NCBI GenBank assembly: GCA_903840415.1
Contig: CAIMFY010000074.1
Coordinates: forward strand, 124,001 to 188,000
Direction of reading: 5' to 3'
Source of the DNA: an uncultured Opitutia bacterium
Lineage (GTDB): Bacteria > Verrucomicrobiota > Verrucomicrobiia > Opitutales > Opitutaceae
Length of the DNA stretch: 64,000 nt
Below, one piece after another: positions 1 through 64,000 of this stretch. Position 1 is the stretch's first letter. Each line of letters begins with the position of its first letter. Both the position numbers and the translations under genes were made by a program. Below the pieces are notes generated by a model. The model did not search any database and was not told where the DNA came from. It saw nothing but the letters and a program-made list of their open reading frames with translations.

Positions 1-909
1 GCGCCGGAGGTCTTCGCCACCGATATTGAATCATTCCTCAGCTACATCAGCCTCGAACGCGGGCTGTCGAAAAACACCGTCGCCGCCTACCGCCGCGACC
101 TCGATCAGGCGGCGCAGTTTTTGAAACGCCGCGGTGTGGCCGACTGGCGCGCCGTCTCGGCGGCGCAGGCGGCGGAGTGGACCTACTCGCTGACAAGCGA
201 TCGCTACACGGCGACCAGCCTCGCACGAAAACTCACCGCGTTGCGGATGCTCGCACGCCATCTCGTTCGCGAAAAGGTCCGCGCTGACGATTTCACCGCG
301 CTCCTTACCGGCCCAAAGCTTGCGCGCAAAATTCCCGGCACGCTCAACGAGACCGAAGTCGCCCGTCTCCTCGCTGCGCCGACTGGCGGCGATCCGCGGG
401 CGCTGCGCGATCGGGCGCTGCTGGAGCTGTTTTATTCGAGCGGCCTGCGCGTGTCCGAACTCGCCGGCCTCATGCTTCAGCAAGTCGATCTCGAGAATAA
501 TTTTCTCCGCGTTTTCGGCAAAGGCTCGAAGGAGCGCGTCGTGCCGATCGGCGGGCGGGCGCGCGATGCGCTCGCGACTTACCTGACGTCGGGCCGGCCA
601 CATCTCGTGAAGCCGAAGACCGGCAGTCAGTTCTTCCTGAACAACCGCGGCACGGCGCTTTCGCGCGTGATGCTCTGGATGCTCGTGAAGAAATACGCTC
701 AGCGTGCCGGTCTCACGAAAAACGTGAAGCCGCACGGCTTGCGCCATTCGTTCGCCACGCACCTGCTTACCGGCGGCGCCGACCTCCGCGCGATTCAGGA
801 AATGCTGGGCCACGCAAGCATCTCGACGACGCAAATTTACACCGCGGTTGAGCCCCAACGGCTCGTTGATCACCACGCCAAGTTTCACCCGCGCAATCGG
901 GAGAAATAG
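1..909 (+). CDS. xerD: Tyrosine site-specific recombinase XerD (5' end cut off)
   Basis: This is a tyrosine recombinase that would act with XerC at dif to resolve chromosome dimers. The frame is open from base 1, so the start lies before the window; 302 residues are visible. The N-terminal SAM-like DNA-binding domain shows in the first ~90 residues (GLSKNTVAAYRRDL). The catalytic domain holds the conserved Arg in GLRVSELAGL, the beta-hairpin Lys in GKGSKERVVP, the HGLRHSFATHLL box, the LGHASISTTQIY box with the nucleophilic Tyr, and an HPR-type C-terminus as in XerD. Nothing mobile surrounds it, so a housekeeping role is more likely than an integrase. XerC is the main alternative. Confidence 0.9.
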   Translation, partial: APEVFATDIESFLSYISLERGLSKNTVAAYRRDLDQAAQFLKRRGVADWRAVSAAQAAEWTYSLTSDRYTATSLARKLTALRMLARHLVREKVRADDFTALLTGPKLARKIPGTLNETEVARLLAAPTGGDPRALRDRALLELFYSSGLRVSELAGLMLQQVDLENNFLRVFGKGSKERVVPIGGRARDALATYLTSGRPHLVKPKTGSQFFLNNRGTALSRVMLWMLVKKYAQRAGLTKNVKPHGLRHSFATHLLTGGADLRAIQEMLGHASISTTQIYTAVEPQRLVDHHAKFHPRNREK

Positions 910-987
910 CGGGTCTGCCCGAAGCAGCCTTGTGACCGACTATTTCCTTCCAATCTTTGGGCAGTTAGGAATGTTCGCTGGTGCGCC

Positions 988-1839
988 ATGGCCATCGAGA
1001 CGATCATTTATGTGACGAACATCCTGATCGGAGGGATTCTCGCGAGTTTGATGACGCACCACTGGCTGCGGCAGGAACACTCGGAGCGGGTGCGCTACTG
1101 GATGCTGGCGACTTGGGTGATGACGGTGGCCGACGTGCTATTCGCGATGCGGCCGGTCGTGCCGTATTGGTTCGCTCGGGTCGTGCCGACACTGTTTGTC
1201 ACGGTGGGTCACGGCGTCCTGTTGCTGGGTGCGCAAAAAACGGCCGACGTCCCGCGTCGATGGAAACTCGTGCTCGGCGCGATTGGCCTGCATGCGGCGG
1301 GCCTCATTTTGTTTCTCGCGATCGGGCGGTCGTCTAACTGGCGCATGGTCTTCAACGGACTGATTTGGGCCTCGCTCTCGCTGGCGTCGTCGTGGTGCTT
1401 CCGCCGCGCCGCGCCGGTTTTTTGGCGACCGTTGCTGGGTCCGGCCAACGTCTTCTTGGCTCACGGCCTCTTTCACTGCCTGCGTGTTTCTTCGGCCGTG
1501 CTGTTTGAGATGCTCGGCTGGACGGAAGCGTCCGTGTGGCTGCAGACAGTCGGCGATCTCGAAGTGAGCCTCTTCATGGTGGCGCTGTTTGTCAGTCTGC
1601 TCGTTGCGCACCTGCAACTGCGCAACGAGGAACTGGCGCGCGCGCTCGCCGAGGTGCAGACGCTCTCGGGCCTGCTGCCGATTTGCGCGTGGTGCAAAAA
1701 AATCCGCGACGACGACGGTTACTGGCAGAAACTCGAAGACTACTTCCAATCGCATAGCCAAATCAAATTCACCCACGGCATCTGCGCGGACTGCTACCAA
1801 GAGCAGACTGGGCGGCGTCCCTCGGCAAAGTCAGTCTAA
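988..1839 (+). CDS. Polytopic membrane protein with a four-cysteine signalling-type tail
   Basis: This 283-residue protein has about six or seven hydrophobic helices in residues 1-210, then a short charged linker and a soluble tail. The tail begins LSGLLPICAWCKK and carries Cys233, Cys236, Cys266 and Cys269, spaced like a zinc-binding site. A very similar tail (LLPIC..CK.IRDD.GYW..ED) ends many PAS, GAF and receiver-domain proteins, so a sensory role is a reasonable inference. No enzymatic domain follows it. The ATG at 988 is chosen because it starts the first membrane helix. It lies 78 bases after xerD and converges on the DUF1080 gene. Its ligand and partner are unknown. Confidence 0.75.
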   Translation: MAIETIIYVTNILIGGILASLMTHHWLRQEHSERVRYWMLATWVMTVADVLFAMRPVVPYWFARVVPTLFVTVGHGVLLLGAQKTADVPRRWKLVLGAIGLHAAGLILFLAIGRSSNWRMVFNGLIWASLSLASSWCFRRAAPVFWRPLLGPANVFLAHGLFHCLRVSSAVLFEMLGWTEASVWLQTVGDLEVSLFMVALFVSLLVAHLQLRNEELARALAEVQTLSGLLPICAWCKKIRDDDGYWQKLEDYFQSHSQIKFTHGICADCYQEQTGRRPSAKSV

Positions 1840-1855
1840 CTGGCGGAGCGACTCG

Positions 1856-3169
1856 TTACAGGCTCTTGATCCGAATGACCCGAAACGCCACCGGATCGTT
1901 GTGGCCGGCGAAACCGAATGAGCCCGACGTGCGGTCTTTGCCAGGGTGCGGCTTGTTGGCCAGAAATTCGGTCACCTTCGCGAGGTCCCCATTCAAAATC
2001 AAGGTGCCGTTGAGCTCCACTTTGATGGTTGAGCCGCGGACGGTGACTTCCTCAAAATTCCACTCGCCGATCGGCCGCTGGTAGCCGCGCGCGGCAGCGA
2101 TCATGCCGTAGGCCGAGCCGTGCGCTTGGCGCGGATCGATTTTCTCGCCGGTGGCTTGCTCGTATTGGTCGTCGAGAATTTGGCTTTCGCACATTCCAAC
2201 GTAGGCGGTGTCGCCGGAGCCCGGATAACGGATCGCGAGACCGTTATTGCCGCCGGGCGGGAGCTTAAACTCCAGGCGCGCTACGAAATCGCTGAACTGC
2301 TCCTGGGTGAAAATCGTGCCGCCTTGCTTGGGTCGGCACAGGATCGCGCCATCAACGATCTGATAATTGTCCACGGGGCCGGCCCAGCCGGTGAAATCCT
2401 TGCCGTTGAAAACCGATTTGAAACCCGCCGCCTCCCCGTGGGCCGAGAGGATGCGGTTGGCCTCCTCGGTGCCGATTTCCCGGATGAAGAGATTGCGCCA
2501 ACGAATTTCGCCATCGTGGGTCTGCAACTCGATCGGGCCGCGCGCGGGGATGGGTGTCTTCCGGTCGTAATAGTTTTCCAGCAGCGCGTGATCGACGACG
2601 AGTTGCTCGTTCAGCCAGACGGTCACGCGGGCGCCGACCATCAGGACGCGGAAGTGATTCCACTCGCCGAAAGTTTTGTCGGCCTTCACCAGCGGATCTT
2701 TGCCGGGGGCGCCAGGTGAGTTGTTCCAGAGACCGCCCGAACCTTTGTCGGAACCGAGCTTGAATTTCACTTGCTCGGTGTAGTCCCAAATCTGCACTTG
2801 CGGGCAGCCGCGCAGGTAGATGCCCGAGTCGGCGAGCGGCACGGTCTTGTAATCGACGAGGAGTTCGAAGTCGCCGTAGTCCTTCACGGTCGTCGCGTAT
2901 CTGCCGTGACCGTCGTTGACGAGCTCATCACCCTCGGCACGCCAGTGCTTCAGCATGTCGGCGGTCCAGTCGGTGTCCTGCTTTGTGCGAGCGTCTTCAG
3001 ACATCGCGGCATATTTGCGCGGATCAAGCGTGTCGCCGCCCCGCCAGCCGGAGAGATTGCGGCCGTTGTAGAGCGCGGTGAAACCGGCCGGCGGTGTGAC
3101 TGCGGCAAATGCGGGTGCGGCGAGCAGCGTGGCGAACAGGAGCGAACGGGTGGTGGTAGCGAGTTTCAT
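1856..3169 (-). CDS. Secreted double-DUF1080 protein (3-keto-disaccharide hydrolase family)
   Basis: The 437-residue product has a signal peptide (LLFATLLAAPAFA) followed by two DUF1080 concanavalin-like domains, at about residues 25-230 and 245-437. Each opens with an FTALYNGRNLSGW or FKSVFNGKDFTGW motif. Members of this family (PF06439) cleave 3-keto-glycosides made by Gfo/Idh/MocA dehydrogenases. The next gene upstream, 6 bases away on the same strand, is such a dehydrogenase, and a transporter follows, so the three probably form an operon. Two domains in one chain is less common than one and could mean one catalytic and one binding copy. The exact substrate cannot be read from the sequence. 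Confidence 0.87.
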   Translation of the reverse strand: MKLATTTRSLLFATLLAAPAFAAVTPPAGFTALYNGRNLSGWRGGDTLDPRKYAAMSEDARTKQDTDWTADMLKHWRAEGDELVNDGHGRYATTVKDYGDFELLVDYKTVPLADSGIYLRGCPQVQIWDYTEQVKFKLGSDKGSGGLWNNSPGAPGKDPLVKADKTFGEWNHFRVLMVGARVTVWLNEQLVVDHALLENYYDRKTPIPARGPIELQTHDGEIRWRNLFIREIGTEEANRILSAHGEAAGFKSVFNGKDFTGWAGPVDNYQIVDGAILCRPKQGGTIFTQEQFSDFVARLEFKLPPGGNNGLAIRYPGSGDTAYVGMCESQILDDQYEQATGEKIDPRQAHGSAYGMIAAARGYQRPIGEWNFEEVTVRGSTIKVELNGTLILNGDLAKVTEFLANKPHPGKDRTSGSFGFAGHNDPVAFRVIRIKSL

Positions 3170-3175
3170 GGCGGG

Positions 3176-4255
3176 TTAAAGTTTCACGGTGCGGCCTTCG
3201 CGGAACGACTGATCAGCGGCGAGCACGATGCGCAGGCTGTCGACGGCACTCTGCCAATGCGCGGAGAGATCGGTGTCGTCGCGGATCGCTTGACGGAAGA
3301 CCTCCTGCTCGCGGCGGCAGAGTTCGTCGTGGGTCGGCTCGTCGTTGACGCCGATGATTTCGTCGGGCGTGGAGAATTTTCCGTCTGGGCCGCGGGCCGC
3401 ATGATGCAGGTGGAGCGCCTCTGTCTGTGTGTGCGAATCGATGTTCGACGACTGGCCGACGCTCGCGGCGGTGCGCGCCACGATGCTCACGCAGCCTCGA
3501 GGACCGATCACATCTTTCACGAAAAACGCCGTCTCGCTCATCATCGGACCCCAGCCGGCTTCATACCAGCCGACGGAGCCATCGTCGAAGGTGACTTGGA
3601 GTTGGCCATAGTTGATCTGGCCTGGCGCGATGTCGTCGGCGAGGCGGGCACCGATGCCGCTGACGCTCACCGGACGCGCGCCGGTCATGTGGCACATCAC
3701 ATCGACGTAATGCACACCGCAATCGACGATCGGCGAGGTCGAGCGGAGGAGATTTTTGTGCGTCTCCCAATTTGCGCCGGAGCTTTGCTGGTTCAGGTTC
3801 ATCCGCATCACGAGCGGCTTGCCGAGTGTGCGCGCGAGTTCGGTGAATTTCTGCCACGACGGGTGAACGTGCAGGATGTAACCGACGACCAGTATCCGTT
3901 TGAGACGCCTCGCGGTGGCGACAACGTATTCGCAGTCGGCGATGTTGTCGGCTACCGGCTTCTCGAGGAACACATGCGCGCCGGCCTCCATCGCCGCCGT
4001 GGCGTAGGCGGCGTGCGTCTCAGAGTAAGTGCTGATGCAGACGGCGTCGGGTTTCGTGCGTCGGAGCGCGTCCGCGAAATCGGCGAACTCGGCGTAGCGA
4101 CCGCCAAAATCGGCGTTGAGTTTCTGTCGGGACGCCGCGCCGCGCGCGACCAGCCCGACGATTTCAAAATCGCCCGCCATGCCGTGATAGGCGCGGGCGT
4201 GCGAGGTGCCCATGTGACCGCAGCCGACGACGAGGACGCGAAGTTTTTTAGTCAT
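3176..4255 (-). CDS. Gfo/Idh/MocA family NAD(P)-dependent oxidoreductase (cytoplasmic)
   Basis: The 359-residue protein begins with a Rossmann fold (VLVVGCGHMGTSHARAY), has the family EKPVADN motif with its conserved Lys near residue 120, and then the alpha/beta C-terminal domain. It has no signal peptide, so it acts in the cytoplasm. Such enzymes oxidise or reduce sugars and inositols, often at C3. It sits between the DUF1080 gene (6-base gap) and the MFS symporter gene (24-base gap), suggesting use of an imported sugar or keto-sugar. Substrate and cofactor preference are unknown. Confidence 0.88.
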   Translation of the reverse strand: MTKKLRVLVVGCGHMGTSHARAYHGMAGDFEIVGLVARGAASRQKLNADFGGRYAEFADFADALRRTKPDAVCISTYSETHAAYATAAMEAGAHVFLEKPVADNIADCEYVVATARRLKRILVVGYILHVHPSWQKFTELARTLGKPLVMRMNLNQQSSGANWETHKNLLRSTSPIVDCGVHYVDVMCHMTGARPVSVSGIGARLADDIAPGQINYGQLQVTFDDGSVGWYEAGWGPMMSETAFFVKDVIGPRGCVSIVARTAASVGQSSNIDSHTQTEALHLHHAARGPDGKFSTPDEIIGVNDEPTHDELCRREQEVFRQAIRDDTDLSAHWQSAVDSLRIVLAADQSFREGRTVKL

Positions 4256-4279
4256 GACGCATTTCCAGCGGATCGAAAC

Positions 4280-5611
4280 TCAGTGGGGCGCCGCTGCCAC
4301 TGCCGCCGTGGTCGCCGGCGGCTTGAAGAAAAGCGCTAGGGCGATGGCCGCGATGGAGGCGGCGGCGAGCGGCACGAGGAAAAGTCCCCTGAAATCAATC
4401 ACGGCTCCCGTGGCGTAAACTTTCTGCAGTAGGAACGGGCAGATCGAGTTGGCGAGGAGCGCGCCGACGCCGAGGATCTGGAGGTTGAAGAGGCCTTGGG
4501 CGCTGGCGCGGATGTCTTTTGGAAAATACGCATCGACGAAAATATAGACCGTCGCGAAGAAAAACGCGTAGCAAATGCCGTGGAGAATTTGCACCGCGAT
4601 GATCATGCCGGCGCTCTGCGGGCAGAACGCATAGACCGCGAAACGCGCAGCATGGCCGAGGATGCCGACGATCATCGTCGTGCGCCAACCGAACTTCCGC
4701 AGCGTCGCGCCGAGAACGAACATCGTGAGAATCTCGGCGACCTGGCCGATGCTCATCACGGGCGTGATCCAGTTCGACGCGATGCCGACACCGCCCGCCT
4801 CGCGCGCTGTGCCGAGAAAGACGCCCGTCCAGTTAAAGTAGCAGTTGTGGACGAACGAATCCACCAGCGTGACGAACCAGAGCACGAGCACGAAGGGCAC
4901 TTTGAGCAGGCGCAGCGCTTCGAGCCATGCACGTTTCTCGATCGTGCCGGCGGCGGCCGCAGTTTTTGGCGCTGTGCGCGGCAGCGTGAGGCTGAACGCC
5001 GCGAGCGTGAGCGACGCGAGGCCGGCGACGATAAAAGTCCACTTGGTCGCGGCCTTTGCAGCGTCGCCGGTGAGCGGATGGCTCAGGGCCGTGCCAAGCC
5101 AGTCGATGAGCCCGGCCGGATGCGCGGTGCTCACGGCGCCCCAGTTGACAAAAATAAACGTGAACGGCCACGCCGCAAGAATCCACCCAATCGTGCCGCC
5201 CATGCGAATGCTGCCGAATTCCTTTTCGGGATTCTTCATATTCGCAAACGCGATCGAGTTCACGATCGAGATCGTCGGCACGTAGAGGAGGCAGTGCACG
5301 AGCATCAGGAGGAAAAACGGCAGAAACTCCTTCGTGAAACCACAGCCCAGAATCGCGAGGCCGCCGACGAGGTGCGAGAACGCCAGAAATTTTTCCGGCG
5401 CGAATTTTCGATCGGCCCACTGGTTGCTGAAAAACATCCCGACGATCGAGGCGACGGGAAACGCGTTGAGGATGAGGGACTGCTGGCCCGGCGAAAATCC
5501 GAGGCTCGGGAGGTAGCCGAAGATCAGCGGGAGCCATGCGCCCCAGATGAAAAATTCGAGCACCATCATGAAAAAGAGCCGGTATTTCCCGGTCGAAGCG
5601 GTTGCACTCAT
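4280..5611 (-). CDS. MFS transporter of the nucleoside:H+ symporter type
   Basis: The 443-residue protein has about 12 membrane helices. Its N-terminus (FFIWGAWLPLIFGYLP) and the following SNQWADRKFAPEK loop match the nucleoside-H+ symporter family of the major facilitator superfamily. The start is placed at the ATG at 5611, because the open frame upstream of it is hydrophilic, has no membrane helices and overlaps the divergent gene. Family members in Bacteroidota and Verrucomicrobiota often lie beside DUF1080 and oxidoreductase genes, as here, and may carry sugars rather than nucleosides. It is the first gene of the leftward operon and shares a 180-base divergent promoter region. Confidence 0.85.
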   Translation of the reverse strand: MSATASTGKYRLFFMMVLEFFIWGAWLPLIFGYLPSLGFSPGQQSLILNAFPVASIVGMFFSNQWADRKFAPEKFLAFSHLVGGLAILGCGFTKEFLPFFLLMLVHCLLYVPTISIVNSIAFANMKNPEKEFGSIRMGGTIGWILAAWPFTFIFVNWGAVSTAHPAGLIDWLGTALSHPLTGDAAKAATKWTFIVAGLASLTLAAFSLTLPRTAPKTAAAAGTIEKRAWLEALRLLKVPFVLVLWFVTLVDSFVHNCYFNWTGVFLGTAREAGGVGIASNWITPVMSIGQVAEILTMFVLGATLRKFGWRTTMIVGILGHAARFAVYAFCPQSAGMIIAVQILHGICYAFFFATVYIFVDAYFPKDIRASAQGLFNLQILGVGALLANSICPFLLQKVYATGAVIDFRGLFLVPLAAASIAAIALALFFKPPATTAAVAAAPH

Positions 5612-5791
5612 GGGATCGTTTTTTGGGGTGAGAATTGCCGCCGACGCCGAGGTGCGCCAGCAGGCACGATAGTGGAGTGTGGGCGGACGATGCCCCCGCC
5701 ATCCAGCCTGAAGATCGGATGCACGCTTCCGGGTTGCCATGCGCTTTCCTGATCGCACATCACTGCAGGCGCGCAACCGCTCACTCGCCCC
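5612..5791. promoter_or_regulatory. Divergent intergenic region of the keto-sugar locus
   Basis: These 180 bases separate the leftward symporter operon from the rightward Tat-exported oxidoreductase and must hold both promoters. No convincing -35/-10 pair or palindromic operator was found by eye. The assignment rests only on gene orientation. Confidence 0.4.
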
Positions 5792-7171
5792 GTGAAATCC
5801 CCGGTCATCCTCAGCCGCCGCCAGTTTGTCCGGACGCTCGGCGCCGCCGCGCTCACCGCCCCGTTCGTCACGCGCAACCTGCTCGCCGTCCCGCCGAGCA
5901 CGGTTTTGCGACACGCGAGCTTTGGCGCGTCGGGCATGGCGTGGAGCGACATCCAGGCGATCTGTAGCAACCCGTTTGTGAAACTCGTCGCCGTCGCCGA
6001 GGTGGACTTGGGCCGGATCACCGAGGTGAAGGCGATGTTTCCCGACGTGAAAGTTTACCAGGACTGGCGCGAACTCCTCGACAAGGAAGGCAAGAACATC
6101 GACTCGGTCAACGTCTCGACGCCCGATCACCTCCATGCGCCCATCGCGCTGTCGGCGATGCAACTCGGCAAACACGTTTACTGCGAAAAACCGCTCGCCC
6201 ACGATCTGCACGAAACGCGCGTCCTCAGCGAATTTGCCCGCGAGAAAAAGCTCATCACGCAGATGGGCATCCAGATTCACTCGCAGAAAGTTTACCGCCA
6301 GGCCGTCGCACTCGTGCAGGGCGGAGCGATCGGAAAAATCAAGGAAGTCCACACGTGGAGTAACAAAAAATGGGGCGCGATCGGCGCGCCGCCGGTGACG
6401 GCGGACGCGGTGCTGGATGGTTTTGCGTGGGATTTGTGGCTCGGCGGCTGCCCGGCGCGACCGTTCGTCGGCGAGGGCTATTATCATCCCGGCAACTGGC
6501 GCCGGCGGCTCGACTTCGGCACGGGAACGTTTGGCGACATGGGCTGCCACATTTTCGATCCGGTGTTTGAATCACTCGCGCTGACAGCGCCGATCTCGCT
6601 CCGGTCGGAAGGGCCGGCGCCCGACGCATGGAACTGGGCGATCAACGCGAACATCCGTTACGTTTTCCCCGGCACGAATTTTACCGCTGCCCCGACCATC
6701 GCCGTTACTTGGTATGACGGCGACAACCGGCCGCCGAAGGAAATTCTGGCACTCGTCGCCGAGCCGGCGCCAGTCCAGCAAAAAACCTCGCCGTCGAAAC
6801 GCCCGGTCGATCCGCTCGATCAAGGTTCGATTTTCATCGGCACGGAAGGAGTGCTCCACGTGCCGCATGTCGCGACTCCCCGGCTTTTCCCGTTGGAAAA
6901 ATTTCGCGATTACGCGCTGCCGCAGATTCAGGGCACGCATCATTGGAGCGATTGGGCCGAGGCGTGCGTCGGTGGTCGCGGCAAGCCGAGCGCCGGCTTT
7001 GATTATTCCGGCCCGTTAACCGAAGCGGTGCTGCTGGGGAGCGTCGCGGTGCGCTTTCCGCAGACGACGCTCGAGTGGAACAGCGAGCGCCTCCAGTTCA
7101 CGAATGAGAAAGCGGCGAACACGTTTGTCGGTCGTTCCTATCGCAAAGGCTGGGACGTCGCCGGACTTTAG
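5792..7171 (+). CDS. Tat-exported Gfo/Idh/MocA family oxidoreductase
   Basis: The 459-residue protein starts at a GTG, which puts a twin-arginine signal (SRRQFVRTLGAAALTAPF) at its N-terminus. Export after folding fits an enzyme that needs a bound dinucleotide cofactor. The Rossmann domain and the YCEKPLAHDL motif follow, then the longer C-terminal domain typical of periplasmic members of the family. It is divergent from the DUF1080, oxidoreductase and symporter genes. A periplasmic and a cytoplasmic oxidoreductase in one locus suggests redox steps on both sides of the membrane. TatC is encoded at about 60 kb in this window. Confidence 0.88.
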   Translation: MKSPVILSRRQFVRTLGAAALTAPFVTRNLLAVPPSTVLRHASFGASGMAWSDIQAICSNPFVKLVAVAEVDLGRITEVKAMFPDVKVYQDWRELLDKEGKNIDSVNVSTPDHLHAPIALSAMQLGKHVYCEKPLAHDLHETRVLSEFAREKKLITQMGIQIHSQKVYRQAVALVQGGAIGKIKEVHTWSNKKWGAIGAPPVTADAVLDGFAWDLWLGGCPARPFVGEGYYHPGNWRRRLDFGTGTFGDMGCHIFDPVFESLALTAPISLRSEGPAPDAWNWAINANIRYVFPGTNFTAAPTIAVTWYDGDNRPPKEILALVAEPAPVQQKTSPSKRPVDPLDQGSIFIGTEGVLHVPHVATPRLFPLEKFRDYALPQIQGTHHWSDWAEACVGGRGKPSAGFDYSGPLTEAVLLGSVAVRFPQTTLEWNSERLQFTNEKAANTFVGRSYRKGWDVAGL

Positions 7172-7172
7172 T

Positions 7173-7535
7173 ATGCCACTGCGAGTTAAACGCGCTGCCA
7201 TGTCTGGCCAAGCTTCCCGCCAGCCAGCGCAGAAATCCACCACCGCCGGCCCCACCGCCGCTTCTGATCGGATGCCGACGAAGGAGGAATTGCTCCACGA
7301 ATTGCGCCTGCACGGCGCGAAGCCGCGGCCGCCGCGTGAAATTCCCACGGTCAGCCGTCGCACCCGCGACTATCTGCTCGTGGCCGGAATCGGCAGTGCG
7401 GCGATTCTGCTCGCGTGCTTTCGGCTGATGAATGGTTCGGACCCGTTGGTGATTGCGAGGCTCGCTTTCACGGGTGTAGCGCTCTTGTGCGGGCTGCTGT
7501 GGTTTATTTTCTACGGTGTGATGGGCCGGTATTGA
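7173..7535 (+). CDS. Small membrane protein of unknown function
   Basis: The 120-residue product has a basic, Ala/Pro-rich N-terminal third, a TKEELLHELRLHGAKPRPP stretch, and two hydrophobic segments near the C-terminus (YLLVAGIGSAAILLACF and a second ending FIFYGVMGRY). The start may be the ATG at 7173, one base after the preceding stop, or the ATG at 7200. The open frame further upstream overlaps the oxidoreductase gene and is rejected. No family is recognised. Confidence 0.6.
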   Translation: MPLRVKRAAMSGQASRQPAQKSTTAGPTAASDRMPTKEELLHELRLHGAKPRPPREIPTVSRRTRDYLLVAGIGSAAILLACFRLMNGSDPLVIARLAFTGVALLCGLLWFIFYGVMGRY

Positions 7536-7591
7536 GAGGTGCTCGCGCAGGTCGGGATTGCCATTGGCCGGGCGGTGCTTGGAATCGGCGC

Positions 7592-8788
7592 GTGAAACTA
7601 CTCGTCGTTGCTCGCTTCGGCTTGGCCGCACTCTTCATTTCGCCGGTGTTCGCGCAGACCCTGGCACCGGACGCCGCCGCGGAGGATCCGATCAAGGCGA
7701 TGGTCGCGCGGCTCGATCTCGAAAGCTACAAGGCAACGATCAAGAGCCTTACGCAGTTCGGCGATCGCCGCCAGGGCACCGACCGCAACCGCGCGGCTCT
7801 CAACTGGATTGAAGCGCAACTCAAGAGTTACGGCTACACTAACACCGCGCGCCTCAAGTATGATTATTTCCCCACCGATCCTCGCCGTCCGAGCGGTCCC
7901 CCTGCCAGCGGTGCCGACGGCGCGCAGGGGGGTGGGCGGTATCGCGGCGTGCGCACACCGACCGGCGTGAACAACGATCCGCTCAAGCAGCCCGACGAAA
8001 AATTGCGCGCCCTCAACGCACAGGCGGGCGACGTCGGCCCGCGCGAGGAAGTTTACTGCACCAAGATCGGCACGACGCATCCCGAGGAAATGTATATTGT
8101 CGGCGCTCACATGGACGGCCACGGCTGGGGCGAGGCCGCCAACGACGACGGCTCGGGCACCGCGCTCGTGATGGAACTCGCGCGGATTTTCATGTCCCCG
8201 GGCGTAAAGACCGAACGCTCGATCCGTTTTTGTCTTTGGAACAACGAGGAGACCGGCCTCAACGGCGCTCGCGCTTACATCGCGCAACGTGCCGCGTTGC
8301 AGGGCAAGGAGGAACCCGCGGGCTCCAGCCAGTATCCCGAGCCCAAGTGGCTCGGCATGATCCAGCACGACATGATGCTTCTCGATCATGGCATGCCGCT
8401 CGCCGACGGCACGATCCCGAAAGCGCAGCGGCCCGAGGCGGATGTGAACATCGAGTTCCAGTCGATGGCGAAGCTGGCGGCCGAGGCGCAGCAGCTCGCG
8501 TGGGCTTTTTACGCGGCCAATGAGGCTTATGCGACCGACTATCCCGCCGCCGTTGGGCCGCACATGACCAACACCGACAGCACACCCTTCATGGACCTCG
8601 TGCCCGCGATCAGCCTGCGCGAAAACGAGCGCGGCCGCGAAATCGGCGCTGGCTGGGATCCGACCTGGCACCAGCCGGTGGATCTTTACGCCACTTTCAG
8701 CGACAAGGATTTTCGTCTCGGTCTCAACGCCGCGCAGACCACGCTCGGCGCGATCGCGCGGCTGACGGGCGCGACGCTGACAAAATAA
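7592..8788 (+). CDS. Secreted M28-family zinc aminopeptidase
   Basis: Starting at the GTG at 7592 gives a 398-residue protein with a clean signal peptide (VKLLVVARFGLAALF, ending at FAQ). The longer frame from 7415 overlaps the upstream gene and has no export signal. The M28 core shows the metal-binding series: His-Asp in VGAHMDGHG, Asp in ANDDGSG, the catalytic Glu pair in WNNEETG, and later Asp and His residues (NTDSTPF, DPTWHQP). Family members remove N-terminal residues from peptides in the periplasm or outside the cell. A Gly/Pro-rich insert lies at about residues 100-130. A role in peptide scavenging is inferred. Confidence 0.87.
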   Translation: MKLLVVARFGLAALFISPVFAQTLAPDAAAEDPIKAMVARLDLESYKATIKSLTQFGDRRQGTDRNRAALNWIEAQLKSYGYTNTARLKYDYFPTDPRRPSGPPASGADGAQGGGRYRGVRTPTGVNNDPLKQPDEKLRALNAQAGDVGPREEVYCTKIGTTHPEEMYIVGAHMDGHGWGEAANDDGSGTALVMELARIFMSPGVKTERSIRFCLWNNEETGLNGARAYIAQRAALQGKEEPAGSSQYPEPKWLGMIQHDMMLLDHGMPLADGTIPKAQRPEADVNIEFQSMAKLAAEAQQLAWAFYAANEAYATDYPAAVGPHMTNTDSTPFMDLVPAISLRENERGREIGAGWDPTWHQPVDLYATFSDKDFRLGLNAAQTTLGAIARLTGATLTK

Positions 8789-8804
8789 TTCCCGCCGGCG
8801 AACG

Positions 8805-8836
8805 GTTCACGCTCTCGGATGAGCGCGGGGGTGAAC
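8805..8836. terminator. Possible bidirectional terminator
   Basis: The arms GTTCAC+GCTC and GAGC+GTGAAC can pair, with a short bulge on one side. The hairpin lies between the convergent ends of the M28 peptidase and SRPBCC genes. There is no clear U-tract on either strand, so it is only a candidate. Confidence 0.3.
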
Positions 8837-8840
8837 ACAG

Positions 8841-10271
8841 TCAGGAACCTTCTTTGATCATGGCGAGATAGGTTTCGAGCTGGGCCATCGTTCCACTCCA
8901 GCCTTGGGTCATGCCGGCGTGCGAGGTGTCGAAGGTCTGGCGCTCGACTTCGGTCGCATTGTGCGGCAACCAACGCAGCGTGAGCGTGGTTTTGCCATCG
9001 CGTTCCGTGAACGTCGTGGCCGAGAGCGTTTCGAGTGGCCATGTGGCGCTCATCGGGTGCCGAGTCACACCGCCGTTCGCGTCCGAAAACGAATTGATGA
9101 GGACTAGTTTTTCAGGCGGCGCAATTTCGAGGAACGTCCACTTGCCCCACATCTCGTGGCCGTCGGGCGATTTCATGCCATAGTGGAACACGCCGCCGGG
9201 CCGGAATTCCATTGCGCACGTCGGCATCGTGAAACCCTTCGGCCCGAACCAGCGCCTCAAGTGCTCCGGATCGGTCCACACCTTCCAGACTAGCTCGCGC
9301 GGCGCGGCGAACTCGCGCGAGAGGGTGAATGGCGGCGACAACATGCCGGAGAGCTGTTCGCCCAGCCGCTCGAATGTCTGCTTCGCGCCTTCGATTGCGC
9401 CGAATTCACGCACGACCAAATCGCGGGCTTCCTTGGTGGCAAAGACCATGCGACCGGTCAGCCGCGTCTGGCCCGGTGCGATTTCCTCGAATGTCCACGT
9501 GGCGGTGAAGTTTACGCCCGGTCCGCCCTCGCGACGGCCGCCGTGGGTATAGACGATCCGCTCCAACGGCATGACCTCGTTGAACACTCTCTTGTTTGGG
9601 TAATTCGTGCCGTCCGGCCCGCGCATCACGTGCTCCCACCTGCCTCCGGTCCGCACCTCCATCTTCGTAATCGTCGTGGTGAAGCCACGCGGGCCCCACC
9701 AGTCAACGACGAACTCCGGATCGGTCATGGCGCGCCAGACGAGCTCGCGCGGAGCTTGATAGACGCGGTTGTGCACGATTTCACAGTTGAATTTGTCAGC
9801 GACGAGATCCGTCAGGCGTTCGAGACTCAGGGTCATGCCAGTCTCAAACCCGCCGATGTATCGGTCCGCACCTGGTGTCGTCATCGTGACGCGCGACCGA
9901 AGGGTGAGCGTGGTCTGGCCGTTTAAATCGCTGAAAGTGGCCGTGTGTTGAATCTCGAAAAGCATCATGCCGGCTTCGTCCAAAGCGCCGCATACGAAAA
10001 CCAGCCGCTCGGGCGCGACGATTTCCCGGAACGTGCCGCCCATCGGATAATCGGTCCCGTTCGGCGCGCGCATGACGTCGTAAATCTTCCCGCCGGGCCG
10101 GGCATCCCACTCGCACACGGGGTTGGTGAAACCCTTCGGGCCCCACCAGCGCGCAAGGTGTGCGGGATCGGTCCAGGCTTGAAAAACAAGTTCGCGGGGC
10201 GCGTCGAAGATGCGGGAAAAGACAAACTCGCGCTGGGAGACGTCGGTGGGTGGCTTATTTTTTTGGGTCAT
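8841..10271 (-). CDS. Triple-domain SRPBCC (AHSA1/START-like) protein
   Basis: The 476-residue cytoplasmic protein is three AHSA1-type SRPBCC domains in a row, at roughly residues 15-155, 160-310 and 315-475. Each opens with the family signature: FDAPRELVFQAWTDP, YQAPRELVWRAMTDP and FAAPRELVWKVWTDP, followed by RWWGP, DWWGP or RWFGP. The fold has a deep hydrophobic cavity. Family members bind lipids or small molecules or aid chaperones; many are uncharacterised. Single-domain proteins are the norm, so this is a tandem fusion. A good ribosome-binding site fixes the ATG at 10271. The function is unknown. Confidence 0.82.
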   Translation of the reverse strand: MTQKNKPPTDVSQREFVFSRIFDAPRELVFQAWTDPAHLARWWGPKGFTNPVCEWDARPGGKIYDVMRAPNGTDYPMGGTFREIVAPERLVFVCGALDEAGMMLFEIQHTATFSDLNGQTTLTLRSRVTMTTPGADRYIGGFETGMTLSLERLTDLVADKFNCEIVHNRVYQAPRELVWRAMTDPEFVVDWWGPRGFTTTITKMEVRTGGRWEHVMRGPDGTNYPNKRVFNEVMPLERIVYTHGGRREGGPGVNFTATWTFEEIAPGQTRLTGRMVFATKEARDLVVREFGAIEGAKQTFERLGEQLSGMLSPPFTLSREFAAPRELVWKVWTDPEHLRRWFGPKGFTMPTCAMEFRPGGVFHYGMKSPDGHEMWGKWTFLEIAPPEKLVLINSFSDANGGVTRHPMSATWPLETLSATTFTERDGKTTLTLRWLPHNATEVERQTFDTSHAGMTQGWSGTMAQLETYLAMIKEGS

Positions 10272-10277
10272 GTTTTG

Positions 10278-10283
10278 CCTTCT
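10278..10283 (-). promoter_or_regulatory. Ribosome-binding site of the triple SRPBCC gene
   Basis: AGAAGG lies 6 bases before the ATG on the minus strand. It decides the start against the longer open frame. It is also one of the few clear Shine-Dalgarno sequences in the window. Confidence 0.65.
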
Positions 10284-10346
10284 TTTGCAGTTGGGAAAAA
10301 TAGTTGCCCAATCGAAGCGCCCCGGATCGGGTCGGATCACCGGAGA

Positions 10347-11348
10347 TTACGCCTCCACCGCACGTTCGAGCATCGCGAGCGTGTCGATCGGCTTGAGTTC
10401 GCTGTGGGTCTCGACGCACTGCTTGATGAAACGAAACGCATACGCGATGTCGTTGGTCATCCACGGCACCTGCGTGTCGAGGTTGCCGAACGGTTCGCCC
10501 GCGTAGAGTGCGCGCCGGATGGAGTGAATCGCGTCGATAAAATTCTGGCGTGGCACCGTCACGACCGTGCCGTCGATGGGAGCGGAGATCTTTTCGCCGA
10601 GGCATACGACGTCGAGATAGACGGCGTAAGGATTGGAGATGGCGGTGTTCTTCTGCTGATCGATCGGGTTGATGATTTGGAAGCGGAGGAGCGCGTTGCG
10701 GATTTCCGCGGCGGCATCCTGCCGGCTCTGGAGAAACGGATCGCGCGAGAGACCGCTTTTCACGATCTCGCTGGCGAGGGCGACATCCTCCGTGATCAGT
10801 TGCTGGAGCAGCACCACGAGATCGATCAGGTGGTGGGTGAGGAGCGTGAGAAAGGCGGAAAAAAAGAGCGGTTCGCGCTGATGCAGGCGGTCAAGCAGCG
10901 AGCGAACGGTCGTGGGATCGCGGAAAATTGCCGCCGAGATTTCGCCGCGAGCGTGCAGTTCGGAGATTTGTTGCGCAACGCGGTGGGGCTTATCGGAGGA
11001 GACGATCTCGTTGATGAGCGCGCGATGTGCCGGGGAGATCGGACGAATCGTGCCAGAGAGAATCGCCGTCAGATCATCGAGCCAGTGCTGGGCAGCGGGG
11101 CGGTTCGTGGTGTCGACATAGTAGAGCGTCCATTGGTCATCCGCTGACGGCCCGGTGTCGTGCGCGAAGGTGACCTCGCGGAGGAGCGAGCGAGCGATGG
11201 CGTTGGCGAGCGCATCCGGCGCCGGCACCGTGAAGAGCGCCCACAACCCGTCGTCGATTTCCACTTTGCCGCCGAAATCGCGCTTCTGGGGCTCAAGAAA
11301 ATCTTGCAAGACTTGGTCTTCGAATTCCATCGGTGGCGTGCTTGGCAT
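10347..11348 (-). CDS. Hypothetical protein, 333 residues
   Basis: No family is recognised. The protein is soluble and mostly helical by composition, with an acidic N-terminus (MPSTPPMEFEDQVLQDFLE) and no signal peptide. A leucine-rich stretch at about residues 165-190 (SAFLTLLTHHLIDLVVLLQQ) could be a buried helix. Codon use matches the neighbours, which supports a real gene. It ends 75 bases before the SRPBCC gene on the same strand. Confidence 0.65.
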   Translation of the reverse strand: MPSTPPMEFEDQVLQDFLEPQKRDFGGKVEIDDGLWALFTVPAPDALANAIARSLLREVTFAHDTGPSADDQWTLYYVDTTNRPAAQHWLDDLTAILSGTIRPISPAHRALINEIVSSDKPHRVAQQISELHARGEISAAIFRDPTTVRSLLDRLHQREPLFFSAFLTLLTHHLIDLVVLLQQLITEDVALASEIVKSGLSRDPFLQSRQDAAAEIRNALLRFQIINPIDQQKNTAISNPYAVYLDVVCLGEKISAPIDGTVVTVPRQNFIDAIHSIRRALYAGEPFGNLDTQVPWMTNDIAYAFRFIKQCVETHSELKPIDTLAMLERAVEA

Positions 11349-11417
11349 TACTGACTAGGATCGTGCGGTTCGCCGGTTCAGGCGCAAGGCTGGCGACGGG
11401 CGAAATCCGCGGCGCCG

Positions 11418-13247
11418 TTATTTTTCGGCCGTGGTGCGCAACGATTCCAGTTGCCGGCGGACCGCCTCAAAATCGGGTCGAAGCAAGAGTGCGGCTCGGT
11501 AGTCGGCGAGCGCTTCGGCGCGCTGCCCGAGGTGCAAATAGGCTTCGGCCCGGTTGGCGTAAATCTCGGCATCGCTTGGGCTCACTCGGATGGCCTGAGA
11601 ATAATGGGCGATCGCCGCCTGATATTTTCCGGCGGATATCAAAATCGTGGCGAGATTGTTGTGCGCGTCGGAGTAGTCCGGGTTGAGTCGAATGGCCTGC
11701 ACGAAGGACTTCGCGGCGTCGGCGTAGCGGCCGGTTTTTAGAAAGATCCATCCGAGATTGTAGTGCGCTTCCGCCAAACCGGGTTCGAGATGCGCGGCCT
11801 TTTCAAAACTGGTGAACGCTTCGGCGAGTTGGCCGGTTTGCGCGCAGAGAACGCCCAAATTGATCCAAGCTTGGGCGTTGGCGGGATTGAGTTCGAGCGC
11901 GCGCGAGAGATGGCGGCGGGCGTCGGCCCGGCGGTTGTCTTTCAAATAGGCCACCGCGAGGTTGAGCTGAGCGCGATCGTTGGCTGGGCGTTTTTCCACG
12001 GTGTCGCGCCAGAGATCGACCGGGTTGGAATAGATCTCGTTTCGCTGCACGGTGGCGTAGCTGAGCGCGAGGCTCAGGAGCGCAACGGCCCACCACGCAC
12101 GATTTCCGGCCGCTCGCCAGAGGAGCAGGACGGCGGCGACGGCGAGGCCGGCGAGCGGCAGATACAGGCGTTGCTCCGCCATCGGTTGCTGCGCGATCGG
12201 CACGAAGCTTGACGTCGGAGCCAGAATGAGAAACGGCCAGGCGAGGACAAAGCCGAGGGCCGGCCGAAAACACAGCGCCGCGAGCACGGCCGCGATCACC
12301 CCGAGCACCGCCAACACGCACGGCCAGACTTCCGCCAGTGACGGCGCGGTGCCGGTGCCATAGTCGAAGACGAGCGGCGTGGGCCACACAGCGAGCCTCA
12401 GATAGTTCAACACGACGCAGGACTCCGTCAGCGCATAGTGGAACGGACTGGCCCCAAGACCGAAGCCGACACCGCGTTCGCCTAGATCAAACATCAGGCC
12501 TGCCAGCACGCCCCACGACAACCCGAGGCCAAGATAAAATCGGCGTCGCGTGCGCAGTGCGTCCGACCATCCGCCAGCCACGAACGCCCGATCGTAGAGC
12601 AAGACCGCGACGGGCGCGGTCACCATCACTTCCTTCACCGCCATGCCGGCACCGCAGGCTAGCACCGCGAGGCCATACCATACGCGCTGACATTCCATCG
12701 AGGTGACGGCTCGCACGAAGCAATACAGCGTCGTCAGGTAGCACAGTCCCATCAACAATTCCGTCCGCTGCGAGAGATACGTCACCGCTTCGGTTTGGAG
12801 CGGATGCACGGCCCACAACAGCGCCGCGGACGCGGCCACGGTATCCGCGGCGCTGGTCCAGATTTGGTTGAAGACGGGCTGGCGCAGCGTGCGGCGAATC
12901 AGTCCAAACAAAATCAAGGCCGACGCGGCGTGGAGGGCGAGGTTCGTCCAATGGTAACTGGCCAGGCGATTGCCGCCCCAGACATAATTCAGTGCGAAGG
13001 AGAAATTCGCGCCCGGCCGGCCACGCGTCCCGCCGATCGCGGCATTTTCCAGTGGCCACAGGTGTCGAATCGAGAGGTTGTTTTGAATCGACGATAGATC
13101 GTCGAGCAGGAACGGCGCCTCCAGCGTGTTGCGGTAGAGGGTGAACACCGCGCCGACCAGCAGGATGACGACCGCAGCCGTCGTGCCGAATTTTCGCGAG
13201 TTAATCTGCCACGGACCGCTGGTGGGAGCTTGATCGACTCGGTGCAT
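11418..13247 (-). CDS. Polytopic TMTC-like membrane protein with C-terminal TPR repeats
   Basis: The 609-residue protein has about ten membrane helices in residues 1-400, then about five tetratricopeptide repeats (for example AWINLGVLCAQTGQLAEAF and AHYNLGWIFLKTGRYADA). The first loop carries a paired Asp (FLLDDLSSIQNN), as in GT-C glycosyltransferases and the TMTC O-mannosyltransferases, which have the same membrane-plus-TPR layout. Transfer of a sugar from a lipid carrier to exported proteins is therefore possible but unproven. The gene lies 17 bases from the 3' end of purL on the same strand. Confidence 0.75.
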   Translation of the reverse strand: MHRVDQAPTSGPWQINSRKFGTTAAVVILLVGAVFTLYRNTLEAPFLLDDLSSIQNNLSIRHLWPLENAAIGGTRGRPGANFSFALNYVWGGNRLASYHWTNLALHAASALILFGLIRRTLRQPVFNQIWTSAADTVAASAALLWAVHPLQTEAVTYLSQRTELLMGLCYLTTLYCFVRAVTSMECQRVWYGLAVLACGAGMAVKEVMVTAPVAVLLYDRAFVAGGWSDALRTRRRFYLGLGLSWGVLAGLMFDLGERGVGFGLGASPFHYALTESCVVLNYLRLAVWPTPLVFDYGTGTAPSLAEVWPCVLAVLGVIAAVLAALCFRPALGFVLAWPFLILAPTSSFVPIAQQPMAEQRLYLPLAGLAVAAVLLLWRAAGNRAWWAVALLSLALSYATVQRNEIYSNPVDLWRDTVEKRPANDRAQLNLAVAYLKDNRRADARRHLSRALELNPANAQAWINLGVLCAQTGQLAEAFTSFEKAAHLEPGLAEAHYNLGWIFLKTGRYADAAKSFVQAIRLNPDYSDAHNNLATILISAGKYQAAIAHYSQAIRVSPSDAEIYANRAEAYLHLGQRAEALADYRAALLLRPDFEAVRRQLESLRTTAEK

Positions 13248-13264
13248 CGCGGCGCCGGCCTATT

Positions 13265-16200
13265 CTAGCCGACCCAATCGCGGGCGTTGAGGAAGAGGCG
13301 CATCCAAGGCGAATCCTCGCCCCATTCTCCCGGCGCCCAACTCATACAGGCGCTGCGGAAAACGCGCTCGGGATGCGGCATCATGATCGTCACGCGACCC
13401 GTCGTGGTCGTGAGCGCGGTCATGCCGCGCGGCGAACCGTTGGGATTGAGCGGATAGCGCTCGGTGACTTCGTGGTGATTGTCGACGAAGCGCGCCGCGA
13501 CGAGACCGGAGTCGCTGCAACGCTGCATGGCCGCCGTGTCGTCGAACTCGGCGAATCCCTCGCCGTGTGCGACCGCAATCGGAAGGATGGAGCCTTCCAT
13601 GCCGGCAAAGAGCAGGCTCGGGCTCCGCTCGATTTCCAGGGAGACGAAGCGGCCCTCGTAGCGCTCGCTCTGGTTTTGCACGAAGCGCGGCCAGCGATCG
13701 GAGCCGGGAATGATCGAATGCAGGTTGCTCATCATCTGGCAGCCGTTGCACACGCCGAGGGCGAACGTGTCTTCGCGAGCGAAGAAGGCGGCGAACTCGG
13801 CGCGGGCGCGGTCGTGAAAGAGAACGCTCTTGGCCCAGCCTTCGCCGGCACCGAGCACGTCGCCGTAGCTGAAGCCACCGCAGGCGGCGAGGCCGCGGAA
13901 ATCTTTGAGCGAAACACGGCCACTGAGGATGTCCGTCATGTGGACGTCGATCGCCTTGAAACCGGCGCGCGTGAACGCGGCGGCCATCTCGACTTCGCCG
14001 TTCACGCCCTGCTCGCGGAGAATCGCGATCGGCGGACGCGAATTGAAATTTCTTGCCGGCCGAACGTCGAATGTGACTTTCGGCGTGATGCCGGGATTTT
14101 TCGGATCGAGCCGGAGTTGCTGCTCGGATTCGGCGCACGCGGGGTTGTCGCGGAGTCCGGCGATACGGCGTGTGACATCGGACCAGATCGCGCGGAGGGC
14201 AAAAAGGTTTTCCTCGAAGATGAATTTGCCGCCGCGGGTGATCCGAAAGTTGTGCGTGCGGTTGAGGACGCCGATGCGCATCGTGCAGGCCTTGAAGCCG
14301 TGCTCCCGCAAGGTCAGGTAAACGTCGTCAAGATCGTCAGTGCGGATTTGGATGACGGCGCCAAGCTCCTCGTTGAAGAGCGACGAGAAAATTTCGTGTC
14401 CACTCGGCAATTCCAGGTCGATGCCAATGTGGCCGGCGAAGGCCATTTCGACCACCGTGGCGAGGAGCCCACCGTCGGATCGATCATGGTAGGCGAGAAG
14501 TTTTTTCTGTCGACCGAGCAGTTGGATCGCTTTCCAGAAATTCTTTAAATCAGCGGGACGATCGACGTCGGGCGTGGCTTCGCCCATCTGCGAGACGACC
14601 TGCGCGAGGATGGAGCCTCCGAGCCTGTTCTTGCCGCGCCCGAGATCGACGAGCAGCAGCACGGAGTCGTCAATCTGCTGGAGCTGCGGCGTGAGCGTGA
14701 GGCGGATGTCGGCCACGGGCGAAAAGGCCGAGACGATTAGCGAGACGGGCGCTGTCATGCGGCGCTGGATTTCTCCGGCGTCACCATTTTCCTTCCAGAC
14801 CGTGCTCATACTCATTGAGTCCTTGCCGACGGGAATCGTGATGCCGAGGGCGGGGCAAAGTTCGAGACCGACCGCTTGGACGGCGGCGTAGAGATCGGCG
14901 CCGTCGCCGGCGATGGCGGGCGCGGCCATCCAGTTGGCGGAGAGATTCACTTTGCCGAGGTCGCCGATTTGCGCGGCGGCGAGATTCGTGAGCGCTTCGC
15001 CGACGGCGAGGCGGGCGGAGGCGGCGGCGTTGTTGACGGCGACGGGCGTGCGCTCGCCCATGGCCATCGCTTCGCCTGTGCAAACGTCGAAAGCGGCGGC
15101 TGTGACGGCGCAATCGGCGACGGGAACTTGCCACGGACCGACCATCTGATCGCGGGCGATGAGGCCGCCGAGCGTGCGATCGCCGATAGAGATGAGAAAC
15201 GTCTTGTCGGCGACGGTCGGGTGGGCGAGGACACGATGAATGGCTTCAGTGAGCGCAGCGCGCTCGGTGGCTACAGCGGTCTCGGCGGAGTAAGGTTTCT
15301 TCGGCCCAACGGGCGGCGGTGTGAGCGTGGTGAGATCGAGCGAGTGGAGCGGGCGCGTCAGCGCGGCGTCGGTGCGCGCCATGCGCGGCGGCTTGCCGAG
15401 TAGCACCTCGAGCGGAAGATCAATGGGCGTGTTCTGGGACTGCGGATCTTCGACGACGAGGCGTTTTTCGGCGGTAGCTTCGCCGACGACGGCGAAGGGG
15501 CAGCGCTCGCGCTCGCAGAGTTTTTCAAATGTGGCGAGATGCGCGGCGGGCACGGCGAGGACGTAGCGTTCTTGCGATTCATTGCACCAAATCTCGAGCG
15601 GGGACATCCCAGGCTCGTCGTTGGGGATGGCGCGCAAGTTGAATTTTCCGCCGCGCCCGCCGTCGTTGACGAGTTCGGGGAGCGCGTTGGAAACGCCACC
15701 GGCGCCGACATCGTGGATGAACGAAATGGGATTCGCGTCGCCGAGAGCCCAGCAGCGATCGATGACCTCCTGACAGCGGCGTTCCATCTCGGCGTTGTCG
15801 CGCTGCACACTGGCGAAATCGAGATCCTCGTTGCCGTGGCCGCTGGCCATCGAACTCGCCGCGCCGCCGCCGAGGCCGATCAGCATCGCGGGGCCGCCGA
15901 CGACAATGAGTTTATCGCCGGGGTTGATCGCGCCTTTCTGGACGTGCCCGGCTTTGATATTGCCGAGGCCGCCGGCGAGCATGATGGGCTTGTGGTAGCC
16001 GCGCAGTTCGGGACCGTTCGCACCCGGAACCTTCGCCTCGAAGGTGCGGAAATAGCCATTGATCGTGGGGCGTCCGAACTCGTTGTTGAACGCCGCGCCG
16101 CCGAGCGGCCCTTCGATCATGATGTCGAGGGCGGAGACGATTCGGCCGGGTTTGCCGTGATCTTTCTCCCACGGCTGGACCGCGCCGGGAATTTTCAGGT

Positions 16201-17239
16201 TGGAAACGGTGAAGCCGACGAGACCGGCTTTCGGTTTCGCGCCGCGGCCGGTGGCGCCTTCGTCGCGGATCTCGCCGCCGGAGCCGGTGGCGGCGCCGGG
16301 GAACGGCGAGATCGCGGTCGGGTGATTGTGCGTCTCTACCTTGCATAGGAGGTGAATCTCCTCGTCGTGCGCGGCGTATTCCTGGGTGCGCGGATCGACG
16401 TAGAAGCGGCCGCCGCGGCTGCCGGTGAGGACGGCGGCGTTGTCCTTGTAAGCGGAGAGGATGCCGTCGCTGTGGAGCGCGAAGGTGTTTTTGATCATCT
16501 GGAACAGCGAGCGATCGCGGGCGGTGCCGTCGATGGTCCAGGTGGCGTTGAAAATTTTATGGCGGCAGTGCTCGGAGTTCGCCTGCGCGAACATCATCAA
16601 CTCGATGTCGTGCGGGTCGCGTCCGAGTTTGGTGAACGCGGCGACGAGGTAGTCGATCTCGTCGTCGGCGAGGGCGAGGCCGAGGTGGATGTTGGCGGCG
16701 ACTAGCGCGGCGCGGCCGGCGGCGAGGAGCGGCACGCTGTTCAGCGGGCGCGGGGTTTCGTGGCGGAAGAGCGCGGCGCACGCGTCGAGGTCGCCGAAGA
16801 CGGTCTGCGTCATCCGATCGTGCAATTTCGCGCGCAGCGTCTGGCTCTGCGCGGCGGTGAGCGGGGTGAGCGGAAACGGGACGATCGTTTCACCGACGTC
16901 GATCGTGTAGGAGACAACGCGCTCGATGCGCAGCACTTTTTGGAGTCCGCAGATGTGCGCGATGTCGGTGGCCTTCGACGACCATGGCGAAATCGTGCCG
17001 GGGCGTGGCGCGACGACTTGGAGCATCCCTTTTACTTTTGCGACGGTGCGTCGCGGGCCGTAGGTGAGGAGTTTTTCGAGGACGGCGTGCTCGGTCGGAC
17101 TGAGTTCACCCGCCAGCTCCGCGACGTGGACAAATTCGGCGCTCAGCGCGCGGGTCGGCAGCCCGGCCGCGGTGAGATCTTGCAGCAGTTTTTTGAGGCG
17201 GAAATCCGAGAGGGCAGGTGAGCCGCGAAGGATCAGCAT
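13265..17239 (-). CDS. purL: Phosphoribosylformylglycinamidine synthase, single-chain type
   Basis: This enzyme makes FGAM from FGAR, ATP and glutamine in purine synthesis. The 1324-residue length matches the large single-chain PurL of proteobacteria, not the PurSQL complex. The N-terminus [14 protein letters not shown] aligns with E. coli PurL, which is why the ATG at 17239 is chosen over the TTG at 17281 and ATG at 17266. The synthase core has [20 protein letters not shown] and [17 protein letters not shown]. The C-terminal ~270 residues are a class I glutaminase with nucleophile Cys in [11 protein letters not shown] and the catalytic His in AHGEG. It diverges from purF-purM. Confidence 0.95.
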
Positions 17240-17415
17240 AGTCGAGGGGGCGACGTTCCCCGACATCGCCGGCGCGGTCAAGGGAGCTGAAAGTCATTTC
17301 ATTTTTTCGTTAAGACGCAGCGCGGCGAGAAAGCCGTTGACCATTGCCCAACGCTCTTCGAGATGAGTTTCCTTCCGCCTTTGACGAACCACGTAATGCC
17401 AGCGATGCAGCAACC
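17240..17415. promoter_or_regulatory. Divergent purL/purF intergenic region
   Basis: These 176 bases separate purL from purF-purM and should hold both promoters. An AT-rich patch (ATTTCATTTTTTCGTTAAG) lies at about 17295-17313. No PurR-like palindrome or purine riboswitch fold is evident, and no -35/-10 pair stands out. Orientation is the only firm evidence. Confidence 0.4.
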
Positions 17416-19326
17416 ATGAGCGACCACATCGGCCACGAATGCGGCGTCGCCCTCGTGCGCCTGCTTAAGCCGCTCTCCTACTACGAGCAGAAGTACGGTT
17501 CGCCGCTCTGGGGCTTCACCAAACTTTTCCTGCTGATGGAAAAGCAGCACAACCGAGGACAGGATGGCGCGGGGGTCGCGTGCGTAAAGCTCGACGTGCC
17601 GGCCGGTGAGCCATTCATGTTTCGCGAGCGCAACGTCAAGGCCAACCCCCTCGATAAGATCTTCAAGCAGCTTCTCGGACAATACAACGACCACGTGAAA
17701 GCCGGCGTGATTCACCCGGAGTTTGCGGACACAGTGAAGCAGAACTTCGATTTCGGAGGTGAACTCCTGCTCGGCCATCTGCGCTACGGCACGAGCGGCG
17801 GCTACAATATTTCCGCGTGTCACCCGTTTTTCCGCCGGAGCCCATGGCCGACCCGCAATCTGGCGCTCTGCGGCAACTTCAATCTCACCAACACGCACGA
17901 ACTGAACCGCTCACTCATCGCGATGGGCCAGCATCCGATTTTCGCGTCGGACACGCAGGCGATCCTTGAGAAAATCGGATTCTTCCTCGATGAAGAGCAC
18001 GAGGACATTTACCGCTTCCTCCGCAAACGCGACCTCAGCGGCGCCGCGATGTCGCGCCAGATCAGCGAGGAGCTCGACGTGGCCCGGGTGCTCACGCGCG
18101 CCTCGCAAAAGTGGGACGGCGGCTACGTGCTCGCCGGTCTCATCGGCAACGGTGACGCCTTCGTCGCCCGCGATCCGTCGGGCATCCGGCCGGTTTCCTA
18201 TTTTCAAAACGACGAAGTGGTGGCGTTCGCAAGCGAGCGTGCGCCGCTGATGACGGTGTTCGATCTCGCGGTCGAGGACGTGAAGGAAGTGCAACCGGGG
18301 AACGTCGTCGTCATCAAGCGTCGTGGCACCGTGACAGAAGTGCCATTCACGGCGCCGATGCCGCGCGCGTCGTGTTCGTTCGAGCGGATATATTTTTCCC
18401 GTGGCAACGACGTTGAGATTTACCGCGAGCGCCAGGCGCTGGGTGGACAGCTCGCGGATCAAGTTATCCGCGCCATCGATCACGACTGGGCGAACACGGT
18501 TTTCAGTTTCATCCCCAATACCGCCGAGGTCGCATATTACGGGTTGATGTCGGCGCTGCGGACCCGCCGCCGCGACGAGGTCAAGGCGACGTTGCTTAAG
18601 GCGGCGGCAGAAAACAAAGTCACCGAGGCACTCCTCGACGATGTGATCCTGCGGAATTGGCCGCGTGGCGAGAAGGTCGTGAGCAAGGACATTAAAATCC
18701 GCACGTTCATCGGGCAGGAGACGATGCGCAACCAACTCGCGAGCCACGTTTACGACATCACCTACGGCTCCGTCCGCGCCGGCCAAGATACGCTCGTGTG
18801 TGTCGACGATTCCATTGTGCGCGGCACGACGCTGCGCCGATCGATCCTGAGGATTCTCGCGCGGCTCAATCCCAAGAAGATCATCATCGTCTCGACCGCG
18901 CCGCAGATTCGCTATCCCGACTGCTATGGCATCGACATGTCGGAACTCGGTAAGTTCGTCGCGTTCGAGGCGGCGGTTTCGCTGATTCGCGAGCGTGGCC
19001 AGGCGCAGTTGCTCGACGAAGTTTACGAATTGTGTCGTGGTGAAGTAAACAAGACCGGCGCGGTCAACGAAGTCCGTCGCATCTACAAGCCGTTCACTCC
19101 GCAGGAAATTTCCGCGAAAATCGTCGAACTCGTTCGGCCGAAGAACTTGGCCTGGAAAGGCAAGATCGAGATCATTTTTCAGAGTATCGAAAACTTGCAC
19201 GAGGCCGTGCCGAACCACCGCGGCGACTGGTATTTCACCGGCAAATATCCGACTCCCGGCGGCTACCACGTCGTGAACCAAGCCTACGTGAACTACTACG
19301 AAAAGACCGACGGTCGCAGTTACTGA
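17416..19326 (+). CDS. purF: Amidophosphoribosyltransferase, long form
   Basis: This enzyme commits PRPP and glutamine to purine synthesis. The 636-residue protein starts with a short propeptide (MSDHIGHE) before Cys9, which would become the N-terminal nucleophile after processing. The class II glutaminase domain follows. The PRPP-binding loop VCVDDSIVRGTTLRRS lies at about residue 460. It is longer than the ~470-505 residues of the E. coli or Bacillus enzymes, with extra sequence around the phosphoribosyltransferase domain and a C-terminal extension. The ATG at 17416 is preferred to the in-frame start at 17344 because of the propeptide fit. purM starts one base after its stop. Confidence 0.9.
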   Translation: MSDHIGHECGVALVRLLKPLSYYEQKYGSPLWGFTKLFLLMEKQHNRGQDGAGVACVKLDVPAGEPFMFRERNVKANPLDKIFKQLLGQYNDHVKAGVIHPEFADTVKQNFDFGGELLLGHLRYGTSGGYNISACHPFFRRSPWPTRNLALCGNFNLTNTHELNRSLIAMGQHPIFASDTQAILEKIGFFLDEEHEDIYRFLRKRDLSGAAMSRQISEELDVARVLTRASQKWDGGYVLAGLIGNGDAFVARDPSGIRPVSYFQNDEVVAFASERAPLMTVFDLAVEDVKEVQPGNVVVIKRRGTVTEVPFTAPMPRASCSFERIYFSRGNDVEIYRERQALGGQLADQVIRAIDHDWANTVFSFIPNTAEVAYYGLMSALRTRRRDEVKATLLKAAAENKVTEALLDDVILRNWPRGEKVVSKDIKIRTFIGQETMRNQLASHVYDITYGSVRAGQDTLVCVDDSIVRGTTLRRSILRILARLNPKKIIIVSTAPQIRYPDCYGIDMSELGKFVAFEAAVSLIRERGQAQLLDEVYELCRGEVNKTGAVNEVRRIYKPFTPQEISAKIVELVRPKNLAWKGKIEIIFQSIENLHEAVPNHRGDWYFTGKYPTPGGYHVVNQAYVNYYEKTDGRSY

Positions 19327-19327
19327 C

Positions 19328-20434
19328 ATGGCTCTTTCCTACGAAACTTCCGGTGTCCGCTATGATGAACTCGACGCGTTTAAACGCGCGTGCCAGCGCG
19401 CCGCCCGCGCCACCGCCGGTGAGCTCGAGGTGCACGGTTATCGGGAACCCGCGACGACCCGCGGCGAGAGCGCCTATTTGATCGAGGCGACCGATCACTT
19501 TCTGGCGCATGTCGAGGAAGGGCTCGGCACGAAGAACTTGGTGGCCGACGCGGTCTATGCGGCGAGCGGCCGCAGTTTCTACCGGGAGATCGGCATCGAT
19601 CTGGTGGCGACGATTGTGAACGACCTCGTGACCTGCGGCGCGTTGCCGATGGCGGTGGCGATGCATGCGGCGGTGGGCGATTCAGCGTGGTTTGCCGACG
19701 AGCAGCGCACCAACGGACTGGTCGCGGGTTTCGCGGAGGGTTGCCGGTCGGCCGGTGCGGTGTGGGGTGGCGGCGAGACGCCCACGCTCCGCGGCGTGGT
19801 CGATCCCAAGACGATTGTGTTGGCAGGATCGGCGATCGGGAAAATTTCACCGAAGGCGCTTCGCATCACCGGCGAGGTGCACGACGGCGATGCGATCATA
19901 TTTTTGGCCAGTTCGGGCGTGCACACGAACGGCCTCACGCTTTGCCGCAAAATCGCCGAACATCTGCCGCAGGGCTACGCGACGCCCATCGGCCACGGTG
20001 ATCCCCGTGATTTTGGCGCGGCGCTGCTTGCGCCCTCGGTGATCTATGTGGCGTTTGTGCGCGAGTGCCAGCAGCGCGGGCTGAAGTTGAACTACGTGTC
20101 GCACATCACCGGCCACGGCTGGCGGAAACTGATGCGGCTCGACGAGCCGTTCGTTTACGAGATTACAGTGCCGCGATCGGTGCCGGCGATTTTCCAGTTT
20201 CTGGCCGAAGCTGGCCCGATCGACGTCCGCGAAATGTATGCGACGTTTAACATGGGCATCGGTTTTGCCGCCTACGTCGACCCCAGCGAAGTCGAGGCGA
20301 CACTCACCGCGGCGCGGGCGACGGGTTACGACGCGTGGCTCGCCGGTGGAGTGAAAAAGGACGGCGCGCTTAAAGCGGTTGTCGTGCCGGCGTTGGGCCT
20401 GACGTTTGAAGGTGACACCTTGCAGGTGCGCTAG
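19328..20434 (+). CDS. purM: Phosphoribosylformylglycinamidine cyclo-ligase (AIR synthetase)
   Basis: PurM closes the imidazole ring of FGAM with ATP to give AIR, the step after PurL. The 368-residue protein keeps the family's N-terminal ATP-binding half (DLVATIVNDLVTCGALP, GGGETPTLRG) and the C-terminal half (SSGVHTNGLTLCRKI, HITGHGWRKLMR, FNMGIGF). The ATG lies one base after the purF stop, so the two are co-transcribed and perhaps translationally coupled. Together with the divergent purL this gives three enzymes of the IMP pathway in one place. Confidence 0.93.
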   Translation: MALSYETSGVRYDELDAFKRACQRAARATAGELEVHGYREPATTRGESAYLIEATDHFLAHVEEGLGTKNLVADAVYAASGRSFYREIGIDLVATIVNDLVTCGALPMAVAMHAAVGDSAWFADEQRTNGLVAGFAEGCRSAGAVWGGGETPTLRGVVDPKTIVLAGSAIGKISPKALRITGEVHDGDAIIFLASSGVHTNGLTLCRKIAEHLPQGYATPIGHGDPRDFGAALLAPSVIYVAFVRECQQRGLKLNYVSHITGHGWRKLMRLDEPFVYEITVPRSVPAIFQFLAEAGPIDVREMYATFNMGIGFAAYVDPSEVEATLTAARATGYDAWLAGGVKKDGALKAVVVPALGLTFEGDTLQVR

Positions 20435-20689
20435 CTCCGGTCGGCGGAAAGGGCGGCCAAGATTTGTGACGTGAGAGCGAGGCCGCGAAACGCAACGGGT
20501 GGGTTGGTGCGCGGTGAAGTATGGGTGCCGATTTGCACTCGCGAACCGCCGGCGGACCCGGGGGCGTCAGGGCAAGAAATGCACGGTTTTTCCTGAGATT
20601 GCGGCGGCCTCAGGTTAAATTTGCCGAAGTTTGTGCCGAAACGAGGTTTGACGCGGTGCTCCCTCGGAGCCGCCGCATACGTCGCGTTC
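20435..20689. other. 255-base gap before the chemoreceptor gene
   Basis: This is the longest gene-free stretch in the window. It contains a weak hairpin (CCTGAG at 20592-20597 with CTCAGG at 20609-20614) and TTGACG at 20648-20653 without a matching -10. No tRNA or small-RNA fold was recognised. The chemoreceptor promoter must lie here. Confidence 0.5.
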
Positions 20690-22264
20690 ATGAAACTCCA
20701 AACTCAGCTTATTGTCGCCTTTGGTATCGTCGCCTCCATTCCGTTGGTAGGAGGTGGCTTGGGTCTTTATGCGCATTACGATGCGGCGTCCCGGGCCCGG
20801 GCCATCGTGGCAACAGCGCGCATTGGCCGCGAGGGGTTGGACGCGGCGCATCAGGCGCGGATCAACAGCGAGGTGCAGCTGCGGGCGTGGGCTAATCTGC
20901 TGGCGACGGGTCGGGAGAAAGCCGCCTATGATCAATCGATTGCGGTCGTGACGAATGCGGAGCAGGCAGTGCAGCGTGCGCTCGAGGCGGCGGAGATGGC
21001 GGCGCCGGGTGTCGGCGTGGAGGTCGCGACAATCGCGACGGCACGTCGGTTGCACACCGAGCTAGGAAAGAAACAGCGCGAGGCTTTGGCAAAATTTTCC
21101 CTCGCCGATCCGACAGATGCGGCGGCGGTGGCGGCTTTCGTGAAGGACAGCGAGGCTGAAACGTCGGCTGCGATCGGAAAATTGGCGGGGCAGTTCGTTC
21201 AGCAAACCGAGAGCCGCCTCGGAACGGCGGACACGACATTGAACGATCGGAGTTCCATTCTGATGTGGACGATTGGCGTCGGCAGTCTCGTCGGGGTGGC
21301 GATGGGGGCGGCTTTTGGCTGGTGGACGAGCGCGGCGGTGGTGCGTTCGCTCAGCAACCTGGCCGGTGGCATGTGGGAACGGACTAACACGGTAGCGGGC
21401 GCAGCGCGTCAAGTCGCGGGTTCGAGTCAGAGTGTGGCCACAACGTCATCCGAACAGGCGGCGGCGGTGGAGGAGAGCAGTGCATCGCTGATTGAGGTCA
21501 GCTCGGCGGTGAAACAAAATGCCGATGCCGCCCGCCAAGTGCGCGACGTCTCGCACACGAATCGCGCGGCAGCCGATCAAAGCGCCGCGGAAGTCGCGCA
21601 GTTGCAGGGCGCGATGCAGGAGGTGTCCGTCGCGAGCACCAACATTGCGAAGGTCGTGAAGTCGATCGACGAAATTGCCTTTCAGACCAACCTGCTTGCC
21701 CTTAATGCGGCAGTGGAAGCGGCTCGGGCGGGCGAGGCTGGGGCGGGATTTGCCGTCGTGGCCGAGGAAGTCCGCTCGCTCGCTCAGCGCTCGGCGCAGG
21801 CGGCGCGCGAAACCGCTGGCATGATTGACGACGCGACCGGCAAGAGTGCCCGGGGCGCCGAGTTGGCGGATCGCGTGGGTCAGTCGCTACGCCGCGTGAT
21901 CGATGGCACCCACCAAGTCGACGAACTGGTGGCCCAAATTGCCGAGGCGTCCTCCGAGCAGGCGCGCGGGCTTGAGCAGGCGGTGGGCGCGATGCGGCGA
22001 ATCGATCAACTCACTCAGTCGAACACCGTGGCCGCCGACGAGACGGCATCTGCCGCACAAAAACTTGAGGTCGAGGCGAGCGAATTGCGCCGCGGACTTT
22101 CTGAACTGGTCGACGCCCGCACGCGTCAGTCTGCCGCCGGTCTGGCTCCTTCCCCAACGTCCGAACGGAATGCGCAAAGCGGCGGAGCGTTCGCGGCCAA
22201 GAAAATTGTCCGCAAATCGCCGGCTTCGACCATGACGCGAGAGCTGGACGAGGTATCGGCGTAA
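20690..22264 (+). CDS. Methyl-accepting chemotaxis protein
   Basis: The 524-residue receptor has an N-terminal membrane helix ([16 protein letters not shown]), a helical periplasmic sensor of about 160 residues, a second membrane helix ([17 protein letters not shown]) and a long cytoplasmic signalling helix bundle. The hairpin tip that binds CheA and CheW is intact ([20 protein letters not shown]). No clear HAMP domain follows the second helix; the region there is short and degenerate. The ATG at 20690 puts the membrane anchor at the N-terminus. No other chemotaxis gene is nearby, so its partners lie elsewhere. The ligand is unknown. Confidence 0.9.
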
Positions 22265-22282
22265 CCAACCGTGGGTGGGCGA

Positions 22283-22313
22283 GCGTGGCGTTGGTTCTGG
22301 CACCATGCCACGC
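22283..22313. terminator. Possible bidirectional terminator
   Basis: GCGTGGC (22283-22289) pairs with GCCACGC (22307-22313), and an alternative TGGCA-CCA-TGCCA hairpin lies inside. It sits between the convergent ends of the chemoreceptor and thrC. It lacks a U-tract. Confidence 0.35.
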
Positions 22314-22330
22314 CAAGCATTCCATTCAAC

Positions 22331-23503
22331 TCATCCGCCGTAGCACTCGAGGTATTTCAGGCCAGTGCTCGTGTTGAAGAGCACGACAGTTTCCTCGGGC
22401 TGAATTTTCTTCTGTGCAACGAGGACCTTGAGAGCGGCGTAGCAGGCGGCACCTTCGGGTGCAGTAAATACACCCTCGGCGGCGCCGACTTCCTTCGTGC
22501 AGGCGATCATGTCGTCGTCCGGCACGGCGATCGCACCGCCGCCGGATTTGTGCAGCGCGTCGAGCATCAGGAAGTCGCCGATCGCTTTCGGGACTCGGAG
22601 GCCGGAGGCTTTCGTGGCGGCGCCGAGGTGTTCGGCGGCAAATTTTTCGCCGCTTTCAAACGCGCGGACGATCGGCTGGCAGCCGCTGGCCTGCACCGTG
22701 AACATCCGCGGCCGTTTGGTGCCGGGCGCGATGAGGCCCATTTTTTCCATCTCGTCGAACGCCTTCCACATGCCGATGAGACCGGTGCCGCCACCAGTCG
22801 GATACAGGATCACGTCCGGGAGCTTCCAGCCGAGTTGCTCGGCGAGTTCGTAGCCGAGTGTTTTTTTGCCCTCGGCGCGATAGGGCTCCTTGAGGGTCGA
22901 GACATCGAACCAGCCTTCGGCTGTCTTGCGCTTCGCCACCTCGGCGCCGCAGTCGGTGATGAGTCCATCGATCAACGTAACGTGGGCGCCCATTTGCTCG
23001 CACTCGATGATGTTGGCCTTAGGCGTGTCCCGCGGCATGAAGATGTGCGCTTCCATGCCGGCGCGCGCGGCGTAGGCGGCGAGGGCTCCGGCGGCGTTGC
23101 CGGCGGAGGGGACGGCGAGTTTCTTCAGGCCGAACTGCTTCGCCATCGAGACGGCGGCGGTCATGCCGCGGGCCTTGAAACTGGCGGTCGGGTTCTGCGC
23201 CTCATCCTTGATGAAAAGCTGCTTCAGGCCGTGCTTCGCTCCGAGGCGCGGCGCGGGCAGGAGCGGCGTCCAACCCTCGCCGAGCGTGACGATGTCGGAA
23301 TCGTTTTTCACTGGCAGCACTTCGCGGTAACGCCACAGCGACTTCACTCGCGAGCGGAGCGATTCCTTCGTCATGGTCATCGCGGCGGCCGCGAGATTGT
23401 AGTGGGCGAAGAGCGGCTTGCTGCAACAGCTGGAGACGTTTTGCGGGATGGCGTGATCGTGGACTTTGCCGCAAAGTGTGCAGACGAGATGAGTGAAGTG
23501 CAT
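22331..23503 (-). CDS. thrC: Threonine synthase
   Basis: This PLP enzyme converts O-phosphohomoserine to threonine. The 390-residue protein carries the PLP-binding Lys at about position 110 in NPTASFKARGM, a phosphate-binding GNAAGALAAYAARAG loop and the C-terminal STGLKYLE motif. The N-terminus has four cysteines in CTLC and CC pairs, a probable zinc knuckle seen in the class that includes archaeal and plant-like enzymes. A threonine dehydratase is the main alternative, but the STGLKY ending favours ThrC. It lies 54 bases downstream of the GH2 gene on the same strand and is probably unrelated to it. Confidence 0.9.
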   Translation of the reverse strand: MHFTHLVCTLCGKVHDHAIPQNVSSCCSKPLFAHYNLAAAAMTMTKESLRSRVKSLWRYREVLPVKNDSDIVTLGEGWTPLLPAPRLGAKHGLKQLFIKDEAQNPTASFKARGMTAAVSMAKQFGLKKLAVPSAGNAAGALAAYAARAGMEAHIFMPRDTPKANIIECEQMGAHVTLIDGLITDCGAEVAKRKTAEGWFDVSTLKEPYRAEGKKTLGYELAEQLGWKLPDVILYPTGGGTGLIGMWKAFDEMEKMGLIAPGTKRPRMFTVQASGCQPIVRAFESGEKFAAEHLGAATKASGLRVPKAIGDFLMLDALHKSGGGAIAVPDDDMIACTKEVGAAEGVFTAPEGAACYAALKVLVAQKKIQPEETVVLFNTSTGLKYLECYGG

Positions 23504-23557
23504 CGGAGTGGGAGTTGACGCGAAGTGCGGCGCGCGGCAATGCCAACTTGCGCGGGT

Positions 23558-25975
23558 TCAGCGTGTCGCGGCCGCTTCGATCGTCGCACTGCCGGCAGCG
23601 AGTCCGGGCGCCGTCGCCGAGAGTGTGATCGTTCCGCTGGGCGCGCTCGCTTTCACGAATGCGACGCAGCGGCCTTGGAACGCGCGGCGTGCGGCCGCCT
23701 GAAACGACTCTTGGCTCGCGTTGTCGGCGCTATCGACGGCCGCGATCGCGCCGGGACCGGTCACAGAAAACGCGACGAGAGCGTTTGCGGACGGCACGAG
23801 CACGCCGTTTGCATCGACGATGGTCGCGGTCACGCTCGCGACGTCGTTCCAGTCGGGCGTGAGCTTCGCTCGGCTCATCGTAAGCACAATTTTCTCCGGC
23901 GCACCGGCGGTGTGCAGTTCATTTGTGGCCACGATTTTTCCATTGTTTTTTGCCACGGCGTTGAGGGTGCCGGGCGCGAACGCGACCTTCCATACCCGCG
24001 GGGAAGCATCGGCGTTGAGCGGTTGTGCGCCGAGGTTCTGGCCATTGAGAAACAGTTCGACGGAATCGCAGTTGCTGTAGATTTCGACGTTCTCCTCGTG
24101 TGGGGCGCGGTTTTCCGGCGACCAGTCGGCAAACTGCACCTGACGGCGGTTGAGTGGCACGTAACCCGGATCGCCTTGAGCGAACTGCGACGGTGCGGTG
24201 CGGCGCGCGATCGCGACCATCGGTTTTGCGGCCCACCAACTTTGGCGTTCGCGGCCCAGCGGCTTGATCGCACCTGTGCGATCGACTAGTCCCGCGCCGG
24301 AGGCGACGACCGGCCATTGGCGGGATTCGCCGAGGTAATCGACGCCGGTCCAGAGAAACTGGCCGGCTTCGGCGGGATTGTCGCGCAGGGTCAGCCAAGT
24401 CTGACGGTTGTGCTGCTGCTCGGTGCCGACGATGATTCGGCCCGGTTTCGCGTGCCAAGCCGCGATGAGTTCGGTGTCGCGATAGTTCGTCCCGATCACG
24501 TCGAGCAGATCGGCGAGGCCGTTCGTGTAGTCGTGACTGACATTTGGCCGGAACAGCGCCTGTGTGACCGGCCGTGTGGGATCGTTTTCGTGAAATACCT
24601 GCACGAGCCCCGCGAGGATCTGCTTCGCCTTTTCCTCCTTGGGCGTGTCGTGGATTTCGTTGCCGGAACTCCAGAGGATGATGCTCGGATGATTGCGGTC
24701 GCGGCGGACGGTGTCGCGAATGTCGGTCTTCGACCACTCGTCGAAGAAGAGATGGTAGTCGTATGGATTTTTGGCGACCTCCCAGCAGTCGAACAACTCA
24801 TCCATCACGAGAAATCCCATGCGATCGCACAAATCGAGGAACGTCGGGTCGGGCGGATTGTGCGCGGTGCGGATGGCGTTGACCCCGATTTCTTGAAGGG
24901 CGGTCAGCCGCTGTTCCCAGACTGCGATCGGCACGGCCACGCCGAACGCGCTGGCGTCCTGATGCAGGCATACGCCGTAGAGTTTAAGATGCAGGCCGTT
25001 GAGTTGGAAGCCGGTCTCCGAATTGAAATTTGCATCGCGTATGCCGAATGGCACTGACTCGTCGTCCGTCGTCGTCGTTCCGATGCGCACTGCGACCTGA
25101 ACGTGATAAAGATACGGCTTTGTCTGGAACCACAGATAGGGATCATTCAGCTTGAAGTTGTGCTGAAATGCCGCCGATTGTCCGGACGGAATCGATTGCA
25201 CGGCCAAGTCCGCGGTGGCCGCGGCTTTTCCGGCCGGGTCCAGTAATGTGATTCGCAACGTGACGTCGCGCGTCGCAGGCGATTGATTGACCACCCGTGT
25301 CTGGACCTGAACTTCGGCCGAGTTGTGATTTACCGGCTGGCCTAGGCCGATCACGACCTCTTTGGTTGAGGCAAACGTCGCCCACTGCTCGAGATGCACG
25401 GGATCAGTGACGATCAGCCTGACATGGCGGTAAATTCCAGCGCCGGCATACCAGCGCGAGGCGGGTTGTGCGGAGGTGTCGGCGCGCAAAGCGAGAACGT
25501 TGGTGGATTTTTCGCCGACGTTGAGAAAATCGGTCAGTTCGTAGCGGAAGCTGACATAACCGTAGGGCCGGTGGCCGAGGAGGTGGCCGTTCAGCCACAC
25601 GTCGCTGTTCTGCATCACGCCGTCGAATTCCACAAACACCCGCCGGCCCGCATCGCTTGCGGGCAGGGTAAAGTGTTTCCGATACCACGCGACGCCGCTC
25701 GGCAGGAATGCGCCCGCGCCGCCGGCCTGATTTTTCTGATCAAACGGCCCTTCGATGCTCCAGTCGTGTGGCACATCGAGCTTCCGCCACGCCGCGTCGT
25801 TGAACGCGGCTTGGTTCGCGCCGGGCGCGTCGCCCTTGAAAAACCGCCAGTCGGGATCGAGCGAGACGATGTCGCGGGCGCTTGTCGGCACGGGTTTCGG
25901 CGCCATGGCGAACGCCGGGAGCGCGCCGCCGAGAACGATCCAAGTGAACGCGGAGCGAAGAAAATAAGTTTTCAT
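23558..25975 (-). CDS. Secreted GH2 beta-galactosidase-type glycosidase
   Basis: The 805-residue exported enzyme (signal peptide ending at ALPAFA) has the GH2 order: sugar-binding jelly roll (DVPHDWSIEGPFD), immunoglobulin-like domain, TIM barrel and C-terminal beta domains of the DUF4982 type. The acid/base is Glu440 in SSGNEIHD. The likely nucleophile is Glu519 in VGTEQQ. Galactosidase action on pectin side chains fits the neighbours, but beta-glucuronidase or another GH2 activity is possible. The ATG at 25975 gives the signal peptide and lies 10 bases after the GH28 stop. It is the last gene of the pectin block. Confidence 0.88.
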   Translation of the reverse strand: MKTYFLRSAFTWIVLGGALPAFAMAPKPVPTSARDIVSLDPDWRFFKGDAPGANQAAFNDAAWRKLDVPHDWSIEGPFDQKNQAGGAGAFLPSGVAWYRKHFTLPASDAGRRVFVEFDGVMQNSDVWLNGHLLGHRPYGYVSFRYELTDFLNVGEKSTNVLALRADTSAQPASRWYAGAGIYRHVRLIVTDPVHLEQWATFASTKEVVIGLGQPVNHNSAEVQVQTRVVNQSPATRDVTLRITLLDPAGKAAATADLAVQSIPSGQSAAFQHNFKLNDPYLWFQTKPYLYHVQVAVRIGTTTTDDESVPFGIRDANFNSETGFQLNGLHLKLYGVCLHQDASAFGVAVPIAVWEQRLTALQEIGVNAIRTAHNPPDPTFLDLCDRMGFLVMDELFDCWEVAKNPYDYHLFFDEWSKTDIRDTVRRDRNHPSIILWSSGNEIHDTPKEEKAKQILAGLVQVFHENDPTRPVTQALFRPNVSHDYTNGLADLLDVIGTNYRDTELIAAWHAKPGRIIVGTEQQHNRQTWLTLRDNPAEAGQFLWTGVDYLGESRQWPVVASGAGLVDRTGAIKPLGRERQSWWAAKPMVAIARRTAPSQFAQGDPGYVPLNRRQVQFADWSPENRAPHEENVEIYSNCDSVELFLNGQNLGAQPLNADASPRVWKVAFAPGTLNAVAKNNGKIVATNELHTAGAPEKIVLTMSRAKLTPDWNDVASVTATIVDANGVLVPSANALVAFSVTGPGAIAAVDSADNASQESFQAAARRAFQGRCVAFVKASAPSGTITLSATAPGLAAGSATIEAAATR

Positions 25976-25985
25976 TTTGTAGGAT

Positions 25986-27419
25986 TTATTTCCGCACGAT
26001 GGCCTCGCCCTCGGCGACGTGTAGCGTGAGCCCGCCGAGATCGACGTTGCGGGCATTGTCGATCACGAGGCCGTGTTGTGCAGCCACCTCGCATTGCTCA
26101 AAGACGACGCCATCGATGAAGCTATCTTTCAGTCCGTGAATTTTTCCGACTGACCCGGCGGTGCCGTGGACGTTGATGATTTTCACGTTGCGCACCGTTG
26201 GCGGCACGCGGGTGTCGCCGGCGACATTGATCCGCATGTTCCATTCGAGATCGAACTCGAAGGCCTGCTTCACGTCGCGGAGTTCGATGTTGCGATAGGT
26301 GATGTTTTCCACGACGCCGCCGCGGCTCGGCTGCGTCTTGAAACGGATCGGCGCCCAGTTGCCCGCTTCCGCGACGCAATCGCGCACCTCGACATTGCGG
26401 ATGCCGCCGGACGTCTCGCTGCCCATCGCCGCGCCGCCGTGGCCATAGGCAAAACGGGTCTTTTCGACGATGAGATCTTCGGTCGGGCGGCCCACGCGTC
26501 GGCCGTCCTCGTCCTTGCCCGACTTGATCGAGAGGCAGTCATCGTTGCAGTCGAAGTCGCAGCCGGTGATGAGCACGTGGCGGCAGGAATCGACATCCAT
26601 GCTGTCAGAACTTGGGATGTAATGTTCGGCGCGCGTCGTGAGTTTTTCCGCGATGACATTTTCGCAGTAGATAAAAACGTAGCCCCAACGCGCCTGATTT
26701 TTTACCGTAAGGCCGGACACACGCACGTCGCTGCACTCCTGAAACATGATCGTGCGTGGCGGGCTGAGATTGCCTGCCCGTGGGAGCTGGAATCCGGCAG
26801 CGTTGATCGGCGGAAGTTTTTTGGGATCGGGCGCGAGGCTGACGGTGGCGGTCGAGGGTGGCGACGCGCCGTAAACCTCGGTTACGCTCGGTGGTGGAGG
26901 CGGCGCCGCGTTGGTCGCATCACTGGCAGGTCGCGGACCGCGTGGGGCGCCACCGGGAGGGCGCGTGCGCTGGCCAAATCCCGCGAATGCGTCGCCCGAT
27001 CCGTCAATCGTGCCAACGCCGGCGACCTCGACGTTTTTCATCCCAACAAAATTCAAAAACGCCGAAGTCCAATAGCGTTCGATACCCTCCCAACGCGTAT
27101 AGATCGGCGGGAAATCTTCCATCGCGATCGTGCTTTTGAGGACACCTTCCTTTTCAATGTACAGGTTTACTCCCTGCTTAAAGTAGAGTGCGCCGCTCAA
27201 GAATGTCCCTTTGGGAATCACGATCACTCCACCGCCGTCGGCAGCGCAAAGATCGATGGCGGCTTGGAGCGCGCGCGTGTTGACGGTCTGGCTATCGCCG
27301 AGGGCGCCATGCTCGGTCGCGAGCCAGAGTTTGGCCGGCTGCGCGCCTGAAGCGTTGACGCCAGTGAGAAGGAGGAAAGCGAGCGCGGATGCGCGAAAAG
27401 GAAGGAGATTTGAAAGCAT
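25986..27419 (-). CDS. Secreted GH28 polygalacturonase-type hydrolase
   Basis: The 477-residue protein has a signal peptide and a right-handed beta-helix. The GH28 catalytic pattern is present: Asp275 and Asp277 in MDVDSC, Asp293 and Asp294 in NDDCLSIKSG, then YGHGG and IRFKTQ. Such enzymes cleave alpha-1,4-linked galacturonic acid or the galacturonate-rhamnose bond, and activity cannot be told from sequence alone. A Pro/Gly/Arg-rich, probably disordered insert lies at about residues 148-205, matching a similar insert in the second GH28 at 34266-36005. It is followed by the GH2 gene after 10 bases. Confidence 0.88.
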   Translation of the reverse strand: MLSNLLPFRASALAFLLLTGVNASGAQPAKLWLATEHGALGDSQTVNTRALQAAIDLCAADGGGVIVIPKGTFLSGALYFKQGVNLYIEKEGVLKSTIAMEDFPPIYTRWEGIERYWTSAFLNFVGMKNVEVAGVGTIDGSGDAFAGFGQRTRPPGGAPRGPRPASDATNAAPPPPPSVTEVYGASPPSTATVSLAPDPKKLPPINAAGFQLPRAGNLSPPRTIMFQECSDVRVSGLTVKNQARWGYVFIYCENVIAEKLTTRAEHYIPSSDSMDVDSCRHVLITGCDFDCNDDCLSIKSGKDEDGRRVGRPTEDLIVEKTRFAYGHGGAAMGSETSGGIRNVEVRDCVAEAGNWAPIRFKTQPSRGGVVENITYRNIELRDVKQAFEFDLEWNMRINVAGDTRVPPTVRNVKIINVHGTAGSVGKIHGLKDSFIDGVVFEQCEVAAQHGLVIDNARNVDLGGLTLHVAEGEAIVRK

Positions 27420-27487
27420 TGCGGGGATAGCGCTGGAGCGCGACGGGTGCCGCCGGCAAAGGGTTGCAGGGTGTAAAGAGACGGCGG

Positions 27488-29014
27488 TTATTTCATCTCG
27501 GTGCGGAACTGCGCCGCGGGAAGGCCGGCGGCGTTGAAGAGATTGCAGCCGTCAGGAAAGTTGACCCAAGCGTAACGTGCGGCCACAGGTGCGGCGACTT
27601 GCGCGCTGCTGATGACGACGGTGTCGTTGTCGATCTTGGCGTCTGCCGAAACATATTTCCCGTCGGCGCCCGCGACCTCGAACCACTTGAGTGGGCCGCC
27701 GCCTTTCGCGACCAGACCGCCGCCCAGATGCGTGAAGCTCACTCGAATCGCGCCGCGATCGATCTTCATCGCCTGATACTGCGGGCCGGAGAACTCGATT
27801 TTTTGTCCATAGACGTTTGCGAGTGCGATGCGTGCAAGACGGTCACCGACATCCTGTTTGTTCCGCGGATGGACGTTCTTCGCCTCGCCGATGTCGGTCG
27901 TGGCGGCCATGCCGGTGTTCGGCTCGAGCGTGAGGAGCGTCGCCTGCGCTGCGCGCACCTCGGGGCTGTTGCTCGTGGCTTCCTGCCCGGCGAGCTGCAC
28001 GATGTAGAAGGGGAAATCGCCCTCGCCCCAGAGTGCGCGCCAGTCATGCACGAGTGTGGATTGGACATGCGGATAAAAGGCGATGCCCGCCGCGCCCCCG
28101 ACGATCGATTCGCCCTGATACCAAATCACTCCGCGAATCGCAAACGGGATGACCGGCGCAACCATGCCGTTAAACAGCACGGTGGCGTTATGCTGATCCT
28201 GCACCGGGTCGGTCCGCGTGCGGCGTCGCGGGCGTTGGCCGGCGGCTTTTGCCTTCGCGACCACATCCTGCCATTCCTTATTCTCCTCGGCTGTCGGCGG
28301 GACAAAGGCCTTCACCTTGGCATCAAAACTGTCGAGCAGCGGCTTCAACTTTGGATCGCTCTCCATCGTTTCGCGCCGGATCCATGCTTCCGCCGTGCTT
28401 GCGCCAAACGCCAGTGTGACGATTCCGACCGGCACTTTAATTTCTTTTTGCAGGTCGCGCGCGAAGAAATATCCGACCGCTGAAAACGACGGCACCGTCT
28501 CGGGTGTGCAGATTCGCCATTCGCCGTCTACGCGGCTCTTCGGTTCGTAGGACTTGGAGGGGGCGCCGGTAAACATCCGGATGAGCGGAAAATTCGCGGC
28601 GGCAATCTCCTGCTCTTCATTGGTCACGCCGGCAAAGTATTTCACCTTCACCGAGACGGAGAAATCCATGTTCGATTGGCCCGAGCCGAGCCAGACCTCG
28701 CCAACCAGCACGTCTTCCAGTTCCAGCGGTGCGGAGGTTTTCGATCCAGTGACCACGAGTGTGCGGCGCTCGGCGGAGGCAGCGAGCGCGTCGAGGTCCA
28801 CGCGCCATTGGGATCCGGTTCCAGCGACCGTGGATTTTTTCTGGCCGGCAAACTCGACCGTCACTTGTTCACCGGCGCTGGCTGTGCCCCACACCGGCAC
28901 TTTCATTTCCCGCTGCAGCACCATATGACTGGTGAACGGACTCGCGAGTTTGATGTCCGCCGTCGCGACGGCAACGAGGCCGGGCAGAAAAAGAAGTCGC
29001 AGAAAATTTTTCAT
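27488..29014 (-). CDS. Secreted sialate O-acetylesterase-like SGNH esterase
   Basis: The 508-residue protein has a signal peptide and the SASA/SGNH architecture with nucleophile Ser114 in GSGQSNMDFS. A GVIWYQGES block lies further on, as in the family. Here the target is more likely acetyl groups on pectin than sialic acid, given the neighbours; this is inference. Its ATG overlaps the stop of the tandem CE12 gene by four bases (ATGA), so the two esterases are probably translated together. It has an SGNH domain with an inserted beta-sandwich at the N-terminus. Confidence 0.87.
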   Translation of the reverse strand: MKNFLRLLFLPGLVAVATADIKLASPFTSHMVLQREMKVPVWGTASAGEQVTVEFAGQKKSTVAGTGSQWRVDLDALAASAERRTLVVTGSKTSAPLELEDVLVGEVWLGSGQSNMDFSVSVKVKYFAGVTNEEQEIAAANFPLIRMFTGAPSKSYEPKSRVDGEWRICTPETVPSFSAVGYFFARDLQKEIKVPVGIVTLAFGASTAEAWIRRETMESDPKLKPLLDSFDAKVKAFVPPTAEENKEWQDVVAKAKAAGQRPRRRTRTDPVQDQHNATVLFNGMVAPVIPFAIRGVIWYQGESIVGGAAGIAFYPHVQSTLVHDWRALWGEGDFPFYIVQLAGQEATSNSPEVRAAQATLLTLEPNTGMAATTDIGEAKNVHPRNKQDVGDRLARIALANVYGQKIEFSGPQYQAMKIDRGAIRVSFTHLGGGLVAKGGGPLKWFEVAGADGKYVSADAKIDNDTVVISSAQVAAPVAARYAWVNFPDGCNLFNAAGLPAAQFRTEMK

Positions 29015-30645
29015 GGGGAGCTTGGGCGTAGGTAAACGGCCAGCGGAGTATCCGGGAGCGCGCGCAATGCCGTGTCCACGACCTCGGAGCTGAACTTGGC
29101 CCCAGCACGGTTGGTGTGCGTGTGTTCGTCCGGCGTGACCTGAGGAAACAGTTTCATGACCTCATCGTGGCCGAGCGCGTCGTAGCGTGTAGCGATCAGT
29201 TCGTTTAGATCGATGAATGCGATTTTTTCGCTCGCGGCCACTTGTTGGGCCCAACCGGCGAATGAGTCCTTGTTGCGAGCAATTTTGCCATTCTTGTCCC
29301 AAATCTTTCGCGGCACGAGCGAGCAGACGATCGGGGTGGCGCCTTTTGCACGGATGTCAGCGATATATTTTCGGAGATACCAACCCCAAGTGTGGATTGT
29401 CTCTTTTTCTTTCGTGCGAGAATTTTCACGTTCGCCCGTTTCTTTGCCGATGCCCGGCAGCGGGCCACGCGGTGGATTGTCGTTGTGGCCAAATTGGATC
29501 ATCACGAAGTCGCCGGGTTTGACTAGGCGAAGGGTGTTTTCCCAATGCGTGGCCATGAATGTCTGCACGCCGGTGCCACCGACCGCACGGTTCACGACGT
29601 TGATCTTCTCCGTGTCGAAGGACGGCGCGACGAAATCGCCCCAGCCCCATTGGCCGCCTTTTTCCTGACCGTCGCCGCGACCGTTGCGAACGGTAGAATC
29701 GCCGACGAGAAAGAGCGACGGCAGCGTGCGATTGCGTGGCACCGGCAACCGGAGCCACGCCATCTTGTCGGCTTCGACCGCGGTGCCCTTGGCAGACAAG
29801 AACTCATCAAACGTTTTCAGGCGCAGTCCCTGTAAGCCCGCGACGACGCCGGCTGCGTGCAAGTCGGCGCCGATGGCGTCGAAGTGCGTGTGGTCTTGTT
29901 GATAGATGGCCTTGGTTTTCGCTTCGCCGAGCGACTCAAATTTGTCAGCCATCGTCGTCGAGAGGTCGATGAATGGCACCGCGGCGTCGCGTGCGATGTC
30001 GTAGGCCCACTCGCGATAGCGGCCGGGACCGCGCTCGATCTTTCCGTCCTTCCAGATATTGCGGACGGTGCAGGAAATCACGATCGGCTGAGCGCCCTTC
30101 GCTTTCGCGTCGGCGATGTATTTCCGCATATACCAGCCGAAGGTGTGAACAACTTCGTGCTGTTTCGTGATGATGTTGTCGATTTCACGCGATTCGTCGC
30201 CGAGGCCCGGGAGCGAACCGCGCGCACGCCGGGCCCCCGGGGGAACGGACACGTCTTCATTGATCGTGCCGCCGTCGTTGTGGCCGAATTGAATCAGGAT
30301 GATATCGCCCGCCTTGGCCTCGGTGAGCAGCTTGTCCCACGAGCCCTCGGTGATGAACGTGCGACTGCTGCGGCCGCCGCGCGCGCGATTAGCGACGTTA
30401 ATTTTCGCCGGATCAAAATAGTTGGCGAACGGCACGGCCCAGCCTTGTTGTGTCACGCCCTTGCCGCGCGCGGCGGTGGAATCGCCCGCGACAAAGATCG
30501 TCGGCAGCGACGGATTTAGCGGCGTGACCACCGGTGGCGGATTGCGCGCAAGATCGGGAGCGGGTGCCGGCGCAGTCGGAGATTGCGCGCGAGCACCGAA
30601 GGAAAGGAGCGCGCAGGCGAGACAGGCGAGATAACGGTTGTTCAT
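29011..30645 (-). CDS. Secreted tandem CE12 rhamnogalacturonan acetylesterase
   Basis: The 544-residue exported protein contains two complete SGNH domains of the CE12 type. Domain 1 has FVAGDSTAARG (nucleophile Ser56), IQFGHNDGG and a DHTHFDAIGA catalytic block. Domain 2 has FLVGDSTVRNG (Ser317), IQFGHNDN and DEHTHTNRAGA. CE12 enzymes remove acetyl groups from rhamnogalacturonan I. Both domains keep their catalytic residues, so both may be active, perhaps on different positions. A Pro/Ala-rich linker follows the signal peptide. It sits 6 bases after the GH29 gene. Confidence 0.88.
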   Translation of the reverse strand: MNNRYLACLACALLSFGARAQSPTAPAPAPDLARNPPPVVTPLNPSLPTIFVAGDSTAARGKGVTQQGWAVPFANYFDPAKINVANRARGGRSSRTFITEGSWDKLLTEAKAGDIILIQFGHNDGGTINEDVSVPPGARRARGSLPGLGDESREIDNIITKQHEVVHTFGWYMRKYIADAKAKGAQPIVISCTVRNIWKDGKIERGPGRYREWAYDIARDAAVPFIDLSTTMADKFESLGEAKTKAIYQQDHTHFDAIGADLHAAGVVAGLQGLRLKTFDEFLSAKGTAVEADKMAWLRLPVPRNRTLPSLFLVGDSTVRNGRGDGQEKGGQWGWGDFVAPSFDTEKINVVNRAVGGTGVQTFMATHWENTLRLVKPGDFVMIQFGHNDNPPRGPLPGIGKETGERENSRTKEKETIHTWGWYLRKYIADIRAKGATPIVCSLVPRKIWDKNGKIARNKDSFAGWAQQVAASEKIAFIDLNELIATRYDALGHDEVMKLFPQVTPDEHTHTNRAGAKFSSEVVDTALRALPDTPLAVYLRPSSP

Positions 30646-30651
30646 GCGAAA

Positions 30652-32304
30652 TCAGATTGGGTTGCCGTCGGGAGTGGCGGTGGGTGGATTCATTTTCAGG
30701 CCGAGGATTTTCAAGACGCAGGCGTAGCGGCATGGCGCGACCGCAGGGAGTTTGATATGCAAGCCGTCGGCCCCGTGGGTGAATGCCACCGCGCCTGACG
30801 CACCGAGCAGCGAAACGGTGGATATTTTTCCTTCGAGCGCCGGGTTCGCCGCCAGCGTCGTGAGGTTCACGTCGCCGTTCGCCGGCCCCTCGCCGATGAC
30901 GATGGCGTAGAGGGCTTCGCCTTTCACGGTGAAGCGCACGTGCGGACCTCCGTCACCACGACCGCCGCCGACACCGAAGGTCGTCCAGTTGTGCGTGCCG
31001 TAGATCGCTTCGCCGTTCACCTTGAGCCAGCGGCCGACCTCAAGCAAGGTGTCTTGTTGATCCTGCGGAATCGTGCCGTCGGCTTTGGGCGAGAGGTTCA
31101 GGAAAAAGCAACCGTTCTTTGCGACGGTGTCAGCCAGCCGCGCGATGATGACGCCCGGCGGAAATACTTTCAGATCGTTCGTGTAGCCCCACGACGGACT
31201 GCCGATCGTTTCGTGGACCTGCCAGTTGCCGGTGCGAATGCCGCTGGGCGAGCGCGCGCCAATTTTTTCGAAATCGATGATCGAGGCGATGGTTTCGCTG
31301 TTCTTGTTCGTGGGCGAAAAGGCTGCCTTCTTCGTGGAAATCGAGACCTCTTTGCCCCACGCCGCTGCACGGTTGTAAAAATACGCCGCGAGGCGCAGCT
31401 TCAACGGATCGAGGTAGCGCTGATCGACACCGTTGTCGAACCAGAGCAGATCGGGCTGGAATTTCTCGATCAGCTCGATGTTGCGATCCCACCAATTGAT
31501 CAGGAATTTTTCGCACGCGGCGTCGCTGCGGTCGGCGTAATTGTAGAAATCCGCCCATTTCGGATCGAACAGGTCGGCCGATTTCGCGCGGAGATCGTCG
31601 GCGAGATCCTTGGGCGGGTTGATGAACTGGAAATTTTCAATGCCGTGATTCGACACGCCGAACTTCAGGCCGCGCGCACGGACGGCCTTCGCGAGCTCGC
31701 CCATGAGATCGCGGTGCGGGCCCATCGCCATGGAATTGAACGGCGTGACCTTGCTGTCCCACAGCGCGAAGTTGTCGTGGTGCTGCACGGTCGGTGCGAC
31801 GAAGCGCGCACCGGATTTTTTGAACAGCTCGGCCCACGCCTCGGGATCAAATTTCTCGGTCTTAAACTGCGCGATGAAATCCTTGTAGCCGAATTTGTCC
31901 GGCGGTCCGAAATGCTCGACGTGCCATGCGCGGAACTGAGCATACATGTGCTTTTCATACCACTCGTTGTGGTAGGCGGGCACGGAATAGAGGCCCCAGT
32001 GCACCGAAAGGCCGAACTTCGCCTCATCGAGCCACGCGGGCACGCGGTAATTCTGCTTCAACGATTCCCACGTCGGCGCAAATGGCCCGGGCGGGAGCAG
32101 CGTCGTGATTTTGGCATTGGCGGCTTTGACGACCTCGAGGCGCGTCTCGGGCGCCATGTCGTAACCATCGGAGTTGCCACCATCGGCGATGATACTGCGG
32201 ACGGCGGGAGCCTGCGCGAATGCGATGGAACTCGCGGTCACAAACGAAAAGAACGCAAGAAAGTGGAGCGGAGGATGACGCACGGGGCGGGGAGTGATGA
32301 TCAT
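30652..32304 (-). CDS. Secreted GH29 alpha-L-fucosidase
   Basis: The 550-residue protein has an N-terminal export signal (FLAFFSFVTASSIAFA) and a GH29 barrel: KFGLSVHWGLYSVPAYHNEW, the QHHDNFALWDS block and the nucleophile Asp290 in LLWFDNG. A C-terminal beta domain follows. It releases alpha-L-fucose from polysaccharide or glycan ends. The ATG at 32304 is chosen because the frame upstream has no export signal and overlaps the neighbouring gene. A perfect palindrome lies 11 bases before this start. Confidence 0.9.
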   Translation of the reverse strand: MIITPRPVRHPPLHFLAFFSFVTASSIAFAQAPAVRSIIADGGNSDGYDMAPETRLEVVKAANAKITTLLPPGPFAPTWESLKQNYRVPAWLDEAKFGLSVHWGLYSVPAYHNEWYEKHMYAQFRAWHVEHFGPPDKFGYKDFIAQFKTEKFDPEAWAELFKKSGARFVAPTVQHHDNFALWDSKVTPFNSMAMGPHRDLMGELAKAVRARGLKFGVSNHGIENFQFINPPKDLADDLRAKSADLFDPKWADFYNYADRSDAACEKFLINWWDRNIELIEKFQPDLLWFDNGVDQRYLDPLKLRLAAYFYNRAAAWGKEVSISTKKAAFSPTNKNSETIASIIDFEKIGARSPSGIRTGNWQVHETIGSPSWGYTNDLKVFPPGVIIARLADTVAKNGCFFLNLSPKADGTIPQDQQDTLLEVGRWLKVNGEAIYGTHNWTTFGVGGGRGDGGPHVRFTVKGEALYAIVIGEGPANGDVNLTTLAANPALEGKISTVSLLGASGAVAFTHGADGLHIKLPAVAPCRYACVLKILGLKMNPPTATPDGNPI

Positions 32305-32315
32305 GTGATGAGCCC

Positions 32316-32331
32316 GGTCGCCTTGGCGACC
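32316..32331. promoter_or_regulatory. Perfect palindrome before the GH29 gene
   Basis: GGTCGCC-TT-GGCGACC is a seven-base perfect inverted repeat with a two-base centre, 11 bases upstream of the fucosidase ATG. It could be an operator or a hairpin covering the ribosome-binding region. A two-base loop is too tight for a good RNA hairpin, which slightly favours a protein-binding site. Confidence 0.4.
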
Positions 32332-32414
32332 AGTACAGTGTCGAACCGTCCGATAAACGAAGCGCCGCTGGCGCCGCGAAATGTTTCGAAGAGTCGTCTT
32401 GGCTAGCTCTACCG

Positions 32415-34199
32415 CTACGCTTTCGCCGATGTTTTCGCTAAACGGGCGAGCAGGGCGGCGCGATTGTCCTGAGTGCTCCAATAGCTTTCGCCGATCTTCG
32501 AAAAGGCCGGAACCATCAGCCGAAGAAACTGGGCGCCCAGTAAGTTTTTGAACCGTGGACGCGCGTCTTCTACGACCAATCGCCGCGAGCGCGAATCGAC
32601 TTCAACCAGCTGGCGGCGGGCGAGCAGTTCCTCCTCGTCGGCGGCAAATTCGCCGTAAAGGTTGAACGTCGCGCGCCGGTTGTAGACGAATGGGCTGACG
32701 ACGTTAAGCAACGTGCGGCGCCAGTCGGGCGTTTGCAGGACGATGTCGCCGAGCGGCCGGTGAAGGTTGAGAGCCAGTCCGAACGCATACTCGGAGGCCA
32801 TGATGTGGCGCGCCCCGAAAGCGCCATCGCCGGATGCCGCCAACGCAGCGGTCAGCCGGGCCCGCGCCGCTGGTGAAATTGTGGCGTGGTCGAGCACAAA
32901 GCCAGCCGTCGTGATGCTCATGCGTTCGGTGATGATGCCCACCATCTGCCGGACCAGTGTGCGTGAGGAGGGTTGGAGTTTGCGTCCGACTTGCAGGATC
33001 GGCAGCAGCGTATCGATCGCCGTGTCGCCTTGACCGTCGAGGGCTTGAAGGCTCGCGATCGCACAGGCGTGCTGGCAAAGCGATCGCACCGGACTGAAGG
33101 CCAGCATCTCGAAATCGGCCTCGGCCGGCGTGAGATCGCCGATGCGATCGAAGGTGTTGAGCTCGCTCCACCAGTTTCGCACCGGAGCGAGATCGCTCCA
33201 GTCGGCCTCGATGTCGGCGCGATGCGCCGTGAGCCACGCCAGCCATTGCTCGGGCTTGCCGGGAACGATGGCCTCGCCGGCTTTGATGTTCTCGTAGAAG
33301 CGTTGCGGCGCGTGAAAATCTCGGCCGAGTGGGCGCTGCCGGCTATAACGCATCAGGACCGCGAAACTTTTTTCGGCGCCTGGGAAAGGCGGGCTGATTG
33401 CTTCCAGCGGCACCGGGCGGCGGATGCTCGAATCGTCGATAGCGAGATAGGCGAGCAGTGGAACGAGCGCCAGATAGCCGCCGCCGATCCACCACCACGA
33501 GTGGCGCCGCAGGAGCCACAGTATCGCGAATATCGCCAGCGGGACGACCACGATGAGGAACAGGATGATTTCGACATCACCCAGCGTTTCGTTGGCGACA
33601 TTAAGGAAAAACACCCGTGACAGGCCGTTCAACACGCCATCCAGCGGAGGGAAATATGCGACCAGCACCAGATCCAGGCAGAGAATGAATCCGATTGAGA
33701 GTGCGAGTGTTGCGCCACTTCGTAGTGAGCGTGGTCGCACCCGCCACGTGACATAGCCGATTGCGGCCAGTGTGAAGCTGACCAGCCCCACCGACACGCC
33801 GTTCACTTTCCAAAACGACGCGATCATTACTGCAGCAAATCCGTCGAGGACCGACGGGAACTGCGCGCACAAAACCAGATTTGCGACCAACCCACCCGTG
33901 ACCACCAACCCGAGGCGCACCCAGCCACGCAGCGAACGCAGCGGCAGTCGCCGAGCGATGAAACCGACGAGGACCGGCGAAAGCACGATCAGTCCGAGTG
34001 CAATCGGCAGGCTCGCATCGACGGTGGGCGCGCGACCCGTGAACAGCCGTTCAAACAGCCCATGCGAATCCGGCAGAAACGTGAGCAACAACAGGTCGAC
34101 GACAAAGGCTAGGCCGATGCTAAGCCCAACGAGGGTCAACCATTGCACGATCCGCACACCAGTCGGTGGTCGCAAAGACCGGGATTCGATTTTGCTCAT
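32415..34199 (-). CDS. Polytopic membrane protein with a large soluble domain, unknown function
   Basis: The 594-residue protein has seven predicted membrane helices in residues 20-265, then a soluble helical domain of about 330 residues. The soluble part contains RQRPLGRDFHAPQRFYE, a segment with several cysteines and histidines (SPVRSLCQHACAIASLQAL) and a LLGAQFLRLMVPAFSKI ending. No enzymatic motif or family is recognised. It lies inside the pectin-enzyme block on the same strand, with gaps of 66 and 110 bases on either side. A link to polysaccharide use is guilt by association only. Confidence 0.7.
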   Translation of the reverse strand: MSKIESRSLRPPTGVRIVQWLTLVGLSIGLAFVVDLLLLTFLPDSHGLFERLFTGRAPTVDASLPIALGLIVLSPVLVGFIARRLPLRSLRGWVRLGLVVTGGLVANLVLCAQFPSVLDGFAAVMIASFWKVNGVSVGLVSFTLAAIGYVTWRVRPRSLRSGATLALSIGFILCLDLVLVAYFPPLDGVLNGLSRVFFLNVANETLGDVEIILFLIVVVPLAIFAILWLLRRHSWWWIGGGYLALVPLLAYLAIDDSSIRRPVPLEAISPPFPGAEKSFAVLMRYSRQRPLGRDFHAPQRFYENIKAGEAIVPGKPEQWLAWLTAHRADIEADWSDLAPVRNWWSELNTFDRIGDLTPAEADFEMLAFSPVRSLCQHACAIASLQALDGQGDTAIDTLLPILQVGRKLQPSSRTLVRQMVGIITERMSITTAGFVLDHATISPAARARLTAALAASGDGAFGARHIMASEYAFGLALNLHRPLGDIVLQTPDWRRTLLNVVSPFVYNRRATFNLYGEFAADEEELLARRQLVEVDSRSRRLVVEDARPRFKNLLGAQFLRLMVPAFSKIGESYWSTQDNRAALLARLAKTSAKA

Positions 34200-34265
34200 G
34201 GCTGATCGAGAAGCGACGTAACCGCGCTGACAGCGACGAAACGGACATCAAATCGGTTTATCGTT

Positions 34266-36005
34266 TCAGAGCGACTCGGTGTCGGTGGTGGCGTGTCGGG
34301 TATCGGAGACGCCGGCACAGCCGCTGGCGGAAAAATCCTTCACGGCACGGAGCGCGAAGAACGGCGCGCCGGTGCCACGTTGCGCTTTCGCACGGGTGAA
34401 CTCGCTGCCTTCGACATCTAGCAGCACGACGGCCGGCCGCGTGTCCTCCTTCGCGAAACTGACGTCGAGCCGTTCGACGGTTAGGCTCTTCGCGTGGCGC
34501 ACGAACATTCCGTAGGCCGGAAGAAGTCCGAACATCGACGGCTCCGGATAGCCCTTTTCCTGCTCTGGCGGCGCGAAGGCATCGCGCGGGCCGGCGAGCC
34601 CGGGGCCGCGGAGGAAAAAAGTGTTCACGAGATCGGCGGGTTGTTTCGCTGCATCGTCGAGCGATAGGCCGCCGCGATAGTCGATCCGAATGTCGCTCAA
34701 CCGCACGTCTTCGACCGGATGTCCGGGAATTCCCGCGATGATGATCGGATAGCGCGGATCGCAATTCGAGGCAACGACGTGGCTGATGGTCACGCGGCGG
34801 ATCACTCCAGCCGGCGTGCCTTCGGGGCCGCGTGCACGATTGCCGAGCCGGATAAAAATCGGCGAACTCGAGACGTCGCGCATGGTGATGTTCGTGATCG
34901 CGATGTCCTCGATTACTGCGCCGTCGACGCTCTCCAGCGCGAGGCCGCGGCTGCGAACGAAGACGCAGTTCGAGATCGAAACGTTTTTGAGCCCGCCATT
35001 CGACTCGGTGCCGAATTTGATGCGGCCGGTCGGGCCGTCGCGGTCGGTCGCGCGCTCCTGGGTGGTCTTGAACGTCCCGTCGAGCAGCGAGCCGACATCG
35101 TAGCCGCTCACTTGGCAGCCGGTGATCGTGATGTTTTCGCAGGCGCGCAACTCACCGAGTGCATAGGAACTCTTCAGCACGATGGCGTCGTCGTTGATCG
35201 CGTTGACAGTGCAGTTGGAGATGCGGACGTTGCGGCAGCAGTCGAGGTCGAAGCCGTCGCGGTTCGTATCGACCTTGAGATTGTCGATCGTGAAATTATC
35301 GACGCCGGTCGCGAGGAGTGCGAACCAGCCGCCTTGCAGCACCGAGAAATCGCGCAGGATGACGTTGCGGCAATTTTTCAGCGCGATAGATTTGCTGCCG
35401 GAACCCGGTCCGCCGCCGAAGCCGCCACCGCCGCGCGCTGGAGTCGGAGCCGAGACGGACGCCGCCGGCGGTGTGACGGAAGTCGGAGTAGGCTCGCTGG
35501 GGCCGAAGGTTCCATTGGGTCCTTGCGGCCCGCGGCCACGACCGCCACCACCGCCGCCTCGCACGAGACCTTTGCCAAAAATCCGACCGGAGCCGGTGAT
35601 CGAAATGTCCTCAAGACCTTCGCCCCAAATCAGTGCATCGTGCCAGTGGCTGTGGCCGAAGTCCTGATATTGCTTGTCGCCCCATTCGTTCGGCTCGGGT
35701 GGATCGTAGGCGCCACCGTCGGTGGCGGGCGAGGCGGCGACGAGCGTGCAGCCGGCGTCGAGTTGGAGCTCGATGTGACTCTTGAGGTGAATCGAAAAAC
35801 TCAGATACGTCCCGGCGGGAAAACGCACCGTGCCACCGCCTGCGCCGCTCGCGGCGTCAATCGCTTTGTTGATCGCGGCGGTGTCGAGCGTCTTGCCGTC
35901 GCCGGTGGCGCCAAAGTTGCGCACGTCGAACTCGGCGGCGGCAAGGCGCGAGGCGGCTAGGAGGCTCAGGAGGAGCAGCGGAGGCAGCGGGACGCGGAGT
36001 TTCAT
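34266..36005 (-). CDS. Secreted GH28-type pectinolytic hydrolase
   Basis: The 579-residue protein has a signal peptide, then the pectate-lyase-3-type start DVRNFGATGDGKTLDTAAI, and a beta-helix with GH28 markers: NRDGFDLDCC, INDDAIVLKSS and RIKFGTES. It lacks a clear GHG box, which in the first GH28 is intact, so its specificity may differ. A Gly/Pro/Arg-rich insert lies at residues 149-204. The ATG overlaps the GH35 stop (TGATG), so the two are likely coupled. A rhamnogalacturonan or homogalacturonan hydrolase is most likely. Confidence 0.82.
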   Translation of the reverse strand: MKLRVPLPPLLLLSLLAASRLAAAEFDVRNFGATGDGKTLDTAAINKAIDAASGAGGGTVRFPAGTYLSFSIHLKSHIELQLDAGCTLVAASPATDGGAYDPPEPNEWGDKQYQDFGHSHWHDALIWGEGLEDISITGSGRIFGKGLVRGGGGGGRGRGPQGPNGTFGPSEPTPTSVTPPAASVSAPTPARGGGGFGGGPGSGSKSIALKNCRNVILRDFSVLQGGWFALLATGVDNFTIDNLKVDTNRDGFDLDCCRNVRISNCTVNAINDDAIVLKSSYALGELRACENITITGCQVSGYDVGSLLDGTFKTTQERATDRDGPTGRIKFGTESNGGLKNVSISNCVFVRSRGLALESVDGAVIEDIAITNITMRDVSSSPIFIRLGNRARGPEGTPAGVIRRVTISHVVASNCDPRYPIIIAGIPGHPVEDVRLSDIRIDYRGGLSLDDAAKQPADLVNTFFLRGPGLAGPRDAFAPPEQEKGYPEPSMFGLLPAYGMFVRHAKSLTVERLDVSFAKEDTRPAVVLLDVEGSEFTRAKAQRGTGAPFFALRAVKDFSASGCAGVSDTRHATTDTESL

Positions 36006-37723
36006 CAGTGATAGAGGTAAAGTTTGACACGCTGAAGGGCCGGGCCATCGGGGCCGAAGCGCAGGCCGCTGCCGGACTGGCCCGCCGCGGCGGCGGCGGC
36101 TTGATCGTAGTTCAGCAGGACGTCGTCGCCGCTGAGCTTGCGGCCGGGCACCCAGCGGCCGTCGACAAAAGTGCCGGCTTCGACCGACGCGAGCCCGGCG
36201 ATGTCGGTGGTCGAATTCCGCGGCGAAAAGATCACCTGCACGTCACAGCCGGCGACAAGATATTCGTCGGGCCCGAGCGAAAAGATCATCGCGTAGCCGA
36301 GCGGCGGGACTTGCGACGGATTGCGGCGATTGCGGCGGAGATCGAGGTTGAGCGTGTAGTTTCCGAGCGCGACGTCTTCAGTCTGGTGTTTCGTGTCGAG
36401 CGAAACGGCGGCGATCGTGCCCTTCGCTTGATGCTCAAGGATGAGCGGCGTGAGCTGTTTCAAAATCGAATAGCCTTTGGCGAGCGGAAGATTTTCGAGA
36501 TCGGTCGGAGCCGACGCGCCGAGGTCGGGGCGGAGGACGACGAGCCGGCCGGTGTTATCGATGCCGAAGGGCGAGTAGCCGATTGACGCGTGCTGGCCGA
36601 TCGCGTAGAAGGCGTTGGCGACGCCGCCTGCATCGCCGCGCGACTCGGGGACGAAGAGCGGGTTGCCGTTGCGGTGGAAGCGTGCGACCCACTCGGTGAA
36701 GTTGGGCAGGTAGATGTCGGGACAGTTGAGATCGATGTGCGGTGCGCCGGCGCGCCAGACTTCGAGCGTGAGTGGTTCGGGACCACCGCTCGGATAATCG
36801 CCGGGGCCCTTGTCCTCGGGCTGCACGATCCAGGTGTTGGTGAAAACCGGGATGGGATACTCGGCTTTGCCGAGTTCAGTCAGCCGATCCATGTAGCGGG
36901 CGTAGTGCCACGCCATGAAGAGCTCGTCGGCGGCGGGCGTGGCGCCGAAAACTTCGGCCCACGTGCCGGTGGTTTTTGCACCGGCGGCCTGCCAAACGCT
37001 CGCGATTTCGGGGAGCAGCGTGGATTTGTTTTTCTGGAGATAATCTGTGAGGGCGGCCGGAACGGGTTTCGCAAAAATCTCGTCCGCGGTGGGACTGCGG
37101 TCGCGCGAGTCGCCGAGTAGTCCGACTTCATTCTGCATCTGGATCATCAGGACCGTATGCTTCTTCCCATCGACTTCGCGCAGGTGCCGCATGAACGCGA
37201 CATAGGCGCGAGCGTCGGCCTCGCGATTGGCGTCGCTGAGCGGCGTGAGCACCTCGACGGGCCGGCCGTCCTTCAGCCGGGCCCGTGGGAAGCGGGCTTG
37301 GTCGGCCTTCACCCAAACCGGTGCGAAGCTCGACAGTCCGTTTTTCCAACTGGCGAACCAGATGAACACCACGCGCAGCTTGTTCTCGCGCGCTTGGGCG
37401 AGCAGACCGTCGACGAGCGCGAAGTCGAATTTGCCTTCGACGGGCTCGACCCAGTCCCACGCGACACCGACAAGCACGGTATTGAGGTTGAGCCGCGCGA
37501 GTCGCGGCCAGACCGGCTTCATGTAGTCGAGGCTAGAGGAAGCGGTGTTGGCGGTTTCGCCACCGAGAATCAGCCACGGTTGGCCATCGACGATGAGTTG
37601 GGTGGTGACGCCACGTTTCTCCAGATGCGGAATCGCAGCGGCGGCACCAGTCTGGGCGCGAGCGGTCGCGGCCAGGGTAGCGATATTGAAGAGAAGAACG
37701 GCGATGGCAGTGGATGTTTTCAT
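36005..37723 (-). CDS. Secreted GH35 beta-galactosidase (DUF5597-type)
   Basis: The 572-residue exported protein has a signal peptide and a GH35/GH42-like barrel. The acid/base is Glu199 in MIQMQNEVGLLG. The nucleophile is probably Glu360 in FVPESRGD. The C-terminal ~180 residues match the DUF5597 domain of GH35 enzymes such as the Cellvibrio xyloglucan galactosidase. It would remove terminal galactose from pectin or xyloglucan. Its stop overlaps the second GH28 start by one base. It follows the CBM9-like/PKD gene by 7 bases. Confidence 0.88.
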   Translation of the reverse strand: MKTSTAIAVLLFNIATLAATARAQTGAAAAIPHLEKRGVTTQLIVDGQPWLILGGETANTASSSLDYMKPVWPRLARLNLNTVLVGVAWDWVEPVEGKFDFALVDGLLAQARENKLRVVFIWFASWKNGLSSFAPVWVKADQARFPRARLKDGRPVEVLTPLSDANREADARAYVAFMRHLREVDGKKHTVLMIQMQNEVGLLGDSRDRSPTADEIFAKPVPAALTDYLQKNKSTLLPEIASVWQAAGAKTTGTWAEVFGATPAADELFMAWHYARYMDRLTELGKAEYPIPVFTNTWIVQPEDKGPGDYPSGGPEPLTLEVWRAGAPHIDLNCPDIYLPNFTEWVARFHRNGNPLFVPESRGDAGGVANAFYAIGQHASIGYSPFGIDNTGRLVVLRPDLGASAPTDLENLPLAKGYSILKQLTPLILEHQAKGTIAAVSLDTKHQTEDVALGNYTLNLDLRRNRRNPSQVPPLGYAMIFSLGPDEYLVAGCDVQVIFSPRNSTTDIAGLASVEAGTFVDGRWVPGRKLSGDDVLLNYDQAAAAAAGQSGSGLRFGPDGPALQRVKLYLYH

Positions 37724-37730
37724 GAGCGGA

Positions 37731-38930
37731 TCATTTCAGTTGTATGTCCCACACCTTTGAGCGGCGTGACGTGCCGGCGGGACCCTCGATGTCGAGCACG
37801 GTGACGTAGGAACCGGGCTTCGCGTAGGCGTGGATGGGATGCTGCTCCGTGGAAGTCGCGCCGTCGCCAAAGTCCCATTTCCACGCGGTGATTTTGCCGA
37901 CGGATAAATCCTTGAAGGCGACGAGCCGCCGATCCATGTCGACGACCTTGAAGCTCCAGAGCGCCTCGATCGGTTTGAGGAACTGCGGCTCGAGGGGCAT
38001 GAGCTTGAACGCGCAGAGCTCGGACGCGTTGCCATACATCGTGTGCTTTGGGGAGAGGTTCCAGAATCCGTTGTTTCCGCGCGCGTTCACGTCGTCGTAG
38101 TCGATGATCGCCCAGGCGAGACCGATGATTTTGTTTTCGGCGAAGACCGACTCGACCGCGCGCTGCGGGCCCTCGGGGCCGGCGTAGTCGAAGGCCGTGA
38201 CGTAAAATTCGAGCGTGTAGTGGCCAGACTCGCCGGGCTTGAAATTGAATTTTTGCGCCGAGTTCGCCCATGGAAACTCCTTGATCCAGGAGGCGGCGCT
38301 CCACGCCATGCACCAGTCTTTGTTCACGTGCGGCGTGAAGATGTGGTAGTTCTGCGCCTGCACGCCGTGGATCGCCCAGTGCGCCTCGTCGACACTGATC
38401 CGCGGATCGGGCGTGGCGGCGGCCGCACCGACGCGGTCGGGTGCCCAGAATTCCTTGTGCCCTTTGTCGATGAGCGGACCGCCGGAGGCGTCGCCATCGA
38501 CGACGATCTCAAATGTGTCGTTGTGCAGGCCGGGCTGCGCGAAATCCCAGTAGTTATCGTCGGCCTCGTAGAGAAAATAGAGGCGGTTGAGCCCTTTCAC
38601 CCAGCCGACCTTCACGCGGACGCTGAGATTTTTCGGATCGAGTTTTTGGTCGGGATGGGAGTCGTTCTTCAGTTGGTCACTTTCGATGACGTAGCTCTCG
38701 GGCACCATCGCCCAGTCGCTGGCGTCGCCATCGATGCGCGGGATTTGATCGGCGGGAAACTGGAAGACCTTGTAGGTGATGTCGGGTTTTTCGAGGGCGG
38801 GCGCGAGTGGAACCGCCGTGATGGCAAGCAATCCGGCGACGATGCTCAAAGCAGGCGCGAAACGCGCGGCGGAATCTAACCAGAAATCAGCGGCTAGCGT
38901 GGGCAGCCGTCCGGGGTGAAGGAGGAGCAT
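37731..38930 (-). CDS. Exported CBM9-like protein with a PKD domain
   Basis: The 399-residue protein has a hydrophobic export signal at about residues 28-45. The CBM9/DOMON-like beta-sandwich starts with PRIDGDASDWAMVPES and fills most of the chain. A C-terminal PKD domain (WDFGDGATSTEQHP) covers about residues 325-395. No catalytic residues are recognised, so substrate capture or surface display is likely. It is the first gene of the leftward pectin block. The start is uncertain; a TTG about 90 bases in would also give a signal peptide. Confidence 0.75.
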   Translation of the reverse strand: MLLLHPGRLPTLAADFWLDSAARFAPALSIVAGLLAITAVPLAPALEKPDITYKVFQFPADQIPRIDGDASDWAMVPESYVIESDQLKNDSHPDQKLDPKNLSVRVKVGWVKGLNRLYFLYEADDNYWDFAQPGLHNDTFEIVVDGDASGGPLIDKGHKEFWAPDRVGAAAATPDPRISVDEAHWAIHGVQAQNYHIFTPHVNKDWCMAWSAASWIKEFPWANSAQKFNFKPGESGHYTLEFYVTAFDYAGPEGPQRAVESVFAENKIIGLAWAIIDYDDVNARGNNGFWNLSPKHTMYGNASELCAFKLMPLEPQFLKPIEALWSFKVVDMDRRLVAFKDLSVGKITAWKWDFGDGATSTEQHPIHAYAKPGSYVTVLDIEGPAGTSRRSKVWDIQLK

Positions 38931-39023
38931 GAGGGATGAAGTATCGCGGCACGGATGCGCGCCGCAACGCGGTCCACAGTTGGACGGTCAGAAATGGAAA
39001 ACGGACCAGATGTGGTCGGATTG

Positions 39024-40223
39024 CTACAGTTCCCGCAACGCCGCCGCGATGGGCAATCGCGCGGCGCGAATGGCCGGCAGCAGCCCACCCAGTAGTCCGA
39101 TCACCGTGGCCCAGACGACTCCTTGCACGAGCAACTGCGGAGTGACGGCAAACGCAAATGTCACCTGACTGAAACTCTGCCAGTTCATGGTGGCGGCGCG
39201 AAAATTATCGAATGCGACATACGCCGCGACCGCGCCCACCGCGCCGCCCATAAGCGCGAGCACGAGCGATTCGATCATGAGCGCGACCACCACGGCGCCG
39301 CCACCAAAGCCGAGTGCGCGCAGCGTGGCGATCTCGCGGGTGCGGGCAGCGACGGCGCTATACATTGTGTTGAGCGCGCCGAAGACAGCTCCGACGGCCA
39401 TCAAACCGGCGATGAGCACGCCGAGCGTGGTGATGAGGCGGGTGATCGTCTGCGACTGCTCGGCGTAGTAGTCGGACTGGCGGACGACCTTCACGTTGAG
39501 GCGCGGATTCGACGTCAACGCATCCTTGAATTCCTGGAACGCACCCGCCGAATTCAGCCGCGCGTAAACTGACTGGAACGAATCGCCGCGGTTATACGCC
39601 GCCTGCAGCACCTTCGCATCGCTCCAAATCTCCGACTCCGCTATGCCGCCGCCGGCGGAAAAAATCCCGACCACCGGCCAGGACTCCCGCCCGACCTTAA
39701 TCGTGGAGCCGACCTCAAGCCCGGCGAACTCGTGTGCCGCACCGGCGCCGACCACGACCTCGTTTCGGCCCCACGTGAACATGCGGCCGTCGGTGAATTT
39801 CACGTTGTCGCGCACAGGGAGCGCCGCGGCTTCGACGCCGCGCAACGGCACGTTCGCATCGGTGCCGGTCGAGCGCTTGGCGAGATTGATGATCACAAAT
39901 AGTTCGGCCGATGCGAGCGGGCCTTGGGCGTTGCGCGCGACGCCAGGCGTGTCGGCGATCACGCGAGTCTCTTCGCGACCGAAGCCGCTGACCATTTCGC
40001 TGTCGGAGCCGCTGCGCAGCACGATCACGGAATCGGCCGCGCCGGACGCCGCCATCGCGCGCCGAAAGCCGGCAGCGATCGAAAGCACGCCGACCAGCAC
40101 GGCCACCACGCCCGCGATGCCAAAGACCGTCGCCGCGACCGCGCCGCGCCGCTGCGGAATGCTCATCAACCCGAAGCGGGTGATCGCGGCAATTTGGGCG
40201 AACCAGTTGAGCAGGCCGGCCAT
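39024..40223 (-). CDS. ABC transporter permease, MacB/FtsX type (second)
   Basis: The 399-residue protein has the FtsX layout: one N-terminal membrane helix (GIAGVVAVLVGVLSIAAGF), a periplasmic MacB-type domain and three C-terminal helices. It begins one base after the stop of the sister permease and so belongs to a four-gene operon with an adaptor and ATPase. The complex would work as a mechanotransmission exporter or lipoprotein transporter. The substrate is unknown. It lies 93 bases upstream of the pectin block on the same strand but is separate in function. Confidence 0.87.
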   Translation of the reverse strand: MAGLLNWFAQIAAITRFGLMSIPQRRGAVAATVFGIAGVVAVLVGVLSIAAGFRRAMAASGAADSVIVLRSGSDSEMVSGFGREETRVIADTPGVARNAQGPLASAELFVIINLAKRSTGTDANVPLRGVEAAALPVRDNVKFTDGRMFTWGRNEVVVGAGAAHEFAGLEVGSTIKVGRESWPVVGIFSAGGGIAESEIWSDAKVLQAAYNRGDSFQSVYARLNSAGAFQEFKDALTSNPRLNVKVVRQSDYYAEQSQTITRLITTLGVLIAGLMAVGAVFGALNTMYSAVAARTREIATLRALGFGGGAVVVALMIESLVLALMGGAVGAVAAYVAFDNFRAATMNWQSFSQVTFAFAVTPQLLVQGVVWATVIGLLGGLLPAIRAARLPIAAALREL

Positions 40224-40224
40224 G

Positions 40225-41376
40225 TTACATCCTCCTTAGCGCCTCCGCGACGCGCAGGCGCATGGCTTGCAGCGCGGGGAAAATTCCGGTGAGCACCCCG
40301 AGCGCGACACTTAGGCCGGCCCCGACGACCAGATCGCTGGTCGCCAGATGAAACATCGGCAGCAGTCCGCCCGTCGGATCGCCGCGGGAAATGATGAGCC
40401 AGGCGACCCCCAGCCCAATGCTACCACCAAGGAGGGTCAGCAGGCAGGATTCCGCGAGCACCAGCCCGAGCAGTTGTCCGTTCGTGAAGCCGATCGCCTT
40501 GAGCACGCCGAGTTCGCCGATGCGTTCGCGCACCGCCTGTGACATTGTGCTACCCGTTACGAGCAGAATGGTGAAAAACACCGCGGCGAGAATCGACGCG
40601 ACGATCAGCGCGATGTTGCCTATTTGGTTCGCCCACGCCTGGATGAATGCGCCCTCGGGCTCGGTCTTGGTTTCCGCCGAAGAATTTTCGAATTCCTGAT
40701 CGACCAACTTGGCCACTTCCGCGGCCTTCGCCGGATCTTTCACGCGGATCGTATACCAACCGACCAAGCCCTGGCCCCAGTTCTGAGTCTGCCGCACTTC
40801 GTCGAAATAGTCGTAGCGAAAAAACATTGGGGTCGTGTCGGTGCCCTTGTCGCGTCCATCGAAAATTCCGACGAGATCAAACTCCCAGGTTTTCCGCATC
40901 CAGATGGGCGACGTGATCGGAATCTTGTCGCCGATCTTCCAGTGGAAGCGCTCCGCTGTGTTGCGGCCGACGATCGCGCCGGTGCGCGTTTGCTGCCACG
41001 CCTTCATCTGGTCCGGCGGGAGCAGAAACTCGGGAAACATCGCCATGTACTCCTCCGGCACCACCGGGTTCTGCATAAAGAAATTCTTCGGATCCTGATA
41101 GATGCCACCGAACCACGTCTGGTGGGCGACGAGCGCGACCCCGGGGATGCGCGCCATCCGCGCCTGATAGCTGATTGGGAGGAGCTGAATGATCGACACC
41201 TTGTGCCGCACGATCAACCGGTCGGCTCCGGCGAGGGCGACGCTGCCGATGAGCGCCTGCTTGATGGCGCACAACATGCCGAACAACACAAACGCCACGA
41301 GAATCGTCAGCAGCGTAAGCGAGGTGCGGAGTTTCTTCCGCATCAGGTTGCCCCAGATGAGATGCGCGAACTTCAT
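40225..41376 (-). CDS. ABC transporter permease, MacB/FtsX type (first)
   Basis: The 383-residue permease begins MKFAHLIWGNLMRKKLR, followed by a membrane helix, a periplasmic domain and three C-terminal helices with ELGVLKAIGFTNGQLLGLVL, the coupling region of the family. The ATG at 41376 overlaps the ATPase stop by four bases; the longer open frame upstream overlaps the ATPase gene and is rejected. It differs from the second permease, so the transporter is probably a heterodimer, as in LolCE-type systems. Confidence 0.88.
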   Translation of the reverse strand: MKFAHLIWGNLMRKKLRTSLTLLTILVAFVLFGMLCAIKQALIGSVALAGADRLIVRHKVSIIQLLPISYQARMARIPGVALVAHQTWFGGIYQDPKNFFMQNPVVPEEYMAMFPEFLLPPDQMKAWQQTRTGAIVGRNTAERFHWKIGDKIPITSPIWMRKTWEFDLVGIFDGRDKGTDTTPMFFRYDYFDEVRQTQNWGQGLVGWYTIRVKDPAKAAEVAKLVDQEFENSSAETKTEPEGAFIQAWANQIGNIALIVASILAAVFFTILLVTGSTMSQAVRERIGELGVLKAIGFTNGQLLGLVLAESCLLTLLGGSIGLGVAWLIISRGDPTGGLLPMFHLATSDLVVGAGLSVALGVLTGIFPALQAMRLRVAEALRRM

Positions 41377-42080
41377 GCGACCGGCACGTTGCTGAGCTGC
41401 CCTTTGTTCAGGTAAACGGTCCGCGAGGCGCGCGCCGAGGCGTGCGGATCGTGCGTCACCATGATGATCGTCTTGCCGTGTTCGCGGTTGAGCGCCTGCA
41501 AGAGGTTCAAAATCTCGTCGCCCGCTTTCCGGTCGAGATCGCCCGTCGGCTCGTCGCAGAGGAGCAGTGTCGGGTCGGTGACGATACCGCGCGCGATGCC
41601 GACGCGCTGTTGTTCGCCGCCGGAAAGGGTACGCGGAAAATGTTTCGCACGGTGCGAGAGCCCGACCATCGCCAGCGCAGTCTCCACGTGTTTCTTTCGC
41701 TCGGCTCTGCTCAGGTGGGTCAGCAGGAGCGGCAGCTCGACATTCCGCTCGGCGGTGAGTACCGGCATCAGATTGTAGAGCTGAAACACGAATCCGATGT
41801 GTCGCGCGCGCCACGCCGCCAGCTGGCGATCGGAGAGTTGGTCCACGCGCTCGCCGGCGATCGTGACGGTGCCTTTCGTCGGTCGGTCGAGGCCGCCGAT
41901 CAAATTCAGGAGCGTGCTCTTGCCGGAGCCCGACGGGCCCATCAAGGCGAGGAATTCGCCCGCGGGCACCTCGAGGTGCAGTTGCGCGAGGATATGGATT
42001 TCCTCGGCGCCGCGGTGAAATACTTTTTCCACACCGTCGACTCGCACGAGGGGCTCACCGCTGTTCGTTGGGTTGCTCAT
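41373..42080 (-). CDS. ABC transporter ATPase, LolD/MacB type
   Basis: The 235-residue ATPase has Walker A GPSGSGKST, the Q-loop (GFVFQLYNLMPVLTAERN), signature LSGGEQQRVGIAR, Walker B LLLCDEP and the H-loop VTHD. It powers the two adjacent permeases. The start at 42080 overlaps the adaptor stop by four bases, and its stop overlaps the first permease start by four, indicating tight translational coupling. The open frame upstream of this ATG lies on the adaptor gene and is not real. Confidence 0.93.
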   Translation of the reverse strand: MSNPTNSGEPLVRVDGVEKVFHRGAEEIHILAQLHLEVPAGEFLALMGPSGSGKSTLLNLIGGLDRPTKGTVTIAGERVDQLSDRQLAAWRARHIGFVFQLYNLMPVLTAERNVELPLLLTHLSRAERKKHVETALAMVGLSHRAKHFPRTLSGGEQQRVGIARGIVTDPTLLLCDEPTGDLDRKAGDEILNLLQALNREHGKTIIMVTHDPHASARASRTVYLNKGQLSNVPVA

Positions 42081-43297
42081 GGTTTTCCTTCCTCGACCGC
42101 CGCGCCATCGGTCAGACCGGCAGGCGGATCGGCCACGATCTTCTCGCCGGCGGATGCGCCTGCGCTCAGCACGATCTCGTTGTCCTGAGAACTTGCCACG
42201 GAAACCGCGCGGCGCTCGGCGCGGCCGTTTTGAAGCACGAAGATGACGTCGCGGCCATCTTGAGATAACAGTGCGGACTTCGGCACTATCACGCCACGGT
42301 CGGCGGTGGTCGTTGCCACTGCACCACTTTCGCGGAAGGCGACCTTCACCGCCATCTCCGGCAGGATGCGCGGATCGAGCCGGTCGAAGCCGACCCGCAC
42401 CCGCACGGTGGATTTTTGCCGATCGGCGGTGGGAATGATCGCGATGACTTTGCACGGGATTTTCCACCCGGCATAGGCGTCGAGCGTCGCCTCGACGGGC
42501 TGGCCGGCCGCGACGCGGTTGATGTAGCTCTCGTTGACATCGATTTCGATCTCGAGCGACTCCATGTCGACGATGGTGCATATGCCGGTGCGCGTGAAGC
42601 CGCCTGACGACATCGGCGAGATCATCTCGCCGGGTTGCGCGTTTTTCGAGGTGACGATGCCGGCGAACGGCGCGCGGATGATCGTGTCGTCCACCTGCTG
42701 CTGCCAGATGGCGACGGTGCGATCAGCGACGGTCAATTCGCTTTGCTGCTGGGCGAGTCGGGCGCGCCAGGCGAGCGCTGCCGCCTCGGCGTGATCAAAG
42801 TCGGACTGCGCGGCGGCGTTGCTTTTCGTCAAGGCGGCAAAGCGCTGCAGTTCCTGCTCGGCTTCCTTGAGCCGCACGCGCGATTCCTGCAGTGCGGAAT
42901 CGGCCGCGGCGAGTTGGGCCCGCGCGAGTTGGAAGCTCGCCTGCACATTGGTGTCGTCGAGGCGCGCGAGCGTCTGACCTTCCTTCACGTGCAAACCTTC
43001 CTCGACTAGCACTTCGGTGACTTTGCCGGTGATCTTGGATGACACGGTGGCGTCGCGGCGGGCGGTGACGTAGCCGGAGGCGTTGAGCACCGTGCGGTCA
43101 CCGGCAGCGGTGGCGACGGCGCGTGCCATCGCGGTGCGAACCACCAGCGGTCGGGGCCGGGCAAACCACCACACGATGGCGCCCACCACAAGTATGAGCG
43201 CGATGACAATCAACCAAGGACCGGTCCGGGTGGGCGAATCCGGCAGGGCGCGGCGTTCGATCCTGAGGTCATCGAGACTTGGCGGCGGCTGACTCAT
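42077..43297 (-). CDS. Periplasmic adaptor of the HlyD/MacA family
   Basis: The 406-residue protein has one N-terminal membrane anchor (WLIVIALILVVGAIVWWF), a lipoyl/barrel-sandwich domain (ATVSSKITGKVTEVLVEEG), a coiled-coil hairpin at about residues 105-195, and beta-barrel and membrane-proximal domains. It links an inner-membrane transporter to an outer-membrane channel; no TolC-like gene is present here. The ATG at 43297 is preferred to the TTG at 43309. It is the first gene of the four-gene export operon. Confidence 0.88.
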   Translation of the reverse strand: MSQPPPSLDDLRIERRALPDSPTRTGPWLIVIALILVVGAIVWWFARPRPLVVRTAMARAVATAAGDRTVLNASGYVTARRDATVSSKITGKVTEVLVEEGLHVKEGQTLARLDDTNVQASFQLARAQLAAADSALQESRVRLKEAEQELQRFAALTKSNAAAQSDFDHAEAAALAWRARLAQQQSELTVADRTVAIWQQQVDDTIIRAPFAGIVTSKNAQPGEMISPMSSGGFTRTGICTIVDMESLEIEIDVNESYINRVAAGQPVEATLDAYAGWKIPCKVIAIIPTADRQKSTVRVRVGFDRLDPRILPEMAVKVAFRESGAVATTTADRGVIVPKSALLSQDGRDVIFVLQNGRAERRAVSVASSQDNEIVLSAGASAGEKIVADPPAGLTDGAAVEEGKP

Positions 43298-43401
43298 GCG
43301 TGGAGCCAAGCAAGCAATCGCGACCGCTCCCGGTCAATCGCGTTGTGTCCGCGCGAAGGAAGACCTGGCGGTGGGCGAGGCGGGCAGGCGGCGAAAATTG
43401 C

Positions 43402-46073
43402 CTAATTTTTCGCGCCTGCTTCCCATTCCGACAGCCACGGTTTAGCGAACTCAAGCGTCTCGATCGCGTTGAGCGCTCACTGCACGCTGCCGACGCCGTG
43501 CAACTGCCAGTTGACGGACTCACCGAGGAACGCCGGGTCGGTCACGGGCCGCAGCACGCCGGGGCCGGAGAATTTTTTCGGTTGGGCGAGCGGTGGGAGT
43601 TTGCGTGGCGGGCCGATGAGTTTTTCCCACGCGAGGCGGCCGAGCGCGGCATCAGTTTTTACCGAGGCCGCATAGGCGAGGAGGCGCGGCGCTGTCATCG
43701 CGTTGCCGCCGGCCTGCCGGCCGACGGATTCGCAGGTGTTGGCCTAGGCGCGCCAGAAATCCGGCAGGTCATACGTCGGCTCCAGCTTCCACATATTTTC
43801 GGGACCGCCGAACAACATGTCGAAGGAGCCGCCGCCGAAACGTCCAGTGGCATCGACGTTGACGGCCATCACCTTCATGTCGCCTTCGCAGCGGGCGCGC
43901 CACGACTGGTCGCCGCCGCGTTCCCACGCGGTCGTTCAGTTGAGGCCGTAACACATCCATTCGATGCCAAGGTGGGTCCACGGTTTGCGATCGGCTGCCG
44001 TCGGGCGCGGGCCGAAATTTTCCGGTCGCGGCGCGGCGATGGCGCGCGGACCGTCAGGGAGCGGTTCGCCATTGGGGCCGGAGACATAGTGCGCGCCGTT
44101 GAATTTTTGCAGGTAGGCGTAGGCGAGATCGGCGTCGAGTTGCTCGTGCAGCAAATCGCCGATGCGACCGTCGCCGCCGCTAAGAAGATAATAGCGGCGC
44201 TTGAGTCCGGCGTGGCTGATGCGCGGCTATTTGGCGCCGTCGCCCCAGTGGTTGACGTTGTGGCGCGAGCCGAGCGGTGCGAATGGGCCGACGTGGTGCA
44301 CGTCCACCTCGCTCGTCTGGCGCGTCATGCGCTCGGCCATCCGGAAAATATCGGCGCGACCCGTCCGCAGAAAAGTGAACCACAGCAGCATGTCGGGCAT
44401 CAGCTCGGTATTGGCCCAGGCCCAGCCACCGATGTCGTAACGCCATTCGTGCCGGCCGAAGTCGTAGTTATGCATGATGTCGCCGAAATCCCAGAAACCA
44501 TACCACGAGCGCTCGTCCACCTGGTCGCGGTAGAAAATCACGAGACCTTCCACTTGATCTTCGACCCAGCGCGAGGCGGGCGTCGAGCGGTCGGGCAGAC
44601 TCCAGCGGGCGCCGGCCTGCTGCGCATGATAATATTCCGGCGTGCAGACGAGAATCGGCGGTTCGCTCGCCGCGGCCGCCATCGCGGCGAGCTGCGTATT
44701 CGGCGGAATCTGGTCGAACGCCCACAGCGTCAGATCGTGGGTGTTGGCGATGCCGAGCGGTTCGCCCCAGCCGGGTTTCCAGTCCTCGTAGTTTACGGAG
44801 AGGCCGTGCGGGATTTCATCGTAACGGCGCAAGTCCATCGCCCCGGCGTCGGGCGGCCAGAGCCAAACGCGCAGCTCGCCGACCGCCGTGGCGGCGCGGA
44901 GGATCTCGAATGACGCCGGCGACTTCTGCCAGAAATCCTTCGCGCCCACCGCAAGTCCGCCCGACACATCGGCAAGCACCGCGAGCCCGCGTGATCGCCG
45001 TCCATCGGTCACGTGCAGCCACGAGGCGTCGGCGGTCGTGCGCTTCGCGAGCGACCAGTCGTTCGGTCCGAGCTGGGCGAGCTTCGCATCGCCCCAGATC
45101 GGCACGCTCAAGATCGCCTCGCGCGTGCGCGGATCGAGATCGGCGAGATTTGGCACGCGCTCGCCGGCGAGGTGTTGTGCTTAGAGATTGCCGATGGTCT
45201 GGCCGGCCTGCGGACGGTAGCCGGGCAGCATCCGCACCGGCTGCGCTCACACGCCGTCGCCATCGCCGGCGAAGCGCACGTGGCGGTTGTGCAATTCCTC
45301 CTTGAACGGAACCTCAAACGACAGCCCGAGCCCTTTCAGGAAATCCTTGTTGCCGTCGCCGTCGAAGACGAACGAGTGCGTGAGTTGAATCTCGCCGCTG
45401 CCGGCGAAGAACGTCAGCCGAACCGTGAACGGCAACCAGACGCGCCCGCCGTTCGCGGCGGGCTCGATCATGCGGCCTTCCTGTTTCACCACTGCGCGCA
45501 CCGGGCCGCTTTGCTCGAGAGTGGCGCGCTCGATGTCGCCCCGCATCTCGATGTCGCGCAGCACGCCCGGCGGCTCCGGTCTTCCCCGGATCGCGATGAG
45601 GGTGGCGTTCTGCGCCACAATGCGATCGCCGATCGTGAGCGATTCGATTATGTGAGCGTGGTGTTTGGAAACGCGGGCGCGCATCTCTCCGGTGTCGATC
45701 GTAAACACGTCGGCATCTTCGGAAGATTTGATTTCTGCTCCGGTCGCACCGGTGGAGGTGGATGCAGCCGTGGGCGTGAGCGTGAGCGGCCGGCGAGTCC
45801 GGCCGGCGCGGCGATTGCGTGGCCGGTCCACTTCACGGAGCCGTCCGGCCAGAACGCCAGCGGCCGCGTCTGCACCGGCACCGCTTTTCCGTCAGGCGTC
45901 GTGAGTCCGAGCGGATCGGATTTTTGCAGCGCGCCTTTTGGCCACGGCACGCCCCAGCTCACGCCGGCAGCTGTGGCCGGCTCGGAGTCGCCGAGTCAGT
46001 GCAGTTGCACCGGCTCGGCGGCAAGCACGGCGAGTCGCAAAAGCAAAAATGCGAATACGTGAGTGGATTTCAT
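43402..46073 (-). pseudogene. Degraded exo-rhamnogalacturonan lyase-like gene (PcRGLX/YetA family)
   Basis: The minus-strand reading gives a nearly full-length protein of about 890 codons, from a signal peptide (MKSTHVFAFLLLRLAVLAAE) to a stop at 43402. The N-terminus (GVSWGVPWPKGALQK, FWPDGSVKWTGHA) fits the RIFT-barrel domain of exo-rhamnogalacturonan lyases. Internal stops are at 45996 (TGA), 45247 (TGA), 45181 (TAA), 44227 (TAG), 43936 (TGA), 43744 (TAG) and 43477 (TGA). A missing base near 45790 shifts the frame once. Flanking residues stay family-like on both sides of each stop, and most stops fall where Trp is expected. The enzyme would have cleaved the rhamnogalacturonan I backbone. 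Family assignment is by pattern recognition. Confidence 0.75.
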
Positions 46074-46086
46074 GAGAGTTTGGAGA

Positions 46087-46617
46087 TCACTTATTCCTAG
46101 GCGGAAGTTCACCGGGTTTTGGCAGTGTAACGACCAGCGTGGTGTTTTCGGGTGTGAGTTGCTCCCAGCCAAATTCGTGGCCTTCGGTGTCACTGGCATC
46201 GATCACGCCGCCGATCCCGTTGCCGAGTTTTTTGATGAACGTCGCCTCGAACATCAGCACTCCTGCCGCTGGGCGAGGAAAAATAATTCGGAAGGCGACA
46301 TCGTTTTCCTCGGTCAACTGCACGTCGACCCGCCGCGCCGCGACTTGGGTTTTGACTGAAGTGATCGTGAACAACACCGCGCCCGCTTGCACCAGCCGGG
46401 CCCGGTGCTGAGCGAAATTTTCCGGCGTGAGCTGGGCAATCTTACCGGCGGGATCAATGAGCTTCAGCGCCGTGACCTGCGCCATCGTGACGAGCAGTTC
46501 CAGTTGATCGGGGTGCACGATGGCCTCGGTCCAACTTTCGGCTGGATCGTGTGCGCGCAGCGGCGCCGCTAGGAGTGCGGCAACAACGAGCGTAGCGAAA
46601 CGGGGCACAATAAGCAT
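46087..46617 (-). CDS. Secreted hypothetical protein, 176 residues
   Basis: The protein has a signal peptide (ATLVVAALLAAPLRA) ending at a His-Asp (AHDPAES), then an all-beta-looking domain with HPDQLELLVTMAQVTALKLI and a C-terminal VTLPKPGELPP. The start resembles the extracytoplasmic part of HupE/UreJ-like proteins, but no membrane helices follow, so that is only a guess. It precedes the broken lyase gene by 13 bases on the same strand and diverges from the helicase gene. The ATG at 46617 is chosen for the signal peptide. Confidence 0.7.
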   Translation of the reverse strand: MLIVPRFATLVVAALLAAPLRAHDPAESWTEAIVHPDQLELLVTMAQVTALKLIDPAGKIAQLTPENFAQHRARLVQAGAVLFTITSVKTQVAARRVDVQLTEENDVAFRIIFPRPAAGVLMFEATFIKKLGNGIGGVIDASDTEGHEFGWEQLTPENTTLVVTLPKPGELPPRNK

Positions 46618-46641
46618 CGACAAAAAACGGTGGACATAATG

Positions 46642-46665
46642 CCAAACGCACTCCCGAGAGTTTGG
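46642..46665. promoter_or_regulatory. Inverted repeat in the helicase divergent promoter region
   Basis: CCAAAC at 46642-46647 pairs with GTTTGG at 46660-46665, and CTC/GAG pair inside. It lies in the 109 bases between the secreted hypothetical and the helicase, which point away from each other. It may be an operator; nothing else supports it. Confidence 0.3.
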
Positions 46666-46726
46666 TTGCGCAGTGTCGTGAGGAATGCGGGCTCGCCGTG
46701 GCGCGGAATCGCGCACACGGTGTTGC

Positions 46727-48550
46727 ATGGAAAAACGTCCGTTTAGCGAACTTGGCCTCTCGGCCGACATCTTGAAGGCCGTGGAAAAAATGGGCTTCGA
46801 GGAAGCATCACCCATTCAGACCGCGGTGATTCCTGTCGCGCTCACCGGCAAAGACATCGTCGGCATGTCGTCCACGGGTTCGGGCAAGACGGCGGCGTTC
46901 GCCATTCCGGCGATCGAGCGCGTCGATCCCAAGGTGCGGGCAGTGCAGGTGCTCGTGTTGTGCCCGACGCGTGAGCTCGCGGTGCAGGTCGCGGAGGAGA
47001 CAGGCAAACTCGCGCTCTTCAAGCGTGGCGTGACGGGTGTGCCGATTTACGGCGGGCAGAGTTACGAGCGGCAGTTTCGGGCGCTCGCGGCCGGCGTGCA
47101 GGTCGTCATCGGCACTCCCGGCCGCGTGATGGATCATATGGAGCGCGGCACGCTCAAACTCGACCAGTTGAAACTCGTGGTGCTCGACGAAACCGACCGG
47201 ATGCTCGACATGGGCTTCCGCGACGACATCGAACACATCCTGAAGGCGACGCCGCAAACGCGGCAGCTGATGTTCTTCTCGGCGACGATTCCGCGGATGA
47301 TTCAGGATCTGATCGGCCGCTACTCGAAGAATCCCGAATGGATTAAAATCGAATCGGTCGCGCAGAACGCGCCGCAGGTGGAGCAGGTGTGGTTCGAGGT
47401 CGATCGCCGCTCGAAGATCGAGGCACTGACGCGGCTGATCGATGTGAACGATTTTCGCTACGGCATCATTTTCTGTAGCACGAAGATCATGGTTGATGAT
47501 CTCGACGAACACCTGCACTCGCGCGGCTATCTGACGGATCGGCTGCACGGCGACATTACGCAGGCGCAGCGCGACCGCGTGATGCAGAAATTCCGCGAGC
47601 GTAAATTCGAATTTCTCGTCGCGACTGACGTCGCCGCCCGCGGGCTCGATGTCGATGATCTCGAGGTGGTTTTTAATTTCGATCTGCCGAACGACGCCGA
47701 GGATTACACGCACCGCATCGGCCGCACGGGCCGCGCCGGCCGGAAGGGCCAGGCGTTCACCTTCGTCTCGGGTCAGGAACTCTACAAACTCCAGAGCATG
47801 GTGCGCTGGGCGAAACTTGATGTGCGGCGCGGCAAAATCCCGTCGCTGGACGAAGTTGATGAGGCGCGCACGGGCGTGTTTTTCGAAAAAATCCGCGCGA
47901 CGCTCGAAGCGAAGAATTTCAAGCCGCACGACCGGATGATCGATCGGCTGCTCGATCAGGGCTACGCGAGCACGGACATTTGCTCGGCGCTGATTCACTT
48001 GCTGCAAGGCGCGCCGGGTGTGAGCGGATCGTCGGCGAAGGCCGGAGCGGTTGCCAAGGCCCAGCCCGCGTTGACGAATCCGGCGTCGTCGGAAAAATCG
48101 GTGAAGCCAGCGCCCTCGTGGGCGAAACATGCTGCGGCGCCGAAAGCGAAACCGGTGGTGGAGCGGCCGGCGGCCGTTGCGCCGGTGCTGGCAGCAGCGG
48201 TAGTGGAAGACGCACCACCAGCGGAATCAGACGAAGGCGAGGCCGAGCAACGCGCGCGCAAATCGAAATACGAGCGGCCGGCGCGCACCGGCCGCGAGCC
48301 GGGTTTCGCGACCGTGTTTCTAAACGTCGGGCGCAAACAACTCGTCACGCCGGCGGATATCGTCGGGAAAATCGCCGGCGTCACGCGTTTGCCCGCGACC
48401 GTCGTCGGCGCGATCGACATTCATCAGCGCCACACGCTCGTCGACGTGGCGGAGGCAGAGGCCGATTTCATCGTGCAAAAACTGACGGGAATCAAAGTGA
48501 AAAACATCGCGCTCGAGCCGGCGCGGGCCGGCAACGAAACCGTATCGTGA
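46727..48550 (+). CDS. DEAD-box RNA helicase with DbpA-type RNA-binding domain
   Basis: The 607-residue protein has the helicase core with Q motif (SPIQTAVIP), motif I STGSGKT, motif Ia PTRELA, motif III SAT and motif VI HRIGRTGRAG. Motif II reads D-E-T-D, not the usual D-E-A-D. After a low-complexity Ala/Pro/Lys linker at about residues 430-520, the C-terminal ~75 residues (TVFLNVGRKQLVTPADIVG) form a DbpA-like RNA-binding domain, which in DbpA targets 23S rRNA. A role in ribosome assembly or cold-stress RNA remodelling is likely. The ATG at 46727 starts the family N-terminus. Confidence 0.9.
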   Translation: MEKRPFSELGLSADILKAVEKMGFEEASPIQTAVIPVALTGKDIVGMSSTGSGKTAAFAIPAIERVDPKVRAVQVLVLCPTRELAVQVAEETGKLALFKRGVTGVPIYGGQSYERQFRALAAGVQVVIGTPGRVMDHMERGTLKLDQLKLVVLDETDRMLDMGFRDDIEHILKATPQTRQLMFFSATIPRMIQDLIGRYSKNPEWIKIESVAQNAPQVEQVWFEVDRRSKIEALTRLIDVNDFRYGIIFCSTKIMVDDLDEHLHSRGYLTDRLHGDITQAQRDRVMQKFRERKFEFLVATDVAARGLDVDDLEVVFNFDLPNDAEDYTHRIGRTGRAGRKGQAFTFVSGQELYKLQSMVRWAKLDVRRGKIPSLDEVDEARTGVFFEKIRATLEAKNFKPHDRMIDRLLDQGYASTDICSALIHLLQGAPGVSGSSAKAGAVAKAQPALTNPASSEKSVKPAPSWAKHAAAPKAKPVVERPAAVAPVLAAAVVEDAPPAESDEGEAEQRARKSKYERPARTGREPGFATVFLNVGRKQLVTPADIVGKIAGVTRLPATVVGAIDIHQRHTLVDVAEAEADFIVQKLTGIKVKNIALEPARAGNETVS

Positions 48551-48564
48551 TCCGGCGTGGTCGT

Positions 48565-48586
48565 CGCGGCGGCATCGACCGCCGCG
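48565..48586 (+). terminator. GC-rich hairpin after the helicase gene
   Basis: CGCGGCGG and CCGCCGCG form a perfect 8-base stem with a 6-base loop, 14 bases after the helicase stop. There is no U-tract, so it may stabilise the mRNA end rather than terminate on its own. Confidence 0.45.
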
Positions 48587-48600
48587 GCGGCGCCGCATCC

Positions 48601-48630
48601 TTGACACTACGACCCGCGCGCCGCTATTCC
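48601..48630 (+). promoter_or_regulatory. Candidate sigma-70 promoter for the HNH gene
   Basis: A consensus -35 TTGACA (48601-48606) is followed after 18 bases by TATTCC (48625-48630). Transcription would begin near 48637, leaving almost no leader before the ATG at 48642, which has no Shine-Dalgarno sequence. Confidence 0.4.
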
Positions 48631-48641
48631 CTCGGCCCCGT

Positions 48642-49259
48642 ATGGAGGTCGCGCTCGATCAACCGGTGTTGGTTTTGAACCGCCTGTGGCAGGCGGTGAA
48701 CGTCATTGGCGCGCGCCGGGCATTCGGTTTGCTCGCCCGCGGACACGCGCAAGTCGTGCATCATTACGAGGATGATTTCCGGACGTTCGCGCTGCTCGAC
48801 TGGATCGATTTTTCGGTGAGCAATCCGCCGATAGAGGTGCTTGAAACCGTGCACACGCCGAGTCGCACCATTCGACTGCCGCGCGTGATCCTGCTGACAT
48901 TTTTCGACAAGCTGCCGTGCAAGGAACTGAAGCTCACGCGCAACAACGTCTTCGAGCGGGACAAGAACCACTGCCAGTATTGCGCGAAGACTTTCCCGCG
49001 CGAACAGCTCAACCTCGACCACGTGATCCCGCGCGACTACGGCGGGAAGACCACGTGGGAAAACATCGTGTGCTCGTGCATCCGGTGCAACACCCGCAAG
49101 TCCAACCGCCTGCCGCACGAGGCGCACATGCGGCTCATCCGGAAACCCGTTCGCCCGAAGTGGCGCCCCGTGATCTCGCTCGTGTTGGGCAACCAGAAAC
49201 ACGAGATGTGGAAAGACTTTCTCGACGTCGCCTATTGGAACGTGGAACTCGAGGAGTGA
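48642..49259 (+). CDS. HNH endonuclease family protein
   Basis: The 205-residue protein has a helical N-terminal domain and a C-terminal HNH nuclease fold. Cys111 and Cys114 (CQYC) and Cys146 and Cys149 (CIRC) form the structural zinc site. Asp126-His127 in NLDHVIPRDYGG and Asn141 make up the H-N-H core. Proteins of this type are widespread and encoded singly in Bacteroidota, cyanobacteria and Verrucomicrobiota; their role is not established. There is no methylase or toxin partner nearby, so a restriction system is unlikely. It converges on the small membrane protein gene. Confidence 0.87.
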   Translation: MEVALDQPVLVLNRLWQAVNVIGARRAFGLLARGHAQVVHHYEDDFRTFALLDWIDFSVSNPPIEVLETVHTPSRTIRLPRVILLTFFDKLPCKELKLTRNNVFERDKNHCQYCAKTFPREQLNLDHVIPRDYGGKTTWENIVCSCIRCNTRKSNRLPHEAHMRLIRKPVRPKWRPVISLVLGNQKHEMWKDFLDVAYWNVELEE

Positions 49260-49289
49260 CGCGGAACCGGCCCGGTCCGGACGGCCAAG

Positions 49290-49487
49290 TTATTTTTTGG
49301 TGGACTCCTGGCGCATAGCGACCCACAGCACGGCGGCCGCAATGAGATCGATTGCAGCGGCGAGGAGGCGCAGCGGGAGCGGGATGCGGGTCGCCAGCGT
49401 CGCGAGCGCGATCGCTCCGACGACGAGCACGATAATCAGGAGTGTGAGCATGCGTTTCTGGCGGGAGATCTTTTCCGCGGGCGTCAT
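49290..49487 (-). CDS. Small two-helix membrane protein, 65 residues
   Basis: The short protein has a basic N-terminus (EKISRQKRM), two hydrophobic helices (LTLLIIVLVVGAIALATLA and LRLLAAAIDLIAAAVLWVA) and a short charged tail. Its start overlaps the stop of the upstream histidine-kinase gene by four bases, so it is translated with it. No family is recognised. It might anchor or modulate the soluble kinase. Confidence 0.6.
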   Translation of the reverse strand: MTPAEKISRQKRMLTLLIIVLVVGAIALATLATRIPLPLRLLAAAIDLIAAAVLWVAMRQESTKK

Positions 49488-51190
49488 TTGGCGAGTGGCA
49501 GCGTGACGCGCATCGTCGTGCCGGTGGGACTGGTGGAAAGAACGGCGATGTCGCCGTGGTGGGAGAGAAGGATGCGCTTGGCGATCGCGAGGCCGAGGCC
49601 AGTGCCGTCGGCGCGGCCCGAGAGAAACGAATCGAACACGCGGTCGCGGATTTTTTCGGGAATGCCGGTGCCGTTGTCGGCCATGTCTACTTGCACCAGG
49701 TGCGCGCCTTCGCGTTCGTCGGTGGTGGCGGTGATGGTGATGTTGCCGCCGTCCGGCATCGCCTGCGTGGCATTGATCATCAGGTTGAGGAGGACCTGCT
49801 GAATCTGGCCCTTGTGCACTTCGACGACGAGCGGTTGCACCGGCGGTTCGAAGCGCAGGGCGACCTTGCTTTGCGCGAGCTTGAGGCGGACGAGCACCAG
49901 GGTGTCCTCGATGATGTCGGCGAGTGACCAGCGGGAGTGCAGGCTCGAGGGCGCCTTCGCGAAACCGAGCACGCGGGTGACGATCGATTCGAGTTGATCG
50001 AGTTTTTCGCCGATGACGCGCATGTCGGTGTGGCGTGGATCGTTCTCGGGGAAGTCGACTCCGAGTCCGCCGTGGAGGAGTTTCAGGACGGTAAGCGGGT
50101 TGCGAATCTCGTGGGCGATTTCGGCGGCGAGGAGGCCGAGGGTGGTGAGGCGTTCGTTCTTGCGGAGCGTGTCTTCGCTTTGAAACACGCGCGAGTAGAG
50201 GCGGGCATTTTCGAGCGCGACGGCGCCGAGGCTGGCGAGCGTGGTGCAGAGGCGTTTTTCGTCGTTGGCGAACCGGTGAATATGGTCCGTGAACACCGCG
50301 AGCACGCAGAGCACGTCGTTGTCGAAGAGCAACGGCGTGGCGAGCATGGAGCGCAGGGTGGGATCGCGCGGAAGGTCAAGAAGTTCAGAATTTTCGGGCG
50401 CCTGCACATCGAGGAACGCGACTTGGCGGCGCGTATGCACGGCCGCGGCGGCGAGGCACGAATTGACCGGAAGCGATCCGGCGGGCGGCGACACGGTGCC
50501 GGAGGTCGCGACGAAGGCGCAGCGGAGCATGCGGGTGGCGGCGTCGTGCAAATAGAGCACACAAGTATGCGAGCCCAACAGGTCATTGGCGGCGTGCGTG
50601 AGTGTGTCGAAGAGATCGTATTGCTCGAGCTTAGTGACGAGTGACTGGCCGGCGGTGATGAGCGACTCTAGTTGGCGCGCCTTGTCCTTGAGATGCGCGA
50701 GTTGCCAGAGCCGCTGCATCACGAGCGCGGCCTCGGTCGTGAACCGCTCCAGGAGGGTAAGGTCGCCGGCTTCAAACCCGCCCACGCGGTCGCACTCTAG
50801 ATCGATCACGCCGATGACGTGTTCGCCATCCATCATCGGCGCCGCCATTTCGCAGCGTGCGGCGGAGCGCACCGCGATGTAGCGCGGTTCGACCGTGACA
50901 TCGGGCACGAGGAGCGAACGGTGGTGGAGCACGCACCAACCGGTGATGCCGTGACCAAGTTTCAGTTCGGAAGCGGCGTTTTCGGCGGCGTAAACTTCGG
51001 TGGCGACCTCGATGCCGAGGTGGCCGGTGTCGGGATTGAGTAACGCGATCGAGCCGGAGTCGGCGTGGAACGTGGCGACCACGATCTCAAGCATTTCGCG
51101 AAGTGCGGATGCCGGATCGGTCGAGCGCGACGCAAGCGCCGCCACGCGATAGAGCGCGGGCAGCAGGCGGGCGTCGTCAGACAATGGCAT
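49484..51190 (-). CDS. GAF-domain sensor histidine kinase (soluble)
   Basis: The 568-residue protein has no membrane helix. Two GAF domains lie at about residues 25-165 and 190-345. The kinase core follows: H-box AAEIAHEIRNPLTVLK with the phosphorylated His near residue 360, N-box LLNLMINATQAMPDGG, and DNGTGIPEKI and GTGLGLAIAKRI ATP-binding loops. It would sense a small cytoplasmic ligand and pass phosphate to a response regulator, none of which is encoded nearby. The ATG at 51190 is preferred to the TTG at 51226. It overlaps the next small membrane-protein gene by four bases. Confidence 0.9.
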   Translation of the reverse strand: MPLSDDARLLPALYRVAALASRSTDPASALREMLEIVVATFHADSGSIALLNPDTGHLGIEVATEVYAAENAASELKLGHGITGWCVLHHRSLLVPDVTVEPRYIAVRSAARCEMAAPMMDGEHVIGVIDLECDRVGGFEAGDLTLLERFTTEAALVMQRLWQLAHLKDKARQLESLITAGQSLVTKLEQYDLFDTLTHAANDLLGSHTCVLYLHDAATRMLRCAFVATSGTVSPPAGSLPVNSCLAAAAVHTRRQVAFLDVQAPENSELLDLPRDPTLRSMLATPLLFDNDVLCVLAVFTDHIHRFANDEKRLCTTLASLGAVALENARLYSRVFQSEDTLRKNERLTTLGLLAAEIAHEIRNPLTVLKLLHGGLGVDFPENDPRHTDMRVIGEKLDQLESIVTRVLGFAKAPSSLHSRWSLADIIEDTLVLVRLKLAQSKVALRFEPPVQPLVVEVHKGQIQQVLLNLMINATQAMPDGGNITITATTDEREGAHLVQVDMADNGTGIPEKIRDRVFDSFLSGRADGTGLGLAIAKRILLSHHGDIAVLSTSPTGTTMRVTLPLAK

Positions 51191-51263
51191 GGCGGACGCA
51201 GACTTGAACGGACGGTGCCGACTCAAACAACCCGAAACCGCTGCGGTTCATCGGAGGAGGTTG

Positions 51264-51995
51264 TCATGTGGCAGGGGAAGACAGTCGGCTAATCTTGAAG
51301 TGGCGGATGATCTGATGGCTTTGCACCGTGCGAAAGGCGAAATAACCGGTGGTCAGTGGATGCGGATCGGTGAAGGAAAATATCTTTTCGCCGTCGCGCC
51401 AAAATTCCGTCGTGCCTCCGTCCCGGACGACGATCCTGAGGTTGTAAACGTGATTGGGAACCAGGAGAAAATCGGCGGCGCTCAAATCATGCTGCGGCAG
51501 CAACGGGCGTGCGCTGGTGCCGTCGTAACGTCGAAAACGGGACGTCGTGTTGTTATTGCCGCCGTAGCCGACATAATAAGTCTGCAGACTGTCGTAGTCG
51601 GAGAAACGGCCCGAGCGCCCGGCCGGAAGCGCACCGGCTGGCCGCGTGGGGTCCTGCGCCATCCAGAAACAGTTCAGGTCGGAAAGGCGATCGTGCGGGC
51701 CGTCGTGGACGGCGACTTCCACCTCATAGGAAATTTCGAGTGGAGCAGTCAGGCGCGGGCGAAACCAAAGAGTGGTGCCACCCACATCCTCGATGACAAG
51801 TGCTCCCTCGCGCAACGCTACGCTGCCACCGGGCATCTGCTCGATGGACCATTGGCGCAGGTCGCGATCAAAGTCGTCGCTGAAAAGCACGGGCCCAGAC
51901 TCGTCCGCCGCCCGGAGGAGGAGTGGCACGGCGAGCAGCACGGCCGCAAGCCGGGTCGTCCTGAGCCAAAGCTGACAGGCGGCGGAAAGGTTCAT
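51264..51995 (-). CDS. Secreted DUF6250 protein
   Basis: The 243-residue exported protein (LLAVPLLLRA signal) has a beta-sandwich with the hallmarks of DUF6250: a CFWMAQDP segment, a SDYDSLQTYYVGYGGNNNT block, RFRRYDG and a LLLVPNHVYNLRIVV-like strand. Family members are concanavalin-like and often lie near polysaccharide-degradation genes, so carbohydrate binding or cleavage is likely. Here it stands alone between the kinase and glnD. Confidence 0.78.
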   Translation of the reverse strand: MNLSAACQLWLRTTRLAAVLLAVPLLLRAADESGPVLFSDDFDRDLRQWSIEQMPGGSVALREGALVIEDVGGTTLWFRPRLTAPLEISYEVEVAVHDGPHDRLSDLNCFWMAQDPTRPAGALPAGRSGRFSDYDSLQTYYVGYGGNNNTTSRFRRYDGTSARPLLPQHDLSAADFLLVPNHVYNLRIVVRDGGTTEFWRDGEKIFSFTDPHPLTTGYFAFRTVQSHQIIRHFKISRLSSPAT

Positions 51996-52080
51996 GCCAC
52001 AGAATCAACTTTGAATTTCCCGCAGTCAGCAGCGCAAATTTGCCCACACGCGAACCGCGGTCCGCGCGCCCAACTCCGGG

Positions 52081-54879
52081 CTATCTCGGCGCGGCGGGCG
52101 TGGGAGTTATGACCTCGCTGAGAGCGTCGCGCAGGGCCACAAGCCGGGTGTTGTCTTCGACCGGTTCGTGGTTGGCGTGCTCGATATAAAACGTGTCGAT
52201 CGCGACGCCGCGCTCGGTGCCGATGCGCGCAAAGGTGATGTCGAAGTTGTGATCGGAGATCGTTTTCGCGAGGCGGTAGAGGAGGCCGATTTGATCGCGG
52301 GCTTGAATCTCGACGATGGTGCGCTGCATCGAGAGCTCGTGATAAACGTCCACGGTCGGAGGAAACGAACTGTGCAGCAGTTCGCCGCTGGGCGAGGAGA
52401 GGTAGCGCGTAGAGGCGATCTTCTTGGCCTGGGCCGCGATGTCCGGCATGAGATCTTTGTGGGCGACGAGCGCCTCTTCGATCGTCTTCGCGAATTTTTC
52501 CTGGGCAGTGCCGCTCTGGACGATGCCGCGGCCCGGCTCGACGACGTAGAAGGTGTCGATCGCGATGTGGTCGGTGCGGGAAATAACCTTGGCGCCGAGA
52601 ATGTTGAGGCCGGCGACGCTGAAGGCACCGGCGAGTTTGTAGAAGAGGCCGGCGCGATCCCAAGTGACGATGTTGACGACAGTGAGCGAGCGGTTGAGGT
52701 CGTCCTTCCACTCGATGATGGGGCGGAGAGAGCCGACGGAATCGGCGCTGGTGATCGAGGTCAGGAGCCGGTTGACCATTTGAATGTGCAGGGCGACTTC
52801 ATCCGTGTCGGTGTGGATGAAGTAGCGATCGGGGAGGAGGCCGAAGTGGGCGTTGATCTCGTCGGCGCTGATACCGGGGATGGATTTCGCGATGAGTTCC
52901 TGTTGGGTCATTTTTTTCTTTTCCAGATAACCAAGTTCGAGGGCGGCACCGTGTTTCAGGCGCTCCAGAGTGGCGCGATACAGCGAGGTATGCAACGTGT
53001 CCTTGTAGCTGTTCCAGAGATCCGCCGAGGTGGCGCGGGCGTCGCAAAACGTGTGGACATAGAGTTGCCGGAGGTGTTCGGGGTCGCCCACGAGTTCGGC
53101 AAAGGCGGTGGCGGTCTTGGGATCATCAACGTCTCGCTTCTGCCAGAATCGTGCCATCGCGAGATGATTTTTGATGGTAAAAATGACGAGTTCGCGACCT
53201 TCCGGGGACACCGCAAGTCGCTCCAGGATCGGTTCTGCCAGCCGGACGCCGGTTTCCGCGTGGCCGCGGATACCCTCGGCTTTTCCGATGTCATGAAGGA
53301 GCAGTGTGAGGTAGAGCAGGGCGGGGTCGGCGCACTCGTGGAGGACGGCGCGGTATTTGAGCGTGATGGGTTCGGCCTCGCTGAAGATGCGGTCGAGTTC
53401 GCCGATGGCATTGAGCGTGTGCACGTCGGCGGTATAGCGGTGATAGAACTCATGTTGCACGAGGCAGGTGAGCGCGTCGAACTGCGGGATGAACCGGCCG
53501 AGCACACCGAGTTCGTGCATCCGCGCGAGCACTGGGCGGACCGCGCCAACTTCGGAAAGAATCGCGCGGAAACAAACGCCAGCATCCGCCGAGGCCGCGA
53601 CTTCGGGCGTGAGGCGGGGCAGCGAATGGCGAATCAACTCGGCGAGATGGAAGTCGAACGGCGCATCAAGCTGCTGGCTGTGGCGGAAAACGCGGATGAG
53701 CCGCACCGGGTCCTGAATGAAAACGTCGGGACTTTCCGCCGCGAGTTCCCGGCCGCGCAGCACGAAGCCGTCGAGGCGCTTGGCGCGCTGGAAGCGGGCG
53801 GCCCGCATCGCGGCGCGAAACGAACCGCGGACCGGGCCGACCGCGCTGAGACTGAGCGCGAGGCGCTCTTCGACGAGCTTCGACACGCGGTAGACGTTCT
53901 GCGCCGCGCGGTAGTAGTCGGCCATAAAGCGCTCGACGCGCGCGAGCATGTCGGTCTCGCCATAGCCGAGGTTTTGCGCGATGCGCGGTTGCATATCGAG
54001 GCTCATCATGTCCGTCGGGCGGGGACTGAGAAAATGCAGCTCGTTGCGGACCCGGAGCAGGAAATCGTAGCCGTGGCGAAACGCGACGAGATCGGCAGCG
54101 CGCAGGTAGTTTTGCGCGGCGAGCTCATCGAGGGTCATGATGCCGAGCTTCACGCGCGCCATCCACACGGCGTTCTGGTAGTCGCGCAGGCCGCCGACGC
54201 CGTTCTTAATATCAGGCTCCTGATTGAAAACGGTGTTGGAATATTTCGCGCGGCGATTCGCCTGATCGTCGAGACGGTCGCTGATATAGCCCTTCGGATC
54301 CTCAGTGGTGTAGTAGCTGTGGTAGGCTTGGCTGAACGTATCGTAGAGGCTCGGGGAACCGGCGATGAGTCGCGCTTCGAGGAGCGCGGTCTTTGACTGG
54401 ATTTCGCGCCGCGCCTCGACAAACACATCGTCCACGGTGCGCGTGGAGTGTCCGACTTTCAGGCCGCAGTCCCAGAGAATGTAGAGGATTTCGTTGGTGA
54501 GATGCTGCTGCAGCGGTTTGGCGACGGCGGGCTTCGTCTTGGTGGGGAAAAGAAACATCACGTCGATATCACTCCACGGCGACAGCTCGCTCCGGCCGTA
54601 ACCGCCGAGTGCGACGAGTGCCACCGGCGCGGGCAGCGGACCGTGCATCCGCACAAAGGAATCCACGGCATAGTCGAACAGGCGGCCGAGCAACGCATCG
54701 ATGATCTGGGCGCGTTCGTGAGTGATCGTGAGACCGGACGCGCCATCCTCGTGGCGGACGCGCAACGCGGCGGTTTCGGTTTTGAGAAATTCCTTGCACG
54801 CTGCCAGCCGCACGGGGATCGGGATATCGCCGGTGAAACGCAGGCACACCTCGGCGCGGGACTGGACGTTGTCAGGCAT
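52081..54879 (-). CDS. glnD: PII uridylyltransferase / uridylyl-removing enzyme
   Basis: GlnD senses glutamine and modifies the PII protein to control nitrogen assimilation. The 932-residue protein has all four parts: a nucleotidyltransferase domain (GGYGRSELSPWSDID at about residues 92-106), a helical linker, an HD hydrolase domain (LLHDIGKAEGIRGHAE near 525) and two ACT domains at about 730-800 and 850-920 that bind glutamine. Length and order match the family. No glnB, glnK, glnE or amtB lies in the window. It diverges from valS over 132 bases. Confidence 0.94.
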   Translation of the reverse strand: MPDNVQSRAEVCLRFTGDIPIPVRLAACKEFLKTETAALRVRHEDGASGLTITHERAQIIDALLGRLFDYAVDSFVRMHGPLPAPVALVALGGYGRSELSPWSDIDVMFLFPTKTKPAVAKPLQQHLTNEILYILWDCGLKVGHSTRTVDDVFVEARREIQSKTALLEARLIAGSPSLYDTFSQAYHSYYTTEDPKGYISDRLDDQANRRAKYSNTVFNQEPDIKNGVGGLRDYQNAVWMARVKLGIMTLDELAAQNYLRAADLVAFRHGYDFLLRVRNELHFLSPRPTDMMSLDMQPRIAQNLGYGETDMLARVERFMADYYRAAQNVYRVSKLVEERLALSLSAVGPVRGSFRAAMRAARFQRAKRLDGFVLRGRELAAESPDVFIQDPVRLIRVFRHSQQLDAPFDFHLAELIRHSLPRLTPEVAASADAGVCFRAILSEVGAVRPVLARMHELGVLGRFIPQFDALTCLVQHEFYHRYTADVHTLNAIGELDRIFSEAEPITLKYRAVLHECADPALLYLTLLLHDIGKAEGIRGHAETGVRLAEPILERLAVSPEGRELVIFTIKNHLAMARFWQKRDVDDPKTATAFAELVGDPEHLRQLYVHTFCDARATSADLWNSYKDTLHTSLYRATLERLKHGAALELGYLEKKKMTQQELIAKSIPGISADEINAHFGLLPDRYFIHTDTDEVALHIQMVNRLLTSITSADSVGSLRPIIEWKDDLNRSLTVVNIVTWDRAGLFYKLAGAFSVAGLNILGAKVISRTDHIAIDTFYVVEPGRGIVQSGTAQEKFAKTIEEALVAHKDLMPDIAAQAKKIASTRYLSSPSGELLHSSFPPTVDVYHELSMQRTIVEIQARDQIGLLYRLAKTISDHNFDITFARIGTERGVAIDTFYIEHANHEPVEDNTRLVALRDALSEVITPTPAAPR

Positions 54880-55011
54880 GAATCGGGCAAGAGAACGTAA
54901 AATCTCCGGACGCGCGAGGGGGATTTTTACCGTGACGCGGATTTCGTTTTAACCACTTGCATCGCAGTGGCGCGGCCGGTTTTCTCCCGAATTCCCAACC
55001 TGCACTGACCG
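54880..55011. promoter_or_regulatory. Divergent glnD/valS intergenic region
   Basis: These 132 bases hold the promoters of both genes. A small CCACT...AGTGG repeat lies near 54952-54970. No T-box leader is evident upstream of valS, and no sigma-54 -24/-12 pair was found for glnD. Confidence 0.35.
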
Positions 55012-57744
55012 ATGGCCGAGATCACCAAGAGCTACGAACCGCGCGAAGTCGAAAAGAAGTGGTATGCCGCCTGGCAAGCCGCGCACTCTTTCGCGGGCAC
55101 GGTCACGCCCGACAAGGAGCCCTACACGATCGTCATCCCACCGCCGAATGTCACCGGTGTCCTCACGATGGGCCACGTGTTGAACAATGCGCTTCAGGAC
55201 ATCCTCATCCGCCGCGCACGCCTCGAGGGGAAATCGGCGCTCTGGATTCCCGGCACCGATCACGCGGGCATCGCCACGCAGACCGTCGTCGAGCGTGAGC
55301 TGCGCAAGCAGAAGAAAACGCTGCACGACTTAGGTCGCGAGAAATTCCTGGATAAGGTTTGGGAGTGGCGCACGGAAAAAGGTGGCATCATCCTCGAACA
55401 GCTCCGCCGCCTCGGCGCGTCGTGCGACTGGGATCGCACGCAGTTCACGATGGATCCGCACTACTCGCAGGCGGTGCTCACGGTCTTCGTCGATCTTTTC
55501 AAAAAGGGTCATATCTACCGCGGCAAGCGGATGGTCAACTGGTGCCCCGTCTCCCAGACCGCGCTTTCCGACGAGGAAGTGATCATGAAGCCGGTCAACG
55601 GCACGATCTACCGGGTGCGCTACGAGCGCACCGATGCGCCGGGCCAATACATCGAAGTGAAGACGACGCGCCCCGAGACCATTCCGGGCGACGTCGCGAT
55701 CGCCGTGCATCCCGACGATCCGCGCTACACCGGTTGGGTGGGGAAGACAGTCCGCCGCGCCCTCGGGCCCGCCGCGGAAATTCCGATCATTGCCGACACC
55801 GCCGTCGACAAAGAATTCGGCTCAGGCGCGCTCAAGATCACGCCTGCCCACGACAAGACCGATTTTGAAATCGGCCTGCGCCACAAGCTGGCGGTCATCG
55901 ACGTGCTCGAAGCCGACGGAAAACTCAACGCGCTCGCTGGCCCCGAGCTCGCTGGCCTCGATCGTTTCGCGGGACGCAAGAAAGCGGCGGAGTTGTTGAA
56001 GGCCTCCGGCGCGCTGCTCGCCGAAGAAGCCTACGCGAATAATGTCGGCTACTCCGAGCGCGCCGACGTGCCGATCGAGCCGCGCCTGACTTGGCAGTGG
56101 TGGCTGAAATATCCGCGCGTCGAGGAAGCGAAGGCGGCGGTGCGCGACGGCCATATCAAGTTTCACCCGGAGCGCTGGAGCAAAGTTTACCTGCACTGGC
56201 TCGAAAATATCCAGGACTGGTGCATCAGTCGGCAGCTCTGGTGGGGCCATCGCATTCCGGTGTGGTATCGCAAGGGTCTCGATAAGGAGAAACTCACTGA
56301 GGCCGACATCGCCGACGCGACGAAAGTCCACGTCTCGCTCGCCGGTCCCGCCGATCCCGAAAACTGGGTGCAAGGAGACGACGTGCTCGACACGTGGGCG
56401 TCGTCGTGGCTCTGGCCGTTTGCGACGATGGGCTGGCCCGACGAGGCGAAGATGAAGGCGCAGGGGCTCGATTATTTCTATCCGACGACGACGCTCGTCA
56501 CGGGTCCCGACATCATTTTTTTCTGGGTCGCGCGGATGATCATGGCGGGCCTCGAATTCATGCGGCCCGGCGAACCGATCGAGCGGCGGATTCCGTTCAA
56601 GCACGTTTATTTCACCGGCATTATCCGCGACCAGCAGGGTCGCAAGATGTCGAAGTCCCTCGGCAACTCGCCCGATCCGCTCGATCTCATCGACATCTAC
56701 GGTGCCGACGGCCTCCGTTTCGGCATCATCTCGATTGCGCCGCAGGGGCAGGATCTCCGGTTCCAGGAAGACCGGATCGAGAGCGGAAAAAATTTCTGCA
56801 ACAAGCTTTGGAACGCATGCCGCTTCCGCCAGATGAGCGGCGAGGCCGGCGACAACTCCTCGCTCTCCGCGATCATGTCGCGCCTCGTGCCGACGCAATT
56901 CGACGCCGACGATCACGCGATCCTCGATCGCCTGCTCGCGACAACGCGTGAAGTAGATCGCTGCTTCCGCGAGTTCGAGTTCAGCGCGGCGGTGCAGACG
57001 CTCTACGGTTTTTTCTGGAATGATTTTTGCGACTGGTATGTCGAGGTTTCGAAGTCGAAACTTCAGGAGCCCGAGGCCAAGGGAAACTGCCTTGCAATTC
57101 AAGATCTCGTGCTGCGGCAGACGCTGCTGCTGCTGCATCCGTTCATTCCGTTCATCACCGAGGAGCTCTGGCATCAACTCGGCTACGGCGCGGCGGGAAA
57201 ATTCATCGAGGACTCGCAACTAGAAAACGCCTCGCAAGTCGCGAATGCCGGTGTGCTGCACGGCCTCGCGCTTAATTTTGCCGCCGCGGCATCGGTCGAT
57301 CGCCTAAAGGATTTCGTGGCGAAGACCCGCGCCCTGAAGGCTGAGCACAATCTCGCCAGCCGTCGCGATGTGAAATTGCTCGTCACGGCGAAGGTCTCCG
57401 ATTGGAAGGTCTTGGAAGATAATCTCGCCAAGCTCACCCGCTTGTGTGGCGCCGCGAGCATCGAGCGGCGCGAGCATGTCGAAGGCGCACCCGCCATCGT
57501 CGCCGCGCTGGGCACCATTTACCTCGATCTGGCAGGCTCGGTGGATGTCGGTGCCGAAAAAATTCGGCTCGCGAAGGAACTCGATCAACTCACGAAGCAC
57601 ATCGCCGGCACCGAGGCGCGGCTGGCGAATGAGGCCTTCGTCAGCAAGGCACCGCCGGCAGTGCTCGAAGGCGCGCGCAAACAGCTCGCCGATCAAAAGA
57701 CGAAGCGCGCCGAGTTGGAGCGCTTGCTGAAATCGCTCGCGTGA
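55012..57744 (+). CDS. valS: Valyl-tRNA synthetase
   Basis: This class Ia enzyme charges tRNA-Val. The 910-residue protein carries the HIGH-type motif (PPPNVTGVLTMGHVLNNA, residues ~44-61), the editing domain, the KMSKS motif (GRKMSKSLGNSPDPL near residue 545), an anticodon-binding domain, and the C-terminal coiled coil typical of ValRS (residues ~845-910). The ATG at 55012 matches the family N-terminus and has no Shine-Dalgarno sequence. Confidence 0.96.
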   Translation: MAEITKSYEPREVEKKWYAAWQAAHSFAGTVTPDKEPYTIVIPPPNVTGVLTMGHVLNNALQDILIRRARLEGKSALWIPGTDHAGIATQTVVERELRKQKKTLHDLGREKFLDKVWEWRTEKGGIILEQLRRLGASCDWDRTQFTMDPHYSQAVLTVFVDLFKKGHIYRGKRMVNWCPVSQTALSDEEVIMKPVNGTIYRVRYERTDAPGQYIEVKTTRPETIPGDVAIAVHPDDPRYTGWVGKTVRRALGPAAEIPIIADTAVDKEFGSGALKITPAHDKTDFEIGLRHKLAVIDVLEADGKLNALAGPELAGLDRFAGRKKAAELLKASGALLAEEAYANNVGYSERADVPIEPRLTWQWWLKYPRVEEAKAAVRDGHIKFHPERWSKVYLHWLENIQDWCISRQLWWGHRIPVWYRKGLDKEKLTEADIADATKVHVSLAGPADPENWVQGDDVLDTWASSWLWPFATMGWPDEAKMKAQGLDYFYPTTTLVTGPDIIFFWVARMIMAGLEFMRPGEPIERRIPFKHVYFTGIIRDQQGRKMSKSLGNSPDPLDLIDIYGADGLRFGIISIAPQGQDLRFQEDRIESGKNFCNKLWNACRFRQMSGEAGDNSSLSAIMSRLVPTQFDADDHAILDRLLATTREVDRCFREFEFSAAVQTLYGFFWNDFCDWYVEVSKSKLQEPEAKGNCLAIQDLVLRQTLLLLHPFIPFITEELWHQLGYGAAGKFIEDSQLENASQVANAGVLHGLALNFAAAASVDRLKDFVAKTRALKAEHNLASRRDVKLLVTAKVSDWKVLEDNLAKLTRLCGAASIERREHVEGAPAIVAALGTIYLDLAGSVDVGAEKIRLAKELDQLTKHIAGTEARLANEAFVSKAPPAVLEGARKQLADQKTKRAELERLLKSLA

Positions 57745-57760
57745 TTTTGCCAGGTGTTCA

Positions 57761-57859
57761 GGCGAGGCTACACACGGCACGGTGGAAAATATCCAAGTCG
57801 GGTCGATAATTTCCACCACGGAGGCTTGCCCGCGCCGCGCCCAGCCCCGTAGCCTCGCC
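57761..57859 (+). promoter_or_regulatory. Nested inverted-repeat leader upstream of gmd
   Basis: An outer perfect repeat GGCGAGGCTAC (57761-57771) pairs with GTAGCCTCGCC (57849-57859). Inside it, GGTGGAAAATATC (57781-57793) pairs with GATAATTTCCACC (57805-57817) at 12 of 13 positions around an 11-base loop. The gmd ATG is 11 bases downstream. It could be an attenuator, a valS terminator or a small dispersed repeat. Confidence 0.5.
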
Positions 57860-57870
57860 CGCTCTTCTTC

Positions 57871-58905
57871 ATGAAAAAAGCGCTTATTACCGGTATCACC
57901 GGCCAGGATGGTTCCTACCTCGCCGAGTTGCTGCTAGCCAAAGGTTACGAGGTGCACGGCGTCATCCGCCGCGCCTCGACGTTTAACACGAGCCGGATCG
58001 ATCACCTTTACCGCGACCCGCATGTCAACGGCGTGCGTCTGCATCTCCACTATGGCGATCTCGCGGACTCGGTGCAGATGGTGAAACTCCTCTACCAGCT
58101 TCAGCCCGACGAAATCTACAATCTAGGCGCGCAGTCGCACGTGCGTGTTTCCTTCGATATTCCGGAATACACGGGTGACATCGACGGGCTCGGCGCGCAG
58201 CGCATCCTCGAGGCAATCCGCGAGGCCGGTCTCGGGAAAAAATGCCGTTACTATCAGGCGTCGTCGTCCGAGATGTTTGGCAAGGTGCAGCAGGTGCCGC
58301 AGACGGAGACGACACCGTTCTGGCCCCGTTCGCCCTATGGCTGCGCCAAGGTTTACGCTTACTGGCTCACGGTGAATTATCGCGAGAGCTACGCGCTCCA
58401 TGCGTCGAATGGCATCTTGTTTAACCACGAGAGCCCGCGCCGCGGCGAGACGTTCGTTACCCGCAAGATTACCCGCGCCGCCACCCGCATCAAACTCGGC
58501 CTGCAGGACTCGATTTACCTCGGCAACATCGATGCGCGCCGCGACTGGGGATATGCGAAGGAATACGTCGAGATGATGTGGCTCATGCTCCAGCAGGACA
58601 ACCCGGACGATTACGTCGTCGCGACCAACGAGACGCACAGCGTGAAGGAATTTTGTCAGGAAGCATTCGGACTGCTCGGGCTCGACTGGGCGAAATACGT
58701 GAAATACGACGAGCGCTATGAGCGTCCCGCAGAAGTCGAACTGCTCATCGGCGATCCGGCGAAGGCGAAGAAGCAACTCGGCTGGGAGCCGAAGGTTCGT
58801 TTCAAGGATCTCGTAAAGCTCATGGTGGAGCACGACCTCGACCTCGCAAAGCGCGAGGCGCAGATTGCGCAGTTGCCCGCGCCCTCCGGCGCCTCGCTCG
58901 GATGA
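57871..58905 (+). CDS. gmd: GDP-mannose 4,6-dehydratase
   Basis: The enzyme converts GDP-mannose to GDP-4-keto-6-deoxymannose. The 344-residue protein has the Rossmann motif ([17 protein letters not shown]), the catalytic SSSEMFG block with downstream [10 protein letters not shown] (Tyr and Lys), and [16 protein letters not shown], a Gmd signature. The stop overlaps the fcl start by four bases (ATGA), so the two steps are coupled. Together they feed GDP-L-fucose into surface polysaccharide or glycan synthesis. Confidence 0.95.
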
Positions 58906-59837
58906 AGTTATTCATTGCGGGTCATCAGGGAATGGTCGGTGCCGCGCTCGTGCGGCGGTTCACGAACGACAAAGACGTAACGCTCGTGTTGCGGTCGCGG
59001 CGCGAACTCGATCTCACGAATCAAGCGGCCGTCGAGGCGTTCTATTCCGCCGAAAAGCCCGACACCGTGATTGTCGCGGCGGCCAAGGTCGGTGGGATTC
59101 ACGCCAACAGCACCTATCCGGCGGACTTCATCTATTCTAATCTCGTGATCGCCTCGAATGCGATTCACGGCGCCTACCGCCACAGGGTGAAGCGACTGCT
59201 TTTCCTCGGCAGTTCGTGCATCTATCCGAAGCACGCGCCGCAGCCGATGCCCGAGGACTGCCTCCTCACCGGCTCGCTCGAGTCGACCAACGAAGCCTAT
59301 GCGATCGCGAAAATCGCCGGCCTCAAGCTCGCACAATTTTACCGCCAGCAATACGGCGTCTGTTATCACTCGGCGATGCCGACCAATCTCTACGGTCCCG
59401 GCGACAACTACCACCCGCAGAATTCGCATGTGCTTCCGGCGCTCATCCGGCGCTTCGACGAAGCGCGTGAGGCCGGTCGCGCCGAAGTCGTCGCGTGGGG
59501 CACCGGTTCGCCGCGCCGTGAATTTCTCAATGTGGACGATTTGGCGGACGCGTGCGCGTTTCTCCTGCGCCGAGAAAATCCACCTGACTTGATCAACGTG
59601 GGCACCGGTTCCGATGTAACCATTCGCGAGGTGACCGAACTCGTCGCGGCAGTCGTTGGCTATTCCGGAAAGATAACGTGGGATGCCACGAAACCCGACG
59701 GCACGCCGCGCAAATTGATGGACGTCTCGCGCCTGACCGCGCTCGGTTGGCGCGCGCGAACCGCGTTGCGCGACGGCATCGAGAAGACCTATGCATCGTT
59801 TCGCGCGGAAAAAAGCGGTGGTATCTTGCGCAGTTAG
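58902..59837 (+). CDS. fcl: GDP-L-fucose synthase
   Basis: This epimerase/reductase makes GDP-L-fucose from the Gmd product. The 311-residue protein has an N-terminal [18 protein letters not shown]-binding motif, the catalytic Ser in [15 protein letters not shown], and Tyr and Lys in [14 protein letters not shown]. The C-terminal [11 protein letters not shown] and [16 protein letters not shown] match the family. Its ATG overlaps the gmd stop. No fucosyltransferase lies next to it. Confidence 0.95.
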
Positions 59838-59914
59838 CAGTGCGGGGATTGCTGGAAATTTGTTGAAACGAACGCTTGGCTCCGACGTCGCGAGCGGTTC
59901 CGCTCCACTGCTGC

Positions 59915-60910
59915 ATGTCTGACGACATCATCGAAATCGAATCTGCCGCCGGGTCGGCCGACAAAAAGTCCTTCTGGGGTCACCTGGCCGAACTCCGGCA
60001 TGCGATCATCCGTTCGGCGATCGCGCTCGGGGTGGCGTTGTTGCTCTGCATGTTTTGCGCCGACAAGATCGTAGCGATTCTCGAATATCCGCTGCGGCAC
60101 ATCGATCTGTTCGAAAAGCCGAAACCTACAGTCACGCTGCTCATTGGTAAGACGCAACTCGGCCCGTTTGAGGTCTCACGCGACCAATTTTCCGGTCTGC
60201 CGCCCGGAGCAGCGCCACACGCGGTGTTTCAAATTGGTGCGGCGACGATCGGTCAGGAGCAAGTGGCGACTTTGAAGCTGATGCCCGAAACCCCCGCCTC
60301 AGCAGGAGAAAGCACTCTCAAGATCCGCCTGCACAACCTCGGTCCGGCGGAGGGGTTTTTCGTGGCCTTCCACGTCGCGTTTTATGGCGCGCTGGTGCTG
60401 GCGGCGCCGTTTTGGATGTATTATCTCGGTGGCTTCGTTTTGCCGGCGCTGCATGTGCGGGAGCGCAAGGCGATCTTCTCGTGGCTGGGGTGGGGACTTG
60501 CGCTGTTTGTTCTCGGTGTGACCACCTGTTATTTTGTGTTGCTGCCGGTCGCGCTGCGCGCGTCGGTCGAGTATTCCAACCTGCTAGGTTTCGACGCCTA
60601 CGACTGGCGGGCCGACGATTACATCAGCTTCGTTACGCACTTCATCTTCGGCATGGGGCTCGGCTTTCAATTCCCGATCGTCGTGCTCTTCCTCGTGAAA
60701 ATCGGCGTGCTTACGCACCGCGATCTCGCGAAATATCGGCGGCATGTCTGCGTGCTGTCATTCATTTTGGGTGCGGTGCTGACTACCCCCGAGGTCATCA
60801 CTCAAGTCGCGATGGCGATCCCGCTTTACCTCCTCTACGAGGCGTGCATTTGGATCGCGTGGTATTGGGACTGGAAGAAACGTCGGGCCGCAGCGCGCGC
60901 CGCAAGTTAA
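59915..60910 (+). CDS. tatC: Twin-arginine translocase subunit TatC with enlarged first loop
   Basis: TatC recognises twin-arginine signals and forms the core of the Tat pore. The 331-residue protein has the N-terminal FWGHLAELRHAI motif, six membrane helices and the GFVLPALHVRERK loop that follows helix 2. Between helices 1 and 2 lies a periplasmic loop of about 95 residues, with roughly 70 residues (70-140) beyond the usual length. The ATG at 59915 is chosen because the frame upstream has no family similarity. TatA and TatB are not in the window. One clear Tat substrate is the oxidoreductase at 5792-7171. Confidence 0.92.
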   Translation: MSDDIIEIESAAGSADKKSFWGHLAELRHAIIRSAIALGVALLLCMFCADKIVAILEYPLRHIDLFEKPKPTVTLLIGKTQLGPFEVSRDQFSGLPPGAAPHAVFQIGAATIGQEQVATLKLMPETPASAGESTLKIRLHNLGPAEGFFVAFHVAFYGALVLAAPFWMYYLGGFVLPALHVRERKAIFSWLGWGLALFVLGVTTCYFVLLPVALRASVEYSNLLGFDAYDWRADDYISFVTHFIFGMGLGFQFPIVVLFLVKIGVLTHRDLAKYRRHVCVLSFILGAVLTTPEVITQVAMAIPLYLLYEACIWIAWYWDWKKRRAAARAAS

Positions 60911-61120
60911 TCAGGTATCGTGGCTGAGGCTCCGTGAGTGCGTGTGTGCGCCAAAATCACGAAACAACTGGCGCGAGTTGAGCCATAAGTGCGACAACAT
61001 GGCTTGATCTTGGCGATTTTCCAGAATGCGGTTTGAACAGAGATAATATTCTAAAAATTGATAGATAGCGATTTACGATATTTTAGGCGACGGGGGCACG
61101 TTCATTGCAACGAGCGCGAC
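60911..61120 (+). promoter_or_regulatory. AT-rich leader of dnaK
   Basis: The 210 bases before dnaK end in a distinctly AT-rich stretch (61030-61086) unlike the GC-rich surroundings. It contains TTGATA (61058-61063) and several ATAAT-like hexamers, but no single strong -35/-10 pair. No CIRCE inverted repeat (TTAGCACTC-N9-GAGTGCTAA) is present. The ATG has no Shine-Dalgarno sequence. Confidence 0.45.
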
Positions 61121-63079
61121 ATGAGCCGAATTTTAGGCATCGATTTAGGCACCACAAATTCTTGCATGGCCGTCATGGAAGCCGGCGAGCCGGTGGTTAT
61201 TCCGAACGCAGAGGGCGCGCGCACGACACCCTCGGTGGTCGCATTCACCAAGACTGGCGAGCGGCTGGTCGGTCAGGCCGCGAAGCGCCAAGCGGTGACC
61301 AACCCGCGCAACACCGTCTTTTCCTCGAAGCGTTTCATCGGCCGAAAATTTTCCGAGACTAGCGCTGAGGCAAAGAACATGCCGTTCAAGGTCATCGAGG
61401 GGAAAAACGGAGACGCCTACATCGAGGTGCAGGTCGGCGACAAGACCGAGCAATTCGCCCCGCAGCAAATTTCCGCGTTTGTCCTCGGCAAGCTGAAGGC
61501 CGACGCCGAAGCCTACCTTGGCGAAAAGGTCACGCAGGCCGTCATCACGGTGCCAGCCTATTTCAACGACTCTCAGCGTCAGGCCACGAAAGATGCCGGC
61601 AAGATCGCCGGACTCGAGGTGATGCGCATCATCAATGAGCCGACGGCCGCGTCGCTCGCCTACGGCCTTGATAAAAAGAAGGACGAGAAGATTGCGGTGT
61701 TCGACTTGGGCGGCGGCACGTTCGACGTGTCAGTGCTCGAAATCGGCGATGGCGTTTTCGAAGTGAAGGCGACCAACGGCGACACGCACCTCGGTGGCGA
61801 CAACTGGGACGAAGCCCTCATTGGCTGGCTCGTCGACACGTTTAAGAAGGAGAACGGCATCGACCTCCGCAAGGATCCGATGGCGCTCCAGCGCCTGAAG
61901 GAAGAGGCGGAGAAGGCGAAGATCGCGCTCTCGTCCACGCAATCGGTGGACATCAATCTGCCGTTCATCACCGCGGACGCTTCCGGCCCGAAGCACCTCA
62001 ACGTGCAGCTGTCCCGCGCGAAGATGGAGCAGATCTGCGACTCGCTGTTCGAGCGCTGCATCCAGCCCTTCAAGAACTGTCTCAAGGACGCTGATCTCAC
62101 GGCGGCAAAAATCGACGAACTCGTGCTTGTCGGCGGCATGACTCGCATGCCGAAGGTCGTCGAGATTGCCCACCAACTCGGTGGCAAGCCGCCGCACCAA
62201 GGCGTCAATCCTGACGAAGTCGTCGCCATCGGCGCCGCCGTCCAAGGCGGCGTGCTCAAGGGCGAAGTCCGCGACGTGCTCCTGCTCGACGTCACGCCGC
62301 TCACGCTTGGCATCGAGACGGCCGGTCAGGTCGCCACGGCGATGATACCGCGCAACACTACCATTCCGTCGAAGAAGACGCAGACGTTCTCGACTTACAG
62401 CGACAACCAGCCCTCTGTCGAAATCGTCGTGCTCCAGGGCGAGCGACCGATGTCCCGCGACAACAAGGTGCTCGGCACCTTCCGGCTTGACGGCATTCCG
62501 CCCGCGCCACGCGGCGCACCGCAGATCGAAGTGACTTTCGATATCGATGCGAACGGCATTCTCCACGTCTCCGCGAAAGATCTCGGCACCGGTAAGGATC
62601 AGAAGATCACGATCCAAGGTTCGTCGGGCCTCTCCAAGGAAGAGGTTGAGAAGATGACCAAGGAGGCCGAACTTCACGCCGCCGAAGACAAGAAGCGCAA
62701 GGAAGCCGTCGAGGCAAAGAACCAGCTCGATTCCTCCATTTATCAGCTCGAGAAAACGCTGAAAGACGCCGGCGACAAACTCCCCGCCGACAAGAAATCG
62801 AAAATTGAGTCCGCCATCGCCGACGCTAAAAAGGATCTCGAGAGCAACGACGCCGACAAGATGAAGGCTTCGATGGAGAAGCTCACCGCGCTCGGCGGTG
62901 AACTCTATGCCGAAGCGGCGAAGGCCGCGCAGGCCGCTGGCGCCGCCGGTGCGACCGCCGCCGCCGGTGCCGATGCGGCCGCTGGCGCTCCGAACGCTGG
63001 TTCGTCGAAGAAGACCGAAAAGAAGGCCGACGTCGTCGACGCGGACTTCGAGGTCGTCGACGAAGAGAAGAAAAAATAA
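61121..63079 (+). CDS. dnaK: Hsp70 chaperone DnaK
   Basis: The 652-residue chaperone starts with [16 protein letters not shown]. The nucleotide-binding domain (residues 1-385) holds [44 protein letters not shown] and [12 protein letters not shown]. The substrate-binding domain follows ([13 protein letters not shown]), then a helical lid and a Gly/Ala-rich tail ending [13 protein letters not shown], typical of bacterial DnaK. It starts at the ATG at 61121, not at the in-frame start further upstream. groES and groEL follow; dnaJ and grpE are not in the window. Confidence 0.97.
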
Positions 63080-63091
63080 CTTTCAACCTCT

Positions 63092-63124
63092 GCGCGCCTG
63101 CTTCGTTTTTCGCAGCCGGCGCGC
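63092..63124 (+). terminator. Hairpin between dnaK and groES
   Basis: GCGCGCC (63092-63098) pairs with GGCGCGC (63118-63124), with an inner TGC/GCA pair, followed by TTT. It probably ends or thins out dnaK transcription before groES. Confidence 0.4.
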
Positions 63125-63175
63125 TTTGCTGAAAACATAAACTAAAACCACCCTTCAACCCAAACCCAACCACAT

Positions 63176-64000
<825 letters not shown>

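Follow-up and report, generated by a model that had tools for sequence, protein, structure and literature searches.

The analyzed stretch of DNA (64,000 nucleotides; hereafter, the window) belongs to a draft genome of the family Opitutaceae of Verrucomicrobiota (4.9 Mb, 124 contigs, 98% complete). It carries a minus-strand gene of a rhamnogalacturonan lyase, which begins with an ATG at 46073, ends with a TAG at 43404–43402, and is interrupted by seven in-frame stop codons (four TGA, two TAG, and one TAA) and a frameshift (Table 1). All three domains of the PcRGLX family, namely the N-terminal domain, the central beta-sandwich, and the C-terminal alpha/alpha-toroid (PF19501, PF21345, and PF21346), scored over the cut-off. 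The match with PF19501 reached 99.7 bits, and a stop-free piece of 317 aa matched PF21345 (E = 3.7e-51) and PF21346 (E = 2.5e-75). The same piece could be aligned end to end with the solved PcRGLX (PDB 5xq3; E = 1.4e-91). PcRGLX, an exolyase of CAZy family PL26, was not named in any paper found by our literature search. The first ~95 codons of the gene lie in one reading frame and the remainder in another, a switch that a single-base deletion would produce. Thus, the interval, the seven stops, the one-base loss, and the family assignment proposed in the first-pass annotation were all recovered, with the gene placed on the minus strand.

Table 1. Lyase gene, its lesions, and the surrounding features of the window.
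Feature	Position	Strand	Basis or remark
Small secreted-type protein without Pfam or NCBIfam match, intact	46087–46815	–	Adjoins the lyase in G001 and G123
PL26/PcRGLX-family rhamnogalacturonan lyase pseudogene, ~890 codons	43402–46073	–	Reading frames, Pfam, relatives, structure match
Premature stop TGA	45996–45998	–	Trp in 8/8 relatives
One-base deletion/frameshift	45786–45792 (switch at ~45789)	–	Reading-frame change
Premature stop TGA	45247–45249	–	Trp in 7/8 relatives, Phe in one
Premature stop TAA	45181–45183	–	Tyr (TAC) in 7/8 relatives, Ser in one; transversion
Premature stop TAG	44227–44229	–	Gln in 8/8 relatives
Premature stop TGA	43936–43938	–	Trp in 8/8 relatives
Premature stop TAG	43744–43746	–	Trp in 8/8 relatives
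Premature stop TGA	43477–43479	–	Trp in 8/8 relatives
HlyD/ABC ATPase/2 × MacB-FtsX exporter cluster, four genes	39024–43309	–	Separates the pseudogene from the pectin genes
Intact pectin/RG-I locus	23558–38930	–	Profile matches; frames open

A search with the lyase piece gave a match in 123 of 252 Opitutaceae genomes, and the window copy was aligned by codons with eight full-length close relatives. All eight are uninterrupted (open frames of 911–1089 aa), and the lesions are confined to the copy of the source genome, which therefore represents a disrupted frame with intact homologs and not an open frame giving a whole protein. An additional candidate for a dead copy, an open frame of 684 aa in genome G089, was rejected, since it was cut by an assembly gap of N bases instead of decay. 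The nearest relative was found in G123, a groundwater Verrucomicrobia MAG (JACRKC010000030), with 76% identity over the aligned protein. Of 337 columns that do not vary among the other eight sequences, the window copy differed at 20 (15 missense changes and five stops); the same kind of test for its sister G123 revealed differences at 5 of 322. Over the conserved C-terminal region, the window copy had a branch three times as long as that of G123 (0.170 vs. 0.058). The open relatives, the lesions private to one copy, and the identity preserved between the stops support the recent loss of function suggested earlier.

Comparison of the stop positions with the eight relatives demonstrated that the stops replaced five Trp, one Gln, and one Tyr residue, and that five of the seven columns were invariant among the relatives. 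The first-pass annotation had derived every stop by a single transition from TGG, CAG, or CAA and had placed most of them at Trp positions. The latter was borne out by the alignment, and the former holds for six stops, which are GC-to-AT transitions from Trp TGG (five) or Gln (one) codons, but not for the TAA at 45181, which arose from TAC by a C-to-A transversion. The gene contains 35 well-conserved Trp columns. Stops arise most readily from Trp codons, which under neutrality would supply 38–56% of new ones; therefore, five of seven is unremarkable (P = 0.07–0.33). Moreover, both routes from Trp to a stop by transition are G-to-A changes, so the spectrum of the stops is largely dictated by the genetic code.

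It had also been proposed that GC-to-AT mutation drove the loss of the gene. The GC3 of the lyase is 0.797, and several neighbors have values of 0.77–0.81, i.e., near the genome norm, which rules out genome-wide drift toward AT as the cause. Among the amino acid changes on the lyase branch other than stops, only 18 of 90 were GC-to-AT transitions. With normal GC3 and no bias in the other changes, the proposed drive is not supported. Targeted or burst mutagenesis, such as the action of a DNA cytosine deaminase or an episode of hypermutation, would explain why six of the seven stops are GC-to-AT transitions; however, the same type makes up only a small part of the missense changes, and the share of Trp among the replaced residues requires no special cause. 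In addition, the C-to-T and G-to-A changes were balanced between the strands (40 vs. 34 overall), and all four bases were found 5′ of the mutated C (p = 0.075 against the background). Thus, the strand or neighbor-base bias expected of deaminase-mutated DNA was absent, and such an origin of the stops, already given as the less likely one in the first-pass annotation, appears extremely improbable.

The genome is a draft of many contigs and the stops are known from the assembled sequence alone; hence, an error of the consensus or assembly, with the stops absent from the DNA of the living cell, had to be considered. Such an error would have to hit one gene only, as the real frames of the syntenic neighbors, which were compared with G001, G123, and G029, are free of internal stops, and no internal stops were detected in some 20 GH28, GH88, and PL26 matches elsewhere in the genome. 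The stops are also clean substitutions spread across 2.5 kb, unlike homopolymer indels. We therefore regard this explanation as very unlikely.

With the stops masked, the dN/dS on the lyase branch was 0.147, compared with 0.137 for the background, and was not significantly raised (LRT 0.18). The inclusion of a neutral phase nonetheless improved the fit: a one-omega codon model in which a functional phase is followed by a neutral one gained ~4.7 log units over a single phase, and a neutral phase in a three-site-class model gained 2–3.6 log units, in both cases with masked stops. The missense-to-synonymous ratio of the lyase (0.92) was higher than in the two relatives whose synonymous composition has shifted in a similar way (0.64 and 0.68), which suggests some hidden relaxation. 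At the same time, the missense changes would lead one to expect about 1–2.5 stops, and the site-class model with a final neutral phase predicted 0.9–1.5 stops (95% upper bound of ~2.7) against the seven observed, and, as dN/dS was not raised, pure neutral decay fits imperfectly. Joint simulation of the stop and missense counts gave a probability of about 1e-3 or less under every setting tried, and in the subset of regions where G123 was consistently the nearest relative, six stops were found against 0.6–1.0 expected. Per opportunity, GC-to-AT transitions on the lyase branch numbered 50/418 for synonymous, 18/734 for missense, and 6/93 for stop-making changes. The excess of stops persisted even when every missense change was counted as neutral (Fisher p = 0.04). 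The comparison of stops with expectation is post hoc, concerns a gene picked for its many stops, and uses a model whose functional baseline may be off.

Some of these values would also suit a lyase that is still decoded, with the stops suppressed or read through, so that a change of TGG to TGA was quasi-synonymous and missense changes were purged: dN/dS has stayed low, and the rate of stop-making changes lies between the missense and the synonymous rates. However, three different stop codons stand at three different residues, TAG alone being found once in a Trp and once in a Gln column, and readthrough would not cure the frameshift, which has no obvious slippery sequence. No tRNA with the anticodon UCA, CUA, or UUA was detected among the 43 tRNAs found, a set in which a few expected tRNAs, e.g., for Ile, are missing. 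Internal stops were absent from the other genes, and the 15 replaced residues at otherwise invariant columns also speak against a decoded protein. On the basis of the tRNAs found, the mixture of stops and residues, and the frameshift, an alternative genetic code or stop suppression was rejected, and continued decoding, which the first-pass annotation had likewise put second, has only a minute probability.

Chance, together with the fact that the first-pass annotation singled out a striking case, most likely accounts for the excess of stops relative to missense changes. It is hardly probable that nonsense changes entered faster than comparable missense changes because they were favored or specifically tolerated, either since the protein stayed useful through partial readthrough or since missense alleles alone were harmful, for example, by misfolding of the exported enzyme, which would have left stops as the acceptable way to lose the gene. 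A surplus that was real and held generally would be relevant to the question of whether the decay of bacterial pseudogenes is neutral or favors lesions that do less harm, which is beyond what one gene can settle.

The pectin locus of the window comprises genes of GH2, GH28, a SASA esterase, a GDSL esterase, an alpha-L-fucosidase, an unknown protein, a BT4146-like rhamnogalacturonidase, GH35, and a PKD-domain protein. A 594-aa protein encoded in this locus (32415–34199, minus strand) had no match in Pfam or NCBIfam. The lyase had been described as adjoining an intact pectin locus; the locus is indeed intact, but the four genes of the ABC exporter lie in between. In G001, a member of the same genus, the exporter cluster is absent from this place, and the lyase is directly followed by the pectin operon, beginning with its PKD-domain gene. 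The best match of the exporter HlyD in G001 has 28% identity, and relatives are found elsewhere in G123 (71%) and G057 (63%). On the other side, the small gene ends with its stop 13 bp before the ATG of the lyase; its product has a signal-like start, and Pfam and NCBIfam searches gave no match for it. An open frame at 46808–48130 on the minus strand was rejected as an upstream gene, as it runs antisense to the gene of a DEAD-box helicase (46685–48550, plus strand).

On the lyase tree, the window copy clustered with G123, which belongs to a different genus, and its grouping with the copy of G001 was rejected (AU p = 2.4e-5). On the trees of glnD and valS, the source genome grouped with G001 with 95–100% support, and the gene order around the lyase locus is common to these two genomes. 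The inconsistency of the lyase tree with the glnD and valS trees and the gene order indicates that the window lyase is, as far as can be judged from phylogeny and synteny, a xenologue or a hidden paralogue. A gene-sized xenologous replacement of the lyase is possible. The small gene at 46087–46815 was closer to the same genus (65%) than to the other (54%), opposite to the lyase. No repeats suggesting an insertion sequence were found in a search for footprints of mobile elements around the pseudogene.

The first-pass annotation concluded that a backbone lyase had been removed, which is correct for this locus but not for the genome as a whole. A second, intact PL26 lyase (open frame of 1029 aa) is located beside a GH105/88-family gene on another contig (C94:130390–134431). 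This pair forms a separate RG-I degradation locus. The genome also contains three further GH105/88 genes, many GH28 matches, and a weak match to the RGL11 family. Since the PL26 paralogue and the GH105/88 and GH28 genes are retained, cleavage of the RG-I backbone was probably narrowed and not abolished by the loss of the window lyase, to judge from the gene content.

In conclusion, we hold with high confidence that the window gene is a pseudogene of a formerly functional PL26 lyase, probably acquired horizontally, which lost its function recently and afterwards accumulated the several nonsense changes and the one-base deletion. The loss may have been tolerated since another PL26 lyase is retained, and the exporter cluster that splits the gene from the pectin operon may have lowered the use of the lyase. 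The case is a clean example of a single lineage losing one of its pectin backbone lyases, with the rest of the RG-I locus intact and a second lyase preserved.

Compared with known systems, the window gene belongs to an established enzyme family and, as a young pseudogene, is ordinary except for the surplus of stops. It shares the three-domain architecture of PcRGLX (PDB 5xq3, 5xqg, 5xqj, and 5xqo; PF19501/PF21345/PF21346) but, unlike it, can no longer be fully translated. With the intact PL26 genes of Opitutaceae, of which that of G123 is the nearest, it has the subfamily in common, and the small upstream gene is shared with G123 and G001; the relatives are open, whereas the copy of the window genome alone is disrupted. 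It resembles the young bacterial pseudogenes described by Kuo and Ochman (2010; PMC2916853) in being alignable over its full length and damaged by substitutions and a small indel, and differs from them in the excess of nonsense changes over the expectation based on missense changes.
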